From contig CAMJRR010000003.1 in the NCBI GenBank assembly GCA_946408345.1, forward strand, positions 1 to 64,000: DNA of 64,000 nucleotides, read 5' to 3'. A program made the position numbers and the translations under genes. Numbering within the stretch: position 1 is the stretch's first letter; every line of letters starts with the position of its first letter. Below are positions 1-64,000 of this stretch, one piece after another. The stretch comes from an uncultured Bacteroidales bacterium. GTDB taxonomy: Bacteria; Bacteroidota; Bacteroidia; Bacteroidales; F082. The notes below the pieces were generated by a model that saw nothing but the letters and a program-made list of their open reading frames with translations, was not told where the DNA came from and searched no databases.

Positions 1-45
1 TGGGGGTTCCTTGTTTGGACGAGGGTTCGACTCCCTCCATCTCCA
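1..45 (+). ncRNA. ssrA: tmRNA, 3' end (partial)
   Basis: The first 45 bases read as the 3' end of transfer-messenger RNA: GGACG, then a T-arm (stem GAGGG/CCCTC around TTCGACT), then the acceptor strand CATCTCC and discriminator A. This matches the conserved tmRNA 3' end (GGACGnGGGTTCnAnTCCCnCC...CTCCACCA). CCA is not fully encoded, as is usual in this phylum. The rest of the gene lies upstream of the window. The last 15 bases lie within the attachment repeat, so the island restores the tmRNA end at its left border. A tRNA is less likely because GGACG directly precedes the T-arm. Confidence 0.8.
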
Positions 46-55
46 CTTTTTGGAC
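31..55. repeat. attL, 25-bp direct repeat
   Basis: Identical to 42703-42727, starting CTCCCTCC and ending TTTGGAC. The preceding base differs (A here, C on the right) and so does the following base. The first half encodes the tmRNA acceptor end, so integration leaves ssrA intact. Confidence 0.85.
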
Positions 56-63
56 GCAAAACT

Positions 64-85
64 CGCTGATTTTCAGCGGGTTTTT
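64..85 (+). terminator. ssrA terminator supplied by the island
   Basis: The stem CGCTGA/TCAGCG (64-69 and 73-78) with a TTT loop is followed by GG and TTTTT. It mirrors the terminator just after attR (42734-42757) but differs in loop sequence and lower stem. The island thus brings its own tmRNA terminator. Confidence 0.7.
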
Positions 86-235
86 GTTTTTATCCAACTT
101 ATAGTCCCTTTTTTAGTCCCCTTTTTTGCCCTAAAAGCTTGAAAATGTGTGGAGACGCTTTTCTCCACAACCTTTGTTTTGAAAGCATCTAAATTTCATA
201 AGACTTGCATTTTTTCAGACATTCCGAATTATGAC

Positions 236-269
236 AAAAAAGGGTGCCTAGACAAAAAGAGGCACCCTT
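236..269 (-). terminator. Terminator after the DUF3853 gene
   Basis: A perfect 10-bp stem, AAGGGTGCCT (240-249) and AGGCACCCTT (260-269), is followed on the minus strand by six T residues. It ends the minus-strand transcript that finishes at 299. Confidence 0.75.
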
Positions 270-298
270 ACTTCTAGTAATAATTCTGTTCTGATTTA

Positions 299-622
299 TT
301 ATTTCTTCGACTTCCTGAGACTTGTGTTGCGGTATTTCTTTGAGACACGAAGGATGTCAAGAGCATAATTAGCATCACAGACGATTATATCGCCAATTTG
401 TGATATAGCATCATCTATCTCACCGCTGCTTTTGATTCTTTGGGCCGTTGGTTTTGAGCAGCCAAACAATTGAGCAATACCAGCAATCCCATAAACGAGA
501 TGCTTTTTGGTGGATGTAGTTTTACCTTCACTTTCCAATTCGTAATCTTTCAAAGCCATAGCAAACACTTCTTTTAAGTCCGATAAGGTCGCTTGAAAAA
601 GTGGTTTGTCTAAGTTTATCAT
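299..622 (-). CDS. DUF3853 family helix-turn-helix protein, copy 1
   Basis: This 107-residue protein belongs to the Bacteroidetes DUF3853 family. Residues ~44-80 carry the family core: YGIAGIAQLFGCS, then PTAQRIKSSGEIDDAI, which resembles a MerR/excisionase-type winged helix in which a recognition helix reads a fixed site. It is the gene closest to attL, where excisionases (recombination directionality factors) often lie, so that role is an inference. A second family member of the same length lies at 29089-29412, with a similar core and a different N-terminus. The ATG at 622 is the only start that keeps the conserved N-terminus. Confidence 0.8.
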   Translation of the reverse strand: MINLDKPLFQATLSDLKEVFAMALKDYELESEGKTTSTKKHLVYGIAGIAQLFGCSKPTAQRIKSSGEIDDAISQIGDIIVCDANYALDILRVSKKYRNTSLRKSKK

Positions 623-819
623 TATTGATTATATTGCCATTTACAATAAAGCACTAATGCTTAAACCTTCTGAATTACACTAATCTATATGTCGCTTTTG
701 ACTTGGTGATTTATTTCTTATCTGTTTCATTACTCTAATGTTTAATACTACTTTCTATTTTCTAACTAACTATCTCTCCTTTAGCTTTTTATCTCTTCAT
801 GGGCAACTTCTCCTTCCTT

Positions 820-1206
820 TTAGTGAATAAGCTTGTAATTTCGTTCTATGATGATTCTAAAATGTTCTTCCAGTGTCTCCTTATCGTTTGGAATTATTGT
901 AATCGTTGAACTATACCATCTGAAAAGATAGGCTCCAGGATTAATACTGTCAGGAAAAGCGTCTGTCGTATATTCCACTTCGCTGAATGGATTATCATTA
1001 GCATCAAAAACTATAATCCCCAGACAATAATACCAAAATCCAATCTGAGCGGTCATCCTCTTACATTCCACAATAACAGAGAAGCTAAGGCCGTGTTTAT
1101 TGATGATTCGTTCTGCCTGATATTGGATTTCATAACAAGCAGCTGGAATTATGGATTCTCTGATAATGATGCCGTTCTTTGTGATGGTATAGTATAGTGA
1201 GGTCAT
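820..1206 (-). CDS. Hypothetical protein, 128 aa
   Basis: I recognise no family. The protein is soluble-looking, rich in Ile and Tyr, without a signal peptide, membrane segment or clear catalytic motif. Its start lies 9 bp after the stop of the primase-like gene upstream, so the two are probably co-transcribed. The 198 bp between its stop and the DUF3853 gene is AT-rich and holds no gene that I can see. Confidence 0.6.
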   Translation of the reverse strand: MTSLYYTITKNGIIIRESIIPAACYEIQYQAERIINKHGLSFSVIVECKRMTAQIGFWYYCLGIIVFDANDNPFSEVEYTTDAFPDSINPGAYLFRWYSSTITIIPNDKETLEEHFRIIIERNYKLIH

Positions 1207-1215
1207 AAGGTTAGG

Positions 1216-2103
1216 TTATTTATATGCTGATCCTACTGTTTTTCTGATTTCGGTAGCAGGAAAACCGTTGAGGTCGTCCTGATAGTAAGCCACCAAGTAA
1301 TCCGTTGCGATGTCCTCTGGTATTCCGTCGTATCTGAAAAAACTCGCTAGGATATAGAGGTTCTTATTTCGGCAGCCAGGGTACATGCTATAGTGTGCCT
1401 CGAATAAAGTGTGAGAGTCTTGGATTTTTTTCCTAATCTCCTTGTAGTCAGTGAGCGATGTGGCTGGGAATATGATGTCCTTGGTGGCTGTTGCTGGCAT
1501 GGAGGGTGGTGTAATGGGTGTGATTGGTGGCTCGAAGTGATAGAGCTCAGGCCTTTTATTAAACCACAGCTTAGGATCGGCACTTACGAAACAGGCTCTT
1601 GAGACATTGCTACAAGCCAGGTCAAACTTCAGGTCAGTCCTTCCGATTAGGCCCATAGTATTCCCCAGGTCATTATATAGGTCCTTGTGATAGGTGGGGT
1701 CTGAAAGGTCGTGTAATACCAGCACTTTCAGACCCGTTCCAGTTGGTGACGTGAAGAAGGCCAGCACATAAGGAAAACTTTTCATTCTCTCTTTTTCGGC
1801 ATCCAAATCATTCACACCATCCAAGTCAAGGCAGATGATTGGGTTGGTGTTAATTAGTCCATCATCCTTTCGCTCCGAGAATACACCAGAGAAGCAAAAG
1901 ACCGGGAGCAGCTTTACCTTCAGTTCGTTCTGCTTGTCGTGGTCGGCCTCATTCCTGATTTGGCTTATACATGATTTCAGTTCTGGCGATGGATGTTTGA
2001 TGTTGTCGAGAACATCAAGTATCAGGCATTGGTACGGTAGTCTGGTCTCTGTGATGTTAGAGAATCCACTTACTCTTATTTCTCTTAAGCTATAATAACA
2101 CAT
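1216..2103 (-). CDS. BT4734/VirE_N-type primase-like protein
   Basis: The 295-residue protein matches the BT4734-like (VirE N-terminal) family, related to archaeo-eukaryotic primases. Residues ~60-190 contain the acidic motif CLDLDGV (91-97) and SPTGTGLK (119-126), typical of this fold's catalytic and nucleotide-contacting strands. A C-terminal helical part with GCRNKNLY (243-250) resembles the primase C-terminal (PriCT) domains of satellite replicases. Longer relatives fuse this domain to a VirE/D5-like helicase; here a separate helicase-like gene lies immediately upstream. Together they probably start island replication. The protein is shorter than full primase-helicases and so depends on a partner. 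Confidence 0.75.
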   Translation of the reverse strand: MCYYSLREIRVSGFSNITETRLPYQCLILDVLDNIKHPSPELKSCISQIRNEADHDKQNELKVKLLPVFCFSGVFSERKDDGLINTNPIICLDLDGVNDLDAEKERMKSFPYVLAFFTSPTGTGLKVLVLHDLSDPTYHKDLYNDLGNTMGLIGRTDLKFDLACSNVSRACFVSADPKLWFNKRPELYHFEPPITPITPPSMPATATKDIIFPATSLTDYKEIRKKIQDSHTLFEAHYSMYPGCRNKNLYILASFFRYDGIPEDIATDYLVAYYQDDLNGFPATEIRKTVGSAYK

Positions 2104-2119
2104 TTTCTTCTATTTTACT

Positions 2120-2205
2120 GGGACAATTACAGTTACATCTTTTTTACTCCATTTTTTATGTAGAAATACTATACTATATATAGGGAGACAGAAAAAAATG
2201 GACAA
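2120..2205. repeat. Intergenic repeat, copy A
   Basis: This segment resembles 11495-11569 in the same orientation: a shared start GGGAC(A/G)ATTA(C/T)AGTTACATC, a central TACTATATATA, and a shared end AAAAAAATGGACA. Both copies contain an inverted repeat, CCATTTTT...AAAAATGG. Here it lies between the helicase stop and the primase start. It may be a regulator or replication-protein site; the function is unknown. Confidence 0.55.
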
Positions 2206-2255
2206 ATAATGGTATAGCATCAGATAGACCGCAATGTAATCGTCCTTTTGGTTAT

Positions 2256-3890
2256 TTACTTGATTTTCATTGTAATTTGCAGTTCGTTTTGTAAGTATTT
2301 GATTAGTCTAGTATATCGATCTTTACCTTTTTTGTCTTTGGGGATGATTGAATACAGGTCGTCAAGGGTTATGGTGAAACTATATGGCCTGTTATGCTCT
2401 ATTGCGTTCCTGATATTTGCATCATAACCCATAAGGAATGTAAGGTCAATCATGTAACCTTTCTCTGGTTTCGTATACTTCGGGCATGGGTTAGTGAGGC
2501 CGATTATCTTGCAGCCTGGATTAGAGTTTGCCTTGAAATACTCCTGAACCTCCCACATCAAGTTATAATCAATGTCCTCAGAGAAATACACCTTTATTGG
2601 CAATCCCTGGTGTTTCCTTATCTGGAGCCTGCATATTGTCTGTACGATTAAGGATTTCTTATAATCCCCAAACTCACACTTAAAACCGAACATAGACCCG
2701 ATGTCAGAAGTGATATTGTCGGGCAGGTTCCATTCGCCTAGAAACATAATGCTCTCAAAATCTCGGTACTCATTACTGCCTCTATCCTGCCCAGAACCTC
2801 TATAGATTACTTTCAGATTAGAATCGACAGCACCATTCTTCACCAAAATTTCTTTCAAACGGACAGGGAAGTTGTATGATTCCTTTGCGGTTTCATATTT
2901 ATCAGCTTCTCCAGTGTTCTTGAAGACATCAATTGTTTTCCAAGTCACCACTAAGAGTTTTTCTTTCTGTGTAATATCGGCAATCATCTTCATCAGTTCG
3001 GGGGCATACTTTTCAAAATCGTCCACTTTAAAGCCTTCCTTGTTTTTCCTTTTTATGGGCATCGGGAACTGTATGAACTCAATATCTGAGCTGTACCTCG
3101 TTCCTGATAGCGGCAGCATCCTTTTATCCTTATCAAACACGATGTCGGCTGTACCATCGAAGAGAATCACAACATGTTCCCCAGCAAAATCTATAACCTT
3201 CTGCTGTATTGGTGAAAATCCATCCGAAAGAACATGTTGAAGTATTCTTTCAGTCTTGTATTCGTTCAGGGCATTAGTTTTTCCGAAGAGTTTATATTTG
3301 CCCACCTTATAAGCAGCACTAAGCTCTCCGATTGAACCGTATGTATGCCTATAGTATGTCTTCTTGCCAATAACCACAGAATCTATGGTATGACCCGTCT
3401 TATGAGTCTTGGTGCAGTCTATATAGGTCAAAACATCCATAATCTGTTGTGGTATCGAATAAGGCTCAGGGTAGAAGTTTATCAGCTCATCGATTAGAAT
3501 GTATTTCCTTTTCTTCCCAAACCCATAGTCCAGGAACAGCTCTATGGGGTCTATAATCAGTCTAGCCGATGTTATGACTAGGGTATCTTTCATCATCAGG
3601 CCTATCGGGTTGTTCCTGTAGCTTTCCATCTCACTTATATTCCTAGTGTGTAGAATAAAAGTTGTGGGTAGTTTCATTGATAATTCTTCTGCTGCTTCTA
3701 TGGTGGGGACGACGATTAGAACACCATCAGAGGCATGGGTTTTGGCGATTTCCGAGATAATAGTAGTCTTCCCGGAACCACAAGATGATGCTGATATATG
3801 AAGACCATTGGTGTTTGGAAAAGGTGAGGAACAATTCAAGAAGTACATCGTTTCCTCGCCAGATGACGGATCTATTTTCAGTTGTATCAT
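2256..3890 (-). CDS. SF2-like helicase / P-loop ATPase
   Basis: This 544-residue protein has a Walker A motif, ASSCGSGKTT (34-43), and a Walker B, ILIDE (131-135), spaced as in superfamily 2 helicases. VPTIEAAEEL (~61-70) corresponds to motif Ia, and the C-terminal half (IMFLGEWNLP, QTICRLQIRK) resembles motif V/VI strands with an arginine finger. Similar proteins sit beside BT4734-type primases in Bacteroidetes islands, and here the primase-like gene lies 152 bp downstream. A DNA unwinding role in island replication is inferred. The start ATG at 3890 leaves only 33 residues before Walker A. I see no nuclease domain. Confidence 0.65.
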   Translation of the reverse strand: MIQLKIDPSSGEETMYFLNCSSPFPNTNGLHISASSCGSGKTTIISEIAKTHASDGVLIVVPTIEAAEELSMKLPTTFILHTRNISEMESYRNNPIGLMMKDTLVITSARLIIDPIELFLDYGFGKKRKYILIDELINFYPEPYSIPQQIMDVLTYIDCTKTHKTGHTIDSVVIGKKTYYRHTYGSIGELSAAYKVGKYKLFGKTNALNEYKTERILQHVLSDGFSPIQQKVIDFAGEHVVILFDGTADIVFDKDKRMLPLSGTRYSSDIEFIQFPMPIKRKNKEGFKVDDFEKYAPELMKMIADITQKEKLLVVTWKTIDVFKNTGEADKYETAKESYNFPVRLKEILVKNGAVDSNLKVIYRGSGQDRGSNEYRDFESIMFLGEWNLPDNITSDIGSMFGFKCEFGDYKKSLIVQTICRLQIRKHQGLPIKVYFSEDIDYNLMWEVQEYFKANSNPGCKIIGLTNPCPKYTKPEKGYMIDLTFLMGYDANIRNAIEHNRPYSFTITLDDLYSIIPKDKKGKDRYTRLIKYLQNELQITMKIK

Positions 3891-3909
3891 GGGTTAAAGT
3901 ATTGTTAGG

Positions 3910-3937
3910 AGGGGCCAGCGTAGAAGAGCCAGCCCCT
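3910..3937 (-). promoter_or_regulatory. GC-rich intergenic hairpin 1
   Basis: On the minus strand this forms a 10-bp stem (two G-U pairs) with AGGGG/CCCCU at its base and an 8-base loop. No U-tract follows, so it is not a classic terminator. Related hairpins occupy the next gaps (4452-4475, 5051-5076, 5954-5999). Confidence 0.5.
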
Positions 3938-3952
3938 ATTGCTGATGATTGA

Positions 3953-4408
3953 TTAGTAATCGTAAGAATAGACCGTCCCGATGTAAACCTTCTTGATACC
4001 TTCATCCTTGGCATAAAACAGGAATTCTGGAAGGGTGAAAAGTTCGCCATTCTCGAAGTAAATCAGAATGTCGCCGAAGAGACACACATCTCTATGCCAC
4101 CAACTATAAAGGGCATTAAAACCTTTGAATGGGTTCAGGACGATGTTTTTCAGGCGATCAATGGTTTCAAGCAAATAGTTAAGATCGCTAGGGAGGTCTA
4201 TGGTTCCCTTGTCTGAGTCAAGAATGGAATCGCTCGGAAATAGACCTTTCAATTCATCCAGAGCCACCTTACGGTCAACATCTTCTATCCGGCCCAACTC
4301 CCATGGATTCTGGTCGAAGAAGAATTTGTTTAGTTTCCAGTCATTCACCTCTAAGTCGTTTGGATCGATAGGTGAAGTTGCAAGTTGAATTAAATACTTG
4401 TTGTACAT
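3953..4408 (-). CDS. Hypothetical protein, 151 aa
   Basis: I recognise no family. The protein is acidic, with Trp and Phe clusters and the C-terminal motif DVCLFGDILIYFENGELF. There is no signal peptide or membrane span. It lies between GC-rich intergenic hairpins on both sides in a minus-strand run with the helicase, another small hypothetical and a DNA methylase, so it is probably an accessory protein of the island's DNA metabolism. Confidence 0.6.
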   Translation of the reverse strand: MYNKYLIQLATSPIDPNDLEVNDWKLNKFFFDQNPWELGRIEDVDRKVALDELKGLFPSDSILDSDKGTIDLPSDLNYLLETIDRLKNIVLNPFKGFNALYSWWHRDVCLFGDILIYFENGELFTLPEFLFYAKDEGIKKVYIGTVYSYDY

Positions 4409-4451
4409 AGCTTTAAGATTTTATTGTTTTCATTGATTAAAAAGTTTGAAT

Positions 4452-4475
4452 GGGGCTGGTGTAGCAGCCAGCCCC
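4452..4475 (-). promoter_or_regulatory. GC-rich intergenic hairpin 2
   Basis: A perfect 8-bp stem, GGGGCTGG (4452-4459) and CCAGCCCC (4468-4475), with an 8-base loop and no U-tract. It shares GCCAGCCCC with the hairpin at 3910-3937. Confidence 0.55.
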
Positions 4476-4486
4476 GTTTGAATGAA

Positions 4487-5017
4487 TTAGAATATTTTTA
4501 GATCGGGCATTTCTAGCAACATAGAAGTGAATAGGCCAAATGATTCAGATGATGTGACACGGTTTTCCGTCGTGTCATCTTTATCGCCATTGAATAAAAT
4601 ATGGCCACAACCCAAATCCTCGTCCCATACATAATAGAATCGTTGTGTATGGTCGAAAACACAGGCAGAAAAAGTCCACACTTCAGCACTTGTTATAAGA
4701 GCGTTGTATGCATCTTCCTCTACCCCTTCACCGATAAACAAATAATTCCCACTGCTTCTGAAGAATACTATGGAACACTCCTTGTAGGGTTTGTCAAGGG
4801 AACAGACGAAGTCAACCTCTTTGTCCTTACAGACCTGAGCAATTTTCTTCCAGCTTTCAGGATTGCCCATGTCCTTTGGAAGTTCACCAAGGTCGATATC
4901 TTCAATTGGATCTCCGTATTGAAAGACTTCATAACTGAGTAAGTTTGGTGTTGCTTCATTTTTCTTACTGGCTTCACCCTCACTCAAGGCTTCACCTTCT
5001 TTGTTTTCTTTTTTCAT
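4487..5017 (-). CDS. Hypothetical protein, 176 aa
   Basis: I recognise no family. The first ~25 residues are a charged Lys/Glu-rich tail, followed by a compact domain with many aromatic residues (GNYLFIGEG, RFYYVWDEDLGCGH). No catalytic motif, signal or membrane span is visible. It follows the methylase gene in the same direction with a hairpin-containing gap, and precedes another unknown small gene. Confidence 0.6.
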   Translation of the reverse strand: MKKENKEGEALSEGEASKKNEATPNLLSYEVFQYGDPIEDIDLGELPKDMGNPESWKKIAQVCKDKEVDFVCSLDKPYKECSIVFFRSSGNYLFIGEGVEEDAYNALITSAEVWTFSACVFDHTQRFYYVWDEDLGCGHILFNGDKDDTTENRVTSSESFGLFTSMLLEMPDLKIF

Positions 5018-5050
5018 TTGTTTAGAGGTTAATGATTTAAATTCAAGAAA

Positions 5051-5076
5051 GCCGTCACTAAGGGTGCCATGACGGT
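5051..5076 (-). promoter_or_regulatory. Intergenic hairpin 3
   Basis: Arms GCCGTCA (5051-5057) and TGACGGT (5070-5076) form a short stem in the gap between the methylase and the 176-residue gene. No U-tract follows on the minus strand. It is weaker than the neighbouring hairpins. Confidence 0.35.
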
Positions 5077-5111
5077 CATATCACTGCTGCACCTGGCTGA
5101 ATCGTTTGCAG

Positions 5112-5936
5112 TCAATTCAGATAGTTGGTAATTATTAGTTCTTCACCAGTACGGCCACTTCCATCTCGATTGACCATGCGTTTTGCTGACACAACTTCAA
5201 CATAATAACCTCCATACAAGCTCATGACAAAATCCGTGTTACTGTTGGAGAGCATACAATAGACTCCATTCCCAGAAAGATGCTGGAAGAGGTTATGGAG
5301 ACGCATATGGTCGTCCTCGCTGAACCCGCCCTTTTGGTACCCGTCAAAGGTAGAATGGTACGGCGGATCGAAGTAAACAAAATCGCCAGCCGCAAGGCCT
5401 TTGCAAGCATTCTCGAAGTCGCTGTTCATTATTTCGACGTTCTGCAAGGCAACTGAACAATTGGAGAGGTTGGCTTCATCATTTGTCTTGATGCTTTCCT
5501 TCCAACCAAAGGCAGCATTATAATCTCCAGCTGCATTCACCCTGAAAAGCCCGTTGTAATTTGTCTTGTTGAGGAAGATAAACCGGACAGCATCTTCAAT
5601 GGTAAGGTCAGTCTCGAAACCAACATCATTGAATTCACTACGGATTTGATAATAGAAATTTTGCTTTGCCTCCATACTAGGAAGGCTGTTATAAGCCCTC
5701 TCATAAGAAGAAAGGCTACTGACAAGCTCTTCTTTATGGTCTCTCAAGCTCCGATAGACGTTAATGAGTTCCCTGTTGACATCACTAATAATTCCGTTAG
5801 TAGGACACATGTTGAAAAAGAGTGCACCTCCACCGACGAAAGGTTCTACGTAGGTATGAATATGGCGTGGCATTCTTCGCCTCAATTCCGGTAATAATTG
5901 GGTCTTGCCACCCAACCACCTCACTATTGGCTTCAT
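5112..5936 (-). CDS. DNA adenine methylase, Dam/D12 class
   Basis: This 274-residue protein is a D12-class N6-adenine methyltransferase. Motif I (SAM binding) is VEPFVGGGA (30-38) and the catalytic motif IV is DPPY (190-193). The N-terminal RWLGGKTQLLPEL is the typical family start and the length is normal. It transfers a methyl group from S-adenosylmethionine to adenine, probably in GATC-like sites. No cognate restriction enzyme is adjacent, so it is a solitary methylase, as is common in phages and islands, perhaps protecting the element from host restriction or regulating its replication. The gene lies 73 bp after the ParB-like gene, with a strong hairpin in the gap. Confidence 0.9.
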   Translation of the reverse strand: MKPIVRWLGGKTQLLPELRRRMPRHIHTYVEPFVGGGALFFNMCPTNGIISDVNRELINVYRSLRDHKEELVSSLSSYERAYNSLPSMEAKQNFYYQIRSEFNDVGFETDLTIEDAVRFIFLNKTNYNGLFRVNAAGDYNAAFGWKESIKTNDEANLSNCSVALQNVEIMNSDFENACKGLAAGDFVYFDPPYHSTFDGYQKGGFSEDDHMRLHNLFQHLSGNGVYCMLSNSNTDFVMSLYGGYYVEVVSAKRMVNRDGSGRTGEELIITNYLN

Positions 5937-5953
5937 AACATATTATTATTGAT

Positions 5954-5999
5954 AGCCTGGCCTCCCCGTCAGGTCGTCCATCAGGGGAGGCTTTGGGCT
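5954..5999 (-). promoter_or_regulatory. GC-rich intergenic hairpin 4
   Basis: Nested arms GCCTCCCC (5960-5967) and GGGGAGGC (5984-5991), with outer AGCC/GGGCT, form a strong stem between the ParB-like gene and the methylase. There is no U-tract after it on the minus strand. Confidence 0.5.
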
Positions 6000-6009
6000 A
6001 AGTTTTTAC

Positions 6010-7113
6010 TTATTTGGATGAACCAATCGGATGTTTGGCTTTATACGAAAGATAGAACTTGGTGAGTAAGGCTTGTACCTTGGAGTCTCTGCTTTCGTGG
6101 GGTGACTTCGTTCCTTTGACATCCTTGAGTTCAATGATTTGGTTCGAAGTCAAACCATTGAAGAACTGTTCAATGTAGTTCACCATTTCTTCGAAAGGAA
6201 CCTTTGTTTCATTGGAAATCTGGTCTATTACCCAGTCAGGGTACACAGTCTTACCAGGTTCTTTAGAGGCAAATTTCTTTGAAAGGCTCTCGTAGAGGCG
6301 TTTACCACAGTTGAATTTGACTTCGTTGACATTGGCAATTTCCTTCAGCTTGCCGTTATCCATGGAAGCAGCGATGATGTCACGGGAGTAGAGATTTCTG
6401 CCTTTGTCCAAGGAAAGCCAATGAACCATAGCCTTGGTCTTTGCCAAGGGATGGGCAAGGATTTCTTTAAGGAAGTCCAACTTGATTTCGGTTTTGCCAT
6501 CCCGCATCATGATAAGATTGCTAAGGTACTGCTGATCCTTCCATGGATAAGTGGCAACATTGGATTCTCTCAACAGATCGCCCACATGGTACTTATCGTT
6601 GAGTGGAATAAAGTAGAAATTGGTGAATGTGGCTTCACCAACTTTAGCTTCTTTTTCAATCTTCTCCACGGCATCCTGTCTGTGTTGGCCGTCGATGATT
6701 ACATAAATTAAATCCAAGTTCTCCGTGTCGTATGTGATAGGGGTGCCATCCTTCAGTACGACTTCAAGACCTTCATCAAGACACGTTCTTGCTGGAACAA
6801 GCATCGTAGGAGTTATGATTCCTCCTGCTTGTTTGATAGAATTGATTTTCTTTTTCACAGCCTCCACGTTGATGGATCTATTGACCTTCAAGTAAGCGAG
6901 GACTACCAAGAGTGATTTCAAATCAACTCCGGAGTAGATTACCTGCTTTTTAAGGACCGGCTTGCTTACACTTGAAACTGTGGTTGGATTGGTTTGAGTA
7001 GCCTCCTGGGGCTGCTCGTCCTTCATTTCGGTTTGAGCAATGACAGCTTGCTCGGTGCTGCCTTCCGCTACTGGATCCACCAGTGCTTCAGGTTTTTCTT
7101 TGCTATTATCCAT
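6010..7113 (-). CDS. ParB/sulfiredoxin-fold protein, 367 aa
   Basis: Residues ~60-180 resemble the ParB/Srx nuclease-like fold, with the signature VIIDGQHRQDA (138-148), the GxxRxxA loop variant that binds a nucleotide phosphate in ParB-type proteins. The N-terminal ~55 residues are a Gln/Thr/Pro-rich linker and the C-terminal ~150 residues are helical and unassigned. Phage and island ParB-fold proteins can be CTPases, nucleases or transcription regulators; I cannot tell which here. No parA lies beside it, so classical partitioning is doubtful. It has its own promoter (7318-7346) and a ~200-base leader with three stem-loops. Confidence 0.65.
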   Translation of the reverse strand: MDNSKEKPEALVDPVAEGSTEQAVIAQTEMKDEQPQEATQTNPTTVSSVSKPVLKKQVIYSGVDLKSLLVVLAYLKVNRSINVEAVKKKINSIKQAGGIITPTMLVPARTCLDEGLEVVLKDGTPITYDTENLDLIYVIIDGQHRQDAVEKIEKEAKVGEATFTNFYFIPLNDKYHVGDLLRESNVATYPWKDQQYLSNLIMMRDGKTEIKLDFLKEILAHPLAKTKAMVHWLSLDKGRNLYSRDIIAASMDNGKLKEIANVNEVKFNCGKRLYESLSKKFASKEPGKTVYPDWVIDQISNETKVPFEEMVNYIEQFFNGLTSNQIIELKDVKGTKSPHESRDSKVQALLTKFYLSYKAKHPIGSSK

Positions 7114-7311
7114 ATATTTTAAATATGAATTGTTTTTTTCGTTGTTGATGCGCCTCTACCCGGTGTGCGCCATGTCGCTGCCTCCAGCGATACACCTTAA
7201 TATATGTGCGCGTACCTCACGGTCGGCGGCACATCTTGGCTTCACATATCAGCTTTTCAAAGAACCCATCCAACACGTCTAATCGTTCTACCTATATTTT
7301 CGTGTTGAAAG
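7114..7311 (-). promoter_or_regulatory. Structured 5' leader of the ParB-like gene
   Basis: Transcription from the promoter at 7318-7346 would give a leader of ~200 bases with three stem-loops. They are CAACACG/CGTGTTG (7271-7307), TGTGC/GCACA (7205-7233), and a compound stem with outer GGTGT/ACACC (7162-7196) and inner TCGCTG/CAGCGA (7175-7190). The last two are far richer in GC than the surroundings. No long ORF occupies it. It could be a cis-acting regulatory RNA; I recognise no known riboswitch. Confidence 0.45.
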
Positions 7312-7317
7312 AGGCTG

Positions 7318-7346
7318 CAAAGCTAATGTAAAAAAATCGAGTACAA
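7318..7346 (-). promoter_or_regulatory. Promoter of the ParB-like gene
   Basis: On the minus strand the -7 element is TAGCTTTG (7318-7325), matching TAnnTTTG, with a TTG (7344-7346) 18 bp upstream as the -33 element. Confidence 0.55.
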
Positions 7347-7477
7347 GTTGCAATATGTTGATAGATAAATACTTATAATTATTCACAAAGCCCAAACAAA
7401 GAATCGTTTGCGTATCTTCTCCAATATCAAAATTTCGGATTACCTCTATTATTGAGGGTAATAGGTATTCGTGCAAC

Positions 7478-7511
7478 ACAAAAAAAACCATCTCCTTGTA
7501 GGAAGATGGTT
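7478..7511 (-). terminator. Terminator of the 501-aa gene
   Basis: The stem AACCATCT (7486-7493)/AGATGGTT (7504-7511), extended by CCT/AGG with a bulge, is followed on the minus strand by an eight-base T-run. It lies 37 bp after the stop of the minus-strand gene. Confidence 0.75.
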
Positions 7512-7548
7512 ATAGATTGGTTATAGCCAGGTTATAATTTGGCTATCG

Positions 7549-9054
7549 CTAGTCGAAACATGATTTATAGAATTGTTTGAATTCTTCAGAAACACTTTCC
7601 GAATATATCGAAGACTGGTCTTTACCGTCTTTAATGCATGGATTAGGACCTGCATTAAGAACCTCGAATAGTTGAGTATATGTCTCCCCCGCGGTGTTAT
7701 CAAACATGTATTTGCTTATGTATAGCAGCACTTTAACAGATTCGGGTATTCCTTTTTTGGCCTTTTTATGATGCCATTTCACTGTGATTATTTTTGTTCT
7801 GAACCCCCGACCTGTTAAAGCATAAGCAAATGAGTTTTTTGTGATTGGGTCATCATCGATATAACCCCATTTCGCAATGCCTTGAATGAATTTTTGCAAG
7901 GCGCAATCTCCTTTTTTTATTATAGATTCCTTTATTCCTTGACAATGTGGTAGACTATCTTTCCTATATTCAACCGGTCGAGAAAGATATTTCTGCAACC
8001 TCCATCTTTTCTTCTTCTGGGGGGTGTCCTGCGTTTCGGCTTCATTTGTTGATGCCTTTTCTTCAGAATTTGATTTCACATTATTCTCTGCAAATATCTC
8101 GCGCGTCTGTGGGGTTAGTTGCATTTCTTTGACGGTTTCATCAGAGCCAGCAATCTCAAAATCTATATCGATTCCACCAGAAATTGACTTGTACTCGGAA
8201 TACATTTTTTGCAAGATTCCAGCGAACTCAGAATCGCTTTTAGCGTATTCCATCAACACGTCTTTAATAAGTTTCTTCACCTTATAGTTAACAACAGGCT
8301 CATTTAACATTTCAAACAAAATTCTCGCCAGCTTTCCATAGCCATAAAAATAGACAATATTAAATTGCTTTTGTATGGTGTCTTCTTGGTTGAAGATAGA
8401 ATCATAAAATTGAAAATCAAGATCGTCTGCATATTCGACTCTATTTATCCAGTTTTTAAATTCTTCCCAATTATCCCGGACGATTTGCCAAGCGTACCAA
8501 TAACCACAAAACAAATCTGATAAATTCAACTTGGCATTATTGAGTATCAAATACCGACTATAAATATCCGATGAAACTTGTGTTGTAAACCGAGGGTCTA
8601 TGCTTTCTTTCAACCATGACATAAAAGAGGCTTCGTCAGAATCATGATACCGTTGAGTTGCTTCATCAATCAACGAATCATAGTTTTTCGCCAATAGATA
8701 CAAAAAGGGTTCCATTCCCCAATTATCAATCATTGCTTTTATGATGCTGTACGTAGGTATTCTTTCTTCAACATCTTTCAGCAATTCAGCATCAACAGGT
8801 TGACGAGAGAAATGTAACATGTAGTCTATGTTAAACAAACGGTTACTGCTTAGTTTTTGATAACATTCACACATAGACATGCCAAAGTCGAATAATGTAC
8901 AATCATCTTCATAATCAGAATAATAGGTATTGTTGTCGTCAAAAACGCTAAAGCCATCTTCCAATAGCCCGTTAAGCATTTCTTCAGTTCCGTCCCATTT
9001 TACAAAAAGGCGATATTTGTGATTCTCTAGTTTTTCAATAGTCATATCCCACAT
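7549..9054 (-). CDS. Hypothetical protein, 501 aa, sharing a C-terminal domain with 25302-26564
   Basis: I recognise no family. The protein is acidic and mainly helical. The C-terminal ~115 residues can be aligned with the C-terminus of the 420-residue protein at 25302-26564: both have a glycine followed by an aromatic, then I(D/E), an N, then AYxLTG, a W about 12 residues on, and a downstream YxxxY element. The N-terminal parts differ. The protein is a monocistronic, independently promoted gene (TATTTTTG at 9076-9083) with its own terminator, and its GC is low compared with neighbouring genes. This isolated layout suits cargo such as a defence or regulatory gene, but no function can be given. 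The alternative start ATG at 9045 is possible. Confidence 0.6.
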   Translation of the reverse strand: MWDMTIEKLENHKYRLFVKWDGTEEMLNGLLEDGFSVFDDNNTYYSDYEDDCTLFDFGMSMCECYQKLSSNRLFNIDYMLHFSRQPVDAELLKDVEERIPTYSIIKAMIDNWGMEPFLYLLAKNYDSLIDEATQRYHDSDEASFMSWLKESIDPRFTTQVSSDIYSRYLILNNAKLNLSDLFCGYWYAWQIVRDNWEEFKNWINRVEYADDLDFQFYDSIFNQEDTIQKQFNIVYFYGYGKLARILFEMLNEPVVNYKVKKLIKDVLMEYAKSDSEFAGILQKMYSEYKSISGGIDIDFEIAGSDETVKEMQLTPQTREIFAENNVKSNSEEKASTNEAETQDTPQKKKRWRLQKYLSRPVEYRKDSLPHCQGIKESIIKKGDCALQKFIQGIAKWGYIDDDPITKNSFAYALTGRGFRTKIITVKWHHKKAKKGIPESVKVLLYISKYMFDNTAGETYTQLFEVLNAGPNPCIKDGKDQSSIYSESVSEEFKQFYKSCFD

Positions 9055-9075
9055 TTGTTGCTTGTTTTATCGCCA

Positions 9076-9083
9076 CAAAAATA
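9076..9083 (-). promoter_or_regulatory. Promoter -7 element of the 501-aa gene
   Basis: TATTTTTG on the minus strand matches TAnnTTTG and lies 22 bp before the ATG at 9054. No good -33 element is visible at the expected distance. Confidence 0.5.
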
Positions 9084-9246
9084 CAAAATCACACGAATTA
9101 TCCATGTTTTTTCAATCAAGTGTGAAGAACATATCGTTTGGGAGATTTTTGAGTGAAAAGGGATTCTGAAATCGCTATTTTGCTCTTATTCTCAACGGAA
9201 ATCCTTATAAGCGAGGAAAGTACAAATTGCTTTTCCGATAAAAATT

Positions 9247-9612
9247 ATGATAGATACTTTAGCTCTATACATGACATTATTTGGTGAGGGAAGTACAGTA
9301 TCCACCAAACACCAGAACGATACTGCTGCTGGTGATAGTAAGGAAAGAGCAGTAACAGAGGAATCATTCGTGCCAGCCATAAAAGAACCAGAGCCTATCC
9401 CTGAAATGAAAGACGACATAGATCCGGAGATATTACTATTGGCCAAGACTTATGGACCTCTAACAAATGGGGTGAAGATAGAATTGAGTTTACAGGAAGC
9501 ATTACAACTTTTTCCCAGACAAAGGAAAAGAAGTGATGCGTATAAAGGTTTGATTAAGAAGGTGAAAGAACAGTTTAACGTCGAACTAACAATCGGCACA
9601 AAAAAGAAATGA
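9247..9612 (+). CDS. Hypothetical protein, 121 aa, with a domain repeated at 10206-10871
   Basis: The C-terminal ~60 residues (LAKTYGPL, then SLQEALQLFPRQ, then DAYKGLIKKVKEQFNVEL) align with the C-terminus of the gene two positions downstream (KKYGNLWLLRG, TTLQEFSQVCARN, SAYRGLKKLLLDIYNIRL). This is a small helical module that may be a DNA-binding fold. The N-terminal half is a charged linker with no signal. The stop codon overlaps the ATG of the GIY-YIG gene (ATGA at 9609-9612), so the genes are translationally coupled. Confidence 0.6.
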   Translation: MIDTLALYMTLFGEGSTVSTKHQNDTAAGDSKERAVTEESFVPAIKEPEPIPEMKDDIDPEILLLAKTYGPLTNGVKIELSLQEALQLFPRQRKRSDAYKGLIKKVKEQFNVELTIGTKKK

Positions 9613-10190
9613 ATATGAATAATAAAGATCAAAACACAACTACAGGATTATATGTAGGAGTCGTTTACTGCTATACCAATACGACACTAGGTGATGAATA
9701 TGATTTTAAGTACATAGGCAGTACGACAAACGAGTATATGAGAAAAGCGATGTGGAATAGCAGCAAGACAAAGAAGTATGCTGGAAAGAAAGTGAACAAG
9801 GCAAGGAGTCAATTCGGAATAACAGCTTTCAATTATCAGGTTTTGGCCACAATAACAAGCCCCGACCTAAAGCAACTACAAAAGGAGCTGGATGAAGAGG
9901 AAGCCAAATACATCAAACAACTGGACACTATCAACCATGGCTATAATATGTCGGAGGGTGGAAAAGGCAAAAAGGGAATAAAGCTTAGTGAGGAAATCAA
10001 GAGAAAAATTTCAGATTCACATTTCAAAATCCCGATGAAGGTATTTAACAGCCTGACAAAAGAGACAAAGATTTACAGGTCTATGAGTGAAGTGAGCCGA
10101 ATACTAAAAGTCTCGCTCAGTTATCTTCACGGCATATTCGTAAGCAAGACAGCAAAAACATGGAACAATTATCAAATATCAGTAGCATAA
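9609..10190 (+). CDS. GIY-YIG homing-type endonuclease with NUMOD motifs
   Basis: The 193-residue protein starts with a GIY-YIG nuclease domain: VVYCY (18-22) and KYIGST (34-39) are the two signature strands, followed by a helix with conserved R, and E98 as candidate metal ligand. Residues ~118-137 (GKGKKGIKLSEEIKRKISDS) match the NUMOD3 DNA-contact motif, and ~143-190 resemble a NUMOD1-like helix-turn-helix (PMKVFNSLTKETKIYRSMSE). This is the layout of free-standing phage homing endonucleases (SegA/I-TevI-like). It lies between two genes that share a domain, as if inserted into a duplicated locus. There is no intron or intein signature. Confidence 0.8.
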   Translation: MNMNNKDQNTTTGLYVGVVYCYTNTTLGDEYDFKYIGSTTNEYMRKAMWNSSKTKKYAGKKVNKARSQFGITAFNYQVLATITSPDLKQLQKELDEEEAKYIKQLDTINHGYNMSEGGKGKKGIKLSEEIKRKISDSHFKIPMKVFNSLTKETKIYRSMSEVSRILKVSLSYLHGIFVSKTAKTWNNYQISVA

Positions 10191-10205
10191 ATAGGAGGAA
10201 TGACA

Positions 10206-10871
10206 ATGAAACATAGTATAATATTCAGTGGAAATACAGTGATATGGTTGAATCAGGACGAGAGCAAGATAATAGACCAAATGAACAAGCAACTGGAAAG
10301 GTTTTATGGGGATCAAGTGAAAGTAATATCGGTGAGGGACTTGGGGAAAGATGAACTCGAAATTAAAGTGGAAAGGGAGTTAAGAGGTCGATACTTTATA
10401 GAAGGTGGCTGGATAAACTACATCGATGAAAGCATAATTACGGGCATGAGTGAAGATGCTTTTGTTCCTGGATCCAAACAACTTCTTTTCCCAATCATTC
10501 CGTATGGTGATGCTTTCTTTTCGCCAGACGAGGAATTCTACAAGCTCTATAAAAGGCAAATCAAAGTGTTCACAAATGAAATCGTTGATGATGTGGATAT
10601 TATTTCTACACCATCAGACCTAACGATAACAGTGAGATATAAGGACACGACACCTAGACGATACAAGCAGGACATTTTCGATTTGGAAAAGAAGTATGGT
10701 AATTTGTGGCTTCTGAGAGGTCAGACAATTAAGACGACACTACAAGAATTCTCTCAAGTCTGCGCCAGAAACCAGCCCAAAGTCTCTGCTTATCGAGGGC
10801 TGAAGAAGTTATTGTTAGACATCTACAATATTAGGCTTGAACTAACGTCAAACAAAACGAAGAAGGGTTAA
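10206..10871 (+). CDS. Hypothetical protein, 221 aa
   Basis: I recognise no family. The N-terminal ~150 residues form a beta-rich acidic domain. The C-terminal ~60 residues share a helical module with the protein at 9247-9612. The ATG at 10206 is chosen because AGGAGG (10194-10199) lies 6 bp upstream; the earlier in-frame ATG at 10200 directly abuts it. The gene ends a three-gene plus-strand operon and is followed by a terminator. Confidence 0.6.
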   Translation: MKHSIIFSGNTVIWLNQDESKIIDQMNKQLERFYGDQVKVISVRDLGKDELEIKVERELRGRYFIEGGWINYIDESIITGMSEDAFVPGSKQLLFPIIPYGDAFFSPDEEFYKLYKRQIKVFTNEIVDDVDIISTPSDLTITVRYKDTTPRRYKQDIFDLEKKYGNLWLLRGQTIKTTLQEFSQVCARNQPKVSAYRGLKKLLLDIYNIRLELTSNKTKKG

Positions 10872-10882
10872 TGATGAAATGC

Positions 10883-10921
10883 AAAAGGACAACAGACTAT
10901 AGCGTTTGTTGCCCTTTTCTT
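10883..10921 (+). terminator. Terminator of the 9247-10871 operon
   Basis: Arms AAAAGGACAACA and TGTTGCCCTTTT (one mismatch) form a 12-bp stem that is followed by a pyrimidine-rich CTTTTC tail, 12 bp after the stop. Confidence 0.7.
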
Positions 10922-11618
10922 TTCGTTCGTTAAGGTAAAGTGTTACATCATTCTCCAATCGTGATACCTACCCGATTTAGGGCAGATCAATGCATTGGGT
11001 TGGTTCTTGCTATATACGGTCAACCCACAATGACTGCACTGCCAACATGATAAATTTCTCATAAAAACACATACCTTCATCGGCCTTATTCCTACAAAAA
11101 GAGAGGATGACTATTTTTAGCCACCCTCGTTTGGAAAACACTGATTTTATTTCAATGTTTTTGTTTTTTTCACTCTCTTTTTTGAAGAAAAAGAGGTGAT
11201 TATTTGTATTATACCTACAACAAGTTGTAGGATTTCGATAATAAATATTATTATGTTCATTTTGATGGGTATTTAATTGATTTTTGGGGTTTAAGACCGT
11301 CAACTTAAACTAATCCATACTAATTTTGTCGGTTTTATGTAGGCCGTCAAAATGGGGGCTTGTAATTATAAGATGGCTTATAATTATATTAAGTACTCAT
11401 CGGATTGCAAAAATAAGAAGTTTTTCTCAATAATTGCTTTTTTAATGTGTTTTTTTTTAAATTATAGATTCAACCACAAAATTTCCTTTTTCTCGGGACG
11501 ATTATAGTTACATCCATTTTTATCTCTCATTTCTATTACTATATATAAGAAGGTCTAAAAAAATGGACAGATTATTTGGTTATATTTGCAGTTCTAATCG
11601 TCAAGTGTTATCGTCCAA
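10922..11618. other. AT-rich gene-free region with palindromes
   Basis: No convincing gene lies in these ~700 bp. They hold a palindrome CCTACAAC-AA-GTTGTAGG (11214-11231), a perfect 10-bp inverted repeat TAATTATAAG/CTTATAATTA with a 4-base spacer (11363-11386), two AT-rich runs, and the intergenic repeat copy B (11495-11569). A -7 element TATATTTG (11581-11588) precedes the gene at 11619. This composition suits an operator-rich control region or replication origin, which is an inference. Confidence 0.45.
11495..11569. repeat. Intergenic repeat, copy B
   Basis: Partner of 2120-2205. It shares the start GGGAC(A/G)ATTA(C/T)AGTTACATC, the central TACTATATATA and the end AAAAAAATGGACA, in the same orientation, with the CCATTTTT/AAAAATGG inverted repeat kept. 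It lies just upstream of the DUF1294 gene promoter. Confidence 0.55.
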
Positions 11619-11906
11619 ATGAAAACCATAGTAGCATCTTATCTCATTATTATCAATCTTATAGCATTTATATTATATGGCGTTGACAAGAAAAGATCTA
11701 TACGAAACGAACACAGGATAAGGGAAAGTGCATTGTTATGGATAGCTCGTCTTGGAGGAGCTATTGGATCATGGCTGGGGATAAAGATATTCAGACACAA
11801 GACCAAGCACACAAAGTTCAGGGTTATTGTGCCGTTGTGGATGATAATATGGGTGGCGGCTATCGTATTTCTAATCATCAAACAACCTTCAATGGTCAAC
11901 ATATAA
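11619..11906 (+). CDS. DUF1294 family small membrane protein
   Basis: The 95-residue protein has a first membrane helix (~4-21), the conserved YGVDKKRS just after it, then R(I)RESALLWIARLGGAIGSWLG, the motif FRHKTKHTKFR (~59-69) and a second membrane helix (~70-88). These are the hallmarks of DUF1294 (YdzA/YoaI-like) proteins of unknown function, at full length. The promoter element TATATTTG (11581-11588) precedes it. It is a single gene before the AlbA_2 protein, 91 bp upstream of that start. Confidence 0.85.
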   Translation: MKTIVASYLIIINLIAFILYGVDKKRSIRNEHRIRESALLWIARLGGAIGSWLGIKIFRHKTKHTKFRVIVPLWMIIWVAAIVFLIIKQPSMVNI

Positions 11907-11997
11907 TGGGTTTATCTGGCAAAAAAACAATATGGAGACAGAAAATGAATGAACTATTTTTGCGTTCAAATAGAAACACACAATAAAACATAATACC

Positions 11998-14325
11998 ATG
12001 GCTACAGAAGAAAAAAACGTTCCCCTTTGGCTGGACATCAAGACGGAATACATTGATGAAAATTTTGAGAAAGTTTTGGAATACCTGAAAAGCGGGAACA
12101 AAAACGACGCTTTCTATCAGACCACAATTGAATTATTAGGCAAGAGGGTTGAAGAGTACCTAAAGACCCTGAAGACTAGACCTGCATATTTTAGCGAGAA
12201 CCCCAGCAATTATGACAAGAACAAACTCATGTTCGAGAGCAGACTTGTAGCTTCATATCTATTAGCAAACAAGAATATAGAAGCACTCATCAGGAAACGG
12301 TTATATATGCCGCTATTGAACTCACTTAGCTTATTAGTTGAACCTGAGCTGTGTGATGAACTCTTAGGTCTGATGCTGGATAACATTCTATATGAAAATG
12401 AACCTGCCCTATTATTCGGATGGGATGACATTATAACATTTGAGCCACAGATTCTGGTCCACAAGATGATCAACGGGACAGTCTTTAGGAATCCGAAACA
12501 AGCAGAATTGGCCTATGAGAATAAAGGAGCGATTACGGTAATAGAAGGCGCAATGGGAATAGCTGCCACAAACAAAGATGGCGTTGAAAAGAAAAAGGCA
12601 CAGTTGGCTTCCTCCATTAGCATACTTGACGGCAGATTGAAGATCCTGGCATCAAAAAGTGACAAGATAAAGCAAGCAGACGAAGGCAATATAGAAGTAA
12701 TAGAAAAGTTCACCCGTAAGTTTATACAGGACCAGTTGAAAGTCAGTCCATCCAAAGCAAAAGGCCCTCGGAAGACATACATGGACGGAGACAACCTTTA
12801 TGTAGCAATCACTTCTGTTACTTGGGAAAAAATCAAAGTGAGAAGCATTGACCCGGAATATGAAGTAATTGAAGGTACAGTGGATTTCTCCGAGCCTGTT
12901 TATCCGAACTATTTCCCTGAAGACTTCTATAAATACCTCAAGGAAGGACAAATAATCGATGTCACTTTGATGGATTACAAGAAAAGCCTATTCTCTTTGA
13001 AGGATGGCTTTATCACATATATCATAGAAGATGTCGTAAAGGAAGGAGAGCATTTTGGCAAATCAGTATTGGGAGAAGTTATCAGGATTTATGAGGACAA
13101 ACGCCATGAGAAGCAAATGGATTGGTGGTCTTCATTAGGCTATACCGTACATACCCAATATGACGACCGATTTGAAAAAGGAGATTTCGGCTACATCAAG
13201 GTTGCAGGCCTTGGAGACAAAGACTATTATGGCTACATCTATGCCGAAATCACAAACAAATCGACACTCAGCTTCGACATCCAAGCCTCCAAAAGAAAGA
13301 TTATAGAGGGCTTCGACTTTATGGGCTACGAGGAGGAAGAGGTCAAGGAGAACATCCTGAACACTCCTGTCATCAGGGACCTCCTGAATATGTTGATCAG
13401 ATACCAAAAGACCATTGTCCAGCCCACCGAGAGATTCAAAGCATTGTGTGTGTCGAACATCTTGGCTACGCTGATTGGGTCGCAAGAACACATGGATTAT
13501 ACCGGATTCATGATGGAATACCTCAAACAACTCATCTACTTTGCAAAGGATGAGTATGACAAGATTGGAGTTATCACAGCTTCCGAAAAACTGAACAGTG
13601 TCGATGTCGTGAAAACCAAATGCGATGTCGTCAGAATCCTTAAAGCATACGGACATGGAGAAAACAATGCAGAACTGGACTCTATTATGGAACAAACCGA
13701 CGACCAGACTCTAACCAAAATCGCAAAGCTCATCCAGTCCTGCAATATCATTGGAGAAATTGTCCCAGCTTCCACAAAGAACATCATCAAGCGTGAGATT
13801 GTCATCAGCCTATCCTTGGAAACGGAGGACGAAACCAACCTTGAAGAAGAAAACGGAATATATCTCGGTATTGAAAACCTGCACCAAGAGTTCAAGACAT
13901 CCTTTGTATATCCCCCTGACAATGATATGCAGCCAAATGTAGCAATTCAAGAGAAGAACATTTTCAAGTGCCTATGCGGTTTCTTAAATTCGGAAGGCGG
14001 CGGCACTCTTTACATCGGAGTGACGGACTTGGGTTATGTATGTGGATTTGACAATGACATGAGGCACCTGAAACTTAGCGAGCTTGATTCATACATCAGA
14101 TTCATACAAGACGAGGCAGCAAAATTCTTCCCTGTCGATGTCCTAAACCAATTCGTCATCAAACCGATGTACGAGAATAAGGTAATGGCAATCAGAGTTG
14201 AACCATACGTAGGTGGCATTGTTGAATTTGAGGGGAAATCGTATATAAGAATCAACAACGAGACCAGAGAAATGAATGACAAGCTGAAGAAAATGGTCAA
14301 GGCAAAGAAAACGCTCAAACAATGA
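11998..14325 (+). CDS. Large protein with C-terminal AlbA_2 (Schlafen-type) domain
   Basis: The 775-residue protein has a C-terminal AlbA_2/COG2865 putative DNA- or RNA-binding domain at ~635-765. Visible motifs are EFKTSFVYPP, then FKCLCGFLNSEGGGTLYIGVTDLGYVCGFD, then FEGKSYIRIN. This is the fold shared with Schlafen proteins, some of which are nucleases or translation inhibitors. The N-terminal ~620 residues are not recognised: a helical part to ~270, then possibly beta-rich OB-like segments (~270-440), then helices. Proteins of this kind often occur in mobile elements and defence islands. It stands alone with a terminator at 14490-14530. Bacterial AlbA_2 proteins are often called transcriptional regulators, but its length and domain order suggest an effector or sensor. 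Confidence is high for the domain and low for the function. Confidence 0.75.
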   Translation: MATEEKNVPLWLDIKTEYIDENFEKVLEYLKSGNKNDAFYQTTIELLGKRVEEYLKTLKTRPAYFSENPSNYDKNKLMFESRLVASYLLANKNIEALIRKRLYMPLLNSLSLLVEPELCDELLGLMLDNILYENEPALLFGWDDIITFEPQILVHKMINGTVFRNPKQAELAYENKGAITVIEGAMGIAATNKDGVEKKKAQLASSISILDGRLKILASKSDKIKQADEGNIEVIEKFTRKFIQDQLKVSPSKAKGPRKTYMDGDNLYVAITSVTWEKIKVRSIDPEYEVIEGTVDFSEPVYPNYFPEDFYKYLKEGQIIDVTLMDYKKSLFSLKDGFITYIIEDVVKEGEHFGKSVLGEVIRIYEDKRHEKQMDWWSSLGYTVHTQYDDRFEKGDFGYIKVAGLGDKDYYGYIYAEITNKSTLSFDIQASKRKIIEGFDFMGYEEEEVKENILNTPVIRDLLNMLIRYQKTIVQPTERFKALCVSNILATLIGSQEHMDYTGFMMEYLKQLIYFAKDEYDKIGVITASEKLNSVDVVKTKCDVVRILKAYGHGENNAELDSIMEQTDDQTLTKIAKLIQSCNIIGEIVPASTKNIIKREIVISLSLETEDETNLEEENGIYLGIENLHQEFKTSFVYPPDNDMQPNVAIQEKNIFKCLCGFLNSEGGGTLYIGVTDLGYVCGFDNDMRHLKLSELDSYIRFIQDEAAKFFPVDVLNQFVIKPMYENKVMAIRVEPYVGGIVEFEGKSYIRINNETREMNDKLKKMVKAKKTLKQ

Positions 14326-14489
14326 GAAAAAGAATCGCGAAGCAAGCCTAACCCTCACTACACACAAAAAAAACATAGCCATTTTTCAACTTTTTTTCGA
14401 AAACGGCTGAGTTTTTCTTCAAATAAGATGGTCCACGCGCCTATTTAAGCACGTTTCGTTCACTTTCACCACATACAATACCCAAAAAC

Positions 14490-14530
14490 AAGGAACCAGA
14501 GAACTAAATCTTTGGCTCCTTTATTTTTCT
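14490..14530 (+). terminator. Terminator before the cyclophilin gene
   Basis: Arms AAGGAACCA (14490-14498) and TGGCTCCTT (14513-14521, one mismatch) form a stem followed by TATTTTT. It ends the plus-strand transcript of the AlbA_2 gene. Confidence 0.6.
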
Positions 14531-14585
14531 TTCCCGCAAACAGTTCTTTTTTCCCCTAACTACTGCTCTCGTTTTCATGGTATAA

Positions 14586-14613
14586 TTGCAAAGACATGTT
14601 TTTTGTATTTTTG
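14586..14613 (+). promoter_or_regulatory. Promoter of the cyclophilin gene
   Basis: TTG (14586-14588) and TATTTTTG (14606-14613), spaced 17 bp, fit the Bacteroidetes -33/-7 promoter. The -7 element lies upstream of the ATG at 14635, which supports that start over the in-frame ATG at 14596. Confidence 0.6.
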
Positions 14614-14634
14614 TGCCAATTATTAAAGCATACT

Positions 14635-15315
14635 ATGAAAAGGATTGTAACGATTATCGCGTTTGCAGTTGTAGTAACGCTATTGATCTCCCGCAAGCAA
14701 AAGGAAGTCCATGTGGTAATGGAAACCACAAAAGGCAACATTGAACTGAAACTATACGATGCTACGCCGTTACATCGCGATAACTTCAAGATGCTGGTGG
14801 AGGAAGGTGCCTATGATTCACTGCTCTTCCATCGTGTGATTCGAGACTTCATGATTCAGGGTGGCGATCCCGATTCGAAACATGCTGAAAACGGCCAGTT
14901 GCTTGGTGATGGTGATAGACCATACACGATACCAGCAGAATTCAGGCTCGATGAAAGGATTTTCCATCGTCGTGGGGTGTTGGCAGCAGCACGAGAAAGT
15001 GATGATGTGAATCCTGATCAGCGTAGTTCAGCTATGCAATTCTATATTGTATGGGGAAAAACCTTTGACGATGAAGGTTTGGATAATGTCCAGAAACGAA
15101 TTGACAGCTATACAAACGGTCGGGTAAAACTCACTCCTGAAATGCGTGATGTGTATAAGACAATCGGAGGAACGCCACACTTAGACGGTCAATATACAGT
15201 TTTTGGCGAAGTCGTTTCCGGTCTCGATGTGGTAGATGCCATTCAGCAAGTAACTACCGACACCAACGACCGACCTATTGAAGATGTCCGAATCATCCGT
15301 GCATATTTACGATGA
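14635..15315 (+). CDS. Cyclophilin-type peptidyl-prolyl isomerase
   Basis: The 226-residue protein catalyses cis-trans isomerisation of Xaa-Pro bonds. An N-terminal membrane anchor or signal (~1-17, ending ISRKQ) precedes a cyclophilin domain containing VMETTKGNIELKLYD, FHRVIRDFMIQGGDP (the conserved FHRxxxxFMxQGG core, including the catalytic Arg) and a C-terminal FGEVVSGLDVVDAI. The length fits periplasmic bacterial cyclophilins with an inserted loop. ATG 14635 is chosen because the promoter element overlaps the longer N-terminus. As an isomerase carried on a mobile island it is unusual cargo. It faces the nine-gene operon convergently. Confidence 0.9.
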   Translation: MKRIVTIIAFAVVVTLLISRKQKEVHVVMETTKGNIELKLYDATPLHRDNFKMLVEEGAYDSLLFHRVIRDFMIQGGDPDSKHAENGQLLGDGDRPYTIPAEFRLDERIFHRRGVLAAARESDDVNPDQRSSAMQFYIVWGKTFDDEGLDNVQKRIDSYTNGRVKLTPEMRDVYKTIGGTPHLDGQYTVFGEVVSGLDVVDAIQQVTTDTNDRPIEDVRIIRAYLR

Positions 15316-15433
15316 TGGTATTAGAAATGACGGCAGCTTTATCTCATATACTATCATCCATAACCCATTGGCCAAATTAAATGTGCTACATTAATTCCAC
15401 CAACGGGTTAATCAGTTTTTGATTTGCCATCCG

Positions 15434-15601
15434 TCAATCAAACTCCTCCCCACATTTCTGACATTTGTACTTTTTATGGAAGGCACTTTTTACAATATCA
15501 ACGATACTCGGAGCTGGATCAACCAACATGTCAGGCGTTATTTTGCATAGGATTATTTCCTTTGAGCCACAATAAGGGCAAAACTCTTGCTCTTCTTTCA
15601 T
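15434..15601 (-). CDS. Small zinc-ribbon protein, 55 aa
   Basis: This short gene encodes FCPYCGSKE near the N-terminus and YKCQKCGEEFD at the C-terminus: two CxxC pairs ~37 residues apart, a typical zinc-ribbon. Its ATG (15601) lies 2 bp after the stop of the TPR/EF-Tu-domain gene, so it is the last gene of the nine-gene operon and is probably translationally coupled. It may be an adaptor or nucleic-acid-binding partner of the proteins encoded upstream; that is an inference. It is too short to be assigned to a named family. Confidence 0.7.
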   Translation of the reverse strand: MKEEQEFCPYCGSKEIILCKITPDMLVDPAPSIVDIVKSAFHKKYKCQKCGEEFD

Positions 15602-15603
15602 AA

Positions 15604-16806
15604 CTACTTAGACACTTCATGGATTACAGATCCTATCTGTAATTCTTCAATTCCAACACCTTGCAGTAAAATTCCACACGCATCACCAGCTTCTGCTTCG
15701 TCAAGTATTTTATCAAACATGCCAATTCCGAACACAATTGCTTCATGTCTCTTGCCATCATCAACAATTACGACCCTAGCACCTTTTTTAATGATTCCTG
15801 ACCAAACTCGGCCAACAGCCATTGGATTCTGAGGATAATTCTCCAGTTCCCAAACATCCTCAATCTCCATTGAGAAAGGCGAGTTTATTCTTTCAGCATA
15901 ATCTTTTCTTTCTTGTTCTGTGAGGCTCATGCCTCCATCTAGCTTTTCTATACTATCCATTTTCTTGTTTAGTTTTTCCAATTCTGTTTTACACCACGGA
16001 ATTCCAAGAGACGCTCCCTTTTCAATCAGAGTCATGGCAAAATCCATGTCTCCAGCCTCTTCCTGGCATCTTGCATAAATACACCAACACATCCCCCAAT
16101 AGAAATGCTTGCCATGATCATATTCTGACAAGTTCCCGTACAAATCCTTTCCCAAAATAGCGTACCGTTCTGCTTCTTGATAGTTACCCATATCAAATAG
16201 AGCATCCGCTAAGTTCGCATAACCCACTTCTTGGTCAAATTGATTTGCACTGTTTATGAGTTCTTTCGCAAGTCCTTCTTTCAGTTTTAAGTCGTCTTCT
16301 ACTTCCCAATTAAACAAAATTTCAAAAATAGTGTCATAATATGCGTTATTAAACCAATCTCGTAGTGCTTCAGTTTTTATTAACGTCTCTTCCATGCTCT
16401 CAATAGGAGGGCATTCTATTTTTATTGATTGAAGTCTGCGAAAAAGACCAGGAATATCTTGCCTATTATGTTTCAAGAAAAGCAAATCAAATATAAGGGA
16501 CATCGTTTTGAATTCCTCGTCTTCATTCAAAAACCTTCGTGCTGATTGAATTGCTTTCTTTCCTAGTTCAACAGCATATTCCTTATCAGTATCGCTGTTT
16601 TCGTCTATTTCATAATAGTAGAAACGACATAGCACTGTTGCCATATAATAGTAACAAGCCGCACTATTTGTATTGCTATATTCTTGGTTTTTTGCTTTTC
16701 TACAAATTGAATTGTACTCTTTCTCAAAGCTTTGGCGGCTGATGAGGTAGGAATCCACATTGTCAAAGAAACGATTCCAGTCTTCCGAAAAATTGTATTG
16801 ATCCAT
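15604..16806 (-). CDS. TPR-like protein with C-terminal EF-Tu domain-II barrel
   Basis: Residues ~1-300 are helical repeats of TPR/Sel1 type (ACYYYMATVL, EVGYANLADALFDMGN, YWGMCWCIYARCQEE). Residues ~308-397 align closely with domain II of elongation factor Tu: PFSMEIEDV, VGRVWSGIIKKG, FGIGMFDKILDEAEAGD, GILLQGVGIEEL, GSVI. In EF-Tu the same positions read PFLLPIEDV, TGRVERGIIKVG, MFRKLLDEGRAG, LLRGIKREEI. No G-domain is present, so it cannot be a GTPase. In EF-Tu this barrel contacts the aminoacyl-tRNA and the ribosome; here it may bind RNA or act as a decoy or recognition module. It lies 11 bp after the 77-residue gene and 2 bp before the zinc ribbon. The homology is clear, the role unknown. 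Confidence 0.75.
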   Translation of the reverse strand: MDQYNFSEDWNRFFDNVDSYLISRQSFEKEYNSICRKAKNQEYSNTNSAACYYYMATVLCRFYYYEIDENSDTDKEYAVELGKKAIQSARRFLNEDEEFKTMSLIFDLLFLKHNRQDIPGLFRRLQSIKIECPPIESMEETLIKTEALRDWFNNAYYDTIFEILFNWEVEDDLKLKEGLAKELINSANQFDQEVGYANLADALFDMGNYQEAERYAILGKDLYGNLSEYDHGKHFYWGMCWCIYARCQEEAGDMDFAMTLIEKGASLGIPWCKTELEKLNKKMDSIEKLDGGMSLTEQERKDYAERINSPFSMEIEDVWELENYPQNPMAVGRVWSGIIKKGARVVIVDDGKRHEAIVFGIGMFDKILDEAEAGDACGILLQGVGIEELQIGSVIHEVSK

Positions 16807-16817
16807 AATAAATAGTT

Positions 16818-17051
16818 TTACGATTTCTTAATATCAAACAAACCATGTCCTCCTTTGATGTCGTTGTCAGATAAGTAGATGCCATTGACTTCCAGCTGTT
16901 TTTTCAGTATATCGTGACAGCGACTATTGTTGAACAAATTATTTGGGCCGATGCCTGGCATATTAATGTTAATCGCATATTGCTCACCTTTGTCGATGTG
17001 CATTTGTCCACGGTTTATGTCGTGTTTTGCGGTAATGATAAATGTTGGCAT
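16818..17051 (-). CDS. Hypothetical protein, 77 aa
   Basis: I recognise no family with certainty. It begins MPTFIITAKHDINRGQMHID, a beta-rich start seen in small phage-type proteins, and ends KGGHGLFDIKKS. No signal, membrane span or metal-binding motif. The start lies 2 bp after the stop of the 94-residue gene, within the nine-gene operon. Confidence 0.6.
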   Translation of the reverse strand: MPTFIITAKHDINRGQMHIDKGEQYAININMPGIGPNNLFNNSRCHDILKKQLEVNGIYLSDNDIKGGHGLFDIKKS

Positions 17052-17053
17052 AG

Positions 17054-17338
17054 TTATTTAATCCCATCTTTTATGGCTTGCTTTGCTTCTTCTGGCTCAC
17101 GAAGCAACCAATCCAAAGTTAATAATGCTCCAGTTAAAGACAGGCCAAATTCTTGCATGAGACCTTTACAGGTGTAATTTTCAATACACAAATCAGGTTC
17201 AGTCCCATTGGTGATAAATGCCTCAAATGCATTAAGTATTACAGGATTCGTCTTCTGAATCATTTGAGACAATTCTTGAATCTGATCTTTTGGCACTTTT
17301 TGCGTCTCAAGAAACGCTTGTACTTTCATTGTTTCCAT
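17054..17338 (-). CDS. Hypothetical protein, 94 aa
   Basis: I recognise no family. It is a helical, Gln/Leu-rich small protein. Its ATG (17338) is separated by 1 bp from the stop of the metallopeptidase gene, indicating translational coupling; it could be a regulator or inhibitor of that enzyme, which is an inference from position only. The second ATG four codons in is an alternative start. Confidence 0.6.
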   Translation of the reverse strand: METMKVQAFLETQKVPKDQIQELSQMIQKTNPVILNAFEAFITNGTEPDLCIENYTCKGLMQEFGLSLTGALLTLDWLLREPEEAKQAIKDGIK

Positions 17339-17339
17339 T

Positions 17340-18113
17340 TTAGTCTCTTAGATTTTTAAGTTTGTCGACCTGTGAAAAAACATAACTTTCAAACGCGAAT
17401 GCGTCCTTCTCTATGGGTTGGTTTCGGTATGCTTCAAAACCATATATCTGCGCACTCTTATAATGATCCATATTGTATTTCCAAGAGGAAATTACCTCAC
17501 TGGGAACATCTGGATATAAATGCGGATTATTAACTACTTGCTGTTGAAATGCGTGCTCCGATTCATGGGTGATGGTTTTAATAAGGCCTCGAGGATCAGG
17601 ATGTTCCAGATAGTTTTCGTTCAAGGTGATGCTATTTGTTTCAGGATTATATCCCCCTAATGAATCCATAGGACGAAACTCTATTGGAATATCGACAGGC
17701 AAACCTAAACAGTCTTTTATTTCCTCAAAATACTCTTTAGCTAATTGCTCTCTCGTTTCTATGCTTCCTTCCATATAAATTTCAGCTTGCCCTGTTTCGT
17801 AGAATTCATTGGCCGTTGAAATGCATTGCTCTACACATTCAATGTTAGCAAATTGTTCCAACTGTTTCACATCTGATACACATTCATAGTATTCCTGAGG
17901 CATAAGTTCTGTTGGTATTTCCATTTCATCACGACGCAGTTCCATCATGCTTATGGAATCCAACTTTTCTTCGTGGTTCATGTGTAGCCAGTCTTCGGGG
18001 TCTGGAATCACTTCTTGTAGATATTCCAATTGAGCATTCGAAAGACCTTCATTTTGTAATCCTTCAAAAGAATCGGTAGGGGATAACCCTTCGCAATCTT
18101 CTAATCCATACAT
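17340..18113 (-). CDS. Putative HExxH zinc metallopeptidase
   Basis: This 257-residue protein carries HESEH (183-187), the zinc-binding and catalytic HExxH motif, in ITHESEHAFQQQ, much like the HExxH region of DUF4157-like and other gluzincin-type peptidases. The later QPIEKDAFAFE (232-242) offers a Glu as third zinc ligand. The N-terminal ~120 residues are acidic and helical and may gate the active site. There is no signal peptide, so it should act in the cytoplasm. It lies 1 bp downstream of the HerA-type ATPase gene and 1 bp upstream of the 94-residue gene, in the nine-gene operon. The family is not named here; the motif makes a peptidase likely. Confidence 0.6.
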   Translation of the reverse strand: MYGLEDCEGLSPTDSFEGLQNEGLSNAQLEYLQEVIPDPEDWLHMNHEEKLDSISMMELRRDEMEIPTELMPQEYYECVSDVKQLEQFANIECVEQCISTANEFYETGQAEIYMEGSIETREQLAKEYFEEIKDCLGLPVDIPIEFRPMDSLGGYNPETNSITLNENYLEHPDPRGLIKTITHESEHAFQQQVVNNPHLYPDVPSEVISSWKYNMDHYKSAQIYGFEAYRNQPIEKDAFAFESYVFSQVDKLKNLRD

Positions 18114-18114
18114 A

Positions 18115-20880
18115 TTACTTGACTTTATTAACCTTCACCCAGTGCTTATCGGGCGAAAGAGAGGTTGAAACAATGCACTGGCCAACGCCCAACTTTGGTA
18201 TTATCAGACGCTGTTCTTTACTTATACCCATCGATTCTGCAATGGCCTTGCAATCGTCTTCAGCCACCAAACGATGGGTGATTTTTGTGTTCGTGTTCTT
18301 GATGGCATCTGGAATGAGCCTTGTGGGAACTTGGTCAACGAGGAACAGACCTTCTCCATAAGCTCTGATTTCAGAAAGCATATTGCTAAACATCATTGCA
18401 GATTTGTACTGCGGCATTTCCTGGTTGTCGCATTTCATCATCACACGATGGGCTTCCTCAATAATTGTCAGATGACGACATCCGTTATCGTTGAAGTCAA
18501 TTTGTCCTGTCTCTGCCTGCGCAGAACGATATTCATACAAGAACTGAAGAATCAATGCCATAAAGAAGCTCTTATCAACATCGTCACCAACATACGAAAG
18601 ATTGATGACACAAGGTTTACCAAAGAGTTCTTCCCATGGGGTTGACTTGGTTGTATTGAGCATTTCGCCCTTCCATCCACGTTTCAAGCTGTCAATACGA
18701 GTATTGAAACAAGCCTTCATGTTGCGTTCAATCCGCTCCTCATAGCCTCTGTTTTGTATAACCTTATCCACACTGACACTCATGCTGTTAAGGGTTGGTG
18801 CTTTTGTTATCCCCAATTCGGGCATAACGGTCAACCAATCTGTTGACTTGTTCTGATAGATGGTATAGAGCAAATCCTCCATAAGTACAGGTAGTATGTC
18901 GTACATCGGGAAAGCGGCGGCAAACGTGGATTTCAAGCGATCAATATGGCTGAGTACATTTGGATCCTGCTCCTTGCTAAGCCAAATGATCTCGAAAGGA
19001 TTTAGTTTTAGTTCTTTGATATTCTCAGCCGTTTTGCGGGTGTGCTTGTCTTTGTAATTCTTACATCCGGGAATGTAGATTGAGATTGGTTCCTCAGAAT
19101 GCTCCTGGTTGTACTCAATAGCCCAATCAACATATTCCGTTTTAGCTGGTTCTATCACCAGGAAAGGCACCTGCCCAGATAAACTATTAAGTATGGCTTG
19201 AACCGTATTTGTTTTTCCGCTTCCATTGATTCCCGAAAGCAGTGTATGTTTGGCCAAGGAATCGATGGACAACTTGTATTCCATCTTTGTCTCGGAGCCA
19301 CCATACAACAAATTGCCAAATTGGATTGCTGGCTTGTCCGAACCTAATGTCGGTTTGTTTAAACTAAATTCTGGTGAACTATCAACTACACTGATGCCTG
19401 GTACTGATTTTAAAGGGAAATTAATTAGGTACGATAACTCCTTGGTAGTAAGTACACTCTTTAATTCCATAAAGTGTTCCCCCCAAGGATGCAGAAATCT
19501 TCTTCCACCTGCTCCATATATTTCAAGGCGCGGCTCTGTCAACTGCCCGAAAGAGCTTTGCATCAAAGATTTTCCATCCACATTTTGGCTCACAATATCT
19601 GTGATACAGTGAAGTCTAATTGGCTCGTAAGACGATTCTTGACCGCTCATGATCGAACGCAATTGCAATGCGCCACTTTCAGCATCTGACTCATTTTCCG
19701 CGAGGATATAGGTACCAACAGTCCAAAGGCCGATGGCTTTGCCAACTTCAAATCGTTTTGAATGATAATAAAGTTGTTCCGCAATGGCTTCTATGTGTTT
19801 GTTTACAATGTTGCGGCTAATGCTTTGCGACTTGCTTTCGTTAACACCTTCTGTATATGTATCAGACTCAGAAGAAGTATCCGTATTGGTAGTTCCTGTA
19901 GTTTTGGTAGGCATAGCACTACTAATGAATCCTGCGACTAAAGCCCCTCCAGGAATAACGGCACTGGCGGCTCCTGCCAATGCTCCAGCCGCATTTACAC
20001 AACCGTCTAAAACAGCCGAGGCGGCAGGAAACATTTCTGCGGCCATTCCAATACCTGTTGCTGCCAATGCGGTTTTTCCAAGGGCAGTAAAGCTCTTTTT
20101 GGTCACAGACTCACTAATACTTGTGGAATGTGAAGTACTTGAAGTATGCGACATGGATTTGGAGGTGCCTTCGCTTATACCTTCTGTAACATTCATGGAT
20201 TTCAGGGATTCCGCTTGGCCATCCATTTCCCTACACTCGTACAACATGGTTTCAACATCATTTGTCTCAATTGGGTTGGCCACTACCAGATACGCGAAAT
20301 TCTTACTTTTATTCATCCCCGCTATCAAAGTGTCAATAGTGGCAGGATAAACCGTCTTATAAAGCGTCTCCATTGATGGGATTCCTGTTACCGCATACAC
20401 ATTATCAAGTTTGTCGGCACAAATATCTTCCTTCAGAATTGATATGACAGGGTCGTCCTCGTCAACTGTGACAGTTTGAATCCCTGGCCATACCCCTTTT
20501 ATAAACTCATTTAAATGTTTTATGTGGCGCTTAAGGTTTTCATTACCTCTTAATCCCAGATACATATTACATTCCTCTCCATTGCCAGTGATTAAGAAAA
20601 GCAATTGTATCTTTTTAGGAATGAAGCATGAATATAGGATTTTCTGTATTGCCACAAAACAATTTTCTGGACCTTTCTCGACGGGTCGCCCTACCTGCTT
20701 GATGGCAATCCATTTGGCTTTCAATTGGGCTGAATTGGCTATCGGATGGATTTGAAAAGGAGAGGTTTCCGAGTCTATGTTTTCCAAATATTTCCTTTCA
20801 GCACAGAAAGAAAGGGATGCCGACATCGCAGTTGCGACACGAGCTTTTGCTATAGGTTCGTATGGGTTGATGTTAGCCAT
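18115..20880 (-). CDS. HerA/FtsK-type (DUF87) ATPase with central membrane segment
   Basis: The 921-residue protein has Walker A GINGSGKT (~549-556) and Walker B LTIIEEAH (~803-810), the HerA/FtsK/VirB4 pattern (I-E-E-A-H). The later SEIRAYGEGLFLVDQ and ITHRL supply the sensor and arginine-finger regions of this hexameric pump clan. Residues ~232-260 and ~324-355 are Ser/Thr-rich linkers surrounding a Gly/Ala-rich hydrophobic stretch (~265-323) that is probably a membrane hairpin. The N-terminal ~230 residues are unassigned. Such ATPases move DNA or protein across a membrane or act with a nuclease in defence (HerA-NurA, HerA-SIR2). No nuclease partner is adjacent; the neighbours are Hsp70- and peptidase-like. 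Confidence 0.75.
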   Translation of the reverse strand: MANINPYEPIAKARVATAMSASLSFCAERKYLENIDSETSPFQIHPIANSAQLKAKWIAIKQVGRPVEKGPENCFVAIQKILYSCFIPKKIQLLFLITGNGEECNMYLGLRGNENLKRHIKHLNEFIKGVWPGIQTVTVDEDDPVISILKEDICADKLDNVYAVTGIPSMETLYKTVYPATIDTLIAGMNKSKNFAYLVVANPIETNDVETMLYECREMDGQAESLKSMNVTEGISEGTSKSMSHTSSTSHSTSISESVTKKSFTALGKTALAATGIGMAAEMFPAASAVLDGCVNAAGALAGAASAVIPGGALVAGFISSAMPTKTTGTTNTDTSSESDTYTEGVNESKSQSISRNIVNKHIEAIAEQLYYHSKRFEVGKAIGLWTVGTYILAENESDAESGALQLRSIMSGQESSYEPIRLHCITDIVSQNVDGKSLMQSSFGQLTEPRLEIYGAGGRRFLHPWGEHFMELKSVLTTKELSYLINFPLKSVPGISVVDSSPEFSLNKPTLGSDKPAIQFGNLLYGGSETKMEYKLSIDSLAKHTLLSGINGSGKTNTVQAILNSLSGQVPFLVIEPAKTEYVDWAIEYNQEHSEEPISIYIPGCKNYKDKHTRKTAENIKELKLNPFEIIWLSKEQDPNVLSHIDRLKSTFAAAFPMYDILPVLMEDLLYTIYQNKSTDWLTVMPELGITKAPTLNSMSVSVDKVIQNRGYEERIERNMKACFNTRIDSLKRGWKGEMLNTTKSTPWEELFGKPCVINLSYVGDDVDKSFFMALILQFLYEYRSAQAETGQIDFNDNGCRHLTIIEEAHRVMMKCDNQEMPQYKSAMMFSNMLSEIRAYGEGLFLVDQVPTRLIPDAIKNTNTKITHRLVAEDDCKAIAESMGISKEQRLIIPKLGVGQCIVSTSLSPDKHWVKVNKVK

Positions 20881-20892
20881 TGTTGTACTTAT

Positions 20893-22800
20893 TTAGTCCA
20901 CTAAAATACGAGCGTTCTTTAGTTCCTTCTTATAAGCATCTAGCATGGTTCTCAATGCAGATTGAATGTCCTGCTTTATTTTGCGGTTATTTGCCACTGA
21001 GGAAATGATTTCTTCATGCAATTTTTCGCTCATGTGTTCGCCATCCCACTTTTCTGCGAAACCATCCCACACTTTTTGACGAGTGTCATAATCGAGTGGC
21101 TTCGACATAGCCTCTGCTTTCTTTTCTTCTTCCGATTTACCAAAGAGTTTACCCAATCCCCAGCCAATCAGCAGTCCAGGTATACCAAATAGAATTGCAG
21201 CAAGTCCTAATCCTCCAATGCCCAGCCAATTCGTACTATTCTCTACTATTTGGTCTGAGATTTCCTTCACCACAGAATCCATATTGATTGATCCAACATC
21301 CAACGAAGAAATCCTTAACTCCGGAACTTTCACGCTTGTTCCTTGTTTAGCATAAGCTCGAACCATACTATCAACGGCTTGTTTAACACCTTGTGTTTTG
21401 TCGTCAATCTCAGCTTGTAAATATGAAACGGCTTCTGATGATTTACGGCTCACGCTGTTTTGAATGTTTCGTCGTAATTGTGCTTGCAATTGGTTTGCAC
21501 TCCTGTCTTGATTAGATTCACAAAAATCTTTGACTGTATCTATTATCGTGTCGGTAACATCGTCCCATATCATGTGACCATAATTTGCGGCAAAACTTTC
21601 AAAAATTTCATCGCTTTTCTCTAGTTTGGCAATTTCCTGTGCGACCACCTTGTCACCGCCTTCGGTTCTAAGGTCAATTCGAGCAACTTCAGCAACACCT
21701 TGAGAAATGGTCAAAGATGGATCGGTGTCACGATATACTTGCTGCGGCGTTACACCCCAAGATTTGCACACCAAATCGTTTATGAAATCCATTCTGGAAG
21801 CACCGCCAGTCAAAAAAACGCCATAAATAGGTTGCCCATTTATTTTGTTTTGACGAAAGTCTATCATGGCATCCTCTATTTTCTTGAGATAACCTGTTTG
21901 TGTCAATAGTTCATCAAGTTGGCCAGGCTGAAAAGTGAACTTGAAGCGTTCATCTTCCAATTCCTCATCATCAATGATATCTTCAAAATTAATGGTTTTC
22001 TTATAGGGGAGTGTCGGATCGAAATAAACTTTTTCTTTCGCTGCTCTTGCCTGGAAAAGAAGATAATCAACTAGTTTAGGATATTTTGCTTCAAAAGTTT
22101 GAATGGCTTCAACATCCTCACGCTTCTTTCCATAGATGGTTTTTTCCACTAATGACGCACCGCAATCATAACCATAGTCAATTAGGTTTTCATTCGCATC
22201 GTTCATATATGTGAAATCAAGAGTACTAGAACCCATGTCAAATACAATAGCTCCTTTGTGGATATTCTTGCCCAGCCCAGAAGTTACATCCTGTTGGGCT
22301 CGGACAAAGGCTGCTCTCGATTCTTTGGTAACACCAGCAATGGGTATGCCTGCGGCCTCGGCCATTTGCAAATACAATTCTTGTTGATCTTTGTTCCAAC
22401 CAGACGGGGTTGCAATGTAAACCAAATGGTTTCCGTCTTGTAGCAAAGCTTGGTTGTTTTCCCTGATTCTAACATATACCTCGTGCATAAAACGAATCAT
22501 TGTTTTCTCTGCTTCGCCGTTGATGTCTTTGGGGGCTTGCTTGAAACATACTCGAACTGTGGCCTTCTTCAATACTTCAGGATTGAAAGCCGCGTCACCA
22601 ATGTAGGCAGAACTATCTTCCAAAATCGTGATTGCAGAAGGAATGACTTTTCTATTGCCACCCATTTCCAAGTCTTTTACTGGGTCAAGGTTGGCTGAAG
22701 GAGTATCCCATTGTAGAGGACAGATAGCAGCTGAGGTTTCTCCGTGACCGAGGTCTATGCCTATCACATACTCGTATTTTTTCTTGTCTCCGATATTCAT
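20893..22800 (-). CDS. Hsp70-like ATPase with C-terminal membrane segment
   Basis: The actin/Hsp70 ATPase core is intact in residues ~10-380: phosphate-1 IGIDLGHGETS (13-23), phosphate-2 GAIVFDMGSSTLDF (183-196) and adenosine GVFLTGGASRM (327-337). The canonical substrate-binding beta-sandwich does not follow. Residues ~385-520 are helical, then a Gly/Leu-rich hydrophobic segment (~525-554) leads to a charged helical tail. It is thus a membrane-associated Hsp70-like protein rather than a housekeeping DnaK. It lies 12 bp upstream of the HerA-type gene and 6 bp downstream of a gene with a GrpE-like C-terminus, so a dedicated nucleotide-exchange partner is plausible. No J-domain protein is present in the operon. 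Confidence 0.8.
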   Translation of the reverse strand: MNIGDKKKYEYVIGIDLGHGETSAAICPLQWDTPSANLDPVKDLEMGGNRKVIPSAITILEDSSAYIGDAAFNPEVLKKATVRVCFKQAPKDINGEAEKTMIRFMHEVYVRIRENNQALLQDGNHLVYIATPSGWNKDQQELYLQMAEAAGIPIAGVTKESRAAFVRAQQDVTSGLGKNIHKGAIVFDMGSSTLDFTYMNDANENLIDYGYDCGASLVEKTIYGKKREDVEAIQTFEAKYPKLVDYLLFQARAAKEKVYFDPTLPYKKTINFEDIIDDEELEDERFKFTFQPGQLDELLTQTGYLKKIEDAMIDFRQNKINGQPIYGVFLTGGASRMDFINDLVCKSWGVTPQQVYRDTDPSLTISQGVAEVARIDLRTEGGDKVVAQEIAKLEKSDEIFESFAANYGHMIWDDVTDTIIDTVKDFCESNQDRSANQLQAQLRRNIQNSVSRKSSEAVSYLQAEIDDKTQGVKQAVDSMVRAYAKQGTSVKVPELRISSLDVGSINMDSVVKEISDQIVENSTNWLGIGGLGLAAILFGIPGLLIGWGLGKLFGKSEEEKKAEAMSKPLDYDTRQKVWDGFAEKWDGEHMSEKLHEEIISSVANNRKIKQDIQSALRTMLDAYKKELKNARILVD

Positions 22801-22806
22801 GGCTTT

Positions 22807-23781
22807 TTAGTTTTCTGGTGTAAATACTTTTCCTTTTTTAATGATTTGATTTGCCTTTATTATAGCAGGATAAACTTGTTTTGTCTCGGTCGTGTTGGTT
22901 GATGGAACCAAATCAAAAAACACAGCATTGTCGCCATTGTAATCTATGACCTGGATGTTGTAGTTCTCCAACAATTCAGCCAAATCTTCTATTCGTTCTT
23001 GTATTTTTTTATTGAACTTTTCGTCTTCGTTGTGTGCTCTTTTATAGCCAATTAAAGACTGTATTCCTTCAAGTAACACGCCATATTCACGTTCAAGTGA
23101 TGGCTTCTCTTGATTCTCGAATTTCTGAACGACATTGTTGATTTGCGCTCTGAAAGTGACGATGATTTCATCAACATTATGACAAAGGTTCTTTACCACG
23201 CCAAGAAGCATGTCAATGTCGAGCGGTTTTTCAACAATGTGTGCCTCTGTCTTGACATACTTTGTCACAATTTCCTTTTCTACGGATTTGTTATCGGAGT
23301 TTTTGCTCATCAAGTATGTGGTCAATGCGGTACAAGCGATAGCACCGCATACAGCACCCCAAGTCCCAATTAAAGCACCACCTGCTAAAGCACCGACACC
23401 TGCTGCTACGGATGAAGTTGTCAGATTAATGGGTTTCTGTCCAATTTTTTTCTCAAAAGCACTATCTTGCTTAATCTCTTCAGATTCAGTCTCCACTTTC
23501 GGTTCTTCCGAAAAATCCGATTCTATTTCCACTTTTGGAAAACAGGTAAATCTAGCTTGTTGTGCATTAAGGATGGCAATAACTGCCTGAAGAATGTAAT
23601 CTTCCGACTGGGTAAGGTTCTGTCTAAATTCCCCTTCTTCCAAAAGCAGAGAGGAAAGGTGTTCGGAAATGATTAATTGTATCTTATCCGAATCTTTGGG
23701 TACGGTAAGACCCGAGAGAGAATCTCTCAGTTTCTTCTCACTATTCACGAATAGTGTTTCTAATGTGATTCTTTCAGTCAT
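22807..23781 (-). CDS. Membrane protein with GrpE-like C-terminal region
   Basis: The 324-residue protein has a helical N-terminus, a charged linker (~80-115), a Gly/Ala-rich hydrophobic segment (~124-158), and a long coiled-coil helix leading to a C-terminal ~65-residue part. That part (LLENYNIQVIDYNG, then FFDLVP, then IIKKGKVFTPE) follows the layout of the GrpE dimer helix and beta-wing (LxxxGVexid, FDP..H.A, GYxLxGRxxRPA). GrpE exchanges nucleotide on Hsp70, and the Hsp70-like gene starts 6 bp downstream, so a co-chaperone role is a good inference. The GrpE match is distant and should be tested by profile search. Confidence 0.55.
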   Translation of the reverse strand: MTERITLETLFVNSEKKLRDSLSGLTVPKDSDKIQLIISEHLSSLLLEEGEFRQNLTQSEDYILQAVIAILNAQQARFTCFPKVEIESDFSEEPKVETESEEIKQDSAFEKKIGQKPINLTTSSVAAGVGALAGGALIGTWGAVCGAIACTALTTYLMSKNSDNKSVEKEIVTKYVKTEAHIVEKPLDIDMLLGVVKNLCHNVDEIIVTFRAQINNVVQKFENQEKPSLEREYGVLLEGIQSLIGYKRAHNEDEKFNKKIQERIEDLAELLENYNIQVIDYNGDNAVFFDLVPSTNTTETKQVYPAIIKANQIIKKGKVFTPEN

Positions 23782-23804
23782 ATTATTATATGTTTATTAA
23801 ATTG

Positions 23805-24482
23805 TTAGTTTTCAGGATTTTTGATTATCATTTTCCCCTCGATTTCAGCATACACTTCGTTAAAGGGTTGTCCATCTGTGTTATAATAATTGTATGTGCT
23901 TCTCGACAATTGTTTCCAAAGATCTGATAAGCGGTCATTCTTTCTGACATGACCTCCATAGTGATAGAATATAGAAACAACTATCATCGCTTCCCAATCG
24001 TGCTTTTCGGCCTCTGCATACCAATAGTCGAATGAGTATTTCTTGGCGCGAAACTTTTTTGGCGTTGATTCTTGGCATTTCTGGTATTCTGAACGAAAAA
24101 GATTCATCCCTTCTTCATCATTCCATTTGCAATAGATTTCATACATACAGCGGTGATACATTAAAGACAGTTCCCTGTAACTATTGTCGTCTTTAACCTG
24201 ATCAGCCCATTGTTCCGCTTTATCGCCTATTTCATCTACTGCTTTTTCGTCAGGGTATTCTGCCTCCGTCAAATTGCCAAGTTCTGCAAGATAATGATAT
24301 GCCAGGAAGAATTGCTCCATGTCTGACATGGGTGGGATGTTCTTGTATAGAAAAATTTCGTGTGATAGTCCGTCGTGTCCAGCCATATAGCTTACGGAGA
24401 ACTCTTTTCTCATGTCTGGATGTTGTGCCACCTCAACTAATTTGTTGGTCAGTATTTCAATAAGTTGGGATTCTTCAATCAT
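23805..24482 (-). CDS. Hypothetical helical protein, 225 aa (first gene of operon)
   Basis: The protein is helical, with segments resembling TPR/Sel1 repeats (YHYLAELGNLTEAEYPDE, YRELSLMYHRCMYEIY, YWYAEAEKHDWEAMIVVS). I recognise no named family. ATG 24482 is chosen over the upstream TTG (24512), since the usual start codon lies there. It opens the nine-gene operon, after a leader of ~300 bases with an inverted repeat (24557-24648). It is separated by 23 bp from the GrpE-like gene. A recognition or scaffold role would fit a first gene with repeats, but that is speculation. Confidence 0.6.
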   Translation of the reverse strand: MIEESQLIEILTNKLVEVAQHPDMRKEFSVSYMAGHDGLSHEIFLYKNIPPMSDMEQFFLAYHYLAELGNLTEAEYPDEKAVDEIGDKAEQWADQVKDDNSYRELSLMYHRCMYEIYCKWNDEEGMNLFRSEYQKCQESTPKKFRAKKYSFDYWYAEAEKHDWEAMIVVSIFYHYGGHVRKNDRLSDLWKQLSRSTYNYYNTDGQPFNEVYAEIEGKMIIKNPEN

Positions 24483-24556
24483 ATTCAGAAACTCTGTTTC
24501 CGTTGCCCGCAAGTCACGCCAAGACAGGATTATACTTTAATGATATGGCACAAGAA

Positions 24557-24648
24557 AAGCGTGAGACTCGATTCGTCAAGTCCATTGATCAGTAGGTATC
24601 GCCAAACACCTTCACGGAACAGACCGAAGAAACAAATATCCCACGCTT
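24557..24648 (-). promoter_or_regulatory. Inverted repeat in the leader of the nine-gene operon
   Basis: Arms AAGCGTGAGA (24557-24566) and TCCCACGCTT (24639-24648), 9 of 10 paired, enclose a 72-bp GC-rich loop. It lies between the promoter at 24806-24813 and the first gene. It may be a structured leader RNA. Confidence 0.4.
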
Positions 24649-24704
24649 GTTTTCATATCAATTGGGTGGAATATTTCACCTCGTTGATAACAAAAACAAC
24701 AAGT

Positions 24705-24835
24705 GAGCATTAGTCTTCGTCCTCCGTGTAATTTTGGCGATTTCACTGATCAGGACTCAGAATGCCTTCCTTGCGAAACCGGGATTTCTCCCCCAGTTCC
24801 AACTGCAAAAATAGTCATTTTTCAGACTAATGCTC
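24705..24835. promoter_or_regulatory. Promoter flanked by a 12-bp inverted repeat, upstream of the nine-gene operon
   Basis: GAGCATTAGTCT (24705-24716) and AGACTAATGCTC (24824-24835) are a perfect inverted repeat. Between them, on the minus strand, lies TATTTTTG (24806-24813), the Bacteroidetes -7 element, from which transcription would run into the nine-gene operon. The flanking repeats could be operator half-sites for a looping regulator, or the ends of a 131-bp MITE-like insertion. Confidence 0.45.
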
Positions 24836-24988
24836 TTTTAGTGATATTTTTTCTTCGTGTTGCTCATATTTGTTCAGTTTGTCGTCGCTTCTATCAAGGC
24901 ATAATGAAAGAGCGTGTCCCAACTTCTCCCATTCCACTGGTCGGCTCTGGTAAACCGTATCGAAAAATGAAGAAAAGCAGTCCACGCC

Positions 24989-25201
24989 CTATGATATCAA
25001 GGAGTGGACATCTGCCGCTCCGTCCTTCGATAGAATTTTACCAGAATTTACCAGTAGGAACGATGCTTTCAGGTGTCCTTTGCAAGATGTCTTTCCGCCG
25101 AAGCGATGGTGCAAAGATAGCAATTCTTTCCTTACCCCAATAGACATCCGCTCTTTTTTCGCGGACTGCTCATTTGTTGTATTCTTGCTCTTACCTGTCA
25201 T
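24989..25201 (-). CDS. Possible small or remnant gene, 70 aa
   Basis: A 70-residue basic protein (MTGKSKNTTNEQSAKKERMS...) begins at ATG 25201, placed 18 bp after a good -7 element TATTTTTG (25219-25226). A second such element, TATCTTTG (25112-25119), lies within it. The Lys-rich start recalls small mobilization or ribbon-helix-helix proteins, but I cannot align it, and it may be a fragment of a lost gene. The surrounding 790 bp between 24512 and 25302 otherwise holds only promoters and inverted repeats. Confidence 0.3.
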   Translation of the reverse strand: MTGKSKNTTNEQSAKKERMSIGVRKELLSLHHRFGGKTSCKGHLKASFLLVNSGKILSKDGAADVHSLIS

Positions 25202-25218
25202 AGCCAGTTAATTTGCGG

Positions 25219-25226
25219 CAAAAATA
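25219..25226 (-). promoter_or_regulatory. Promoter -7 element upstream of the 70-aa ORF
   Basis: TATTTTTG on the minus strand, matching TAnnTTTG, 18 bp before the ATG at 25201. A -33 element is not clear. Confidence 0.45.
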
Positions 25227-25301
25227 GCACATACAGCCCACAGCGAAATGAAAGCAGGTCAATTATAGGAAACTTATAGTAAATGTAATTGCCTACGGCT
25301 T

Positions 25302-26564
25302 TCAAAACACACAGGTATTGGGATAAAACTCGGTCATCCTGCGGCGGAACTCAGTATCAGCGGAGTTTGCATAACTGCTATCCTTATCCTTCACCCATTC
25401 GGGGCCTTCAAAGAACCTGCGCATCTTCTTATAATCGCCTCGGTCAGAAAGATAGCGTATGACATAGATTAGTTCGTATGATTTGTTGTTCTTTCCGCTC
25501 CAATGGATTGCTGGCAGGTCTCCATCGGGTCTATAATGCCCTGTCAAACGATAAGCCAATAGGTTTTTCACAGATAAAACGTTTTCAATGAAACCCTTCT
25601 CGGCGAGATAGTTGATAAACTCAGTGAAGGCTTCAACGCCCATATTCTCAACCGAAAGTTTCAAATGTAGATGTTCCGTGTCATCGGCTGCGCATTTCGA
25701 TTCAAAGAAGTCATCAGGCAGACTGAAAGAAGCATCGTCAATACTCTCCTTGTACTCTTCCCAAATCTGATTGACAAGATTCACGGCGATTGGATTGTCA
25801 AGGATGGATTCTATGAGTTTTTGCTCCTTCAGCGTAAACAGGTCATAATAATTCCAGTAATAATGCAAATCAGCCGTCAACTGGCTTACCAGATAATCAA
25901 AGAAATCCGAAAAGAATTGCTCGGTGGCTTCGGGGGTGTCCTCTTCTTCGCTCCTTCCAACAAATGATTGCAGCCACGCTCCAGCCTCGCGGCAATTCTC
26001 ATTGTCGTCGTCATCGTACATCGTACCAACAAGATGATCGATGCAAAGTGTGCGCTCTTCATCTGTCATTGTCAAGCCCTCCATCACATCATCCATGCAA
26101 CGGGAACATAAGCGAGCCAAAGGCATGGTGTCGCATTGGGTTTTCTCCAACAGGGAAACAAAGCTGTCCTTGTCATCGCTTTCTATAAAGCCAAACAATC
26201 CCTTTCTTTCAGCCGAACTGATTTGCAAGACAGAAAGGAACTCGCCAACGGTCGGAAGCATCAGTGTCTTTAAGGTGTCGTAGATTTCTTCAGGCTGCAT
26301 AAAGGGCGTTTCGGTATCGTCGTGGATAACCTGCTCTTTGTATTGTGGAAGCACTCGATTGTTATAGATGAAAGCTCTGGCAACATCCAAAGGCCCCAGT
26401 ACCTCTTTCCACAGCCGCAGAATCAATTGGTTATCCTCTTCATCAAGGTTATTGATGTATGCTTCAATTTCTTCTGCAAGCGCTTCCGGAATAGGCTTGG
26501 CTACGGCTCTCTCCAAACCCTCAAAATACAGTTTCTTTCTCCGTATGGCTTCCTTGTTGTTCAT
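25302..26564 (-). CDS. Hypothetical protein, 420 aa, sharing a C-terminal domain with 7549-9054
   Basis: I recognise no family. The protein is acidic and helical; residues ~180-215 include an Asp-rich stretch (MYDDDDNENC). The C-terminal ~110 residues (EKGFIENVLSVKNLLAYRLTG, then AIHWSGKNNKSYELIYVIRYL) align with the end of the 501-residue protein. In both cases the domain is at the extreme C-terminus of a monocistronic minus-strand gene. A terminator (26604-26630) and a small hydrophobic peptide gene lie upstream. No function can be assigned. Confidence 0.6.
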   Translation of the reverse strand: MNNKEAIRRKKLYFEGLERAVAKPIPEALAEEIEAYINNLDEEDNQLILRLWKEVLGPLDVARAFIYNNRVLPQYKEQVIHDDTETPFMQPEEIYDTLKTLMLPTVGEFLSVLQISSAERKGLFGFIESDDKDSFVSLLEKTQCDTMPLARLCSRCMDDVMEGLTMTDEERTLCIDHLVGTMYDDDDNENCREAGAWLQSFVGRSEEEDTPEATEQFFSDFFDYLVSQLTADLHYYWNYYDLFTLKEQKLIESILDNPIAVNLVNQIWEEYKESIDDASFSLPDDFFESKCAADDTEHLHLKLSVENMGVEAFTEFINYLAEKGFIENVLSVKNLLAYRLTGHYRPDGDLPAIHWSGKNNKSYELIYVIRYLSDRGDYKKMRRFFEGPEWVKDKDSSYANSADTEFRRRMTEFYPNTCVF

Positions 26565-26603
26565 GGGTGCAAAGGTACATGTTTTTCAGGAACACAAATT
26601 CAA

Positions 26604-26630
26604 AACGGGCGACAAGATATGCCACCCGTT
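26604..26630 (-). terminator. Terminator after the 32-aa peptide gene
   Basis: Arms AACGGGCGAC (26604-26613) and GCCACCCGTT (26621-26630) make a 10-bp stem with two wobble pairs on the minus strand, followed by TTGAATTTG. It lies 29 bp after the peptide stop. Confidence 0.5.
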
Positions 26631-26659
26631 CAATATACCACTTAAAGTGATAGTTTAGA

Positions 26660-26758
26660 TTACTTGTCTTTGTTTTCAAGAGACAAAGCCAATTGCGCTA
26701 CTTGCAGCACTGTCGAAATGACTTGTGCTATACAAGTAATAATAATGATTGTGGTCAT
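26660..26758 (-). CDS. Small hydrophobic peptide, 32 aa
   Basis: The peptide starts MTTIIIITCIAQVIS, forms one membrane helix (~3-27) and ends in a charged tail, LENKDK. The start is preceded by GAAGGATAAC, a usable ribosome binding site. It resembles type I toxin or small membrane-regulator peptides in size and layout; no antisense RNA is evident. Two similar small peptides lie at 35995-36123 and 36135-36250. Confidence 0.45.
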   Translation of the reverse strand: MTTIIIITCIAQVISTVLQVAQLALSLENKDK

Positions 26759-26898
26759 TGTTATCCTTCTTTTTTTCTTATTTATTTAATAACAGTCATG
26801 CTGTTTTAAATGAATATACAGATTTTTCTCCAGAAAACAAAATCTCTTTGAAAAAAAGCGTTGTTCGCCATTATTATGCTTCAAAAACAAATACGAAA

Positions 26899-26929
26899 AA
26901 AAAGAAAAACGGACCTTTTACAGTCCGTT
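26899..26929 (-). terminator. Terminator after the Api92-like gene
   Basis: Stem AACGGAC (26908-26914) / GTCCGTT (26923-26929) with a T-rich tail on the minus strand, 14 bp after the stop. Confidence 0.7.
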
Positions 26930-26942
26930 CCCTTTCACACCA

Positions 26943-27527
26943 TCAATCATCAAGCACTTCAAACTTATGAAATGACATCCAGCTTTCATCGGAATTGTCG
27001 TGTTCTTCCATATAGTCGTCGATGGCGTTTTCAATCTTGGCGAAGTCTGGTTTTAGATCTTTCCCTATTATTTCTCCGATATACTTTGCCGCTTCCTCGA
27101 TGGTCTCAAAGTATTCCAAGCCATCATAAGAGTCCAGGCAGTATCGGTCTTTGAAAAACTCTCCGTCAGTATCGTTTGTGGCATATACTTCACAGCCACA
27201 TTCCTCAACCTGGTAGTAGATTTTTGAACCAGGATATTGCTGTTCGATGAAGTGTCTAAACTCAGGCATTTCTCCCCAAGCAGTTTCACATTCTATACTC
27301 ACGTGGTCGTCGTTTAGGTTGTAGTCAATGATTTCTCCACGGCAGTACACTTTATTCCAGTCACCGCCGAGGAAGTTCACCAAGCAGCCCATCCATAGTT
27401 TCCCAAAGCCATTAGGTACAAGTGGCTCGGTCATTTTTGAGAGGCTGTCGATTTTCTCATAAAGGTCTTTCGCTTGTTCTTGATCCTTTGCTTTAAATAC
27501 ATAAGCAGTTGAAGCCCAGTTTGGCAT
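26943..27527 (-). CDS. Api92-like protein with ferredoxin-like domain
   Basis: The 194-residue protein starts MPNWASTAYVFKAK, typical of Api92/YubB-type proteins (a ferredoxin-like fold, PF18406-like) found in phages and plasmids; MPNW and an alpha/beta layout over ~1-110 are the signature. The C-terminal part is acidic. Their function is unknown; one suggestion is an early phage or mobile-element accessory role. It lies in a run of small genes downstream of the serine recombinase, with a strong terminator after it. Confidence 0.65.
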   Translation of the reverse strand: MPNWASTAYVFKAKDQEQAKDLYEKIDSLSKMTEPLVPNGFGKLWMGCLVNFLGGDWNKVYCRGEIIDYNLNDDHVSIECETAWGEMPEFRHFIEQQYPGSKIYYQVEECGCEVYATNDTDGEFFKDRYCLDSYDGLEYFETIEEAAKYIGEIIGKDLKPDFAKIENAIDDYMEEHDNSDESWMSFHKFEVLDD

Positions 27528-27548
27528 AATTCATTTCTCCTTTCATTT

Positions 27549-27758
27549 TTAGATGTTATACAATCTTTCATCGAGGTCTTCTGTGGTCATCCAATATACA
27601 TCGCAGGTTTTGAAATTGTATTTGGATTCCAATTCAGTCCTCATGAATTTCTCGAAGTTTTTGTAATTGCCGATGTGATATTTTTCCTCATCGGTTAGTT
27701 TGATTTTGATTATTTGCCCGGTACAATAGTCGAGCAGGATTAGGTAGTTCGGTTCCAT
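27549..27758 (-). CDS. Hypothetical protein, 69 aa
   Basis: It begins MEPNYLILLDYCTGQIIKI, with AAGGAGATAACACA before ATG 27758, so the start is well supported; a longer reading frame upstream is not needed. I recognise no family; a beta-rich start (ILLDYCTGQIIKIKL) is followed by helices. It follows the 43-residue gene with overlapping translation signals: the ribosome binding site lies inside the upstream stop region. Confidence 0.6.
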   Translation of the reverse strand: MEPNYLILLDYCTGQIIKIKLTDEEKYHIGNYKNFEKFMRTELESKYNFKTCDVYWMTTEDLDERLYNI

Positions 27759-27762
27759 TGTG

Positions 27763-27894
27763 TTATCTCCTTTCCTTATCGGTTTCAGATTCGTTGTCTT
27801 GTTCAGGAAAAGGGTTGAATGGATCCTTGTAGATGATGATGTCTCCAATCAAGATCCGAATAATCTCTTTGAGTCGTTTTTTGATTCTCTTCAT
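27763..27894 (-). CDS. Small protein, 43 aa, coupled to the serine recombinase
   Basis: A 43-residue basic protein starts MKRIKKRLKEIIRILIGDII. Its ATG (27894) overlaps the TGA of the serine recombinase gene (ATGA), and AAAGGAGACC precedes it. It lies before the 69-residue gene, with the ribosome binding site for that gene overlapping its end. I recognise no family. The tight coupling supports translation. Confidence 0.55.
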   Translation of the reverse strand: MKRIKKRLKEIIRILIGDIIIYKDPFNPFPEQDNESETDKERR

Positions 27895-28547
27895 GGTGTT
27901 GGTCTCCTTTCGTTGTCAATGAATTTCTTTTTGATTCTCATAACAGTTGATATGCCCACGCCCTCGGATTTGGCTATCATTCGTATTGGGTAGCCTTTCC
28001 GAAGCAGTTTGATTACTCCTGCATACTCCTCTTGTAGCTTCTCGTCAGGTTTTTTGTAGCCTTCCTTTCGTCCGACCTTGCCTCCTTCCGCTATGAATTT
28101 TGCTTTCCCAGAGTTGAGTCTGAACTTGATGTTTTCTCGTTCCATCTCAGCACAGGTCCCAAGTACAGCGATGAAGATGGTCAGGAATGGATGCTCTTTA
28201 CCGTCATCGTTAAAGATGGATAGTTGCTCTTTCTGGAAATATACATTGAGGTGCTTTTCTTTACAGAGTCTCACATTAAAAAGTACATCATCAACGTTTC
28301 TTCCCAATCGGCTTAATTCGGAAATCAAAAGGATGTCGATGTTATTTGTGAAGCAATAGTTGAGGCATTCTTTCAGGACGGGTCGATCCTGGGTCTTTTT
28401 TGCGCCTGAAATATGCTCTTCGTAGGTTTTTTCGATTTGTAGGTTTCTTTGTTTTGCTAGTATCTCAAGGTCTCTCACTTGTCTGGCTGTATCTTGTCTA
28501 TAGCCCACAGATGAAACCCTTGAATAAATTACTGCTTTCTTTTCCAT
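27891..28547 (-). CDS. Serine recombinase, resolvase/invertase family
   Basis: The 218-residue protein has the catalytic N-terminal domain of the resolvase/invertase family: IYSRVSS (7-13, with the nucleophile Ser12), ISELSRLGRNV, and FLTIFIAVLGTCAEMERENI (E helix). A Hin-type helix-turn-helix occupies the C-terminus (~175-212, MIAKSEGVGISTVMRIKK). It cuts and rejoins two DNA sites via a 5'-phosphoserine intermediate. A candidate site, with repeated half-sites and a 10-bp inverted repeat, lies just upstream (28609-28700). A second recombinase class in the island suggests an internal inversion or resolution function or a nested element. Confidence 0.9.
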   Translation of the reverse strand: MEKKAVIYSRVSSVGYRQDTARQVRDLEILAKQRNLQIEKTYEEHISGAKKTQDRPVLKECLNYCFTNNIDILLISELSRLGRNVDDVLFNVRLCKEKHLNVYFQKEQLSIFNDDGKEHPFLTIFIAVLGTCAEMERENIKFRLNSGKAKFIAEGGKVGRKEGYKKPDEKLQEEYAGVIKLLRKGYPIRMIAKSEGVGISTVMRIKKKFIDNERRPTP

Positions 28548-28608
28548 TTAATTCTTTGAGTTATGTGATTACTAAAACAAGTGTCCTTTCCGGCTTATGT
28601 GTCATTAT

Positions 28609-28700
28609 TTGAACACAAAACGGATTGAACACAAAACTTCTCATACAAAATGTGAAAAGGGAGAATAGATGATAGTTAAGATGTTGGTATAATCCGTTTT
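28609..28700. repeat. Candidate recombinase site: paired direct and inverted repeats
   Basis: TTGAACACAAAAC occurs at 28609-28621 and again at 28625-28637. An exact inverted repeat AAAACGGATT (28617-28626) / AATCCGTTTT (28691-28700) encloses an AT-rich spacer. All lie 62-153 bp upstream of the serine recombinase start, where res sites or operators of such enzymes usually lie. Confidence 0.45.
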
Positions 28701-28726
28701 CTCACAAATTTTCCCTTATTTGATAA

Positions 28727-29083
28727 TCAAGGATTTACAATAATGCTGTATTCCTCGTTTACCCGTTCTTCGTAGTTTTCGCAATGCTCAACATGCTCGT
28801 CTATCACAGAAACGAGTTGGTCAAGATATAAGCCCAAAATTGCTTTCCTCGGCTTGTCATCATCAGGCAGAAAATCTAGGTCAAAGAGATCCATGCCTTC
28901 GTCGTAGGTAATCTTCACAGTTCCGGTCATTAGGAAGCCCTGGACGTGAAATTGAGTTCCGTTCTTGATAGTCATTACTGTGTCAGGATCCACGCCCCAA
29001 CTCCAGACTACCTGTTGTTGTGTCTTTAGAATCTTCCAAATATATTCGGCGATTCCGTAGTCAAATTCTTCCAGTTGTTCCAT
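28727..29083 (-). CDS. Hypothetical protein, 118 aa
   Basis: I recognise no family. An acidic, compact protein with aromatic residues near the N-terminus (YIWKILKTQQQVVWSWGVD). No membrane or catalytic motif. It follows the DUF3853 gene by 5 bp, so it belongs to the 31-28.7 kb minus-strand run of small genes. Confidence 0.6.
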   Translation of the reverse strand: MEQLEEFDYGIAEYIWKILKTQQQVVWSWGVDPDTVMTIKNGTQFHVQGFLMTGTVKITYDEGMDLFDLDFLPDDDKPRKAILGLYLDQLVSVIDEHVEHCENYEERVNEEYSIIVNP

Positions 29084-29088
29084 AGTTG

Positions 29089-29412
29089 CTATTCTGTTTG
29101 TTTTCGATTCGCATATTTTCTGTACTTATGGCTGACTCGTAAAAGATCCAAAGCCAACTCAGCATCAGTAACAATGATATCGCCAGTTTGTGAAATTGCT
29201 TCATCAATGACACCAGATTGTTTGATTCGTTCTGCTGTACTAATCGAGCACCCCAGCAGTTTCATCAATCCAGCAAGCCCATAAACGTAGGTCTTGGGTG
29301 GTTTTGCTGCCAGTTTCTCCATTTCATTATCCCTCAAGGTTTCAGCAATGACAGCCTTGAACTCGCCCAAGGTGCATTGTATCAGTAGTTTGTTTAAATC
29401 AATATTTTCCAT
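29089..29412 (-). CDS. DUF3853 family helix-turn-helix protein, copy 2
   Basis: The 107-residue protein has the family core YGLAGLMKLLGCSISTAERIKQSGVIDEAISQTGDIIVTDAELALDLLRVS (~44-90 in part) like copy 1 at 299-622, but with a different N-terminus (IDLNKLLIQCTLGEFKAV). Such proteins are winged-helix DNA-binding factors of Bacteroidetes mobile elements. Its place within a small-gene run next to the serine recombinase, away from the att sites, suggests transcription control rather than excision. It is 3 bp after the 113-residue gene. Confidence 0.8.
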   Translation of the reverse strand: MENIDLNKLLIQCTLGEFKAVIAETLRDNEMEKLAAKPPKTYVYGLAGLMKLLGCSISTAERIKQSGVIDEAISQTGDIIVTDAELALDLLRVSHKYRKYANRKQTE

Positions 29413-29415
29413 AAT

Positions 29416-29757
29416 TCACAAAAATTGAAATTCCAGGTAATCGTGATCTGGGTCTGCTGAGTTGTAATACCCTTCAAACAGTTCTATTGCTTCATCAAGG
29501 GTACATTCACAAGCCTCTAATGCGTCCTCGATTTCTTCTCGTTCTGATGCTTCAAGGTTGTGGAGATTCTTTAATACCTCAATTCCTTTCAGCCATTCCT
29601 CTTTTTCCACATCAAACCGATCGTCCCATGTTTCTCCAGAATAAGAAACATTCAAGGCATCAAGCAGGTTGTGAAATTCGCTTACCATATAATTGAATGC
29701 TATACCATAAGCAAATTCAACTTTGTAGGTCTTTGCTACATATAATCTGAGTCCCAT
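29416..29757 (-). CDS. Hypothetical protein, 113 aa
   Basis: I recognise no family. Acidic, with Glu/Asp-rich helices (EASEREEIEDALEACECTLDEA) and Tyr-rich ends. It follows the 161-residue gene by 3 bp and precedes copy 2 of the DUF3853 gene by 3 bp, so these are co-translated. Small acidic proteins like this can be DNA mimics or anti-restriction factors, but nothing more specific supports that. Confidence 0.55.
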   Translation of the reverse strand: MGLRLYVAKTYKVEFAYGIAFNYMVSEFHNLLDALNVSYSGETWDDRFDVEKEEWLKGIEVLKNLHNLEASEREEIEDALEACECTLDEAIELFEGYYNSADPDHDYLEFQFL

Positions 29758-29760
29758 GGT

Positions 29761-30246
29761 TCAATCGTTATTAGGGTTAAGCTTGTCGGCATACTTGGTG
29801 TAGACGTATTCGAGGAGGATGCTTTTTATGCAAGCAGCTCTGTCCTCGTCATCGTAGAAGAAATAGTGATAGTTTGGGTTGCCGTATCGGTCGCTTTCCT
29901 GGCACGTTCCCCTATACCTTTCTCCACTAAAGAATGTGCTGTAGTATTCTGTGTTCTCGGTGTCAGTCGAGTCCATTTGAATATACAGGCTCACATAGAG
30001 TTTCTTGCTGTGTACCCCAACGCCGTTAAATGTTGAATTCCAGTTGTTCCCTTGTCTCAGGCTCAATCTGATTCGAAGGTATTTGTTGGGAGATCCTTTT
30101 TTCCCTTCGCCAGCTTCCTTGACTATCCTCATTACAGTTTTCGGTGTGGTGGCCAAAAGTTCTTCTTGTGTCAGAGATTCGATTATCTCCAATTTGCGTT
30201 TTGGTGCATATTTCTTGAATAGCTCAGTATTGATGTTGGTTTTCAT
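29761..30246 (-). CDS. Hypothetical protein, 161 aa
   Basis: I recognise no family. A basic N-terminus (KKYAPKRKLEIIESLTQEELLATTPKTVMRIVKEA) is followed by a beta-rich region with RGNNWNSTF and YVSLYIQMD. No catalytic motif is seen. The A/C-rich leader CAACACAACA before ATG 30246, without a Shine-Dalgarno sequence, is typical of this gene run. It lies between the 113-residue and the 61-residue genes. Confidence 0.55.
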   Translation of the reverse strand: MKTNINTELFKKYAPKRKLEIIESLTQEELLATTPKTVMRIVKEAGEGKKGSPNKYLRIRLSLRQGNNWNSTFNGVGVHSKKLYVSLYIQMDSTDTENTEYYSTFFSGERYRGTCQESDRYGNPNYHYFFYDDEDRAACIKSILLEYVYTKYADKLNPNND

Positions 30247-30264
30247 TGTTGTGTTGTTTTATGG

Positions 30265-30450
30265 TTAATAATACTCTTTCATATAGCAGCTTTCACACAA
30301 GCTTCCGTAGTCGTTAACATCGGATCGGCTCATAGGTTTGCCGCAGTATTCGCAATGTGCTACTGTCTCTTCGTGTACATATCTGGCCACCTCGAATATG
30401 GACGGGCCTTTGTAGACGATGGTGATTTGAGGTTTTTTCTTCTTTTTCAT
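30265..30450 (-). CDS. Small zinc-finger-like protein, 61 aa
   Basis: The protein starts with a Lys run and has two CxxC pairs: CEYCG (33-37) and CESCY (51-55), spaced as in treble-clef or zinc-ribbon folds. A nucleic-acid-binding or adaptor role is possible. Its ATG overlaps the TGA of the M20 peptidase-like gene (ATGA at 30447-30450), so translation is coupled. Confidence 0.6.
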   Translation of the reverse strand: MKKKKKPQITIVYKGPSIFEVARYVHEETVAHCEYCGKPMSRSDVNDYGSLCESCYMKEYY

Positions 30451-31451
30451 GGCTCTTGTGGTTTAAAAATCAGTTCTCCAAAGGCTTCCCGTACTTCGTC
30501 CTCGTCCAAGAAATTGGTGTTCCTTACTTGCTCGATGATTTGTCTCAGGTCCTCTTCTTTCAGCGAGAAAAAGTAGCCCTTGTAAAGCTGTAGCAGTTGT
30601 TCGTCAGTATAGGTGGGATGGTTAAGCAAGGCATATTCTATCTCATTATAGGCCTCATCGTATTCCTCATCCCAACCGTACATGTCTCTCCCGAAATAGT
30701 AGTCATCATCTTCGTGGGGATAGACATTGGTGCATGTAGTGATGATATGCTCGACAAATTTCAAGCAATTCAACACTTCTTCCTTGATAATGAACTCTTT
30801 ATCAGTATGCGGCTCATAATATCCGCAACTGAGATTGATGGCCGATACTTTAAGGCCACGTTCCTTCAGTTCTCCTACATCTGTTATAAGGCCACACTCT
30901 TCTTTGTAGCCAAACAGTTCGGGATTGATGTCCTTGATGAATTCGAGCGAGCATAGATTTGTCCACCCGCCAATTGAAGTAATCAAGTCATTTCCATTAC
31001 GTCGGTCGCATTGTATGACATAGCAGCAATCGTCGAAGAAGCTCATGTCACATTTACCGCTTCCTTGGCATCCCGTTTCTTCTGACACGAAAAACACGGC
31101 TTTGAGATGATTAAACTTCTTGAGGCACCTGAGATTCACCCATACGCCTACTTTATCGTCAGCTCCGAGGCCTTCTTGTCTCTTGTTTTTACGGGAGAAG
31201 CCAAAGATATAGTCCTTGGTCTCGATGGCTTCAAAGTCCTTGCTATGGATTCTTTGTACTTGATCCATGTGGGCAGCGAGGCATGGATAATTCTCCGCCT
31301 CTCCTTTGATTACATAGATGTTTCCGAATTTATCAGATTTAACGATAGCTTCAGGCACATTGTCTCTGAGCCACCATTTGATGAATTTTCTCATCTTCTT
31401 TTCATTGCCCGAAGGTGAGTAGATCTTGAATAATTCCTTTAATAATTTCAT
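30447..31451 (-). CDS. M20/M42-type metallopeptidase-like protein
   Basis: This 334-residue protein has the di-zinc aminopeptidase signature: AAHMDQV (59-65, H61xD63), GADDKVG (97-103), SEETG (123-127) and a C-terminal PHTDKE (~209-214). It resembles tripeptidase PepT and M42 enzymes, which cleave short peptides. The start ATG 31451 is chosen because the longer frame would begin with TTG and the N-terminus MKLLKELFKIYSPSG is the usual family beginning. The C-terminal ~110 residues (PHEDDDYYFG...) are an unrelated acidic tail. The chromosome normally carries such a gene; presence in a phage-like gene run is unusual. Confidence 0.75.
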   Translation of the reverse strand: MKLLKELFKIYSPSGNEKKMRKFIKWWLRDNVPEAIVKSDKFGNIYVIKGEAENYPCLAAHMDQVQRIHSKDFEAIETKDYIFGFSRKNKRQEGLGADDKVGVWVNLRCLKKFNHLKAVFFVSEETGCQGSGKCDMSFFDDCCYVIQCDRRNGNDLITSIGGWTNLCSLEFIKDINPELFGYKEECGLITDVGELKERGLKVSAINLSCGYYEPHTDKEFIIKEEVLNCLKFVEHIITTCTNVYPHEDDDYYFGRDMYGWDEEYDEAYNEIEYALLNHPTYTDEQLLQLYKGYFFSLKEEDLRQIIEQVRNTNFLDEDEVREAFGELIFKPQEP

Positions 31452-31525
31452 AATTCTTAATGTGTTATAGGGGAACAAACCGGCTTTTTCAACCAGTAAA
31501 TTCCCCTTGGGTTAATAATTCGTGT

Positions 31526-33085
31526 TTAGGCTGCTACATCTTCCGTTTCTTCCACATAGTAAGGCAGTCCCGTTTGTGGATTGATTCTGTCGTAATAAAA
31601 TCCGTCGTAAAGATGGAATTGGTGTGAAAACTTGTCGAGTGAGTATTTGCTGATGGTCTTCTCCACATAGCTGACAATGCTCCAGTCCCAGTGAAGATAA
31701 GTCGTCAAATCGTTCTTGTCCTCGTAATAGGTCTGTTCGTAGTCGCTGTAGTACCAGTTTTGCTGGATGTAGATTTGTTCTGCTTCCCTAAGGCATTCCT
31801 CACAGCAATAGTCTTCGTCTGTGATTTTTGAATACACTCCCTTCCCAGACAGATAACGGCTTCCACATTTATCACAATGGCTCACATCGGATTCGTGGTA
31901 ATAGGTCCCGTTGATTTCGTAGAAGTCATCAAGGTCATAGACGTTGCATGTTTCCTCTCTTCCGTTGACATATACTGTAGTCACTTCCGATACATATTCC
32001 TGATGGTATGAATCCCACTCGTCGCCATCATCGTCATCTGGTCCGTCAAGTGAACCATCTGTGGTGTCAAGGCAATAGGAATAGCCTCTATCCGGCACAT
32101 AGTTATAGGCTTTCTTATCGTTGTACCTATAGAATCTGAATGAATCTTGATAGCTAAGAGTATCATAAGTTTCCAAGTCGCAATCAATGTAGAATTTCTT
32201 GTCTGCCAGTGAGTTTCCATTTACATCTACAAACTCTCTCGTGTCTGAACATCCGGCACCAACCTTCTTATAGCCGTCAATGTGTCCGCCTCGTATCAAA
32301 GCATCTACCAAGGCACGTTTCAAAACATCATCGCATTCAGTGGAGTATTGTCTTTCAGCTAATCTCCATACCTTTCCGTCCTCGTCGTAAACCTCCGGGA
32401 ATATGACACATCTGGCTATTATCTTACCGTCTTCATTTTCGAGATATGCGGCTTTTGCTTTTACCGAATCCTGGTAGTAAGTGTAGAAGTCTTCATCTGT
32501 CATACAACTGTGGAAATTCCCGTTGCATCTTGAACTGTCGTAGATGTCAGCAAAATTGTCGTTCACATACAGCTTGTTCTCAGGGAATGTGGAAAGTGTG
32601 AAAGTTTGCCATTCTGCCGCAAACTCTTCGCATAGCCAGTTAAGCACCTGCTCCGGCAATGTCTGGCCAAACTCCGTGTCAAGTATCAGCGAGCGGAAAA
32701 ACTTGCCCGCCTTCATCTTAAACGCTCTGTTGCCGTTGTTGTGGTTGATATAACGGCAAGCTCTTGGATCACCATCTTCACAAAGACCGTTGTATTCATC
32801 GGTCTCGAATTTGGAAGAACGGAATGTGTAGTTGATGAGTTTTACCTCATATTTCAGACTCTCACCCGATTGTTGGATTCTATCGAGCATCGTCTTTTTC
32901 AGTTCTGACATTGAGGCGATGTTTATCAATGAGTAATCGCCTGTCTCAACTGCTTGTTTGAACAATGAAGGCTGTTTGACATAAGCCAATAGTATCTTGT
33001 TCTTTCTGGATTTTTCGCCGTTATGTTCGACTAATCCGTATCTGGCTTTAAAACCTTCGAGGCCATTGAAATTGTAATATAACAT
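31526..33085 (-). CDS. Hypothetical protein with zinc-ribbon, 519 aa
   Basis: I recognise no named family. The protein is Asp/Tyr-rich, with a C-terminal zinc-ribbon-like CDKCG...YCCEECL motif. Start ATG 33085 is preferred: an in-frame ATG at 33124 lies directly behind the U-run of the terminator at 33125-33159, while the A/C-rich leader preceding 33085 (CAACAACAAATTC) matches the leaders of the neighbouring genes. It ends the recombination cassette and is followed by the M20-like gene. Long zinc-ribbon proteins of this type occur in Bacteroidetes phages, but the function is unknown. Confidence 0.6.
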   Translation of the reverse strand: MLYYNFNGLEGFKARYGLVEHNGEKSRKNKILLAYVKQPSLFKQAVETGDYSLINIASMSELKKTMLDRIQQSGESLKYEVKLINYTFRSSKFETDEYNGLCEDGDPRACRYINHNNGNRAFKMKAGKFFRSLILDTEFGQTLPEQVLNWLCEEFAAEWQTFTLSTFPENKLYVNDNFADIYDSSRCNGNFHSCMTDEDFYTYYQDSVKAKAAYLENEDGKIIARCVIFPEVYDEDGKVWRLAERQYSTECDDVLKRALVDALIRGGHIDGYKKVGAGCSDTREFVDVNGNSLADKKFYIDCDLETYDTLSYQDSFRFYRYNDKKAYNYVPDRGYSYCLDTTDGSLDGPDDDDGDEWDSYHQEYVSEVTTVYVNGREETCNVYDLDDFYEINGTYYHESDVSHCDKCGSRYLSGKGVYSKITDEDYCCEECLREAEQIYIQQNWYYSDYEQTYYEDKNDLTTYLHWDWSIVSYVEKTISKYSLDKFSHQFHLYDGFYYDRINPQTGLPYYVEETEDVAA

Positions 33086-33124
33086 AGATTGTTGATTTTG
33101 AATTTGTTGTTGTCGTATGGGCAT

Positions 33125-33159
33125 AAAAAAAGAGGAGTATCGTTTTGTGATACCCCTCT
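33125..33159 (-). terminator. Terminator between nuclease and 519-aa genes
   Basis: Stem AGAGGAGTATC (33131-33141) / GATACCCCTCT (33149-33159), one mismatch, followed on the minus strand by six to seven T residues. It lies 40 bp after the nuclease stop, and its T-run touches an in-frame ATG (33124). Confidence 0.7.
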
Positions 33160-33198
33160 CTTCGATGGTATTCAGAGCATTAAAAGCCCGAATTTTGG

Positions 33199-34131
33199 TC
33201 AGATTGCAATGTTTAAGCTTCCTGACACAAGTGATTCTCTCATGTACTGGTCGAAGTCAATCTCAGGATGCTTTTCCTTAAGTAATGTGAGGTTGATGCT
33301 GCTCCTGGTTGTAGGTAGTTTTCTCGTGAGTCGTATTCCTCCGTCGGTGATCCAGGTCTTCACGTTTCTGGATTCCATTTCAGTGAGGATTTGTGATTTG
33401 ATGCCGCTAAGTTCTTCCTCGACGGCTTCCTTTGTCAGAATCAATTCCCTGATGCGTTGTTCTTGGGAGCTGATTTCTTTTGGCAAATCGTATGGGCTTT
33501 GGAACTGTTCGCCTCTGAGGTCGGTTTCCAAAAGCTCCTTGCAGATTTCAGACGGGATTCGTTTGACTGGGATGAGTTGTGATATATGGTCAAAACTCCC
33601 GTCTTTCTTTTGCTTGTTTCGAATGTGAAGGATGTAGAGTTCCCTTGCCTTCGCTTTCTTGTTCTGAAGTTCGAAAAGGTAAGCGTAAATGGATAGTTGC
33701 CATCTTGCTTTTTCTAACTTCTCTGGTGTCATCTTTCCATAGGTCTTGAGGTCAGCTAGATCAAAAGTATTGTCCGTAATCCTGAACACTTTATCGATAT
33801 TGCTGGCGTAATTTGTGAAATCCGTTACGGTATATTCACTTGCCTCGTGTGTTAGTGAATGTTCTTGGCACAATTGGATGTAGTCTTGCGTCTCAACACT
33901 CCCGTCGTTATACCATCGGGTATCGAAGTCTTCACAACTCTGATGCACTGAGGTTCCATAGGCCGCTGCTTGATCCAGTATGGCCTTGGGGATGTTAGCA
34001 TATTCGTTCGGAAACAGCTGTCTTTGAAGGAGTTCTGTAATTCCCGAAAGATAAGTTCCGTTCAATTCGTAGGTGTGTTGGGTAGGGTCGAATATCACAC
34101 CGCTGTCTGTAAGTTCAATTCGCTTTGCCAT
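33199..34131 (-). CDS. PD-(D/E)XK exonuclease, RecB/Cas4-like
   Basis: The 310-residue protein has YGTSVHQ (58-64, the conserved G-x3-H), FDLADLKTYG (123-132, the D-x-K catalytic strand) and RWQLSIYAYL (143-152, QxxxYAY motif IV), the pattern of phage RecB-family exonucleases. These resect double-stranded ends to expose strands for annealing. It is coupled to an annealase gene (gap 3 bp). A C-terminal ~100 residues includes a coiled-coil segment (EEISSQEQRIREL) that may contact the partner. Its role is phage-type homologous recombination of the island. Confidence 0.8.
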   Translation of the reverse strand: MAKRIELTDSGVIFDPTQHTYELNGTYLSGITELLQRQLFPNEYANIPKAILDQAAAYGTSVHQSCEDFDTRWYNDGSVETQDYIQLCQEHSLTHEASEYTVTDFTNYASNIDKVFRITDNTFDLADLKTYGKMTPEKLEKARWQLSIYAYLFELQNKKAKARELYILHIRNKQKKDGSFDHISQLIPVKRIPSEICKELLETDLRGEQFQSPYDLPKEISSQEQRIRELILTKEAVEEELSGIKSQILTEMESRNVKTWITDGGIRLTRKLPTTRSSINLTLLKEKHPEIDFDQYMRESLVSGSLNIAI

Positions 34132-34134
34132 GGT

Positions 34135-34866
34135 TTAAGCTGCTTTTTTGGTTTGCAATTGCTCTCGACGTTGAGTGAAGAGAGCCTTGATTTCGGGATT
34201 GCCCTCCACTTCGTTCTTGTGTTGGTTGTAGAGGTTAAGAAGGCTGTTGATGTCCTTCATGGATTCCAGAGCCGCCTTGATTCCTGCATACTTGTCGATA
34301 GGAGTGGTAGCGGTTCTTCTTGTGTAGGTTCGTTTTTGTTTGGCGGGTTCAGGTTTCATAGCCTCAGCCGTGGTTTCAGTCGTTTCTTCCGGCAAATCTT
34401 CTCCGGCATAGATGTAGAGTCCCAAGCCGAACATAGCAAGGTTTTTCACTAAGCATCGCATAATGGTTTTGTTGATGTCAAACATGGTCGCTGCATCAAC
34501 TTTCTTTTCAATGTAGGTGTTCTTGTACTTATCCCATACTTGATAAGTGTATGGTTCAAGTCTCATCGCTTTGTTAGCTCCATCCATAACGGGTAGCCAC
34601 ATTTCGTAAGTCAAGCCGTCCACTGTCACTTCAGTATAGACGATGATTCCCAATCTTTCATCCACGAAATAGGGCAAGTTGGTGTTGGCATCCTTCACGA
34701 TCTTATAGGTCGCCGAAGGATATTGCTTCTTGAATTCAGCCCAAGCCACAGCCCAGGTCAGATAGGTCAGGCCGTTCTTCTTCTCGGTACGGTCATTCAC
34801 GTTCAGAGCGTAAAGGTTATTGAAGCCTTCTCTGAGAATTTCTTCTTGATTTTTGTTGTTTTCCAT
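34135..34866 (-). CDS. Single-strand annealing protein, DUF1071/Sak family
   Basis: Residues ~15-155 match the DUF1071 (Sak) annealase family: NVNDRTEKKNGLTYLTWAVA, then IVYTEVTVDGLTYEMWLPVMDGANKAM, then FDINKTIMRCLVKNLAMFGLGLYIYAGEDLP. The C-terminal part is a Lys/Arg-rich linker and helices. These proteins anneal complementary single strands after resection by a partner exonuclease, here the gene next to it. The length is typical. A terminator lies in the 145-bp gap upstream, between it and the DUF3871 gene. Confidence 0.9.
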   Translation of the reverse strand: MENNKNQEEILREGFNNLYALNVNDRTEKKNGLTYLTWAVAWAEFKKQYPSATYKIVKDANTNLPYFVDERLGIIVYTEVTVDGLTYEMWLPVMDGANKAMRLEPYTYQVWDKYKNTYIEKKVDAATMFDINKTIMRCLVKNLAMFGLGLYIYAGEDLPEETTETTAEAMKPEPAKQKRTYTRRTATTPIDKYAGIKAALESMKDINSLLNLYNQHKNEVEGNPEIKALFTQRREQLQTKKAA

Positions 34867-34906
34867 TGTTGTATGTTTTTAAGTTGTTGATGTAGTTTTG
34901 ATTGCA

Positions 34907-34965
34907 TAAAAAATGGAGGCACACAAAAATCTCTGTTGAATACTTTGATAAATGTGTGTCTCCAT
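34907..34965 (-). terminator. Terminator upstream of the annealase gene
   Basis: Arms ATGGAGGCACACA (34913-34925) and TGTGTGTCTCCAT (34953-34965), one mismatch, make a 13-bp stem followed on the minus strand by a T-run (34907-34912). It ends the DUF3871 transcript, or lets the downstream genes be separately expressed. Confidence 0.65.
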
Positions 34966-35010
34966 GGTAAAAGGGCAAAAAAAGCCCCTACTGATAGATT
35001 TCTCTTCAGT

Positions 35011-35976
35011 TCAGTTGAGGAACCAGTCGTAGCCTTCCGTGTCTTGGTGTCTAAGGGCTTTTCTGATTCCGGTAGCAAATTCGGTGCAATTGGCATTTCG
35101 TTCAAGCCATTTGTCGATATAGCTCGACTTCACGGCTTCGTTCAAAAGTTGCATCAAATCGAATGTGGATATGCCGTCGTCTCCAGATTTCTTTCTTCCG
35201 AAATTGGGATTTACGACATATTGTCTCGTTGCTTCGTTGATTACTTGATCTCCCAGCAAAAACTGGGGAATCTCTCGTTGTTGTGCCACGGGAAGAGCTT
35301 GCAATAGTCGCATTCTTCCGATAATGTGGCAGAACTGGTCTTCTGTCAGCCTGGTGTCCTGTAATTGGGCCAAGGCATTCAGATTGTTGTCTTTCTCAGG
35401 GTTGAATCTGCTGAAAAGTTCAAGTGCTTTCTGGTTTATGTCGGCACTAGTCATACAGTCGATGGTTCCTGAAAATCCGTCTGTCTGTAGCATAAGGTTG
35501 CTGCAAACACGTACTTGCCATCCGACAAAGATTTTAAACTTCAAAGCAGATGGCCGGTTGTATAGTTTGTCTTCCGAGTAGGCTCTAACTCCCCCGATAG
35601 TGAGGTGGATTTCCTGCCCGTCGATGTTTCTGGTACAAGAGCTGACCTTCGCGATCCAGGCTAAACGCTGGTAGTAGATTGTTTTTTCGTCATCTGTCAG
35701 CTCAGTTGCTTTCTTCATAAGGGCCGTAGGTACACGCCCGTTGATAGGGTGTGATACTCTCGTCTCTATTGGGCTTAACGCCCCGAATACTTTCTCAGCG
35801 GCATTATAAGTGGCCATGCAAAAGTCCTGATGGCTGATGGTAAGGCTGTTGTCACTGAAAGTTGGTACGATACATTTGTCTGCAATTTCCCCAAGCGTAA
35901 TGGCTTGGGTGTTGCTTTCGATAAAATTGGGATGTTTGTTTTCCAATTCCATAGTGTTTGTGTCGTTGTTGTTCAT
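35011..35976 (-). CDS. DUF3871 family protein
   Basis: The 321-residue protein belongs to the Bacteroidetes DUF3871 family (unknown function), with HPINGRVPTA, SCTRNIDGQEIHLTIGGVRAY and FKIFVGWQVRVCSNLML. It is often found next to phage recombination genes in Bacteroides elements and may be a DNA-binding or antirepressor-like factor. Its A/C-rich leader lacks a Shine-Dalgarno sequence. Confident on family, not on function. Confidence 0.85.
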   Translation of the reverse strand: MNNNDTNTMELENKHPNFIESNTQAITLGEIADKCIVPTFSDNSLTISHQDFCMATYNAAEKVFGALSPIETRVSHPINGRVPTALMKKATELTDDEKTIYYQRLAWIAKVSSCTRNIDGQEIHLTIGGVRAYSEDKLYNRPSALKFKIFVGWQVRVCSNLMLQTDGFSGTIDCMTSADINQKALELFSRFNPEKDNNLNALAQLQDTRLTEDQFCHIIGRMRLLQALPVAQQREIPQFLLGDQVINEATRQYVVNPNFGRKKSGDDGISTFDLMQLLNEAVKSSYIDKWLERNANCTEFATGIRKALRHQDTEGYDWFLN

Positions 35977-35994
35977 AATTGTTTGTTTTTGTTG

Positions 35995-36123
35995 TTATTG
36001 TTTCGAAATTTTAGATGCTTTCTTGGTGATTAGCTTACGTAGTTTCTTGCTGTTTTTTGCAATCACCACTATGGTCTCTAGCACCAAAATAAAGATGTCG
36101 CCACCTTTTTCGAATTTAGTCAT
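35995..36123 (-). CDS. Small hydrophobic protein, 42 aa
   Basis: It starts MTKFEKGGDIFILVLETIVVIAKNSKKLRK, with one hydrophobic helix (~9-24) and a basic C-terminus. No Shine-Dalgarno sequence is seen. It lies just upstream of the DUF3871 gene (18 bp) and resembles the frameshifted peptide at 36135-36250. Small membrane peptides of this sort can be type I toxins or holin-like. Confidence 0.4.
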   Translation of the reverse strand: MTKFEKGGDIFILVLETIVVIAKNSKKLRKLITKKASKISKQ

Positions 36124-36134
36124 AGCAAATAGGT

Positions 36135-36250
36135 TTAGGTGGTTCGTGTTTGTTTCTCTTTTTTCATGTTTCGGATGGTTTCTATCAATTTAATGCCACC
36201 CAGGGCGATAAAAATGATCTCGCCCGTAATCTTCAAAATTTTAATCATAG
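36135..36250 (-). pseudogene. Frameshifted small hydrophobic protein
   Basis: After ATG 36250, with GAAAGGAAAAC before it, the frame stops after five codons (MIKKF). An extra A in the six-A run would restore LKITGEIIFIALGGIKLIETIRNM in frame to the stop at 36135. The restored peptide resembles the 42-residue neighbour (GEIIFI versus GDIFIL and a basic end). It may be a real loss, slippage-regulated, or a sequencing error in a homopolymer. Confidence 0.3.
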
Positions 36251-36337
36251 TTTTCCTTTCTTTTATTGGTTAGTAATATAATGTAAGTCTCTCTATATAA
36301 GGCTTTTAAGGAATGTGAAAGGACCTGAAAAATGGGC

Positions 36338-36380
36338 AAAAAAAGCCAACCCCGTATAATCTCGTTCGTTTGGGGTTAGC
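36338..36380 (-). terminator. Terminator of the AbiH-FGE gene
   Basis: Stem GCCAACCCC (36345-36353) / GGGGTTAGC (36372-36380) followed on the minus strand by seven T residues. It lies ~220 bp after the stop of the AbiH-FGE gene. Confidence 0.7.
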
Positions 36381-36406
36381 TCTGTATATGTTGTTCAGAC
36401 TGGCAA

Positions 36407-36516
36407 AATCAGATGCAATTGAGTATAATCATAAGTATTCAATTACGATCCGACGCCACCTCATGACTATCGCTGATAAACTTTTCGTCTATCAAGCGTC
36501 AATTGGCTGTCTGATT
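36407..36516. repeat. Imperfect inverted repeat downstream of the AbiH-FGE gene
   Basis: Paired blocks AATCAGA (36407-36413) with TCTGATT (36510-36516) and CAATTG (36416-36421) with CAATTG (36500-36505) lie around a ~78-bp centre. A smaller inverted repeat sits inside the centre. The ~220 bp between the terminator and the AbiH gene hold no gene; the structure may be a UTR element or MITE-like. Confidence 0.4.
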
Positions 36517-36603
36517 GTATAAATTATTGTAGTATTTCAATTATAAGGCTTTTGGCGGATGTGGGACGATGCTTATGTGCTATAGCTTTTGCGGTTTGGT
36601 TTT

Positions 36604-38454
36604 TTATTTATCATCATCATTATCCAGTTTTATAACTATTCGAAAACCTATTGAATCGTTTGCCATTTCTTTTTTTTCCGTATAAGTAGTCTTGCAATGC
36701 TTTGATGGACTAAGATAACCTCCTCCAGCTACAAGAACTTTATTATCTAGTACGTTACAAACAAAGGGAGTTACTGCATCTTTTACTGCATCTAAATCAA
36801 ATGTGTAATTATCAAGAACAGATACGGCTCGTTCATTAAAGCTAATTTTCTTATACGAGTTATTAATCGAATCATCTTCAGGGAATTCAGCTAAATATTC
36901 CCAAACATTCCCGCTCATATCATAAATACCTAATTCATTTGGTTTCTTTTTTCCTACTGGGTGAAGTTGATTGCCACTGTTCTGTTTATACCAACCTACC
37001 TCATCAAGAGTATTACTGCCAGCAAAAGTATAGTTTTTGCTAACATTACCACCTTGAGCAGCATACCTCCATTGTACTAATCTAGGCAAAAAGGCTTTCC
37101 TGCCTGTTTGAGAGCTGAATTCTCTAATGAAATCCAAACACTCAAATAAATTTACCCCTACAATAGGAAAATCATCACCGTTGATTTTATGTTTTATTGG
37201 CCTTTTTCCGATAACGTTCTTCCATTGTAGTTCCGTGACAGGGAATCTTCCTATCAAAAAATCATCTACTCTCGTGCCGTCAGGTAAAACGGAACCTTGA
37301 ACCTTGACAAACTGTATTCCAAGTATTTCAATAATTGTAGTTGAAACAGTTGTACCTTCATCAACAACATAATTTTCAATATCTCGAATTTGTGGAATAC
37401 GCTCCGATCTGTTTAAAGGACAAAAAATAGATCTAAACTTACGATGATTATTTCCAAAAATCCTATATAAATTACTAATTTGCTCTCTAAAATTCGCCTC
37501 CTTTCCTTGCCCTCCATCAAAATAATAGTACTTAATATACTTACAATGATCATTGGTAAATAATTCATTTAACAATGCTCTGTCACTATTAGCACATGAA
37601 TGTCCCAGAATATATACTTCATAGTCATCCTCACCATATATAAAAGAACTAATCCTTTGATACTCACCACTTCTTGCATAAAGAACCGCCTTGTTAAACT
37701 CCAAAAAAGCATTGTCTTTGTTTTCTTGAACATTCATGGAATAAGAATCTAAATCATCACCATACCCAAAAATAACAGAATTATCATCTGACAGACTTCC
37801 ATGAATATATGCTATTTCAGTATTGCTATTTGAAATGGAATTCTCCAAAACGCTGTATCCATATAGTTTCAGTGTATTTGTATAGTTAAAGCAAATGAAT
37901 AAAATCTTTCCAATCTCTTCATTATTAGCGTCTAATTCATTAAAGATGGTTTTCATTCTGATGACTAGGTTTTTAAACTCTAGGCTTTCCTTATCAACAG
38001 AATCATATGCGAACTTTAAGTATTCTATAAGTTTTGTCCTCAATACACGAAAATCTCGATTAAGTTTATTTATTGATAATTCTTCATTGGTTTTATTCTC
38101 TTTTTCGGTATTATAATTCTCATGGCACTTGAGTAAACTCTCATAATAAACGTCTTCTATATCTGACCATTTAGGATCTTTAAGTTCGTTCCTTTTCTTT
38201 TCTAAAGCCTCCAACAATCCATTTTGATAAATTATCCATTTTTTTAATTCATTTGCATTTACAAATTTCCCCCTTTTCCCCTCACTTACAATAAACAAGT
38301 TATCTATGTCTACCTGATGTTTATTATTGTTGATTTCGTCAACTTTCTTATCCCATAGCCAATCAATAAAACTACTATAACTTGTTTTAAAACCATGGGC
38401 TAAATCAAAACCATTGCCAAGGATAACAATCCGATTACGTTTCTTCTTTACCAT
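36604..38454 (-). CDS. AbiH-like protein fused to an FGE-sulfatase (C-type-lectin-like) domain
   Basis: Residues ~1-345 match the AbiH abortive-infection family: ILGNGFDLAHG (11-21), FNYTN (189-193), IHGS (217-220) and LGHS (283-286). Residues ~375-612 are an FGE/SUMF1-type domain: FLIGRFPVTELQWKNVIG, then PIVGVNLFECLDF, then LVQWRYAAQGG, then GIYDMSGNVWEYL, then GFRIVI. The usual TEAEWEYA motif is altered (RLVQWRYA), and no sulfatase is near, so enzymatic function is doubtful; the fold may serve as a binding module. AbiH proteins stop infected cells; such a C-terminal fusion would suit a sensor. The gene is AT-rich and has its own promoter (38480-38487). Confidence 0.8.
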   Translation of the reverse strand: MVKKKRNRIVILGNGFDLAHGFKTSYSSFIDWLWDKKVDEINNNKHQVDIDNLFIVSEGKRGKFVNANELKKWIIYQNGLLEALEKKRNELKDPKWSDIEDVYYESLLKCHENYNTEKENKTNEELSINKLNRDFRVLRTKLIEYLKFAYDSVDKESLEFKNLVIRMKTIFNELDANNEEIGKILFICFNYTNTLKLYGYSVLENSISNSNTEIAYIHGSLSDDNSVIFGYGDDLDSYSMNVQENKDNAFLEFNKAVLYARSGEYQRISSFIYGEDDYEVYILGHSCANSDRALLNELFTNDHCKYIKYYYFDGGQGKEANFREQISNLYRIFGNNHRKFRSIFCPLNRSERIPQIRDIENYVVDEGTTVSTTIIEILGIQFVKVQGSVLPDGTRVDDFLIGRFPVTELQWKNVIGKRPIKHKINGDDFPIVGVNLFECLDFIREFSSQTGRKAFLPRLVQWRYAAQGGNVSKNYTFAGSNTLDEVGWYKQNSGNQLHPVGKKKPNELGIYDMSGNVWEYLAEFPEDDSINNSYKKISFNERAVSVLDNYTFDLDAVKDAVTPFVCNVLDNKVLVAGGGYLSPSKHCKTTYTEKKEMANDSIGFRIVIKLDNDDDK

Positions 38455-38479
38455 ACAAATAATAATTTGTTAAGTGCTG

Positions 38480-38487
38480 CAAATATA
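38480..38487 (-). promoter_or_regulatory. Promoter -7 element of the AbiH-FGE gene
   Basis: TATATTTG on the minus strand (TAnnTTTG), 26 bp upstream of the ATG at 38454. Confidence 0.5.
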
Positions 38488-38600
38488 CAAAATGAGAAAA
38501 TGGTTATTACAAAAAAAACATGACTTTATTTATCAGACTCTTTATGTCTCAACTTTAACACCAAATATCAGACAACAATAACAGTGCACCTCGTTTTGCA

Positions 38601-38628
38601 TTGTACTAATACTTTTTCCTTATCTTTA
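38601..38628 (+). promoter_or_regulatory. Promoter of the esterase-like gene 38652
   Basis: TTG (38601-38603), a 17-bp spacer, then TATCTTTA (38621-38628), one mismatch from TAnnTTTG. It lies 24 bp before the ATG at 38652. Confidence 0.45.
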
Positions 38629-38651
38629 CGGCCTCAAAACAACTTATTACT

Positions 38652-39296
38652 ATGCCTTCTTTCGTAAAGCAAAATACCAATCAAATCTGTTACATGATTC
38701 TGCCAGAGGGAATTAGGGAAGATTTGCCTATTGTGTTGAAGGGATTGTCGGAGAAATACAGCGTTTCCATTGTGGTAATAGAAGATGTCAATTGGAATGA
38801 TAATCTAACACCTTGGCCAGCAGAAGGAGTATTCAAGAAAGCGAAACCATTCGGAGGACATGCAGCCGTATTCCTCGACAAACTGACCAATAAGATAATC
38901 CCTGAAGCTGAAAGGAATATGGGTGTAGAAGATGCCGATAGAACGATTATGGGCGTTCCGTTGTCTGGATTGTTTGCGATATGGGTGGGTTTCAATTCAA
39001 ATGCCTTCACCAACATCATCAGCATATCCGGGTCACTATGGTATGATGGCTTTGTTGAGTGGATGAATAAACAAATGCCTTCATCGCAGATCAAGAAGGT
39101 TTGTATACTGTTAGGTGAGATGGAAAAGAATGCCAAAGACAAAAGAATGGCGACAGTGGAAGAGAGAACCCTTGCTGCCGCCAATATCCTGAAATCAAAA
39201 AGTCAAGCTGCCGTTATACTTGAGCTTGTAGAGGGAACGCATTTCTCGCCGATTTTGCCCAGGTTGGAACGGGCATTTGAGGTGGTTTATGGCTAA
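38652..39296 (+). CDS. Esterase-like alpha/beta-hydrolase, island copy
   Basis: The 214-residue protein has the fold of the Fes/IroE-type putative esterases: YMILPEGI, VSIVVIEDVNWNDNLTPWPAEGVFKKA, then the nucleophile-elbow region GVPLSGLF, SISGSLWYD and a C-terminal EGTHFSPILPRLERAF with the likely catalytic His. The counterpart at 45597-46268 is roughly three-quarters identical, but reads GVSLSGLF where this copy has Pro at the expected serine. The island copy may therefore be inactive, or use the following Ser. Divergent from the AbiH-FGE gene and next to the AbiE genes, it may be a duplicated cargo gene. Confidence 0.75.
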   Translation: MPSFVKQNTNQICYMILPEGIREDLPIVLKGLSEKYSVSIVVIEDVNWNDNLTPWPAEGVFKKAKPFGGHAAVFLDKLTNKIIPEAERNMGVEDADRTIMGVPLSGLFAIWVGFNSNAFTNIISISGSLWYDGFVEWMNKQMPSSQIKKVCILLGEMEKNAKDKRMATVEERTLAAANILKSKSQAAVILELVEGTHFSPILPRLERAFEVVYG

Positions 39297-39311
39297 ATAG
39301 CTTTAGCATTT

Positions 39312-40277
39312 TCATCTTTTCAACTTGCTCAAAGTCGCTAAAGCTACTGGATGATGCTCCAAGTGTTTCATTTGAGACCCAAACAACAATTCAGGCTGAT
39401 ATTCACCTGATTGGAATCTCATAACAAACTCCTTATCCATATCATCAAGGCACATCACCGATTTCACATAATCAGAAACAGCAAGTTCTATCTTTTCCTT
39501 GGGATATGCCCCGGCTTTAATCCGTAACATGGGCAGCAGTTGCGACCTAATCTTGCTAAAACTCATCTGGGTGAGACCACCAACATCCTTGTCCAACCAG
39601 TTTTCGCCGCTGTCATTGCCAATAGTGGAATAGAAAACGGTACACTTTCTCAGCAAGGTCTTTTCTTCATTGCTGGTCATCTGTTCCGATTGCGAAAGAG
39701 AATACAGATCGTACAAGTCCCTCGGCTTTGTCCTTTCAAAGAAAGCCCCCATTTTGCTGCCAAAGACTTCAATATCCCGAAGATGGAATACTTGGATGGT
39801 TTTTTCTTGGTCAAATGGATGACTGATTGTGGATTCCACAGGAGTGAACACATGGCAACGTGCCAAGTAGTTAATGTCGAGTTTGATCTTGTCGCGGCTG
39901 CCTGTTACGGTATCATACAGCAACTCATAAGAACACAGGGAATAACTCTCCCGTTTGCCCAAACTGTAACCTTGTTCAACGCAGTAGGAAGAAAGACTCT
40001 TGTCTAATTGTTGCCTTAATTGTGGCATTTCTTCTTTTGAGCAGTCAATCGCCAAATCCAGGTCCAGATCCACTGAAAGACGTGGCAATCCTGGAATTAG
40101 CACCAAGTTGATAGCCGTACCACCCTTCAGAGCCAGTTTTCCTTTGAAAGCATCCAATTCGCTCAGGTCGTCAAGGATACAACAGAGCCGGATTACTTTT
40201 TCAACATTGGTTGCTGTGAAGCTGTATTCATCGGCTATCGCCGTTATTTGTTTCTTAGTCAATTCAATAGAGTTCAT
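39312..40277 (-). CDS. AbiEii-type nucleotidyltransferase toxin
   Basis: The 321-residue protein has the AbiEii/AbiGii nucleotidyltransferase signature: KGGTAINL (51-58) and RLSVDLDLDL (66-75), whose two acidic residues bind metal and NTP. These toxins add nucleotides to target RNA (tRNA in studied cases) and arrest growth upon infection. The start is 7 bp after the antitoxin stop. The C-terminus is the helical domain common to the family. The pair forms a type IV toxin-antitoxin system. Confidence 0.85.
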   Translation of the reverse strand: MNSIELTKKQITAIADEYSFTATNVEKVIRLCCILDDLSELDAFKGKLALKGGTAINLVLIPGLPRLSVDLDLDLAIDCSKEEMPQLRQQLDKSLSSYCVEQGYSLGKRESYSLCSYELLYDTVTGSRDKIKLDINYLARCHVFTPVESTISHPFDQEKTIQVFHLRDIEVFGSKMGAFFERTKPRDLYDLYSLSQSEQMTSNEEKTLLRKCTVFYSTIGNDSGENWLDKDVGGLTQMSFSKIRSQLLPMLRIKAGAYPKEKIELAVSDYVKSVMCLDDMDKEFVMRFQSGEYQPELLFGSQMKHLEHHPVALATLSKLKR

Positions 40278-40284
40278 ATTCTTC

Positions 40285-40974
40285 TTATTTTATTTGTGGC
40301 ACACATATTTTCCATTTCTTGTCGTAAGTGTCGCAATTCTCATCTGGAGTGAGATAGCTCACGTTATTGCCGATCCTTTCCTTGCAATGCCCAAAGAACG
40401 CATCCGACAACCCAAGTTGTTCTTGATATAGCGAGAGCAGATAGCCTGCACGTTGATAAACACTCTTCGACGAGGCAGCGTCAAGGCACTGTATCATTAC
40501 TGCCTCATCAAGCTGGCCAAGTCCGATCCAATCCAAAGCGTTCATCAGCTCTTCCAAACCACCAGCCAAGTCGATATGCCTAATGCAGTCGATGACGGTC
40601 TGGCTCAAGGATGTGACCCGAATAGGATAATCCTCGTCGGCAAGGTCGATAAGGGGATCAATTAGATAATTGACGGGTTTGTATATATAGGTTTCGTTTA
40701 GATGTTCAAATGTCCGAAAAGGCGTAGCGCTATGGACATACAACCAGTTGAAGGATTGAGTGTGAAGGGCATAATACTCCAAAGCCGAGTGATAGACCAG
40801 GCACCCGTTATCCACCGCATTACAAGCTATCATAAACTTGTCCGTCAGGTATGAAGGCACATATACACCCTTACGAACATGAGAGAGCAATCCCCTTCGC
40901 GTCCTATTGTAAAGACGTGACTTTCGAGTGTTGTAGCACACTTCATCATCCTTTTTCATTAAAGCCTTTTCCAT
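40285..40974 (-). CDS. AbiEi-family antitoxin
   Basis: The 229-residue protein has an N-terminal winged helix with RRGLLSHVRKGVYVPSY, characteristic of AbiEi antitoxins, and a C-terminal alpha/beta domain. The start ATG 40974 is chosen because the -7 element TATCTTTG (40990-40997) overlaps the earlier TTG, giving a leader of ~10 bases. AbiEi represses its own operon and neutralises AbiEii indirectly. It is followed by the toxin gene after 10 bp. Confidence 0.85.
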   Translation of the reverse strand: MEKALMKKDDEVCYNTRKSRLYNRTRRGLLSHVRKGVYVPSYLTDKFMIACNAVDNGCLVYHSALEYYALHTQSFNWLYVHSATPFRTFEHLNETYIYKPVNYLIDPLIDLADEDYPIRVTSLSQTVIDCIRHIDLAGGLEELMNALDWIGLGQLDEAVMIQCLDAASSKSVYQRAGYLLSLYQEQLGLSDAFFGHCKERIGNNVSYLTPDENCDTYDKKWKICVPQIK

Positions 40975-40989
40975 ACTTAAAATTTTTGG

Positions 40990-40997
40990 CAAAGATA
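40990..40997 (-). promoter_or_regulatory. Promoter -7 element of the AbiE operon
   Basis: TATCTTTG on the minus strand, 16 bp before ATG 40974. AbiEi-type autorepression would act here; no inverted repeat was identified at it. Confidence 0.5.
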
Positions 40998-41134
40998 TTA
41001 CTTTTTGATAACATTGAAGTATTTTTTAAGCCTTATTTTTGCAAGTTGATTACAAAATAGTGTCGATAATGGGTCGGTAAGTCCTTTTTTTTACCACTTA
41101 CCGACCTGCTATCGCATATTTTTCTCTTTTTTCA

Positions 41135-42484
41135 TCAGGCTGACTTCAGTAGTTCCAACACCTTAATTAATGTAGCTTCATCAACTCCTTCGAGCTTTTT
41201 AGCAATATCATTCTTGATGTCATTTTGCTTCTCGACCTGGTCCCATTTCGCCAATTCCCTCCTTTGAGTTTCATCTGCCACCTCGATATATGGCTTCATT
41301 GCACTGTATGTGGAATGGCCTGTGCAACTCATCACAACAGTCGGTGGAATCCCAAAAGCGAGAGAGCAACATACAAATGTTCTTCTTGCATCATGACAAC
41401 CGATAATCTCATGGAATTTCTTTACTTCCTCTTTTCTAGTGTTTCCTTGATAGTGGATTAATACGACCTCTCGGTCAAGACCGGCCTTCTTTGCAGCTTC
41501 CTTTAGATACTCATTGATTTTAGCGTTGGCATACACCCGAAACATTTTTCCATCGGGGTAATCCCCTTCATGATATTTATCAATGATTTCCTTGGCGTGG
41601 ATAGTTAACGGAATTGAAAGCTTATCTTGAGTTTTCTTGGTGCAAATCTCAATATGGTCTTCAAACACGTTTGCCTTCTTCAAATTTTCCAAATCACTAT
41701 ATCTTAAAGAGGTGAAAGCCATGAAACAGAACAAGTCCCTGACCAACTCCAAGCATTTCTCATTATCGGCGAATTTAAAATTGTAGAAATCCATTAGTTC
41801 TCTGTGCTTCAAGAAAGTTACGGTTTTCGGCACAATGGTTAGATTAAGTTTATAATCCAAAACTCCTGGCTGCAACTCATATCCTTCGTTATAAAGCCAC
41901 CTAATAAAGGTTTTCAGAAATGAAAACATTTTATCGATAGTGGTATTGCTATAGTCTTTGGCAACATACCAGTTCTTCAACTCACGCATCTTATCCTTGG
42001 TGAGCTTTTCCAGAGTAATTCCAGGGCAACATGCATTAAGATGTTTCCATGTCTGCTCATATTTGTGATGGACTTTTTCTGTCCAATTGTTATCATCACT
42101 TGCCGTTTTCAGAAACTCTTCAAATAATTCGGCAAACGTTTTCTTCAATTTCACCTCTTCCTTTGGCTGTTCCCCACGCACCATTGTTTTCAAGATTTCC
42201 TTCGACGGCATTACAGAATCAATCTCACATTTCTTGAAGGCCTTCTTGATCTGTTCCAAGCCTTCATCAATAGCGTTGGTAATAATTCGAGCACTACAAT
42301 TTTGGTCTGCGAATTTGTGGATTGTACCTGTAGTTGGCCTTTGAGCTTTGCTATCCCATTTATCAGGATCAGCACGATACTCTAATGAAAAAGTGGTTTC
42401 CGTCTTGTTCCAGCGCACACGGATTTTAATGTGCTTGGTTTTGGGGTCAATGAAGACCCTCGTGTTGTACTTAATTTCTATCAT
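41135..42484 (-). CDS. Tyrosine recombinase (island integrase)
   Basis: The 449-residue protein has the tyrosine recombinase catalytic set: R261 in TSLRYSDL, H364-x-x-R367 in CHDARRTF, H390 in CTGHS and Y399 in MKPYIEV. Residues ~110-200 are the SAM-like DNA-binding core-binding domain and the N-terminus (~1-85) an Arm-type region with RVFIDPKTKHIKIRV, common in Bacteroidetes integrases. It lies 218 bp from attR, reading inward, and is the likely enzyme for the ssrA attachment site. No excisionase-like gene is directly adjacent to it, but the DUF3853 gene at 299-622 lies at the other end. Confidence 0.9.
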   Translation of the reverse strand: MIEIKYNTRVFIDPKTKHIKIRVRWNKTETTFSLEYRADPDKWDSKAQRPTTGTIHKFADQNCSARIITNAIDEGLEQIKKAFKKCEIDSVMPSKEILKTMVRGEQPKEEVKLKKTFAELFEEFLKTASDDNNWTEKVHHKYEQTWKHLNACCPGITLEKLTKDKMRELKNWYVAKDYSNTTIDKMFSFLKTFIRWLYNEGYELQPGVLDYKLNLTIVPKTVTFLKHRELMDFYNFKFADNEKCLELVRDLFCFMAFTSLRYSDLENLKKANVFEDHIEICTKKTQDKLSIPLTIHAKEIIDKYHEGDYPDGKMFRVYANAKINEYLKEAAKKAGLDREVVLIHYQGNTRKEEVKKFHEIIGCHDARRTFVCCSLAFGIPPTVVMSCTGHSTYSAMKPYIEVADETQRRELAKWDQVEKQNDIKNDIAKKLEGVDEATLIKVLELLKSA

Positions 42485-42702
42485 TTTTTATTGGTTTGAT
42501 TTCTGTTATTTTTACCGATTATACAGCCAATTTTAGGGGACTGCGCTGCAAAAATAATATGATTAAAACAGGGGCGCAAGTAGTCCCCCGATTCATAAAG
42601 GCATTCAATGGCGCATAATCTTACATGATGCCATTTTTATGACAAACCACTAAATAACAGACATTTAATTATCAAGGAAGATTATGTGCAATCAAGCCTA
42701 AC

Positions 42703-42727
42703 CTCCCTCCATCTCCACTTTTTGGAC
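42703..42727. repeat. attR, 25-bp direct repeat
   Basis: Identical to 31-55. It retains the original 3' end of the tmRNA acceptor and is followed by the original terminator. Confidence 0.85.
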
Positions 42728-42733
42728 TTAAAA

Positions 42734-42757
42734 CCCGCTGAAAATCAGCGGGTTTTT
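42734..42757 (+). terminator. Original ssrA terminator
   Basis: Perfect stem CCCGCTGA (42734-42741)/TCAGCGGG (42745-42752) with AAA loop and TTTTT. It is orphaned from ssrA by the island but preserved next to attR. Confidence 0.75.
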
Positions 42758-42975
42758 GCTTTTTCAAAAGTTTTACTCCAAATATAGTGTTCAGACTGAC
42801 AATCTCATGCAACATCATAAGTGCACGATTCCAAACGAGGCCACTTCCTCGATTATCACGGGCTTATTCTTCACAAACCTGCATCAATAATGGCTGTCTA
42901 ATATGTAAGTTGTTGTATTTCTATGTACAAGGCATTCATGGCTTTCTAGACGGCTTTTTTAAAAGATTATCTAAA

Positions 42976-43012
42976 TGTACTTTATCTTGCAAAAAAGTCG
43001 AGATAAAGTACA
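42976..43012. promoter_or_regulatory. Perfect 12-bp palindrome upstream of the DUF234 ATPase gene
   Basis: TGTACTTTATCT (42976-42987) and AGATAAAGTACA (43001-43012) are exact inverted repeats with a 13-bp spacer. It lies 16 bp before the -33 element of the ATPase promoter, so an operator, or a hairpin with regulatory role, is likely. Confidence 0.6.
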
Positions 43013-43027
43013 AAAAGGTCGCACTTT

Positions 43028-43060
43028 TTTGGCGATGAGTTTATTTTTTCGCTATTTTTG
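43028..43060 (+). promoter_or_regulatory. Promoter of the DUF234 ATPase gene
   Basis: TTTG (43028-43031), a 21-bp spacer, TATTTTTG (43053-43060). Transcription would start near 43067, leaving 5 bases before the first ATG (43072) and 14 before the next (43081). Confidence 0.6.
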
Positions 43061-43071
43061 CAGACAAAAAT

Positions 43072-44517
43072 ATGAGTGATATGAAAAAAACGAAGATAAT
43101 TGCCCGCGAGGCTGAGATGGCGGAATTGAAACGCTGCTATGAATCGGATCGCTCCGAGTTGGTCATCGTGTACGGTCGTCGTCGCGTAGGGAAAACGTTT
43201 CTGGTGGATACTTTCTTTGACAAGAAGTATGACTTCACATACGTGGGAGGACACAAACTCTCCAAAATGAAACAACTTAGAGGGTTTGCAAAGGCGTTAA
43301 AAAAGGCCGCCGGGATGCAGCTTCAGCCGAAGTTTTCGTCTTGGGAAGACGCATTTGATGCGCTGGAGGAATATATCGAGTCGCTGCCGCAAGAGAAGCG
43401 GAAGGTAATCTTCATCGATGAAATGCCTTGGATTGATACGCCGCAGTCGGAGTTTGTGGAAGCATTGGAGTCGTTTTGGAACGGCTGGGGGGCAAGGAGA
43501 TCTGACATTATGCTGATTGCGAGTGGGTCGGCCTCGTCGTGGATGATGGACAAACTGGTGGACAATCCTGGCGGCTTGCACGCACGCATTACAAACAATA
43601 TCTATATCCGTCCGTTCACGCTGAAGGAAACGGAAGAGTACCTGCTGAGCCGGGGCATCCGTTGGAGCCATTACCAGATCCTGCAATTGTATATGTTGAT
43701 AGGTGGCATACCATTCTATCTGAGCCTATTGGATCCAAGCCAGACACTTATCGGCAATATCGACCGTCTTTTCTTCCGCAAGAATGCTGAGCTGAGGACG
43801 GAGTTTGACGAGCTGTACAATGCCGTATTCAACAAGGCGGACAAGTATCTGGAGATCGTGAGTCTCCTGAATAGGAACCACGAAGGCTTGACATATACTG
43901 AAATCCAAGGCGCAACCTCTCTTGATGGAGAACGTCTGACCACAGTGCTGAAGAACTTGGAGCGTTGTGACTTCATCATATCTTTCCAGCAGTACGGGAA
44001 CAAGTCGCGGGGGACTTTGTACAGGCTTGTGGATTTTTATACCCTGTTCTATTACAAGTTTGTGGATGCCATCGACAGCAAGGATGAGCAGTGGTGGACT
44101 CACAATTACAATTCACACAGCGTCGAGTCGTGGCAGGGACATGCTTTTGAGCTGATTTGCTTCACGCACCTAGCCCAAATCCGGCAGCGTCTTGGAATTT
44201 CCGGCATTTCCACGGCGGCATCGTCATGGCGCTATATCCCGTCCAAAAACGAAGAGGGGCAAAAGGCCCAGATTGACCTCGTGATTGAACGGGGCGACCG
44301 AAACATCAACCTTTGCGAAATGAAGTTCAGTGTGGGGCCTTTTGCCATCAAGAAATCATACGCCGATGATGTTCGCAGAAGGATTCAACTCTTCAAAGAG
44401 AAGGAGAAGGTTTCTTACGGATTGATTAGCACTTTCGTCACCACTTTCGGAGTCGCTGATGGAGTAAACAAAGGAGTTGTGGATTCAGAAGTGACGGCGG
44501 AAGATTTATTTGTTTGA
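43072..44517 (+). CDS. AAA-type ATPase with DUF234 domain
   Basis: The 481-residue protein is an archaeal-type STAND/AAA ATPase: Walker A VYGRRRVGKTFLV (~24-36), Walker B VIFIDEMPWID (~112-122), a winged helix (~270-320), and a C-terminal DUF234 PD-(D/E)XK-like region with IDLVIERGD and LCEMKF (D...ExK pattern). These proteins are common in Bacteroidetes; the function is unproven, possibly nucleic-acid cleavage or regulation. The promoter and a 12-bp palindrome lie upstream; ATG 43081 may be the true start. Confidence 0.85.
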   Translation: MSDMKKTKIIAREAEMAELKRCYESDRSELVIVYGRRRVGKTFLVDTFFDKKYDFTYVGGHKLSKMKQLRGFAKALKKAAGMQLQPKFSSWEDAFDALEEYIESLPQEKRKVIFIDEMPWIDTPQSEFVEALESFWNGWGARRSDIMLIASGSASSWMMDKLVDNPGGLHARITNNIYIRPFTLKETEEYLLSRGIRWSHYQILQLYMLIGGIPFYLSLLDPSQTLIGNIDRLFFRKNAELRTEFDELYNAVFNKADKYLEIVSLLNRNHEGLTYTEIQGATSLDGERLTTVLKNLERCDFIISFQQYGNKSRGTLYRLVDFYTLFYYKFVDAIDSKDEQWWTHNYNSHSVESWQGHAFELICFTHLAQIRQRLGISGISTAASSWRYIPSKNEEGQKAQIDLVIERGDRNINLCEMKFSVGPFAIKKSYADDVRRRIQLFKEKEKVSYGLISTFVTTFGVADGVNKGVVDSEVTAEDLFV

Positions 44518-44521
44518 AGAA

Positions 44522-44917
44522 ATGAGATACCAACACACCAATAGACCTGGCTTTTTGCTTGGATGCATCGACTTTTGCACCTTTGGGTTGTTCTTCCTCT
44601 TCTACATGCCTTTTGGCGGGTTGCAGGATGAGTTAGACGAAATCCTTGGAATCAAAACGCAACGATATGGGGTGGCATATCTCTTGGGTATTCCTACAGC
44701 GTTTATTTACACACTTGTATGGATGTCTCGTATCGCAGAGGGGCTGAAAAACAAAGCGATTGAGCTGAAGATAGAAGGTCCATACACTTCTTGGTGGCAC
44801 ATGTTTGGATGGAACACCTTTGGCTTGTTGCTATTCGGTCCCGCGGTGGCTACCTACCGGTTCTTCGATACGCTAAACAAGATAGAGCGCAAATTGAACG
44901 AAAGTGATTCTGAATAA
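44522..44917 (+). CDS. Small membrane protein, DUF4234-like, 131 aa
   Basis: Four hydrophobic stretches: GCIDFCTFGLFFLFYMP (~12-30), AYLLGIPTAFIYTLVWM (~50-70), and FGWNTFGLLLFGPAVATYRFF (~95-118). The family core FCTFGLFFLFY resembles DUF4234, which holds small membrane proteins of unknown function. ATG 44522 is used instead of an upstream TTG. It starts 4 bp after the ATPase stop. Confidence 0.6.
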   Translation: MRYQHTNRPGFLLGCIDFCTFGLFFLFYMPFGGLQDELDEILGIKTQRYGVAYLLGIPTAFIYTLVWMSRIAEGLKNKAIELKIEGPYTSWWHMFGWNTFGLLLFGPAVATYRFFDTLNKIERKLNESDSE

Positions 44918-44932
44918 AAAACGGACAAGAGG

Positions 44933-45538
44933 ATGAAGAAGATTTTGTTCCTTCACGGTTTCTTTGCCAGCGGCCAATGCGTACCAGCCCTGGCATTACG
45001 AGAGGCGTTTGATGGTCTTGCAGAAGTGCTGACTCCCGACTTGCCGAGACATCCGAAAGCAGCCGTCGGGTTCATACGGGAACTAATTGACCGTGAGAAG
45101 CCCGACCTTTTGCTTGGCAACAGCTGTGGATCGTTCTATGCGCAGATGATTGCTCCAACGGTAGGCATTCCGGCCTTGCTTGGGAATCCTCACTTTCAAA
45201 TGACGGAATTCTTGAAAAAGCGCATTGGCAAGCACGAGTACAAATCTCTCCGTAAGGATGGCATCCAGGAGTTCATCATTGATGAAGCCTTGATAGAGGA
45301 GTTTGCCGAGTTGGAGGCCATACAGTTCAGCAACTGCAATCCCGACTACAAGTACCGTATCTGGGGCTTGTTTGGCGAAAGCGACACATTGGCCCACTTT
45401 GAGCCGCTCTTTTTGGAGCATTATAACAGGTCGTTCCACTTTCCCGGCAATCACACACCGACCGCCGATGAAGTCCGCGACTGGTATGTTCCCTTGGCCA
45501 AACAGATGCTGATGGAATACCCTTTGTCAGAAAAGTAA
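44933..45538 (+). CDS. YqiA-type alpha/beta-hydrolase
   Basis: The 201-residue protein belongs to the YqiA/UPF0227 esterase family: FLHGFFASGQ (oxyanion region), GNSCGSFYA (~62-70, nucleophile Ser in GxSxG), GESDT and a late GNHTP with the catalytic His. It hydrolyses short acyl esters in characterised members. The start is 15 bp after the membrane-protein gene, so an operon of three genes (43072-45538) is likely. Confidence 0.85.
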   Translation: MKKILFLHGFFASGQCVPALALREAFDGLAEVLTPDLPRHPKAAVGFIRELIDREKPDLLLGNSCGSFYAQMIAPTVGIPALLGNPHFQMTEFLKKRIGKHEYKSLRKDGIQEFIIDEALIEEFAELEAIQFSNCNPDYKYRIWGLFGESDTLAHFEPLFLEHYNRSFHFPGNHTPTADEVRDWYVPLAKQMLMEYPLSEK

Positions 45539-45566
45539 ACATAGGCATGAAAAATGTTTTATTTTG

Positions 45567-45574
45567 TACTTTTG
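45567..45574 (+). promoter_or_regulatory. Promoter -7 element of the chromosomal esterase-like gene
   Basis: TACTTTTG (45567-45574) fits TAnnTTTG and lies 23 bp before the ATG 45597. Confidence 0.5.
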
Positions 45575-45596
45575 ACCACTGAAAATATAAGTTCTC

Positions 45597-46268
45597 ATGC
45601 TGTCATTTATCAAACAATCTTCAAACAAAATCTGTTATATGATCCTGCCCGAAGGAATCAAGAAGGATTTGCTTGAGGGGCTGAAAGGATTGTCAGAAAA
45701 ACACAGCGTTTCCATTGTCGTGATAGAAGAGGTCAACTGGAACGACGACTTAACACCATGGCCAGCCGAAGGCGTGTTCAAAAAAGCGAAACCATTCGGA
45801 GGACAGGCGGCTGCATTCCTCAACAAGCTGACTAACGAGATAATACCTGAAACAGAAAGAAGTATGGGGATAGAGAATGCCGAAAGAACCCTATTGGGCG
45901 TTTCATTATCGGGATTGTTTGGGGTATGGTCGGCTTTCAATACCGATGCATTCACCAACATTATCAGCATATCTGGGTCACTATGGTATGATGGATTTGT
46001 CGAATGGATGAAGGAGCAATCGCTCTCACCTCGGATCAAAAAGGTTTGTATGTTGTTGGGTGAAAAGGAGAAAAACGCCAAAGAGAAAAGAATGGCGACA
46101 GTGGAAAAGCGAACTCAAGCTGCCGCCAACATTTTAAAAGAGAAAACCCAGGCCTCTGTAACATTCGAGTTAGTTGAAGGGACCCATTTCTCACCGATTA
46201 TGCCTCGGTTGGAACGAGCATTTGAGATAACCGAAGAAACAATTACCCCTACAACACATTACTCATAA
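45597..46268 (+). CDS. Esterase-like alpha/beta-hydrolase, chromosomal copy
   Basis: The 223-residue protein is the close relative of the island gene at 38652-39296 and keeps the elbow GVSLSGLF with a serine at the expected nucleophile position. Other shared blocks are NDDLTPWPAEGVFKKAKPFGG, NIISISGSLWYDGF and EGTHFSPI. It lies about 2.9 kb outside attR, next to the YqiA-type hydrolase and convergent with the rhodanese/MBL gene, whose stop overlaps by 10 bp. The substrate is unknown; Fes/IroE-type relatives cut siderophore or peptide esters. Confidence 0.75.
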   Translation: MLSFIKQSSNKICYMILPEGIKKDLLEGLKGLSEKHSVSIVVIEEVNWNDDLTPWPAEGVFKKAKPFGGQAAAFLNKLTNEIIPETERSMGIENAERTLLGVSLSGLFGVWSAFNTDAFTNIISISGSLWYDGFVEWMKEQSLSPRIKKVCMLLGEKEKNAKEKRMATVEKRTQAAANILKEKTQASVTFELVEGTHFSPIMPRLERAFEITEETITPTTHYS

Positions 46269-47320
46269 TGCCTAATCCTCACCTCTACCCCATCGGCTTC
46301 CAATTGTGATGGGATACCGCTTACATCCGTCTGGCCGTAATGGTAGGGGAACAGCACTTTCGGCTTGAACATCCGTGCGGCGTTGATGAGTTGCTCTGGG
46401 GTCATGGTGTAAGGCTGATTGCAAGGCAGGAAAGCGACGTCAATGTCTTTAATTTCAGCCATTTCAGGGATGTCCTCGGTGTCGGCGGCAATGTAGATTC
46501 TCAGGCCGTCGAGGGTGAGGATGAAGCCGTCGTCCCTTCCTCTGGGGTGGAATTGCAGATGCCCTTCGGTAGTGTTGTAGGCGGGGACGGCCTCAACGGT
46601 GAAGTCGTCGGCTAGTTGGAGAGCATCGCCGTTGGCCATCACGGTGCCGTAGCCAAGCATTTCGGCGCAACGTTGATTCGTAATCAGTTGGGTGTTGTCG
46701 CCCGTCAGCATGTTGATGGCCGTGGTGTCAAAATGGTCGTGGTGCTCGTGGGTGATGAAGATGTAGTCCGCTTGGGGCATGGCGGCGTAGTTGATGGTCT
46801 TCTCCCCTAACTTCGCCACAGGATCAATCTGGATTTCCTTGCCGTCGTATTCGATTCGGATGCTGGCGTGAACCAAGGCGTGGAACTTAACCGCCTTACC
46901 GCTCTTGGTAGTGAAGGCATCGACTTCGTAAGCTTCTTCAGTCATCTCTACTGGCAGCCCCGCGTTTTTCCATGCCGTGATGCCACCCACAAGATTCACG
47001 ACCTTGAAGCCTTCCTTGGCGAGCATTGCGGCGGCATTGGCTGAGCGTTTCCCGCCTCTGCAATACACGGCGATGGTCTTGTCGGCAGGCAGGGTCGATT
47101 TTGCCTTTTCAACAAAGCCATCCTCTTTGACATCGATGTTGAGGGCATTGGTAAGGTGGCCCTCGCCAAACTCCCCAGCGGTTCTCACGTCGAGCAAAAC
47201 GACATCGGGACTTTTGATTCGTTCAGCAAACGCGTTGACTTCTGCATTTTCATAACCTTGTTGGCTGCAGGCGGTGGCCAATCCCAAAAGGGCCAATAAA
47301 TTGGTGAGCATTTTCTTCAT
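46259..47320 (-). CDS. Lipoprotein with rhodanese and metallo-beta-lactamase-fold domains
   Basis: The 353-residue protein begins with a lipoprotein signal, ATAC at ~15-18 as the lipobox, so it is exported. A rhodanese domain follows (~25-130) with active-site CRGGKRS (the catalytic Cys), then a metallo-beta-lactamase-fold domain with THEHHDHFD (the HxHxDH zinc motif) and later GRDDGFIL and FPYHYG. Fusions of sulfurtransferase and MBL hydrolase resemble persulfide dioxygenase-like sulfur metabolism, but here the MBL part is closer to UlaG-type. Start ATG 47320, with signal peptide, is chosen over an earlier frame start. A -7 element (TATTTTTG, 47342-47349) precedes it. Confidence 0.8.
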   Translation of the reverse strand: MKKMLTNLLALLGLATACSQQGYENAEVNAFAERIKSPDVVLLDVRTAGEFGEGHLTNALNIDVKEDGFVEKAKSTLPADKTIAVYCRGGKRSANAAAMLAKEGFKVVNLVGGITAWKNAGLPVEMTEEAYEVDAFTTKSGKAVKFHALVHASIRIEYDGKEIQIDPVAKLGEKTINYAAMPQADYIFITHEHHDHFDTTAINMLTGDNTQLITNQRCAEMLGYGTVMANGDALQLADDFTVEAVPAYNTTEGHLQFHPRGRDDGFILTLDGLRIYIAADTEDIPEMAEIKDIDVAFLPCNQPYTMTPEQLINAARMFKPKVLFPYHYGQTDVSGIPSQLEADGVEVRIRHYE

Positions 47321-47341
47321 GGTGTTTGAATTTGTTTGGCA

Positions 47342-47400
47342 CAAAAATACAACATTTTTCAAACTCACATCCCATCTAACCAAAAATTTCCGTACCTTTG
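47342..47400. promoter_or_regulatory. Divergent promoters of the rhodanese/MBL and guaB genes
   Basis: Minus-strand TATTTTTG (47342-47349), 22 bp before ATG 47320, and plus-strand TACCTTTG (47393-47400), 26 bp before guaB ATG 47426. Both fit TAnnTTTG. Clear -33 elements are not seen. Confidence 0.5.
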
Positions 47401-47419
47401 CAGATTAATTAAAACCTAA

Positions 47420-48898
<1,479 letters not shown>

Positions 48899-48901
48899 GC
48901 C

Positions 48902-49309
48902 ATGAAAGCATCTATATCATTCCCTGAACTGCAGAACATTCTACAAGAGAAGACCGAACAAAATATCGGGTTTGCCTTCGTCGACGACAAGACCGTGAAG
49001 GTCACCTATCCCCTCAATTTGGGCATCATCAAAAAAGACCTCTCCGCCGACCTCACCATCGTCGAAATGGAGGGCAGTAACTTGCTCGTGAAAGTTGACG
49101 CAGGTCGCGGCACCGACACCCTGCTCGGTACAGCACTTAGCCTTCTGAAGAATAAGATTCCAGAGGGCTTGATCGAAAAGCGTTCCGAAGGCATGCTGTT
49201 GCTCCATCTCGGCCAAATCGAACAGGTGAAGACCGTTTTCGACGCCATTCAAGTCAACGACATCCACGTTCTCGATAGCGGATTAGAAGTGGAAGGCGGT
49301 TTGAAATAA
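48902..49309 (+). CDS. Hypothetical protein, 135 aa
   Basis: I recognise no family name; it resembles small Bacteroidetes proteins with an internal hydrophobic helix (GTDTLLGTALSLLKNKIPEGLI, ~70-92). No signal peptide. It starts 3 bp after guaB, so it is co-transcribed, and precedes the parvulin genes. Confidence 0.65.
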   Translation: MKASISFPELQNILQEKTEQNIGFAFVDDKTVKVTYPLNLGIIKKDLSADLTIVEMEGSNLLVKVDAGRGTDTLLGTALSLLKNKIPEGLIEKRSEGMLLLHLGQIEQVKTVFDAIQVNDIHVLDSGLEVEGGLK

Positions 49310-49359
49310 TATCAGACAAATCTCGTTATTAGAAACGATAAGCAAACAAAATATCTGAA

Positions 49360-51381
49360 ATGAAAAACTTTAGTTTTTTGAAAATGTTTGTGTTGGCATC
49401 ATTTGTCATGCCAGCCTTATTTGCCAATGCGCAGTCGAAACTCGACAAGCAGGTGTTGATGACCATTGGCGACCAAGACATCACCGCGAAAGAGTTCTGC
49501 GATGTGTATTACAAGAACAACCTCAAGAGTGATGTCATCGAGAAGAAGTCCGTTGACGAATATCTTGAGCTCTTCACCACTTTCCGAATGAAAGTGATGG
49601 AAGCCGAGCGCATGAAATTGGACACCAGCGCGAAGTTCCAAAAGGAACTGGCAGGCTACCGCAAACAATTAGCCAAGCCCTTCATGAGCAGCGACGACAT
49701 CACCGACGAGCTGATCCAGGAAGCCTACCAGCGCAAATTGAAGGATATCCGTGCCTCGCATATCCTAGTCCGCTGCGATAAGAACGCCTTGCCGTCGGAC
49801 ACCTTGAAAGCTTACAACAAAGCTATGGAGATTCGCAAGAAAGCTCTGGCTAAAGACGCTGACTTCGGAGCTTTGGCCGACCAATATTCCGATGACCCTT
49901 CAGCCAAAGGCATGAAAGCCACCGACCAGACCCCGGCCCGCCCAGGCAACCATGGTGACCTAGGTTATTTCACCGTCTTTGATATGGTATACCCCTTTGA
50001 AACGGGTGCCTATAACACCAAGGAAGGTGATATCTCCATGCCTGTGCGCAGTGATTTCGGCTACCATATCATTAAGGTACACAGCATAACTGATGCCATG
50101 GGTTCAGTGCAAGCTGCCCACATCTTCCTTCAGTTGCCCTTCGATGCCCCTGCTGAAGACGAGGCTGCCATGAAACAGAAGGCCGACAACATTTACAAGG
50201 AACTGATGGCCCAGAACGGCAAGAACTGGAACGAAATGGTGAAACAATACTCTGACGACAAAGGCACTGTTTCGCGCAATGGCGCATTGAGCAGTTTCAC
50301 TGTCAGCCGCATCGTACCCGAGTTCATCGAAGCCTGCAAGTCGTTGGAAATCGACCAAATTGCCAAGCCCGTCCGCACCAACTACGGCTATCACATCATC
50401 AAGCTGTTAAGCAAATCTGGTGTGGGTTCGTTCGAGAAAGAGTCTAATGGCTTGAGCGAGCGCATCGAGAAGGACCAGCGTTCCAAGAAATCGGAAGAAA
50501 TGGTGCTCAAACAAGTGAAGAGCGAGTATAAGTTCAAGCAGAATGACAAAAATCTGGAAGCTTTTATGGCCACCATCGACAGCACCATCCTGCGCAAAGC
50601 TTACGAACCCGCCGCTGATGTGGATCTGAACGCCACCCTGTTCAGTCTGGAAAACACCCCCACCAAGGTCAAAGACTTTGTGGCCTATATTAAGGAGAAA
50701 ATGACGATGCAAAAGTATGTCACTCCTGCCACTTACGCCTACCAGTTGTATGAAAGTTTCCGCAATGAAACCATTTTGGACTATGGCGATGCTCACCTTG
50801 AGGACAAATATCCTGAGTTCAAGGCTTTGGTTCAAGAATACAAGGATGGCATCATGCTCTTCGATCTCATGGATCGCGAAGTGTGGGACAAGGCGGTGAA
50901 GGACACTGTTGGCCTGAAAGAATTCCACGAGCGCAACGCTGCCAAGTATATGTGGGGCGATCGCGTTCAAGCTTCCATCATCACCGTGACACGTCCCGAG
51001 TCTCTTCCCAAAGTGAAGGCTTTGCTCGACAGCGGCGTTGAACTCGACAGCTTGAGAAATGCCATCCAGCGCGACTCCATCGGTTATGCTTTCGTCCGCA
51101 AGGGTTACTATCAAAAAGGTGACAACCAATATGTTGACCAAACTGAATGGAAGGTGGGCGTGAGAAACGAAATACCCTCCACTGTCGACCAATCAACCAC
51201 CATCGTCTGCATCAGAGAGGTGCGCAAGCCCGAGCCGAAGACCCTTAAAGAAGCCCGCGGCCTCGTTACCTCCGACTATCAAGTGGAACTGGAGCAGAAA
51301 TGGGTGAAGTCACTCAAAGAACGCTATCCCGTGAAAATCAACGAGAAAGTGCTGGATAAAATCAGGAAAAAGTATCAATGA
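49360..51381 (+). CDS. Parvulin-type peptidyl-prolyl isomerase, SurA/PrsA-like, two rotamase domains
   Basis: The 673-residue protein has a signal peptide (MLVLASFVMPALFANAQS region) and two parvulin domains: ASHILVRCDKNAL...GDLGYFTVFDMVYPFE (~125-235) and QAAHIFLQLPFD...YGYHIIKL (~245-350). The N-terminal helices match SurA-like chaperones. It probably helps fold outer-membrane proteins in the periplasm. A C-terminal ~270 residues is divergent. It overlaps the next gene (ATGA at 51378-51381). First of three successive foldase genes. Confidence 0.9.
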   Translation: MKNFSFLKMFVLASFVMPALFANAQSKLDKQVLMTIGDQDITAKEFCDVYYKNNLKSDVIEKKSVDEYLELFTTFRMKVMEAERMKLDTSAKFQKELAGYRKQLAKPFMSSDDITDELIQEAYQRKLKDIRASHILVRCDKNALPSDTLKAYNKAMEIRKKALAKDADFGALADQYSDDPSAKGMKATDQTPARPGNHGDLGYFTVFDMVYPFETGAYNTKEGDISMPVRSDFGYHIIKVHSITDAMGSVQAAHIFLQLPFDAPAEDEAAMKQKADNIYKELMAQNGKNWNEMVKQYSDDKGTVSRNGALSSFTVSRIVPEFIEACKSLEIDQIAKPVRTNYGYHIIKLLSKSGVGSFEKESNGLSERIEKDQRSKKSEEMVLKQVKSEYKFKQNDKNLEAFMATIDSTILRKAYEPAADVDLNATLFSLENTPTKVKDFVAYIKEKMTMQKYVTPATYAYQLYESFRNETILDYGDAHLEDKYPEFKALVQEYKDGIMLFDLMDREVWDKAVKDTVGLKEFHERNAAKYMWGDRVQASIITVTRPESLPKVKALLDSGVELDSLRNAIQRDSIGYAFVRKGYYQKGDNQYVDQTEWKVGVRNEIPSTVDQSTTIVCIREVRKPEPKTLKEARGLVTSDYQVELEQKWVKSLKERYPVKINEKVLDKIRKKYQ

Positions 51382-52271
51382 AGAAGGTAGGCGTTCTTAT
51401 CGGTATCGCTTTTCTCATCCTGCTGGCAGGCTGTGACTATTTCCAAAAAAGTTCGAAGGAAGTAGTGGTGGCCGAATGCTACGGCAAGTATCTGTATGAG
51501 TCTGATTTGCAAGGCATCGTGCCCGAGGGTGCTTCCATCATGGACAGCATCCAGCGTGTGAGCACCTTCATCGACTCCTGGATAAAGAGACAAGTTCTTA
51601 TCCATCAAGCCGAGAACAACCTCGACAAGGCTAAGCTTGACCTCAAGAAGCAAATGGAAGAATACCGTAACTCGCTTATCATTTACGAATACGAAAGCCA
51701 GCTGATCAACCAAAAATTGGACACTATTGTCAGCGAAGACGAAATTGCCGAGTATTACGAGCAGAACAAAGAGGATTTCCAGTTACGTAACACTATGGTC
51801 AGGGTGGCCTATGTCATTCTCAACGAAGACGAAGACAAGGACAACAAACAAAAAGCTACTTTCCAGAAGCTACTGAGCGATCCCGACACATTGCTGTTGC
51901 AAAACATCGACATCCTAGCCAATTATTATGCCGTGAAAAGTTATGTCGATGTGGATCAATGGATGCGATTGGACGACCTGACAAACATCATCCCTATAGA
52001 GATCTTCAATGCGGAGAGCTTTCTGAAAAAGAACAAGTTCGTTTGTTTCGACATGAACGAATACACCTACATGGTGCGCTTTGTGGACTATCTTTTGGAA
52101 GAAAGCACCTCACCTTTGGAGATGGTGAGCGACAATATCAAGAGTGTCATCCTTGCACGACGCAAACAGGAAATGCTTGAGAAGATGAAGACATCACTAT
52201 ATGAGAAAGCAAAACGAGACAGGGCGTTTGAGGTTTATGTTGGATCACCTACTTTATATAATGCTGATTAG
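51378..52271 (+). CDS. Parvulin-like lipoprotein
   Basis: The 297-residue protein has a lipoprotein signal with LLAGC (lipobox, Cys ~19), then the SurA-N-like helices (STFIDSWIKRQVLIHQAENNL) with IAEYYEQNKEDFQLRNTMVRVAYVILN. A catalytic parvulin core is not clear, so it may be a chaperone without isomerase activity. Coupled to the gene before it. A perfect 12-bp hairpin (52283-52324) lies between it and the next gene. Confidence 0.75.
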   Translation: MKKVGVLIGIAFLILLAGCDYFQKSSKEVVVAECYGKYLYESDLQGIVPEGASIMDSIQRVSTFIDSWIKRQVLIHQAENNLDKAKLDLKKQMEEYRNSLIIYEYESQLINQKLDTIVSEDEIAEYYEQNKEDFQLRNTMVRVAYVILNEDEDKDNKQKATFQKLLSDPDTLLLQNIDILANYYAVKSYVDVDQWMRLDDLTNIIPIEIFNAESFLKKNKFVCFDMNEYTYMVRFVDYLLEESTSPLEMVSDNIKSVILARRKQEMLEKMKTSLYEKAKRDRAFEVYVGSPTLYNAD

Positions 52272-52282
52272 ACAAGACGGAG

Positions 52283-52324
52283 TTTCTACAGACTCAGCAA
52301 TCTCGTTCCTGAAGTCTGTAGAAA
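52283..52324 (+). terminator. Hairpin between the parvulin genes
   Basis: TTTCTACAGACT (52283-52294) and AGTCTGTAGAAA (52313-52324) form a perfect 12-bp stem. Only AAAACC follows, no T-run, so it may stabilise or process the mRNA rather than terminate it. Confidence 0.45.
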
Positions 52325-52367
52325 AACCAATAAAATCTTGAATTTTAAATTTTTGAATTTTGAATTG

Positions 52368-53747
52368 ATGAAAAGAAACTGGATTATCATAGCACTGCTG
52401 TTTTTGGCCTTGCCGATGATGGCACAAAACCGTCATTCTCAAGTGATTGACAAAGTGGTGGCCGTGGTCGGAAAGAACATCATTCTGCAATCCGACATCG
52501 AGAACCAATACATCCAATACCGGTTGCAAGGCATGACCGAAGGCACGGGGAAAGAAGTGCGTGCTCGTATTTTGGAAGACTTATTGCTTCAGAAACTCAT
52601 GCTCAACCAAGCCGAAATGGACAGTATCACGGTCACTGACGAGCAAGTGGATGCCGAGTTGAACAGAAGAATCCAAAGGATCGTGAGCCGCTTTGGTTCG
52701 CAGGAAAAGTTGGAAGCCCAATTCGGCAAAACAATGTCGGAAATCAAGGACGAAGTGCGCCAAGCCACCAAAGACGAGATGCTTCAGGAGCAAGTGCAGT
52801 CAAAAATCATGGGAAACGTGGTAGTTACTCCACAAGAGGTGAAAGACTTCTTCAACAGCATTCCCAAGGACAGCCTGCCGACCATCCAGCCTAATTACGA
52901 GATTGTTCAAATTGTGAAACGTCCACCCGTCAGCATCGACGAGAAGCTACAGGTGAAAGACCGCCTCTACCAGATACGTAAACGTATCCTTGAAGGCGAG
53001 AGCAGCTTCGCCACCATGGCCGTGCTCTACTCCGAAGACAAAGGGTCGGCCCGTCAGGGCGGCGAGCTTGGATTAACAGGCAAAGGCGTATGGGCACAAG
53101 AATTCGAAAACGTTGCCTTTAACCTTCGTGATGGTGAAATCTCGGATGTGGTAGAGACGGAATTTGGTTTCCATATCATCCAGTTGATTGAGCGCAAGGG
53201 CGAGACTGTCAACTGCCGCCATATCCTGCTTACGGCCAAAGTTCCCGTTGAAGCTTTGGAGAAAGCCCAAAACCAACTCGATTCGGTGGCACAGCTCATC
53301 CGCAATGGCGACATGACCTTTGAAGACGCTTGCAAGAAGTTCAGCGATGACGACTCGAAGAACAACGGCGGCTACATCGCCAATGCTGCCACAAGTGGAA
53401 ACTGGCTTAGCCTACAAGAAATGAATGATTTGGGAGAATACTATCCTGAATACAAGAACCTGGCTTTCGTCATCAGCCGCCTTGAAGTAGGCGAACTCAG
53501 CGACCCTGTACCAATGACCACCAACGAGAACAACGACGCGTTCCGTCTTGTCATGGTCAAACGGAAGACCGAAGCCCATCAGGCCAACCTAAAAGACGAC
53601 TACAACCTCATCCAAAACTGGGCTTTGGGTCAAAAACGCCAGGAAGCCATAGGCAAATGGGTGTCCAACAAAGCCGCCAAGGCTTTCATCCGCTTAGACG
53701 AGGCTTACAAGAACTATGATTTTTATTACGATTGGAATTTTCAATGA
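52368..53747 (+). CDS. surA: SurA-type peptidyl-prolyl isomerase
   Basis: The 459-residue periplasmic chaperone has signal peptide MKRNWIIIALLFLALPMMA, the SurA N-domain with VVAVVGKNIILQSDIE, and two parvulin domains (~170-275 with YEIVQIVKRP and GELGLTGKGVWAQEFE; ~280-385 with NCRHILLTAKV). It aids outer-membrane protein folding. Start ATG 52368 rather than an upstream TTG. It overlaps the MoxR gene start by 4 bp (ATGA). Confidence 0.92.
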   Translation: MKRNWIIIALLFLALPMMAQNRHSQVIDKVVAVVGKNIILQSDIENQYIQYRLQGMTEGTGKEVRARILEDLLLQKLMLNQAEMDSITVTDEQVDAELNRRIQRIVSRFGSQEKLEAQFGKTMSEIKDEVRQATKDEMLQEQVQSKIMGNVVVTPQEVKDFFNSIPKDSLPTIQPNYEIVQIVKRPPVSIDEKLQVKDRLYQIRKRILEGESSFATMAVLYSEDKGSARQGGELGLTGKGVWAQEFENVAFNLRDGEISDVVETEFGFHIIQLIERKGETVNCRHILLTAKVPVEALEKAQNQLDSVAQLIRNGDMTFEDACKKFSDDDSKNNGGYIANAATSGNWLSLQEMNDLGEYYPEYKNLAFVISRLEVGELSDPVPMTTNENNDAFRLVMVKRKTEAHQANLKDDYNLIQNWALGQKRQEAIGKWVSNKAAKAFIRLDEAYKNYDFYYDWNFQ

Positions 53748-54709
53748 CAAATTACACTTCAGATGTCGACGGTGCCAAGGCACTGGTCGAAAAATATGAG
53801 ACCCTCCGCAAGGAAATCGGAAAAGTCATCGTCGGACAGCATGACATCATCCACGACACCATCCTGTCCATTTTCTGCCAAGGCCATGTACTGCTCGTTG
53901 GTGTGCCTGGCTTGGCCAAAACATTGTTAGTAAACACTATAGGGAAAGCTCTTGGCTTGAGCTTCAGCCGCATCCAGTTCACACCCGACCTGATGCCTTC
54001 TGACATCGTTGGTACGGAGATTTTGGACGAGTCGCGGCAGTTCAAATTCATCAAAGGTCCAGTATTTGCCAATATTGTATTGGCCGACGAAATCAACCGT
54101 ACCCCACCCAAGACTCAGGCTGCCTTGCTCGAAGCCATGCAGGAAAAGAGCATCACCGTGTCGGGCAAGACCTACAAACTGCAGGAGCCGTTCTTCGTGC
54201 TGGCCACCCAGAACCCTATCGAGCAAGAAGGCACCTATCCCCTACCCGAAGCCCAGCTGGACCGCTTTATGTTCAACCTCATGCTCGACTACCCCTCGTA
54301 TGAGGAGGAAATAGACATCGTGAAGAGTACCACTGTAGGCAACGTGACCGAAGTGAATGCAGTATTGTCGCCAGAAGAAATCTTGTATTTCCAACAATTG
54401 GTGCGACGCGTGCCTGTGCCCGACAACGTGTATGAATATGCAGTTAATCTGGTCGCCAAGACTCGTCCCCATACCGAGAAAGCCCACGACTGGGCCAACC
54501 GTTACCTCAGTTGGGGAGCAGGTCCTCGTGCTTCACAATACCTCATCATCGGAGCTAAGGCCAATGCCCTGCTGACGGGGAAATACTCCCCCGACATTGA
54601 GGATGTGCAACGCGTGGCCGTTCCGATTTTGCGCCACCGCATTATCCGCAACTATACTGCTGAAGCTGAAGGCATCAGCATTGAAAACATCATTGATACG
54701 TTGAAATAA
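53744..54709 (+). CDS. MoxR-family AAA ATPase
   Basis: The 321-residue protein has Walker A GVPGLAKT (~46-53), Walker B VLADEINR (~108-115), and the MoxR-characteristic ATQNPIEQEGTYPLPEAQLDRF. MoxR ATPases act with vWA proteins as chaperones that remodel or activate proteins. Usually a DUF58 and BatA-type genes follow; here the gene ends the operon and is followed by a convergent lipoprotein gene, so the partner is absent from the window. Confidence 0.95.
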   Translation: MTNYTSDVDGAKALVEKYETLRKEIGKVIVGQHDIIHDTILSIFCQGHVLLVGVPGLAKTLLVNTIGKALGLSFSRIQFTPDLMPSDIVGTEILDESRQFKFIKGPVFANIVLADEINRTPPKTQAALLEAMQEKSITVSGKTYKLQEPFFVLATQNPIEQEGTYPLPEAQLDRFMFNLMLDYPSYEEEIDIVKSTTVGNVTEVNAVLSPEEILYFQQLVRRVPVPDNVYEYAVNLVAKTRPHTEKAHDWANRYLSWGAGPRASQYLIIGAKANALLTGKYSPDIEDVQRVAVPILRHRIIRNYTAEAEGISIENIIDTLK

Positions 54710-54714
54710 TTGCC

Positions 54715-54787
54715 TGTAGGGCTATCACATTGTGGCAACCGCTGTAAAAATTGCAAACAGCGGCGACCGTGATACGACAGCCCTACA
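54715..54787. repeat. 73-bp interrupted palindrome between convergent genes
   Basis: TGTAGGGCT (54715-54723) / AGCCCTACA (54779-54787), with inner ATCAC/GTGAT and CGCTGT/ACAGCG, form a long stem with breaks. It overlaps the stop of the lipoprotein gene on the minus strand. Bidirectional termination or a REP-like element is likely. Confidence 0.5.
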
Positions 54788-55820
54788 TTTCTATAGGTTC
54801 TCCTCCAATAAATTTAAATCCCCATTTGCGTTCTTTCACCAAATCGGGCACCGTTTCTCCTCCTAGGCGCACATAGCGCTTTATCGTCATCCGCGAGGAA
54901 AACACCCCATAGCCGCCATCAATGAGGGAAAACTCATTGTCGCCGCCAACGAAACCATTCGATGGGTCGTTTTCGTAGATATACTGCCGCAGTTTCTCGC
55001 CACCAGCCGCAATGGTGACTTCAACAGGGTAATCATCGATGTATCGCTTCAAGCCCACAATGTTAGTGTCACCACCGATGAACTGTTCCAAGTTTTCATA
55101 GAAAGTCTCAGGGCGATAGAAGAAAGCATAAGCATCACCATCCGCGAGTGTGGAAATGTAGCTCTCCATAAAGGTGCCCACGTTCCACGACATGCTACGC
55201 GGCACCGAATCACCATCAGGCGTACGTTGTTCCAAAAAAGTGAACTTCATGCTAACATCATAGAACGTGGCATTGGTAGCTGGATAAAACAGAAAACGAC
55301 GGGGCACCATACCAAAATATTCTTTCGAGAAATTAACAGCCAAACTCTGTATATCGAATTGGCTATTGCCCACTACGTCGGTCTTCGTAGTCAATGTACG
55401 CTCAGGAAGGGCGACCTTAAGCTGATAACTGTAACGATTATTCACTCCATTCCAGTTTAAAGGCTCAGTGGTGTAATACAACTTTTGGTCAGGTGCATAG
55501 AAAATGCCCTGTTCCTTATTGTGAATCGTGATGGTGTCAAGAACAATTTCACGGATGTTATCACCATTGCGGTATTCGATGATACGAACATCCAACTTGC
55601 CTGGATAATTACTCGAATCAGGGTTGGCGGCTGACTGATAAGCATCACCTTCTACATAGAACGCGCGGGCAATCCTCACAAAGTTGGTATCAGATGTGGC
55701 ATCAAGGAGGCCGTATATTATGGGCACCTGCTTATAATCAGCATAAAGGTCGATGTCGGTCGAACAAGAAAAAAATAGGGTGACATAAAGCAAGCAAAGC
55801 AATAGGTAAATTTTTCTCAT
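54783..55820 (-). CDS. Lipoprotein, DUF4249-like
   Basis: The 345-residue protein begins with a lipoprotein signal (MRKIYLLLCLLYVTLFFSC, lipobox at ~16-19) and mainly beta-strand residues after STDIDLYADYKQVPIIYGLLD, as in Bacteroidetes DUF4249-type outer-membrane lipoproteins. It is short of conserved catalytic residues. The promoter TATTTTTG (55849-55856) precedes it. The family assignment is tentative. Confidence 0.6.
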   Translation of the reverse strand: MRKIYLLLCLLYVTLFFSCSTDIDLYADYKQVPIIYGLLDATSDTNFVRIARAFYVEGDAYQSAANPDSSNYPGKLDVRIIEYRNGDNIREIVLDTITIHNKEQGIFYAPDQKLYYTTEPLNWNGVNNRYSYQLKVALPERTLTTKTDVVGNSQFDIQSLAVNFSKEYFGMVPRRFLFYPATNATFYDVSMKFTFLEQRTPDGDSVPRSMSWNVGTFMESYISTLADGDAYAFFYRPETFYENLEQFIGGDTNIVGLKRYIDDYPVEVTIAAGGEKLRQYIYENDPSNGFVGGDNEFSLIDGGYGVFSSRMTIKRYVRLGGETVPDLVKERKWGFKFIGGEPIEM

Positions 55821-55848
55821 CTTTTCATAGTTTTAAGGAACGACACCG

Positions 55849-55856
55849 CAAAAATA
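55849..55856 (-). promoter_or_regulatory. Promoter -7 element of the DUF4249-like gene
   Basis: TATTTTTG on the minus strand, 29 bp upstream of ATG 55820. Confidence 0.5.
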
Positions 55857-55912
55857 CAAAAAAAAATCATTTCAAACAAATTTTTTCTGCTTTATTTGAA
55901 TATTTTCCTTAT

Positions 55913-55966
55913 AAAAACCGACAGCCTATAGATTCCAAACAGGAATAATACAGACCGTCGGTTTTT
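55913..55966. terminator. Terminator at the end of the rsfS-ftsH-LUD operon
   Basis: AAAAACCGAC (55913-55922) / GTCGGTTTTT (55957-55966) form a stem with A/T tails on both sides, so it works in both directions. It lies just after the LUD gene stop. Confidence 0.65.
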
Positions 55967-55972
55967 AAAGTA

Positions 55973-56647
55973 TTATTCTTCGTCAACTAAAAACACCGCC
56001 ACTTGGCGGATGCCACTAGCTCCGATGACCAAGGTCTGCTCGATGTCGGTGCTACGGCTCGGCCCAGTGATAAAGGTCAGCTGAGAGGGCTTGTTTTTGG
56101 CGTATTTCCGCTTTATGGTCTGGAAAGCGCTACGCATTCCCGGGACAATTTGCTCCGTTGTGGCATACACCAACAAAATGTCAGGCAAAGCGTAGGCTTC
56201 ACGGGTCTGGGTCAATGTGTCAGAAAGGACGATGCTGCCTGTTTGCGCTACCAAACACTCACAACCTGTCAAGCTGACAAGCTTCTGTTTGGGTTCGCGC
56301 TCTTTGTTTTCAGAATAAGGAATGTTGTATTTATCCAACAAATGCTGCATATCAAGGCTAGTACACCACAACGGTTCCCATCCATTTTCGGGGGCCAATT
56401 GCTTAATGCACTCGGCAAACTCAGTCTCGCTCTCCAAATAAACAAAGATACCACCGTGTTCCTTAAAGTTTTGCACGAAGGTAATGGCAGTGCCATCTTC
56501 TTCCTTGATGGGCACCCAAGTCTCGGTGCGCTGGTCGATGTCCTTAAACAAGGCTTCCTGACGCTCGATGAGGGCATTACGCACTTTGGCCAACATTTGT
56601 TCCTTGAAGGTGGCGTCCTTGTTTTCTCCTTTATTGTCCCAAGCCAT
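55973..56647 (-). CDS. LUD (LutC/YkgG) domain protein
   Basis: The 224-residue protein has the LUD signature ETGSIVLSD-like (VAQTGSIVLSD) and ITGPSRSTDIEQTLVIGASG near the end, as in LutC-type lactate utilisation subunits. The linkage rsfS-ftsH-LUD is usual in Bacteroidetes, where this LUD protein is often alone without lutAB. Its substrate in this setting is unknown. It is 5 bp after ftsH in the same operon. Confidence 0.85.
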   Translation of the reverse strand: MAWDNKGENKDATFKEQMLAKVRNALIERQEALFKDIDQRTETWVPIKEEDGTAITFVQNFKEHGGIFVYLESETEFAECIKQLAPENGWEPLWCTSLDMQHLLDKYNIPYSENKEREPKQKLVSLTGCECLVAQTGSIVLSDTLTQTREAYALPDILLVYATTEQIVPGMRSAFQTIKRKYAKNKPSQLTFITGPSRSTDIEQTLVIGASGIRQVAVFLVDEE

Positions 56648-56652
56648 GACGT

Positions 56653-58695
56653 TTATGCATTTTGAGATTGGTTTTCGGGCTGACTCTCGCTTCTGTTTTC
56701 AGCAGCTTTCAGTGCAGCATCCTTGAGTTTCTCATCTTCCGAATTGTTCCACGGACGCTTGCCAAAGATATGCTCAAGGTCTTCGCCAAAGATGACCTCT
56801 TCCTCAACAAGCTTGGTGGCCAACTGGGTCAAGCCGTCACGATGATCGGTGAGGATGGAGATGGCTTCCTGATAGGCTTTCTCGATGAGCTTGCTCACTT
56901 CCCTGTCGATAGTCTCAGCAGTCTTTTCGCTGTAAGGCTTTGTCAAACTGTAATCCTGCTGACCCGACGAGTCATAATAGCTGATGTTACCGATTTCATC
57001 GTCCAAGCCATAATAGGTCACCATGGCAAAAGCCTGTTTGGTCACCTTCTCGAGGTCGGACAAGGCACCCGTCGAAATCTGGCCAAAGATGACCTGCTCA
57101 GCAGCACGACCACCCAAAGTAGCAATCATCTCGTGATACATTTGCTCCTTTGTAGTAATCTGTCGCTCTTCAGGCAGATACCAAGCCGCACCGAGTGAAT
57201 TGCCACGCGGCACGATGGTCACCTTGACCAACGGATGCGCATATTGCAGCAACCAACTTGTCGTAGCATGACCCGCTTCGTGGAAGGCAATAACTTTTTT
57301 CTCCTCAGGAGTAATGATCTTATTCTTCTTTTCGAGACCTCCAATAATGCGGTCAACGGCATCGAGAAAGTCCTGCTTGTCGATTTCATCCTTACCTTTT
57401 CGGGCTGCCATCAGCGCGGCTTCATTGCACACATTAGCGATGTCAGCTCCCGAGAAGCCTGGAGTTTGTTTAGCCAAGAAATCCTTATCGACATCATTGC
57501 CAAGCTTCAGGCCGCGCATGTGGACCTCAAAAATCTCCTTACGTCCCACGATGTCGGGAAGTTCAACGTAAATCTGACGATCGAAACGGCCAGCACGGAG
57601 CAAAGCCTTATCCAAAATATCGGCACGGTTGGTGGCGGCTAATACGATGACACCAGAGTTGGTACCAAAGCCATCCATTTCGGTGAGTAATTGGTTCAGC
57701 GTGCTTTCGCGTTCATCATTACCACCTGTAATGGCACTCTTTCCACGAGCACGACCTATGGCATCAATCTCATCGATGAAAATGATGCACGGTGCCTTTG
57801 TTTTGGCGTTGTTGAAAAGGTCGCGGACTCGCGAAGCACCCACGCCTACAAACATTTCCACAAAGTCGGAACCCGAGAGACTAAAGAAAGGTACATTGGC
57901 TTCGCCAGCCACGCTCTTAGCCAACAGGGTTTTACCTGTTCCGGGAGGGCCAACCAAAAGCACACCTTTAGGGATTTTACCGCCTAACTTAGTGTATTTC
58001 TCAGGATTTTTCAGGAAGTCAACAACTTCCATGATTTCAATCTTGGCTTCTTCCAAACCTGCCACATCCTTGAATGTCACATTGACATTGGTATTCTTAT
58101 CGTAGAGTTGCGCCCTCGACTTTCCAATGTTGAAAATCGAGCCAGCACCTCCGCCCATGTTTCGGCCCATACCACGCATGAGGATAATATAGAATACGAT
58201 AAGCAGGCCAAAAGGCACCACCCAAGCAAGAATGTCAGACACCCAGTTGTTGCGTCTTACATTCGTGATATACACAGGATTAGCCACCTCTTGTTGGGCA
58301 TTCTCTACCATCTCTTCGAAGCGATCCAACGAGCCTATTTTATAGGTATAGTTGGGCGTTGTAGTAAATCCATCAGAGTTGGCATTCACTTCAGGGAAAT
58401 AGATTGACAAACCTTTCTGATTCAGAAAAATCTCGGCATCCTCTCGGTTGACAAGTTCAATCTTGCCCACTTCTCCCTTCTTCAACATTTCGACAAGCTT
58501 GCCCTGGTCGATTTCTTCCTGCGGTGTAACCGAATCTCTCCCCAAAAAATTCAGTCCGATGAGAGCAATTGCCAAAATGGCATAAATCCACATCAGGTTG
58601 AACCGTCTCTTGCCATTAGGCTTTTGGTCCGGTTGGTTGGGCTGAGCAGGCTGGTTCGGGTTGTTACCAGCCCCTTGAGTCTCCTTGTTATCCAT
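56653..58695 (-). CDS. ftsH: ATP-dependent zinc metalloprotease FtsH
   Basis: The 680-residue membrane protease degrades misfolded membrane and cytoplasmic proteins. Two membrane helices (~32-50 and ~154-174) flank the periplasmic domain; the AAA module has Walker A GPPGTGKT (~247-254), Walker B FIDEID and the second region of homology; zinc is bound by HEAGH (~473-477) and a later Asp. The N-terminal Pro/Gln-rich tail is a Bacteroidetes feature. It lies 25 bp after rsfS. Confidence 0.97.
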
Positions 58696-58720
58696 TTGTA
58701 AACATTTGATTTTGATACGA

Positions 58721-59098
58721 TTATTCTTCTGCCGCTTTCACGATTCTTTCAGCATCGGCCCAAAGATCTTCCAGTTTGTAATAACTGCGGGCCGATTCCA
58801 AGAACACATGAACGACAACGTCAACAAAATCTATCAAAATCCATTCCGTATTATCACGGCCTTCCACATGGTAGGGTTTACTATGTGTCTTCTCAAAGAC
58901 CAATTCCTCTACCTTGTCGGCAATGGCATCCACTTGGGTCTTTGAAGGCGCATGGCAGATAACGAAATAATCTGTCACGGCGGTAGTGATTTCCCTCAGG
59001 TCGAGGGTGACGATGTCCTTGCCTTTCACGGCTTCCATGGCCTCAATTGTCGCGGCCACGATTTCTTCCACATTATCGTTTTGATGTCTGATTCTCAT
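58721..59098 (-). CDS. rsfS: Ribosome silencing factor
   Basis: The 125-residue protein is RsfS: KDIVTLDLREITTAVTDYFVICHAPSKTQVDAIADKVEE and EWILIDFVDVVVHVFLESARSYY. It binds ribosomal protein L14 (uL14) and blocks subunit joining. The start ATG 59098 is preferred over the upstream GTG at 59104. The RsfS-FtsH order is conserved in Bacteroidetes. Confidence 0.95.
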   Translation of the reverse strand: MRIRHQNDNVEEIVAATIEAMEAVKGKDIVTLDLREITTAVTDYFVICHAPSKTQVDAIADKVEELVFEKTHSKPYHVEGRDNTEWILIDFVDVVVHVFLESARSYYKLEDLWADAERIVKAAEE

Positions 59099-59230
59099 AA
59101 TCACAAAAAATAGTCTGCAAATTTACGCATTTTTGGCATAACGAGCCATGTTTGACAAAAATTAACTCCGTTTCACTCCATCGAATCAAAGATTTGGAGC
59201 TCTTTGTGTCGCCGAAACAAAAGTTTTCCC

Positions 59231-59238
59231 TATCTTTG
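59231..59238 (+). promoter_or_regulatory. Promoter -7 element of the KdsC-like gene
   Basis: TATCTTTG (59231-59238), 21 bp before ATG 59259. The TTTG at 59203-59206 is too far (24 bp) to be a certain -33 element. Confidence 0.5.
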
Positions 59239-59258
59239 GGCCATAAAACCATACGACC

Positions 59259-59780
59259 ATGAACGAACTTGAAACTTTATTTTCAAAAATCACGACCTTC
59301 GTTTTCGACTACGATGGCGTGATGACCGATGGAACCGTTTTCAGCAGCCCTGACGGGACTCCTTGGCGAGCCACCAACGTGAAAGACGGCTATGCGCTAC
59401 AATTAGCCTCAAAGCTTGGTTACAAAGTTGTAGTTATTTCAGGTGCCATTTGTCCATCGATGGAAGTGAGGATGAACAGCCTTGGGGTAACCGACGTGTT
59501 CACTGGCATCCCTAACAAGGTGCTGAAACTCAAAGAGTACATGAATAAGAAAGGTCTCTATGCTGAGCAAATTCTTTTCATGGGCGACGATATCCCCGAC
59601 ATTCAAGTGATGAAAGAAGTGGGGCTTCCCGTCTGCCCTGCTGATGCCTCGCCCGAGGTAAAGGAAATCAGCAAGTTCGTCAGTGAAAAGCCTGGCGGAA
59701 AGGGAGCGGTGCGCGATGTGATTGAGCGCGTTCTGAAAGTACAAGGGAAATGGATGACGGCTGAGGCTTATGCATGGTAG
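59259..59780 (+). CDS. kdsC: HAD phosphatase, KdsC-like
   Basis: The 173-residue protein has the KdsC-type HAD motifs: FDYDGVMTDG (~13-22, nucleophile Asp15), VVISGA, and MGDDIPDIQVM. KdsC hydrolyses Kdo-8-phosphate in lipopolysaccharide core synthesis. The lengths and motifs match. It has its own promoter and terminator (59802-59833), so it is monocistronic. Confidence 0.85.
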   Translation: MNELETLFSKITTFVFDYDGVMTDGTVFSSPDGTPWRATNVKDGYALQLASKLGYKVVVISGAICPSMEVRMNSLGVTDVFTGIPNKVLKLKEYMNKKGLYAEQILFMGDDIPDIQVMKEVGLPVCPADASPEVKEISKFVSEKPGGKGAVRDVIERVLKVQGKWMTAEAYAW

Positions 59781-59801
59781 GAACCACTCAAGACAAAACA
59801 T

Positions 59802-59833
59802 AAAAAAGTCCTCTGAAACCAGAGGACTTTTTT
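59802..59833. terminator. Bidirectional terminator after the KdsC-like gene
   Basis: AAAAAAGTCCTCTG / CAGAGGACTTTTTT, with a 4-base loop, serves the plus-strand kdsC transcript and the convergent fimbrillin-like gene. Confidence 0.85.
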
Positions 59834-59867
59834 ATTCGTTAGGAAATTCCCAACTCAACAATACGAA

Positions 59868-60695
59868 TTATTCCGGCTGATTTCCTCCAAGAAAGACAAC
59901 AGGCATAATCAGGAATTGCTGAGCAACAATAGGATTGGAAACCTGTGTAGTTGCGCCACCAAGAAGCGTTTCACCGTCATAAATTTCAACGGTAAAGCCA
60001 TTAGCCAAGACACCCTCGGGAAGGACAAACGTAAAATCTCTAGCCAAATCAGAGTAGAGTGGTTGCTTCGTGGCACACGTAATGGTGATGGTATTGCTTG
60101 TGCCTTCAAATACATAGCTCATACCATTTTTGGCATAAACCATATCACCAGCAATGTTTTCATTGGCGGTAAGGACAACTCTATCAGCTTCTCTGCCGCC
60201 CAGCAGATCCTTGAATGACACATTCAAGAAGCCACAATTGCTTTGGAAAACGAAGTTGTTACCTTCGTTGAAACCAACCATCGGATAGAGATCGTTGGCA
60301 AACCACACACCCGCCTCATAGGTTTGTTCGGCAGGGATCGTCATTTTCACGCCTTCACCTTCAACGACGGCAGGGTAGAAAGCAACGTAATCGGCAGTTT
60401 CGATTTCTTGCATAAAGGTAGCAGCATCGCCTTCTGCGGTAAAGGTAGCAACTTGTTCATCAAAGCTGACGAGGGTGAAATCCATATCTTGACCGGCAGC
60501 ATTGAGGACAGTAATCGTATTACCTTCATCCCAGAACAATTCAGTACCAAGGTCGTTGGCGTGAGTTCTGACATCGTTAACGGTCTGAGGCATGGTAGCA
60601 GTGAAAGACACTTTTTGGGTATCGTTCTTCTTGCATGCAGTGAAAGCAAGAGCCACAAGGGCGCAGAGGCCCAGCATTCTTACAACTTTTTTCAT
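59868..60695 (-). CDS. Fimbrillin-like lipoprotein
   Basis: The 275-residue protein starts with a lipoprotein signal (MKKVVRMLGLCALVALAFTAC, Cys ~21) and has a beta-sandwich pattern typical of the fimbrillin/FimA-Mfa clan: SFTATM, TELFWDEGNTITVLNA, FNEGNNFVFQSNCGFLNVSF. Fimbrillins are surface-displayed or pilin subunits. The preceding 47-residue gene is in the same transcript. Exact subfamily not assigned. Confidence 0.7.
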   Translation of the reverse strand: MKKVVRMLGLCALVALAFTACKKNDTQKVSFTATMPQTVNDVRTHANDLGTELFWDEGNTITVLNAAGQDMDFTLVSFDEQVATFTAEGDAATFMQEIETADYVAFYPAVVEGEGVKMTIPAEQTYEAGVWFANDLYPMVGFNEGNNFVFQSNCGFLNVSFKDLLGGREADRVVLTANENIAGDMVYAKNGMSYVFEGTSNTITITCATKQPLYSDLARDFTFVLPEGVLANGFTVEIYDGETLLGGATTQVSNPIVAQQFLIMPVVFLGGNQPE

Positions 60696-60742
60696 TTTTT
60701 TTCTCTGATTTTTAAATTTGACAATAATTCTCTAACTAACGA

Positions 60743-60886
60743 TTACCAATTACCATAACCTCTGGTAAATTCCATACCTGTACCGGTGAAATCGACCGGT
60801 GAAGGAACAGAAGCGCACAGTACGCCTTGCGTACCCAGTTCAATGACCTCCATTTTGGGAGCTTCATACATTTTTGCTTGTTTCAT
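60743..60886 (-). CDS. Small peptide, 47 aa, next to a fimbrillin-like gene
   Basis: The 47-residue peptide begins MKQAKMYEAPKMEVIELG and ends with a Gly/aromatic-rich tail (FTRGYGNW). Short peptides starting with M(K)KxY(x)AP-x-MEV are frequent in Bacteroidales next to surface lipoproteins, where the role is not known. A -7 element TATATTTG (60992-60999) lies 106 bp upstream. It is too short for certainty, but the context supports translation. Confidence 0.55.
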   Translation of the reverse strand: MKQAKMYEAPKMEVIELGTQGVLCASVPSPVDFTGTGMEFTRGYGNW

Positions 60887-60991
60887 TTGTTTGAAATTTT
60901 AAATGTTAATAGTTTGTTTTTAAAATGTTAATTGTTTGATTTATAATTACTTAAAATTATTTCTACGTAGTTTTCTCAATTATTCACGCTG

Positions 60992-60999
60992 CAAATATA
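60992..60999 (-). promoter_or_regulatory. Promoter -7 element of the 47-aa/fimbrillin-like operon
   Basis: TATATTTG on the minus strand; the leader of ~100 bases is AT-rich with no visible structure. A -33 element is not obvious. Confidence 0.45.
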
Positions 61000-61062
61000 C
61001 AAAGAATTAATTTATTGGTACAAAATAATGAAAAAATAATCGAAAAATTAATTGAAAAAAAA

Positions 61063-63378
61063 TCACTGCACCACAATTCTCCGATTCAATTCCACCCCAT
61101 CCTCATCCACGCAACGAAGGCGATAAATGCCTTTTTCTACGTCGATGGGCATTTGGTGGTTGAGGCGGGTTTGGCCTAAAAACTCGTCATTCAAGGTCCA
61201 AAAGATGGTCTTTTGCGGGTTGCGATGGGCAATTTCGAAAATCACCTGTTGGCGGTCGCCTCGGATGCCGATGGGAATAGTCACTTTGGCATCGCTTTTT
61301 GGATAGACGAAAGCCATCACCTCATCAGGATGGGCAGTGCCACAACCCGGATAAAAGGCAGGTAAAGGCCTGAACAAAGGCGAATGTTTCTTGTAGAACC
61401 ACTCCATCACAGGCGGTAGCTCATAATACACCTCATAACATTTCTGGTCAACGGGATAGCAATCGGGACGCACCTGATATTGCCGCGACTCATCCAAAAA
61501 TACCTTTTTATGATAAGGGCACACACCCGTTTGGTTCTCCACATTGCAGACACGGATCTTTTTTGTGTTTTGACAGTACTCCGACTTAGGATAGCCTGAT
61601 TCGGCACACACCTCAATCTCAATGCTTTCCGAGGTGTTGGCGGGATAGCGATAGCTGTCGTTCAACTTACTGACCACATCAAACAAAATTGGGGCTGCCA
61701 CACCTACACCCGTAAGACCTGGGCGGCCTTCACCATCGGAGTTGCCCACCCAAACACCTATTACATAATGGTCGGTGAGACCTACCGCCCATGCGTCCTT
61801 GAATCCGAAACTGGTGCCCGTCTTCCAAGCCACCTGCTTCGATGAAGCAAAACCGCCCCACCCTATCTGGCTCGTCGGACGCGTCAAGCCTTGCATCACA
61901 TGAAAAGTCTCGGCAATGGCCTCCGCAGAGAACGGAGATTCCTTCTCGTCTATCTTCGCATTATAGTTTTCGTTCACATAAACAGCCAATTTGCGTCCCA
62001 TCTTAGCGTAGGCATTGGTAATGTCATAAAGTGAAGCCTCTCCCCCACCCACAATGAGCGAAAGGCCGTAGTGATCCGCCTCGAAAACGATGCCTTTCAG
62101 CGGCAACTGCTTGAGCAAAGCATGAAACCGCTGTTGGCCATATTCGCGCAACAGATGCACGAAAGGCGCATTCAAAGAGTTCTGCAAGGCTTTGTCGGCA
62201 GGTACTGCACCCCAATACTCACCGCTGTAATTCTTTGGGGTAAAGCCTGAAAGACTCATCGGGATGTCGGGCAGGACCATTTGAGGCAACAAAGTGCCTT
62301 CATCCAGCATGGCAGCGAAAAGGAAGGGTTTCAAAATGCTACCCGTCGAGCGTTGCGCCTTCACCATGTCGACCATGGCCGCATCAGAGGCATCGCTGTT
62401 ATTACCCACGTAGGCAATGATTTCATCATTCAGATAATCAACCACATACACCGCAGCATTGTCGATGTTGTTCATCACATTAGTTTCATGGTGGCGGTGC
62501 ATGATGTCCAACACCGAACGTTGCAAATTGAAATCGATAGTGGAAGCGATGTGCACGCCGTGATGCTTTTTGTCTTGGTCGCTGAGGTAATAATAGGCCA
62601 GCATGGGCATGTCGAAAGGCTTGTCTGGGATGTTCTCCATCATGGCCAGTTCGGCATCTTCCTCTGAGAGCCTTGGCGAGCCAAATCGTTTGGGGATGAA
62701 GGTCTTGGAATAGGGCAAACGCTGCAACAATTCATTGCGTTTCTGTTCCAATCGCCCGCGGGAACGGCCTGGATGAATCAGAGCCGGAGAGTTGGGCAAT
62801 ACGGCAAGGGTGGCTGCCTCGCCCCATGAGAGCTCATCAGGCGTAGTATGGAAATAGCGCCACGCCGCCGCATCGATGCCCACCACATTGCCGCCGAAGG
62901 GCGCGTTGGCGGCATACATGTTAAGGATAGACCTTTTGGAATAGTGAAATTCCAAGCGCATGGCAAGGATAACCTCCCAAAACTTTTCGGCATAGGTACG
63001 TGGCGGGTTGTCGCGCGACATACGCACTACCTGCATCGAAATCGTACTGCCCCCTCTGACCACCTCCCCTGCCTTCATGTTATCGATGAACGATTTCACG
63101 AACGAAACAGGGTTGAAGCCAGGATGGAAGAAAAACCAACGGTCTTCGTATTCCAAGAGGCAGGCGACGTATTTCGGGGAATAGTGGTTGGTGGCGGGAA
63201 AACGCCATTGTCCGTCATCGGCAATCTTCGCGCCGAGCAGTTCGCCGTTTCTGTCCGTCAACACTGTCGAATACGGCTTGTCGAAGCGTGGCACTGGGAT
63301 GCACAAGAAGCCAATGAAAAGGCCCGCAAGGACCAATAAGACAATCTTTTTTTTCTTATGTCTTGCGAGCCATTTCAT
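61063..63378 (-). CDS. pbpC: Penicillin-binding protein 1C
   Basis: The 771-residue bifunctional peptidoglycan synthase has an N-terminal membrane anchor (~10-30), a glycosyltransferase-51 domain with EDRWFFFHPGF and GGSTISMQVVRM (~70-250), a transpeptidase domain with TGSILKP (SxxK serine) and WKTGTSFGFKDAW (KTG box), and a C-terminal BiPBP_C domain with the Cys-rich CAESGYPKSEYC. PbpC is commonly paired with alpha-2-macroglobulin, as here (13 bp gap). Confidence 0.95.
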   Translation of the reverse strand: MKWLARHKKKKIVLLVLAGLFIGFLCIPVPRFDKPYSTVLTDRNGELLGAKIADDGQWRFPATNHYSPKYVACLLEYEDRWFFFHPGFNPVSFVKSFIDNMKAGEVVRGGSTISMQVVRMSRDNPPRTYAEKFWEVILAMRLEFHYSKRSILNMYAANAPFGGNVVGIDAAAWRYFHTTPDELSWGEAATLAVLPNSPALIHPGRSRGRLEQKRNELLQRLPYSKTFIPKRFGSPRLSEEDAELAMMENIPDKPFDMPMLAYYYLSDQDKKHHGVHIASTIDFNLQRSVLDIMHRHHETNVMNNIDNAAVYVVDYLNDEIIAYVGNNSDASDAAMVDMVKAQRSTGSILKPFLFAAMLDEGTLLPQMVLPDIPMSLSGFTPKNYSGEYWGAVPADKALQNSLNAPFVHLLREYGQQRFHALLKQLPLKGIVFEADHYGLSLIVGGGEASLYDITNAYAKMGRKLAVYVNENYNAKIDEKESPFSAEAIAETFHVMQGLTRPTSQIGWGGFASSKQVAWKTGTSFGFKDAWAVGLTDHYVIGVWVGNSDGEGRPGLTGVGVAAPILFDVVSKLNDSYRYPANTSESIEIEVCAESGYPKSEYCQNTKKIRVCNVENQTGVCPYHKKVFLDESRQYQVRPDCYPVDQKCYEVYYELPPVMEWFYKKHSPLFRPLPAFYPGCGTAHPDEVMAFVYPKSDAKVTIPIGIRGDRQQVIFEIAHRNPQKTIFWTLNDEFLGQTRLNHQMPIDVEKGIYRLRCVDEDGVELNRRIVVQ

Positions 63379-63391
63379 CGTGTTAAACAGA

Positions 63392-64000
63392 TTACTTCAC
63401 CACACACCCACGAGCAGGAATCTGATAGAAGATCTCGGCATTATACATGTCCTCGCAGCGGACGGAGGGAATCATGTAGTTGCCTTCGTAGGTGGCGTTG
63501 GCCTTCAGGGTAAAGGTCTTCTTGCTACGAGGTGAAAGGTCGAAGTAGAAGTATGCACGGTCGTCGCGAAGGTCGATGTGCTTGGCGCCTTCGTTGCCAG
63601 TCATATCGCCACTCAAGCGGTCGTTCACCAGCTCCCAACCCGAAGGCAGGTAGTACGACAGCGCCAGTTCCGTGACTTGATACTCGCTCGGGTTGGTCAC
63701 CGTCATCTGCACCTTGAGGTCGGAGCCCGCAGTCAGATTCGTCAAGTTGACCAGGTTGCCGTTCTTGTCGGTATAGCTCACCGTCATGTTGATGAAGTTG
63801 CCGCTCTCGTTCATGTCGTACTCGGGGACTGAGGTCTTAGTGAAGAGGTTGGCGATCATCTTCTGGTCGGAATTGTTCTTAATCTCGACCGAGTTGCTTC
63901 CCAGTTTAGGCGTAAAGCCATATCCAACCGAAGCCATGTTAGTATTCAGCGTACGTTCCTCACCATTCACCTTCACCGTAGCAGAGAGGTTGGTCTTGTT
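63392..64000 (-). CDS. Alpha-2-macroglobulin family protein, C-terminal end (partial)
   Basis: The last ~200 residues of a bacterial alpha-2-macroglobulin-type protein, with LSYYLPSGWELVNDRL and DRAYFYFDLSPRSKKTFTLKANATYEGNY, the conserved C-terminal MG10-like domain. It traps proteases in the periplasm and is usually linked to pbpC, immediately downstream. The gene continues past the window edge at 64000. Confidence 0.85.
   Translation of the reverse strand, partial: NKTNLSATVKVNGEERTLNTNMASVGYGFTPKLGSNSVEIKNNSDQKMIANLFTKTSVPEYDMNESGNFINMTVSYTDKNGNLVNLTNLTAGSDLKVQMTVTNPSEYQVTELALSYYLPSGWELVNDRLSGDMTGNEGAKHIDLRDDRAYFYFDLSPRSKKTFTLKANATYEGNYMIPSVRCEDMYNAEIFYQIPARGCVVK

Follow-up and report, generated by a model that had tools for sequence, protein, structure and literature searches.

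A rare Bacteroidales operon with a HerA-family pump ATPase, an Hsp70-like ATPase and a GrpE-like protein: a candidate toxin-deployment system

The operon and its setting

The window (the whole stretch of 64 000 nucleotides that was analysed) carries a minus-strand operon of nine genes, here called A to I (Table 1). The operon called in the first-pass annotation is real, and its genes are not equal parts: the core is formed by B, C, D, E and F, with A, H and I largely confined to the lineage. Among the nine proteins only B, C and D have a hydrophobic segment with a mean KD of at least 1.6 over 19 residues, which supports the earlier suggestion of an energised, probably membrane-associated assembly. 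Family searches with A gave no match; its frame also holds an in-frame TTG at 24512, and the ATG was taken as the start.

An AbiH-FGE gene and a tyrosine integrase lie further along the window (Table 1). The same element carries genes for a Sak-type annealing protein, a RecE-like nuclease, a D12 methylase and a BT4734-like/primase-like protein, and the GC content of the operon DNA is below that of the right end of the window. Judged from this gene content, the operon probably sits on a mobile element, with the AbiH-type gene as another cargo. Housekeeping-like genes, recognized by eye, adjoin the element from about 43 kb. The host of the operon is a gut-type bacterium.

Table 1. Features of the operon and of its surroundings (positions in the window)
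Feature	Position	Strand	Description
Gene A	23805..24482	(-)	225 aa, Sel1/TPR-like by eye; accessory; ORF with ATG at 24482
Gene B	22807..23781	(-)	324 aa; membrane segment 131-154 and C-terminal GrpE-like domain
GrpE-like domain of B	22810..23238	(-)	residues 182-324
Gene C	20893..22800	(-)	635 aa, Hsp70-like ATPase
Hydrophobic Gly-rich segment of C	21142..21228	(-)	residues 525-553
Gene D	18115..20880	(-)	921 aa, HerA-family pump ATPase; Ser-rich linker, hydrophobic segment 297-319
Walker A of D (GINGSGKT)	19210..19233	(-)	G550, G553, G555 and K556 invariant in 14 rows
Gene E	17340..18113	(-)	257 aa, HExxH metallopeptidase; putative effector
HESEH zinc motif of E	17553..17567	(-)	H183, E184, H187, E235 and D237 invariant in 8 rows
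Gene F	17054..17338	(-)	94 aa, likely immunity protein to E
Gene G	16818..17051	(-)	77 aa, small accessory protein
Gene H	15604..16806	(-)	400 aa, TPR-like and EF-Tu domain 2
Gene I	15434..15601	(-)	small zinc-ribbon-like protein
AbiH-FGE gene	36604-38454		same element as the operon
Tyrosine integrase	41135..42484	(-)	Phage_int_SAM_5 and Phage_integrase over cut-off; phrog_1 integrase; taken as mobile-element marker

The machine proteins B, C and D

D has the P-loop ATPase core of the HerA/FtsK superfamily: Pfam places DUF87 over its cut-off in a single HerA-type stretch, a search against the PDB reaches HerA at E 8.6e-17, and the Walker A residues are invariant, together with an EEAH motif, in an alignment of 14 rows. 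D falls far under the cut-offs of the NCBIfam models CedD (71.9 of 600 bits) and HerA_antiphage (24.6 of 800). C has an Hsp70-type nucleotide-binding domain, matching those of Hsp70s in the PDB at E 8.7e-5 over positions 107-348 of the family profile, and the stretches DMGSSTLDF and LTGGASRM are conserved in its family; the Pfam HSP70 model did not detect the C sequence. Searches of Pfam and of PDB profiles gave no match to the substrate-binding beta domain, and C seems to be without it, so that any handling of cargo by C is putative, a point against our main reading. The predicted structure of B has the elements of a GrpE fold (a long helix, a helical bundle and a beta wing); the match is moderate (rmsd 6.7, model pLDDT 67), which we count against our main reading, and Foldseek returned no row for it at E 0.001.

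Recurrence of the core

Six short peptide patterns from D were scanned against a collection of genomes at species level, described as covering 84,980 species. The scan, which reaches close relatives only, gave nine loci, whose record titles all place them in Bacteroidota; L010 is from the culturable commensal Bacteroides gallinarum DSM 18171. C and D occur in all nine, and B, E and F in eight of them each; one locus (L009) is degenerate, being without B and having C truncated behind a transposase-like ORF. The remaining genes are scarcer. G was found in three loci (L004, L005, L008), with L010 added by an ORF search; H is whole in L005, covers residues 1-299 in L004 and is reduced to its EF-Tu-like part in L007 and, by ORF search, in L011; I occurs in L005 only, and A has one partial match of 45 residues (L012). 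Small ORFs resembling G were also seen by eye in L007 and L011.

Within the family, D (E <= 1e-30) is present in 9 of 173 genomes, and B and C lie beside it in the same 4 of the 173. A draw of 393 genomes from the order holds D in six, and the only one of 296 phylum genomes with C is the operon's own. In one genome (G776) the operon is interrupted by contig ends. From these counts the core is B-C-D-E-F, rare and sporadic. The idea that the same nine genes might recur together therefore fails for A, H and I, which are rarely found in the nine related loci, and holds for the core, which recurs as a unit.

A tree of D proteins (33 rows, 13 of them without an assigned partner type, with long branches flagged by the program) separates 14 Hsp70-partnered rows from six dynamin-partnered rows, each set lying on one side of a branch with 100/100 support. 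The former are Bacteroidota together with two cyanobacterial plasmids, and the latter come from Lactococcus, Treponema, E. coli and Bacteroidales. Hsp70 partners were called as C homologues or by the Pfam HSP70 model, which passes its cut-off in L014, L015 and L041; the L042 partner scores below it (15.7 of 20.6) and matches a profile of the C N-terminus at 3e-9. Dynamin partners were called by Pfam Dynamin_N (L035, L039, L040) or by annotation (L018, L019, L046). In Anabaena an Hsp70 is fused to a GTPase.

The genes downstream of D

We examined 33 non-duplicate D loci (the window, the nine from the pattern scan, nine further Bacteroidales and 14 of 43 matching plasmid records) for the next three genes 3' of D on the same strand, here termed the slot. 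A recognized peptidase or nuclease occupies the slot in 22 of the 33. In 14 it is an HExxH peptidase alone (window, L004-L008, L010-L012, L014, L015, L039, L041, L042; the motif was read by eye in L039, L041 and L042), and in eight a toxin-type nuclease: colicin-DNase/WHH in L009, L018, L040, L044 and L046, AHH in L034, LHH in L019, and in L035 a marginal colicin-DNase (24.0 bits as a protein against a cut-off of 25, and 26.7 in the genome search). By tree position, 14 of 14 slots are occupied in the Hsp70 clade and eight of nine in the dynamin clade. No toxin was recognized in the slots of the other 11 loci (L016, L017, L024, L036, L043, L045, L047-L051), seven of which belong to the outer group of the D tree; we count these against a toxin-deployment reading. 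The L024 slot has a NERD match below cut-off, and this locus ends at the contig end.

Six of the eight nucleases are followed by a SUKH or DUF6985 gene. The DUF6985 genes are those of L018 and L035; the other four are SUKH/SMI1, identified by Pfam in L040 and by the names given in PLSDB in L019, L044 and L046. SUKH proteins serve as immunity proteins in polymorphic toxin systems. Judged by gene order and protein family, these genes, like F, which stands with E in eight of the nine related loci, are candidate immunity genes.

A control for position covered 12 of 13 D-bearing genomes, all but G776, with listed sizes that add up to about 34.6 Mb, and found the colicin-DNase domain twice and AHH once, all three at most 1.4 kb 3' of the matched end of D. 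Since both families had been chosen after being seen in the slot, this speaks for the position and not for the choice of families.

In L040 an HExxH domain lies N-terminal to the colicin-DNase/WHH domain in one protein, and since this peptidase has no blastp match to the window's E at 0.01, it belongs to another or a distant HExxH family. In L009 the nuclease lies between E-like segments, beside an E-like N-terminal domain, an arrangement that we read as recombination. The toxin domains of L040 and Treponema are 46% identical over 206 residues where the D proteins are 37% identical, a pattern that suggests exchange of toxins. It is not repeated in the three other toxin pairs (toxin against D: L044/L046, 51% vs 47%; L018/L035, 31% vs 39%; L018/L046, 23% vs 45%), which we count against it. 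Taken together, the 22 loci, L009 among them, have the organization of polymorphic toxin systems, with constant delivery genes and exchangeable toxin cassettes.

E and F as a probable effector/immunity pair

A genome of the same genus has no D match (G784). Its locus L059 encodes TssD/Hcp and VgrG domains, then a protein that joins an E-type peptidase to DUF4280 (104.8 bits), and after this a homologue of F. Its E-type domain is 35% identical to the window's E over 102 residues, and the peptidase is the sole other recognized domain of the fusion protein. DUF4280 is described as PAAR-like in T6SS in the available text of PMC5349215. Homologues of F follow E-type peptidases in L059 (E 1.2e-10), L060 (7.4e-8) and L042 (9.2e-6), the next background ORF being at 0.066. 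In L060 the genes before the pair encode a canonical Hsp70 and an AAA+ ATPase, with no D match, so that the pair is not exclusive to D. Sequence change is faster in E (25-28%) than in B, C and D (62-69% for D). No signal peptide was seen in E by eye; this and the L060 locus we count against our main reading.

Considering that homologues of E and F sit on a T6SS locus without a D match, we argue against E as a proteolytic chamber of the machine; E and F very probably form an effector/immunity module, as judged from these homologues. The first-pass view of a machine in which an unfolded protein is passed on to a protease is not supported, given the same T6SS spike, the faster divergence of E and the nucleases that fill the slot in relatives.

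Discussion

The absence of a described system with this gene set, as claimed at first pass, stands for the literature covered: among the papers listed by full-text searches of open-access literature, none describes, in its available text, a HerA pump that is combined with toxins and with either Hsp70/GrpE or dynamins. The nearest sources, on their available text, are PMC3482391 (a polymorphic-toxin survey), PMC7159879, PMC4159319 and PMC4978471. Polymorphic toxins served by an FtsK/HerA motor (type VII secretion) likewise have an FtsK/HerA-superfamily ATPase beside toxin genes and nuclease warheads (PMC3482391, available text); in contrast to the multi-domain ATPases of EssC/EccC type, D has one HerA-type (DUF87) stretch and a Ser-rich linker, its partners are Hsp70/GrpE or dynamins, and none of the nine proteins has a WXG100 match at E 1. 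The LeoABC dynamins of E. coli have been linked to toxin release in vesicles. Dynamin-partnered relatives of D similarly stand behind two dynamin-annotated genes, and residues 387-627 of C partly match the PADLOC models LeoBC and LeoB (E 1.6e-7 and 9.4e-5); however, the text of PMC4159319 contains none of the words 'ATPase', 'nuclease' or 'FtsK', and the C-terminal half of C matched none of the fetched dynamins (best full-sequence E 0.23). Conflict operons with Hsp70 and GrpE have been predicted, a subset having an Hsp70 domain without the peptide-binding domain; as the available text of PMC7159879 has it, they are, unlike ours, centred on GAP1-N2 GTPases, found mainly in actinobacteria and firmicutes, and without a HerA pump. 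DUF4280-tipped T6SS effectors share the E-type peptidase and F-type gene as a cargo pair; only the L059 homologues of E and F are T6SS-borne, and no Hcp, VgrG or PAAR-type domain occurs among the nine proteins. HerA-type defence and repair ATPases share the ATPase domain of D, but no NurA or SIR2-type partner was recognized among the nine.

Our best reading is that of a polymorphic-toxin system whose membrane machine, driven by nucleotides, is undescribed. It starts from what the comparisons establish directly (recurrence, effector swapping, E/F on a T6SS locus, a GrpE-like fold, and HerA and Hsp70 homology). That B, C and D are a dedicated control or delivery machine of E and F appears likely, and the fuller proposal, in which the operon is a toxin-deployment system with B-C-D as the machine, E as cargo toxin and F as protection, is one that we favour on balance. 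We lean only slightly towards delivery to other cells, and we count against it that no outer-membrane or injection part was recognized in the operon. D, the membrane-tethered C and B would make up an ATP-driven machine of the inner membrane, with B presumably acting on C as nucleotide-exchange factor. Hsp70 and GrpE act in mitochondrial import, and by analogy C and B could work in a similar manner at the inner membrane. E would be a zincin protease toxin that is recognized through an N-terminal leader and pumped by D, its target might be a neighbouring bacterium, and F would bind and neutralize E, guarding the producer cell; G, H, I and A may be accessory or adaptor proteins. Relatives keep D, with a dynamin pair in place of Hsp70/GrpE, and nuclease toxins with SUKH or DUF6985 genes in place of E and F.

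The main rival, which we consider rather unlikely, is an intracellular conflict system in which B, C and D would sense an invading phage or plasmid, or a damaged envelope, and would then set E free or activate it within the same cell, F being the antitoxin (abortive infection). It draws on the AbiH-FGE gene of the same element, on the prediction of Hsp70/GrpE and GTPase conflict systems (PMC7159879, available text), on the operon having no recognized dedicated secretion channel, and on partial matches of D to PADLOC models for defence ATPases, among them mad8 and several of HerA. The PADLOC matches of the nine are all of single proteins: besides those of C and D, B matches PDC-M09A and, weakly, RTasSLATT, and I weakly matches PDC-M14A. 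A, E, F, G and H have none at E 0.1; this counts against the rival, as do the E/F homologues on a T6SS spike, that is, built for delivery, and the likeness of the nuclease and SUKH pairs to polymorphic toxin/immunity pairs (PMC3482391, available text). The anti-phage role raised at first pass is conceivable, and the element has its AbiH gene, but we do not favour it.

That E might instead serve the machine as a peptidase for processing or release, the window's true toxin being lost or unrecognized, is suggested by the peptidase-nuclease protein of L040 and by the nuclease beside an E-like N-terminal domain in L009. We hold this to be improbable, given that the L040 peptidase does not match E, that E keeps company with F in nearly all related loci and that the DUF4280 fusion has the peptidase as its only other recognized domain. 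Least probable by far is a chaperone or quality-control unit in which Hsp70, GrpE and HerA would unfold proteins of the envelope and E would then degrade them as the protease to which they are handed; the Hsp70/GrpE pairing and a protease adjoining the ATPase would agree with it, whereas the much faster divergence of E than of D, the nucleases in the slot of relatives and the sporadic presence of D in the family do not.

Returning to toxin deployment, the pump is kept in relatives from several phyla and the toxin is exchanged; this points to an undescribed route. We tentatively suggest that B-C-D and the dynamin pair with D may belong, as two branches, to a single undescribed class of protein-export machines, with a HerA pump at the membrane, an Hsp70 or dynamin switch and exchangeable protease or nuclease toxins, and that plasmids and integrated elements may have spread this class among Bacteroidota, Cyanobacteriota, Bacillota, Spirochaetota and Pseudomonadota. 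If this is true, the HerA pump, switched by Hsp70/GrpE or by dynamins, would add to the ways in which bacteria deploy protein toxins, and 'DUF87/ATP-binding' and 'dynamin' genes annotated without a function on plasmids of several phyla would gain a role. Moreover, Hsp70 and dynamin would fill one and the same position in related machines, so that the action of these switches at bacterial membranes could be tested there, and E and F would be a candidate protease/immunity pair common to this operon and T6SS.

Genomic setting of the operon

With genes for an integrase, a Sak annealing protein, a RecE-like nuclease and a D12 methylase and with a BT4734-like/primase-like gene, the window resembles an integrated element over its left-hand two thirds. 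The AbiH/FGE-sulfatase fusion gene is apparently cargo of this operon-bearing element. The 420-aa protein gave no match in Pfam or PHROGs searches; homologues are also encoded upstream of the operon in the Bacteroidota relative L004 and in L037 (the contig of a second such relative, L005), and this recurrence suggests a common insertion context.

Features of the window and of locus L060
Feature	Position	Remarks
Element-type genes	41135-42484 (integrase); 33199-34866; 5112-5936; 1216-2103	
AbiH abortive-infection/FGE-sulfatase (formylglycine-enzyme-like) protein	36604-38454	domains fused
420-aa protein	25302-26564	upstream of operon
775-aa protein	11998-14325	strand opposite to operon; C-terminal Schlafen AlbA_2 domain, 45.3 bits
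L060	G771:C56:29000-47500	DUF4407, AAA+ ATPase, canonical Hsp70, E-type peptidase, F homologue

Relatives in other operons

On cyanobacterial plasmids (L014, L015), an Hsp70-TPR or Hsp70-GTPase fusion precedes relatives of the HerA-family ATPase D, and a HEIGH peptidase lies three genes after D. No toxin was recognised after the D relatives of L036 and L043, which by eye are followed by acidic proteins with a repeatedly seen GGHQNMTAEEVEQYQ motif and by an SPFH-like protein. L060, with homologues of the peptidase E and its candidate immunity protein F, is a different operon, a putative conflict operon.
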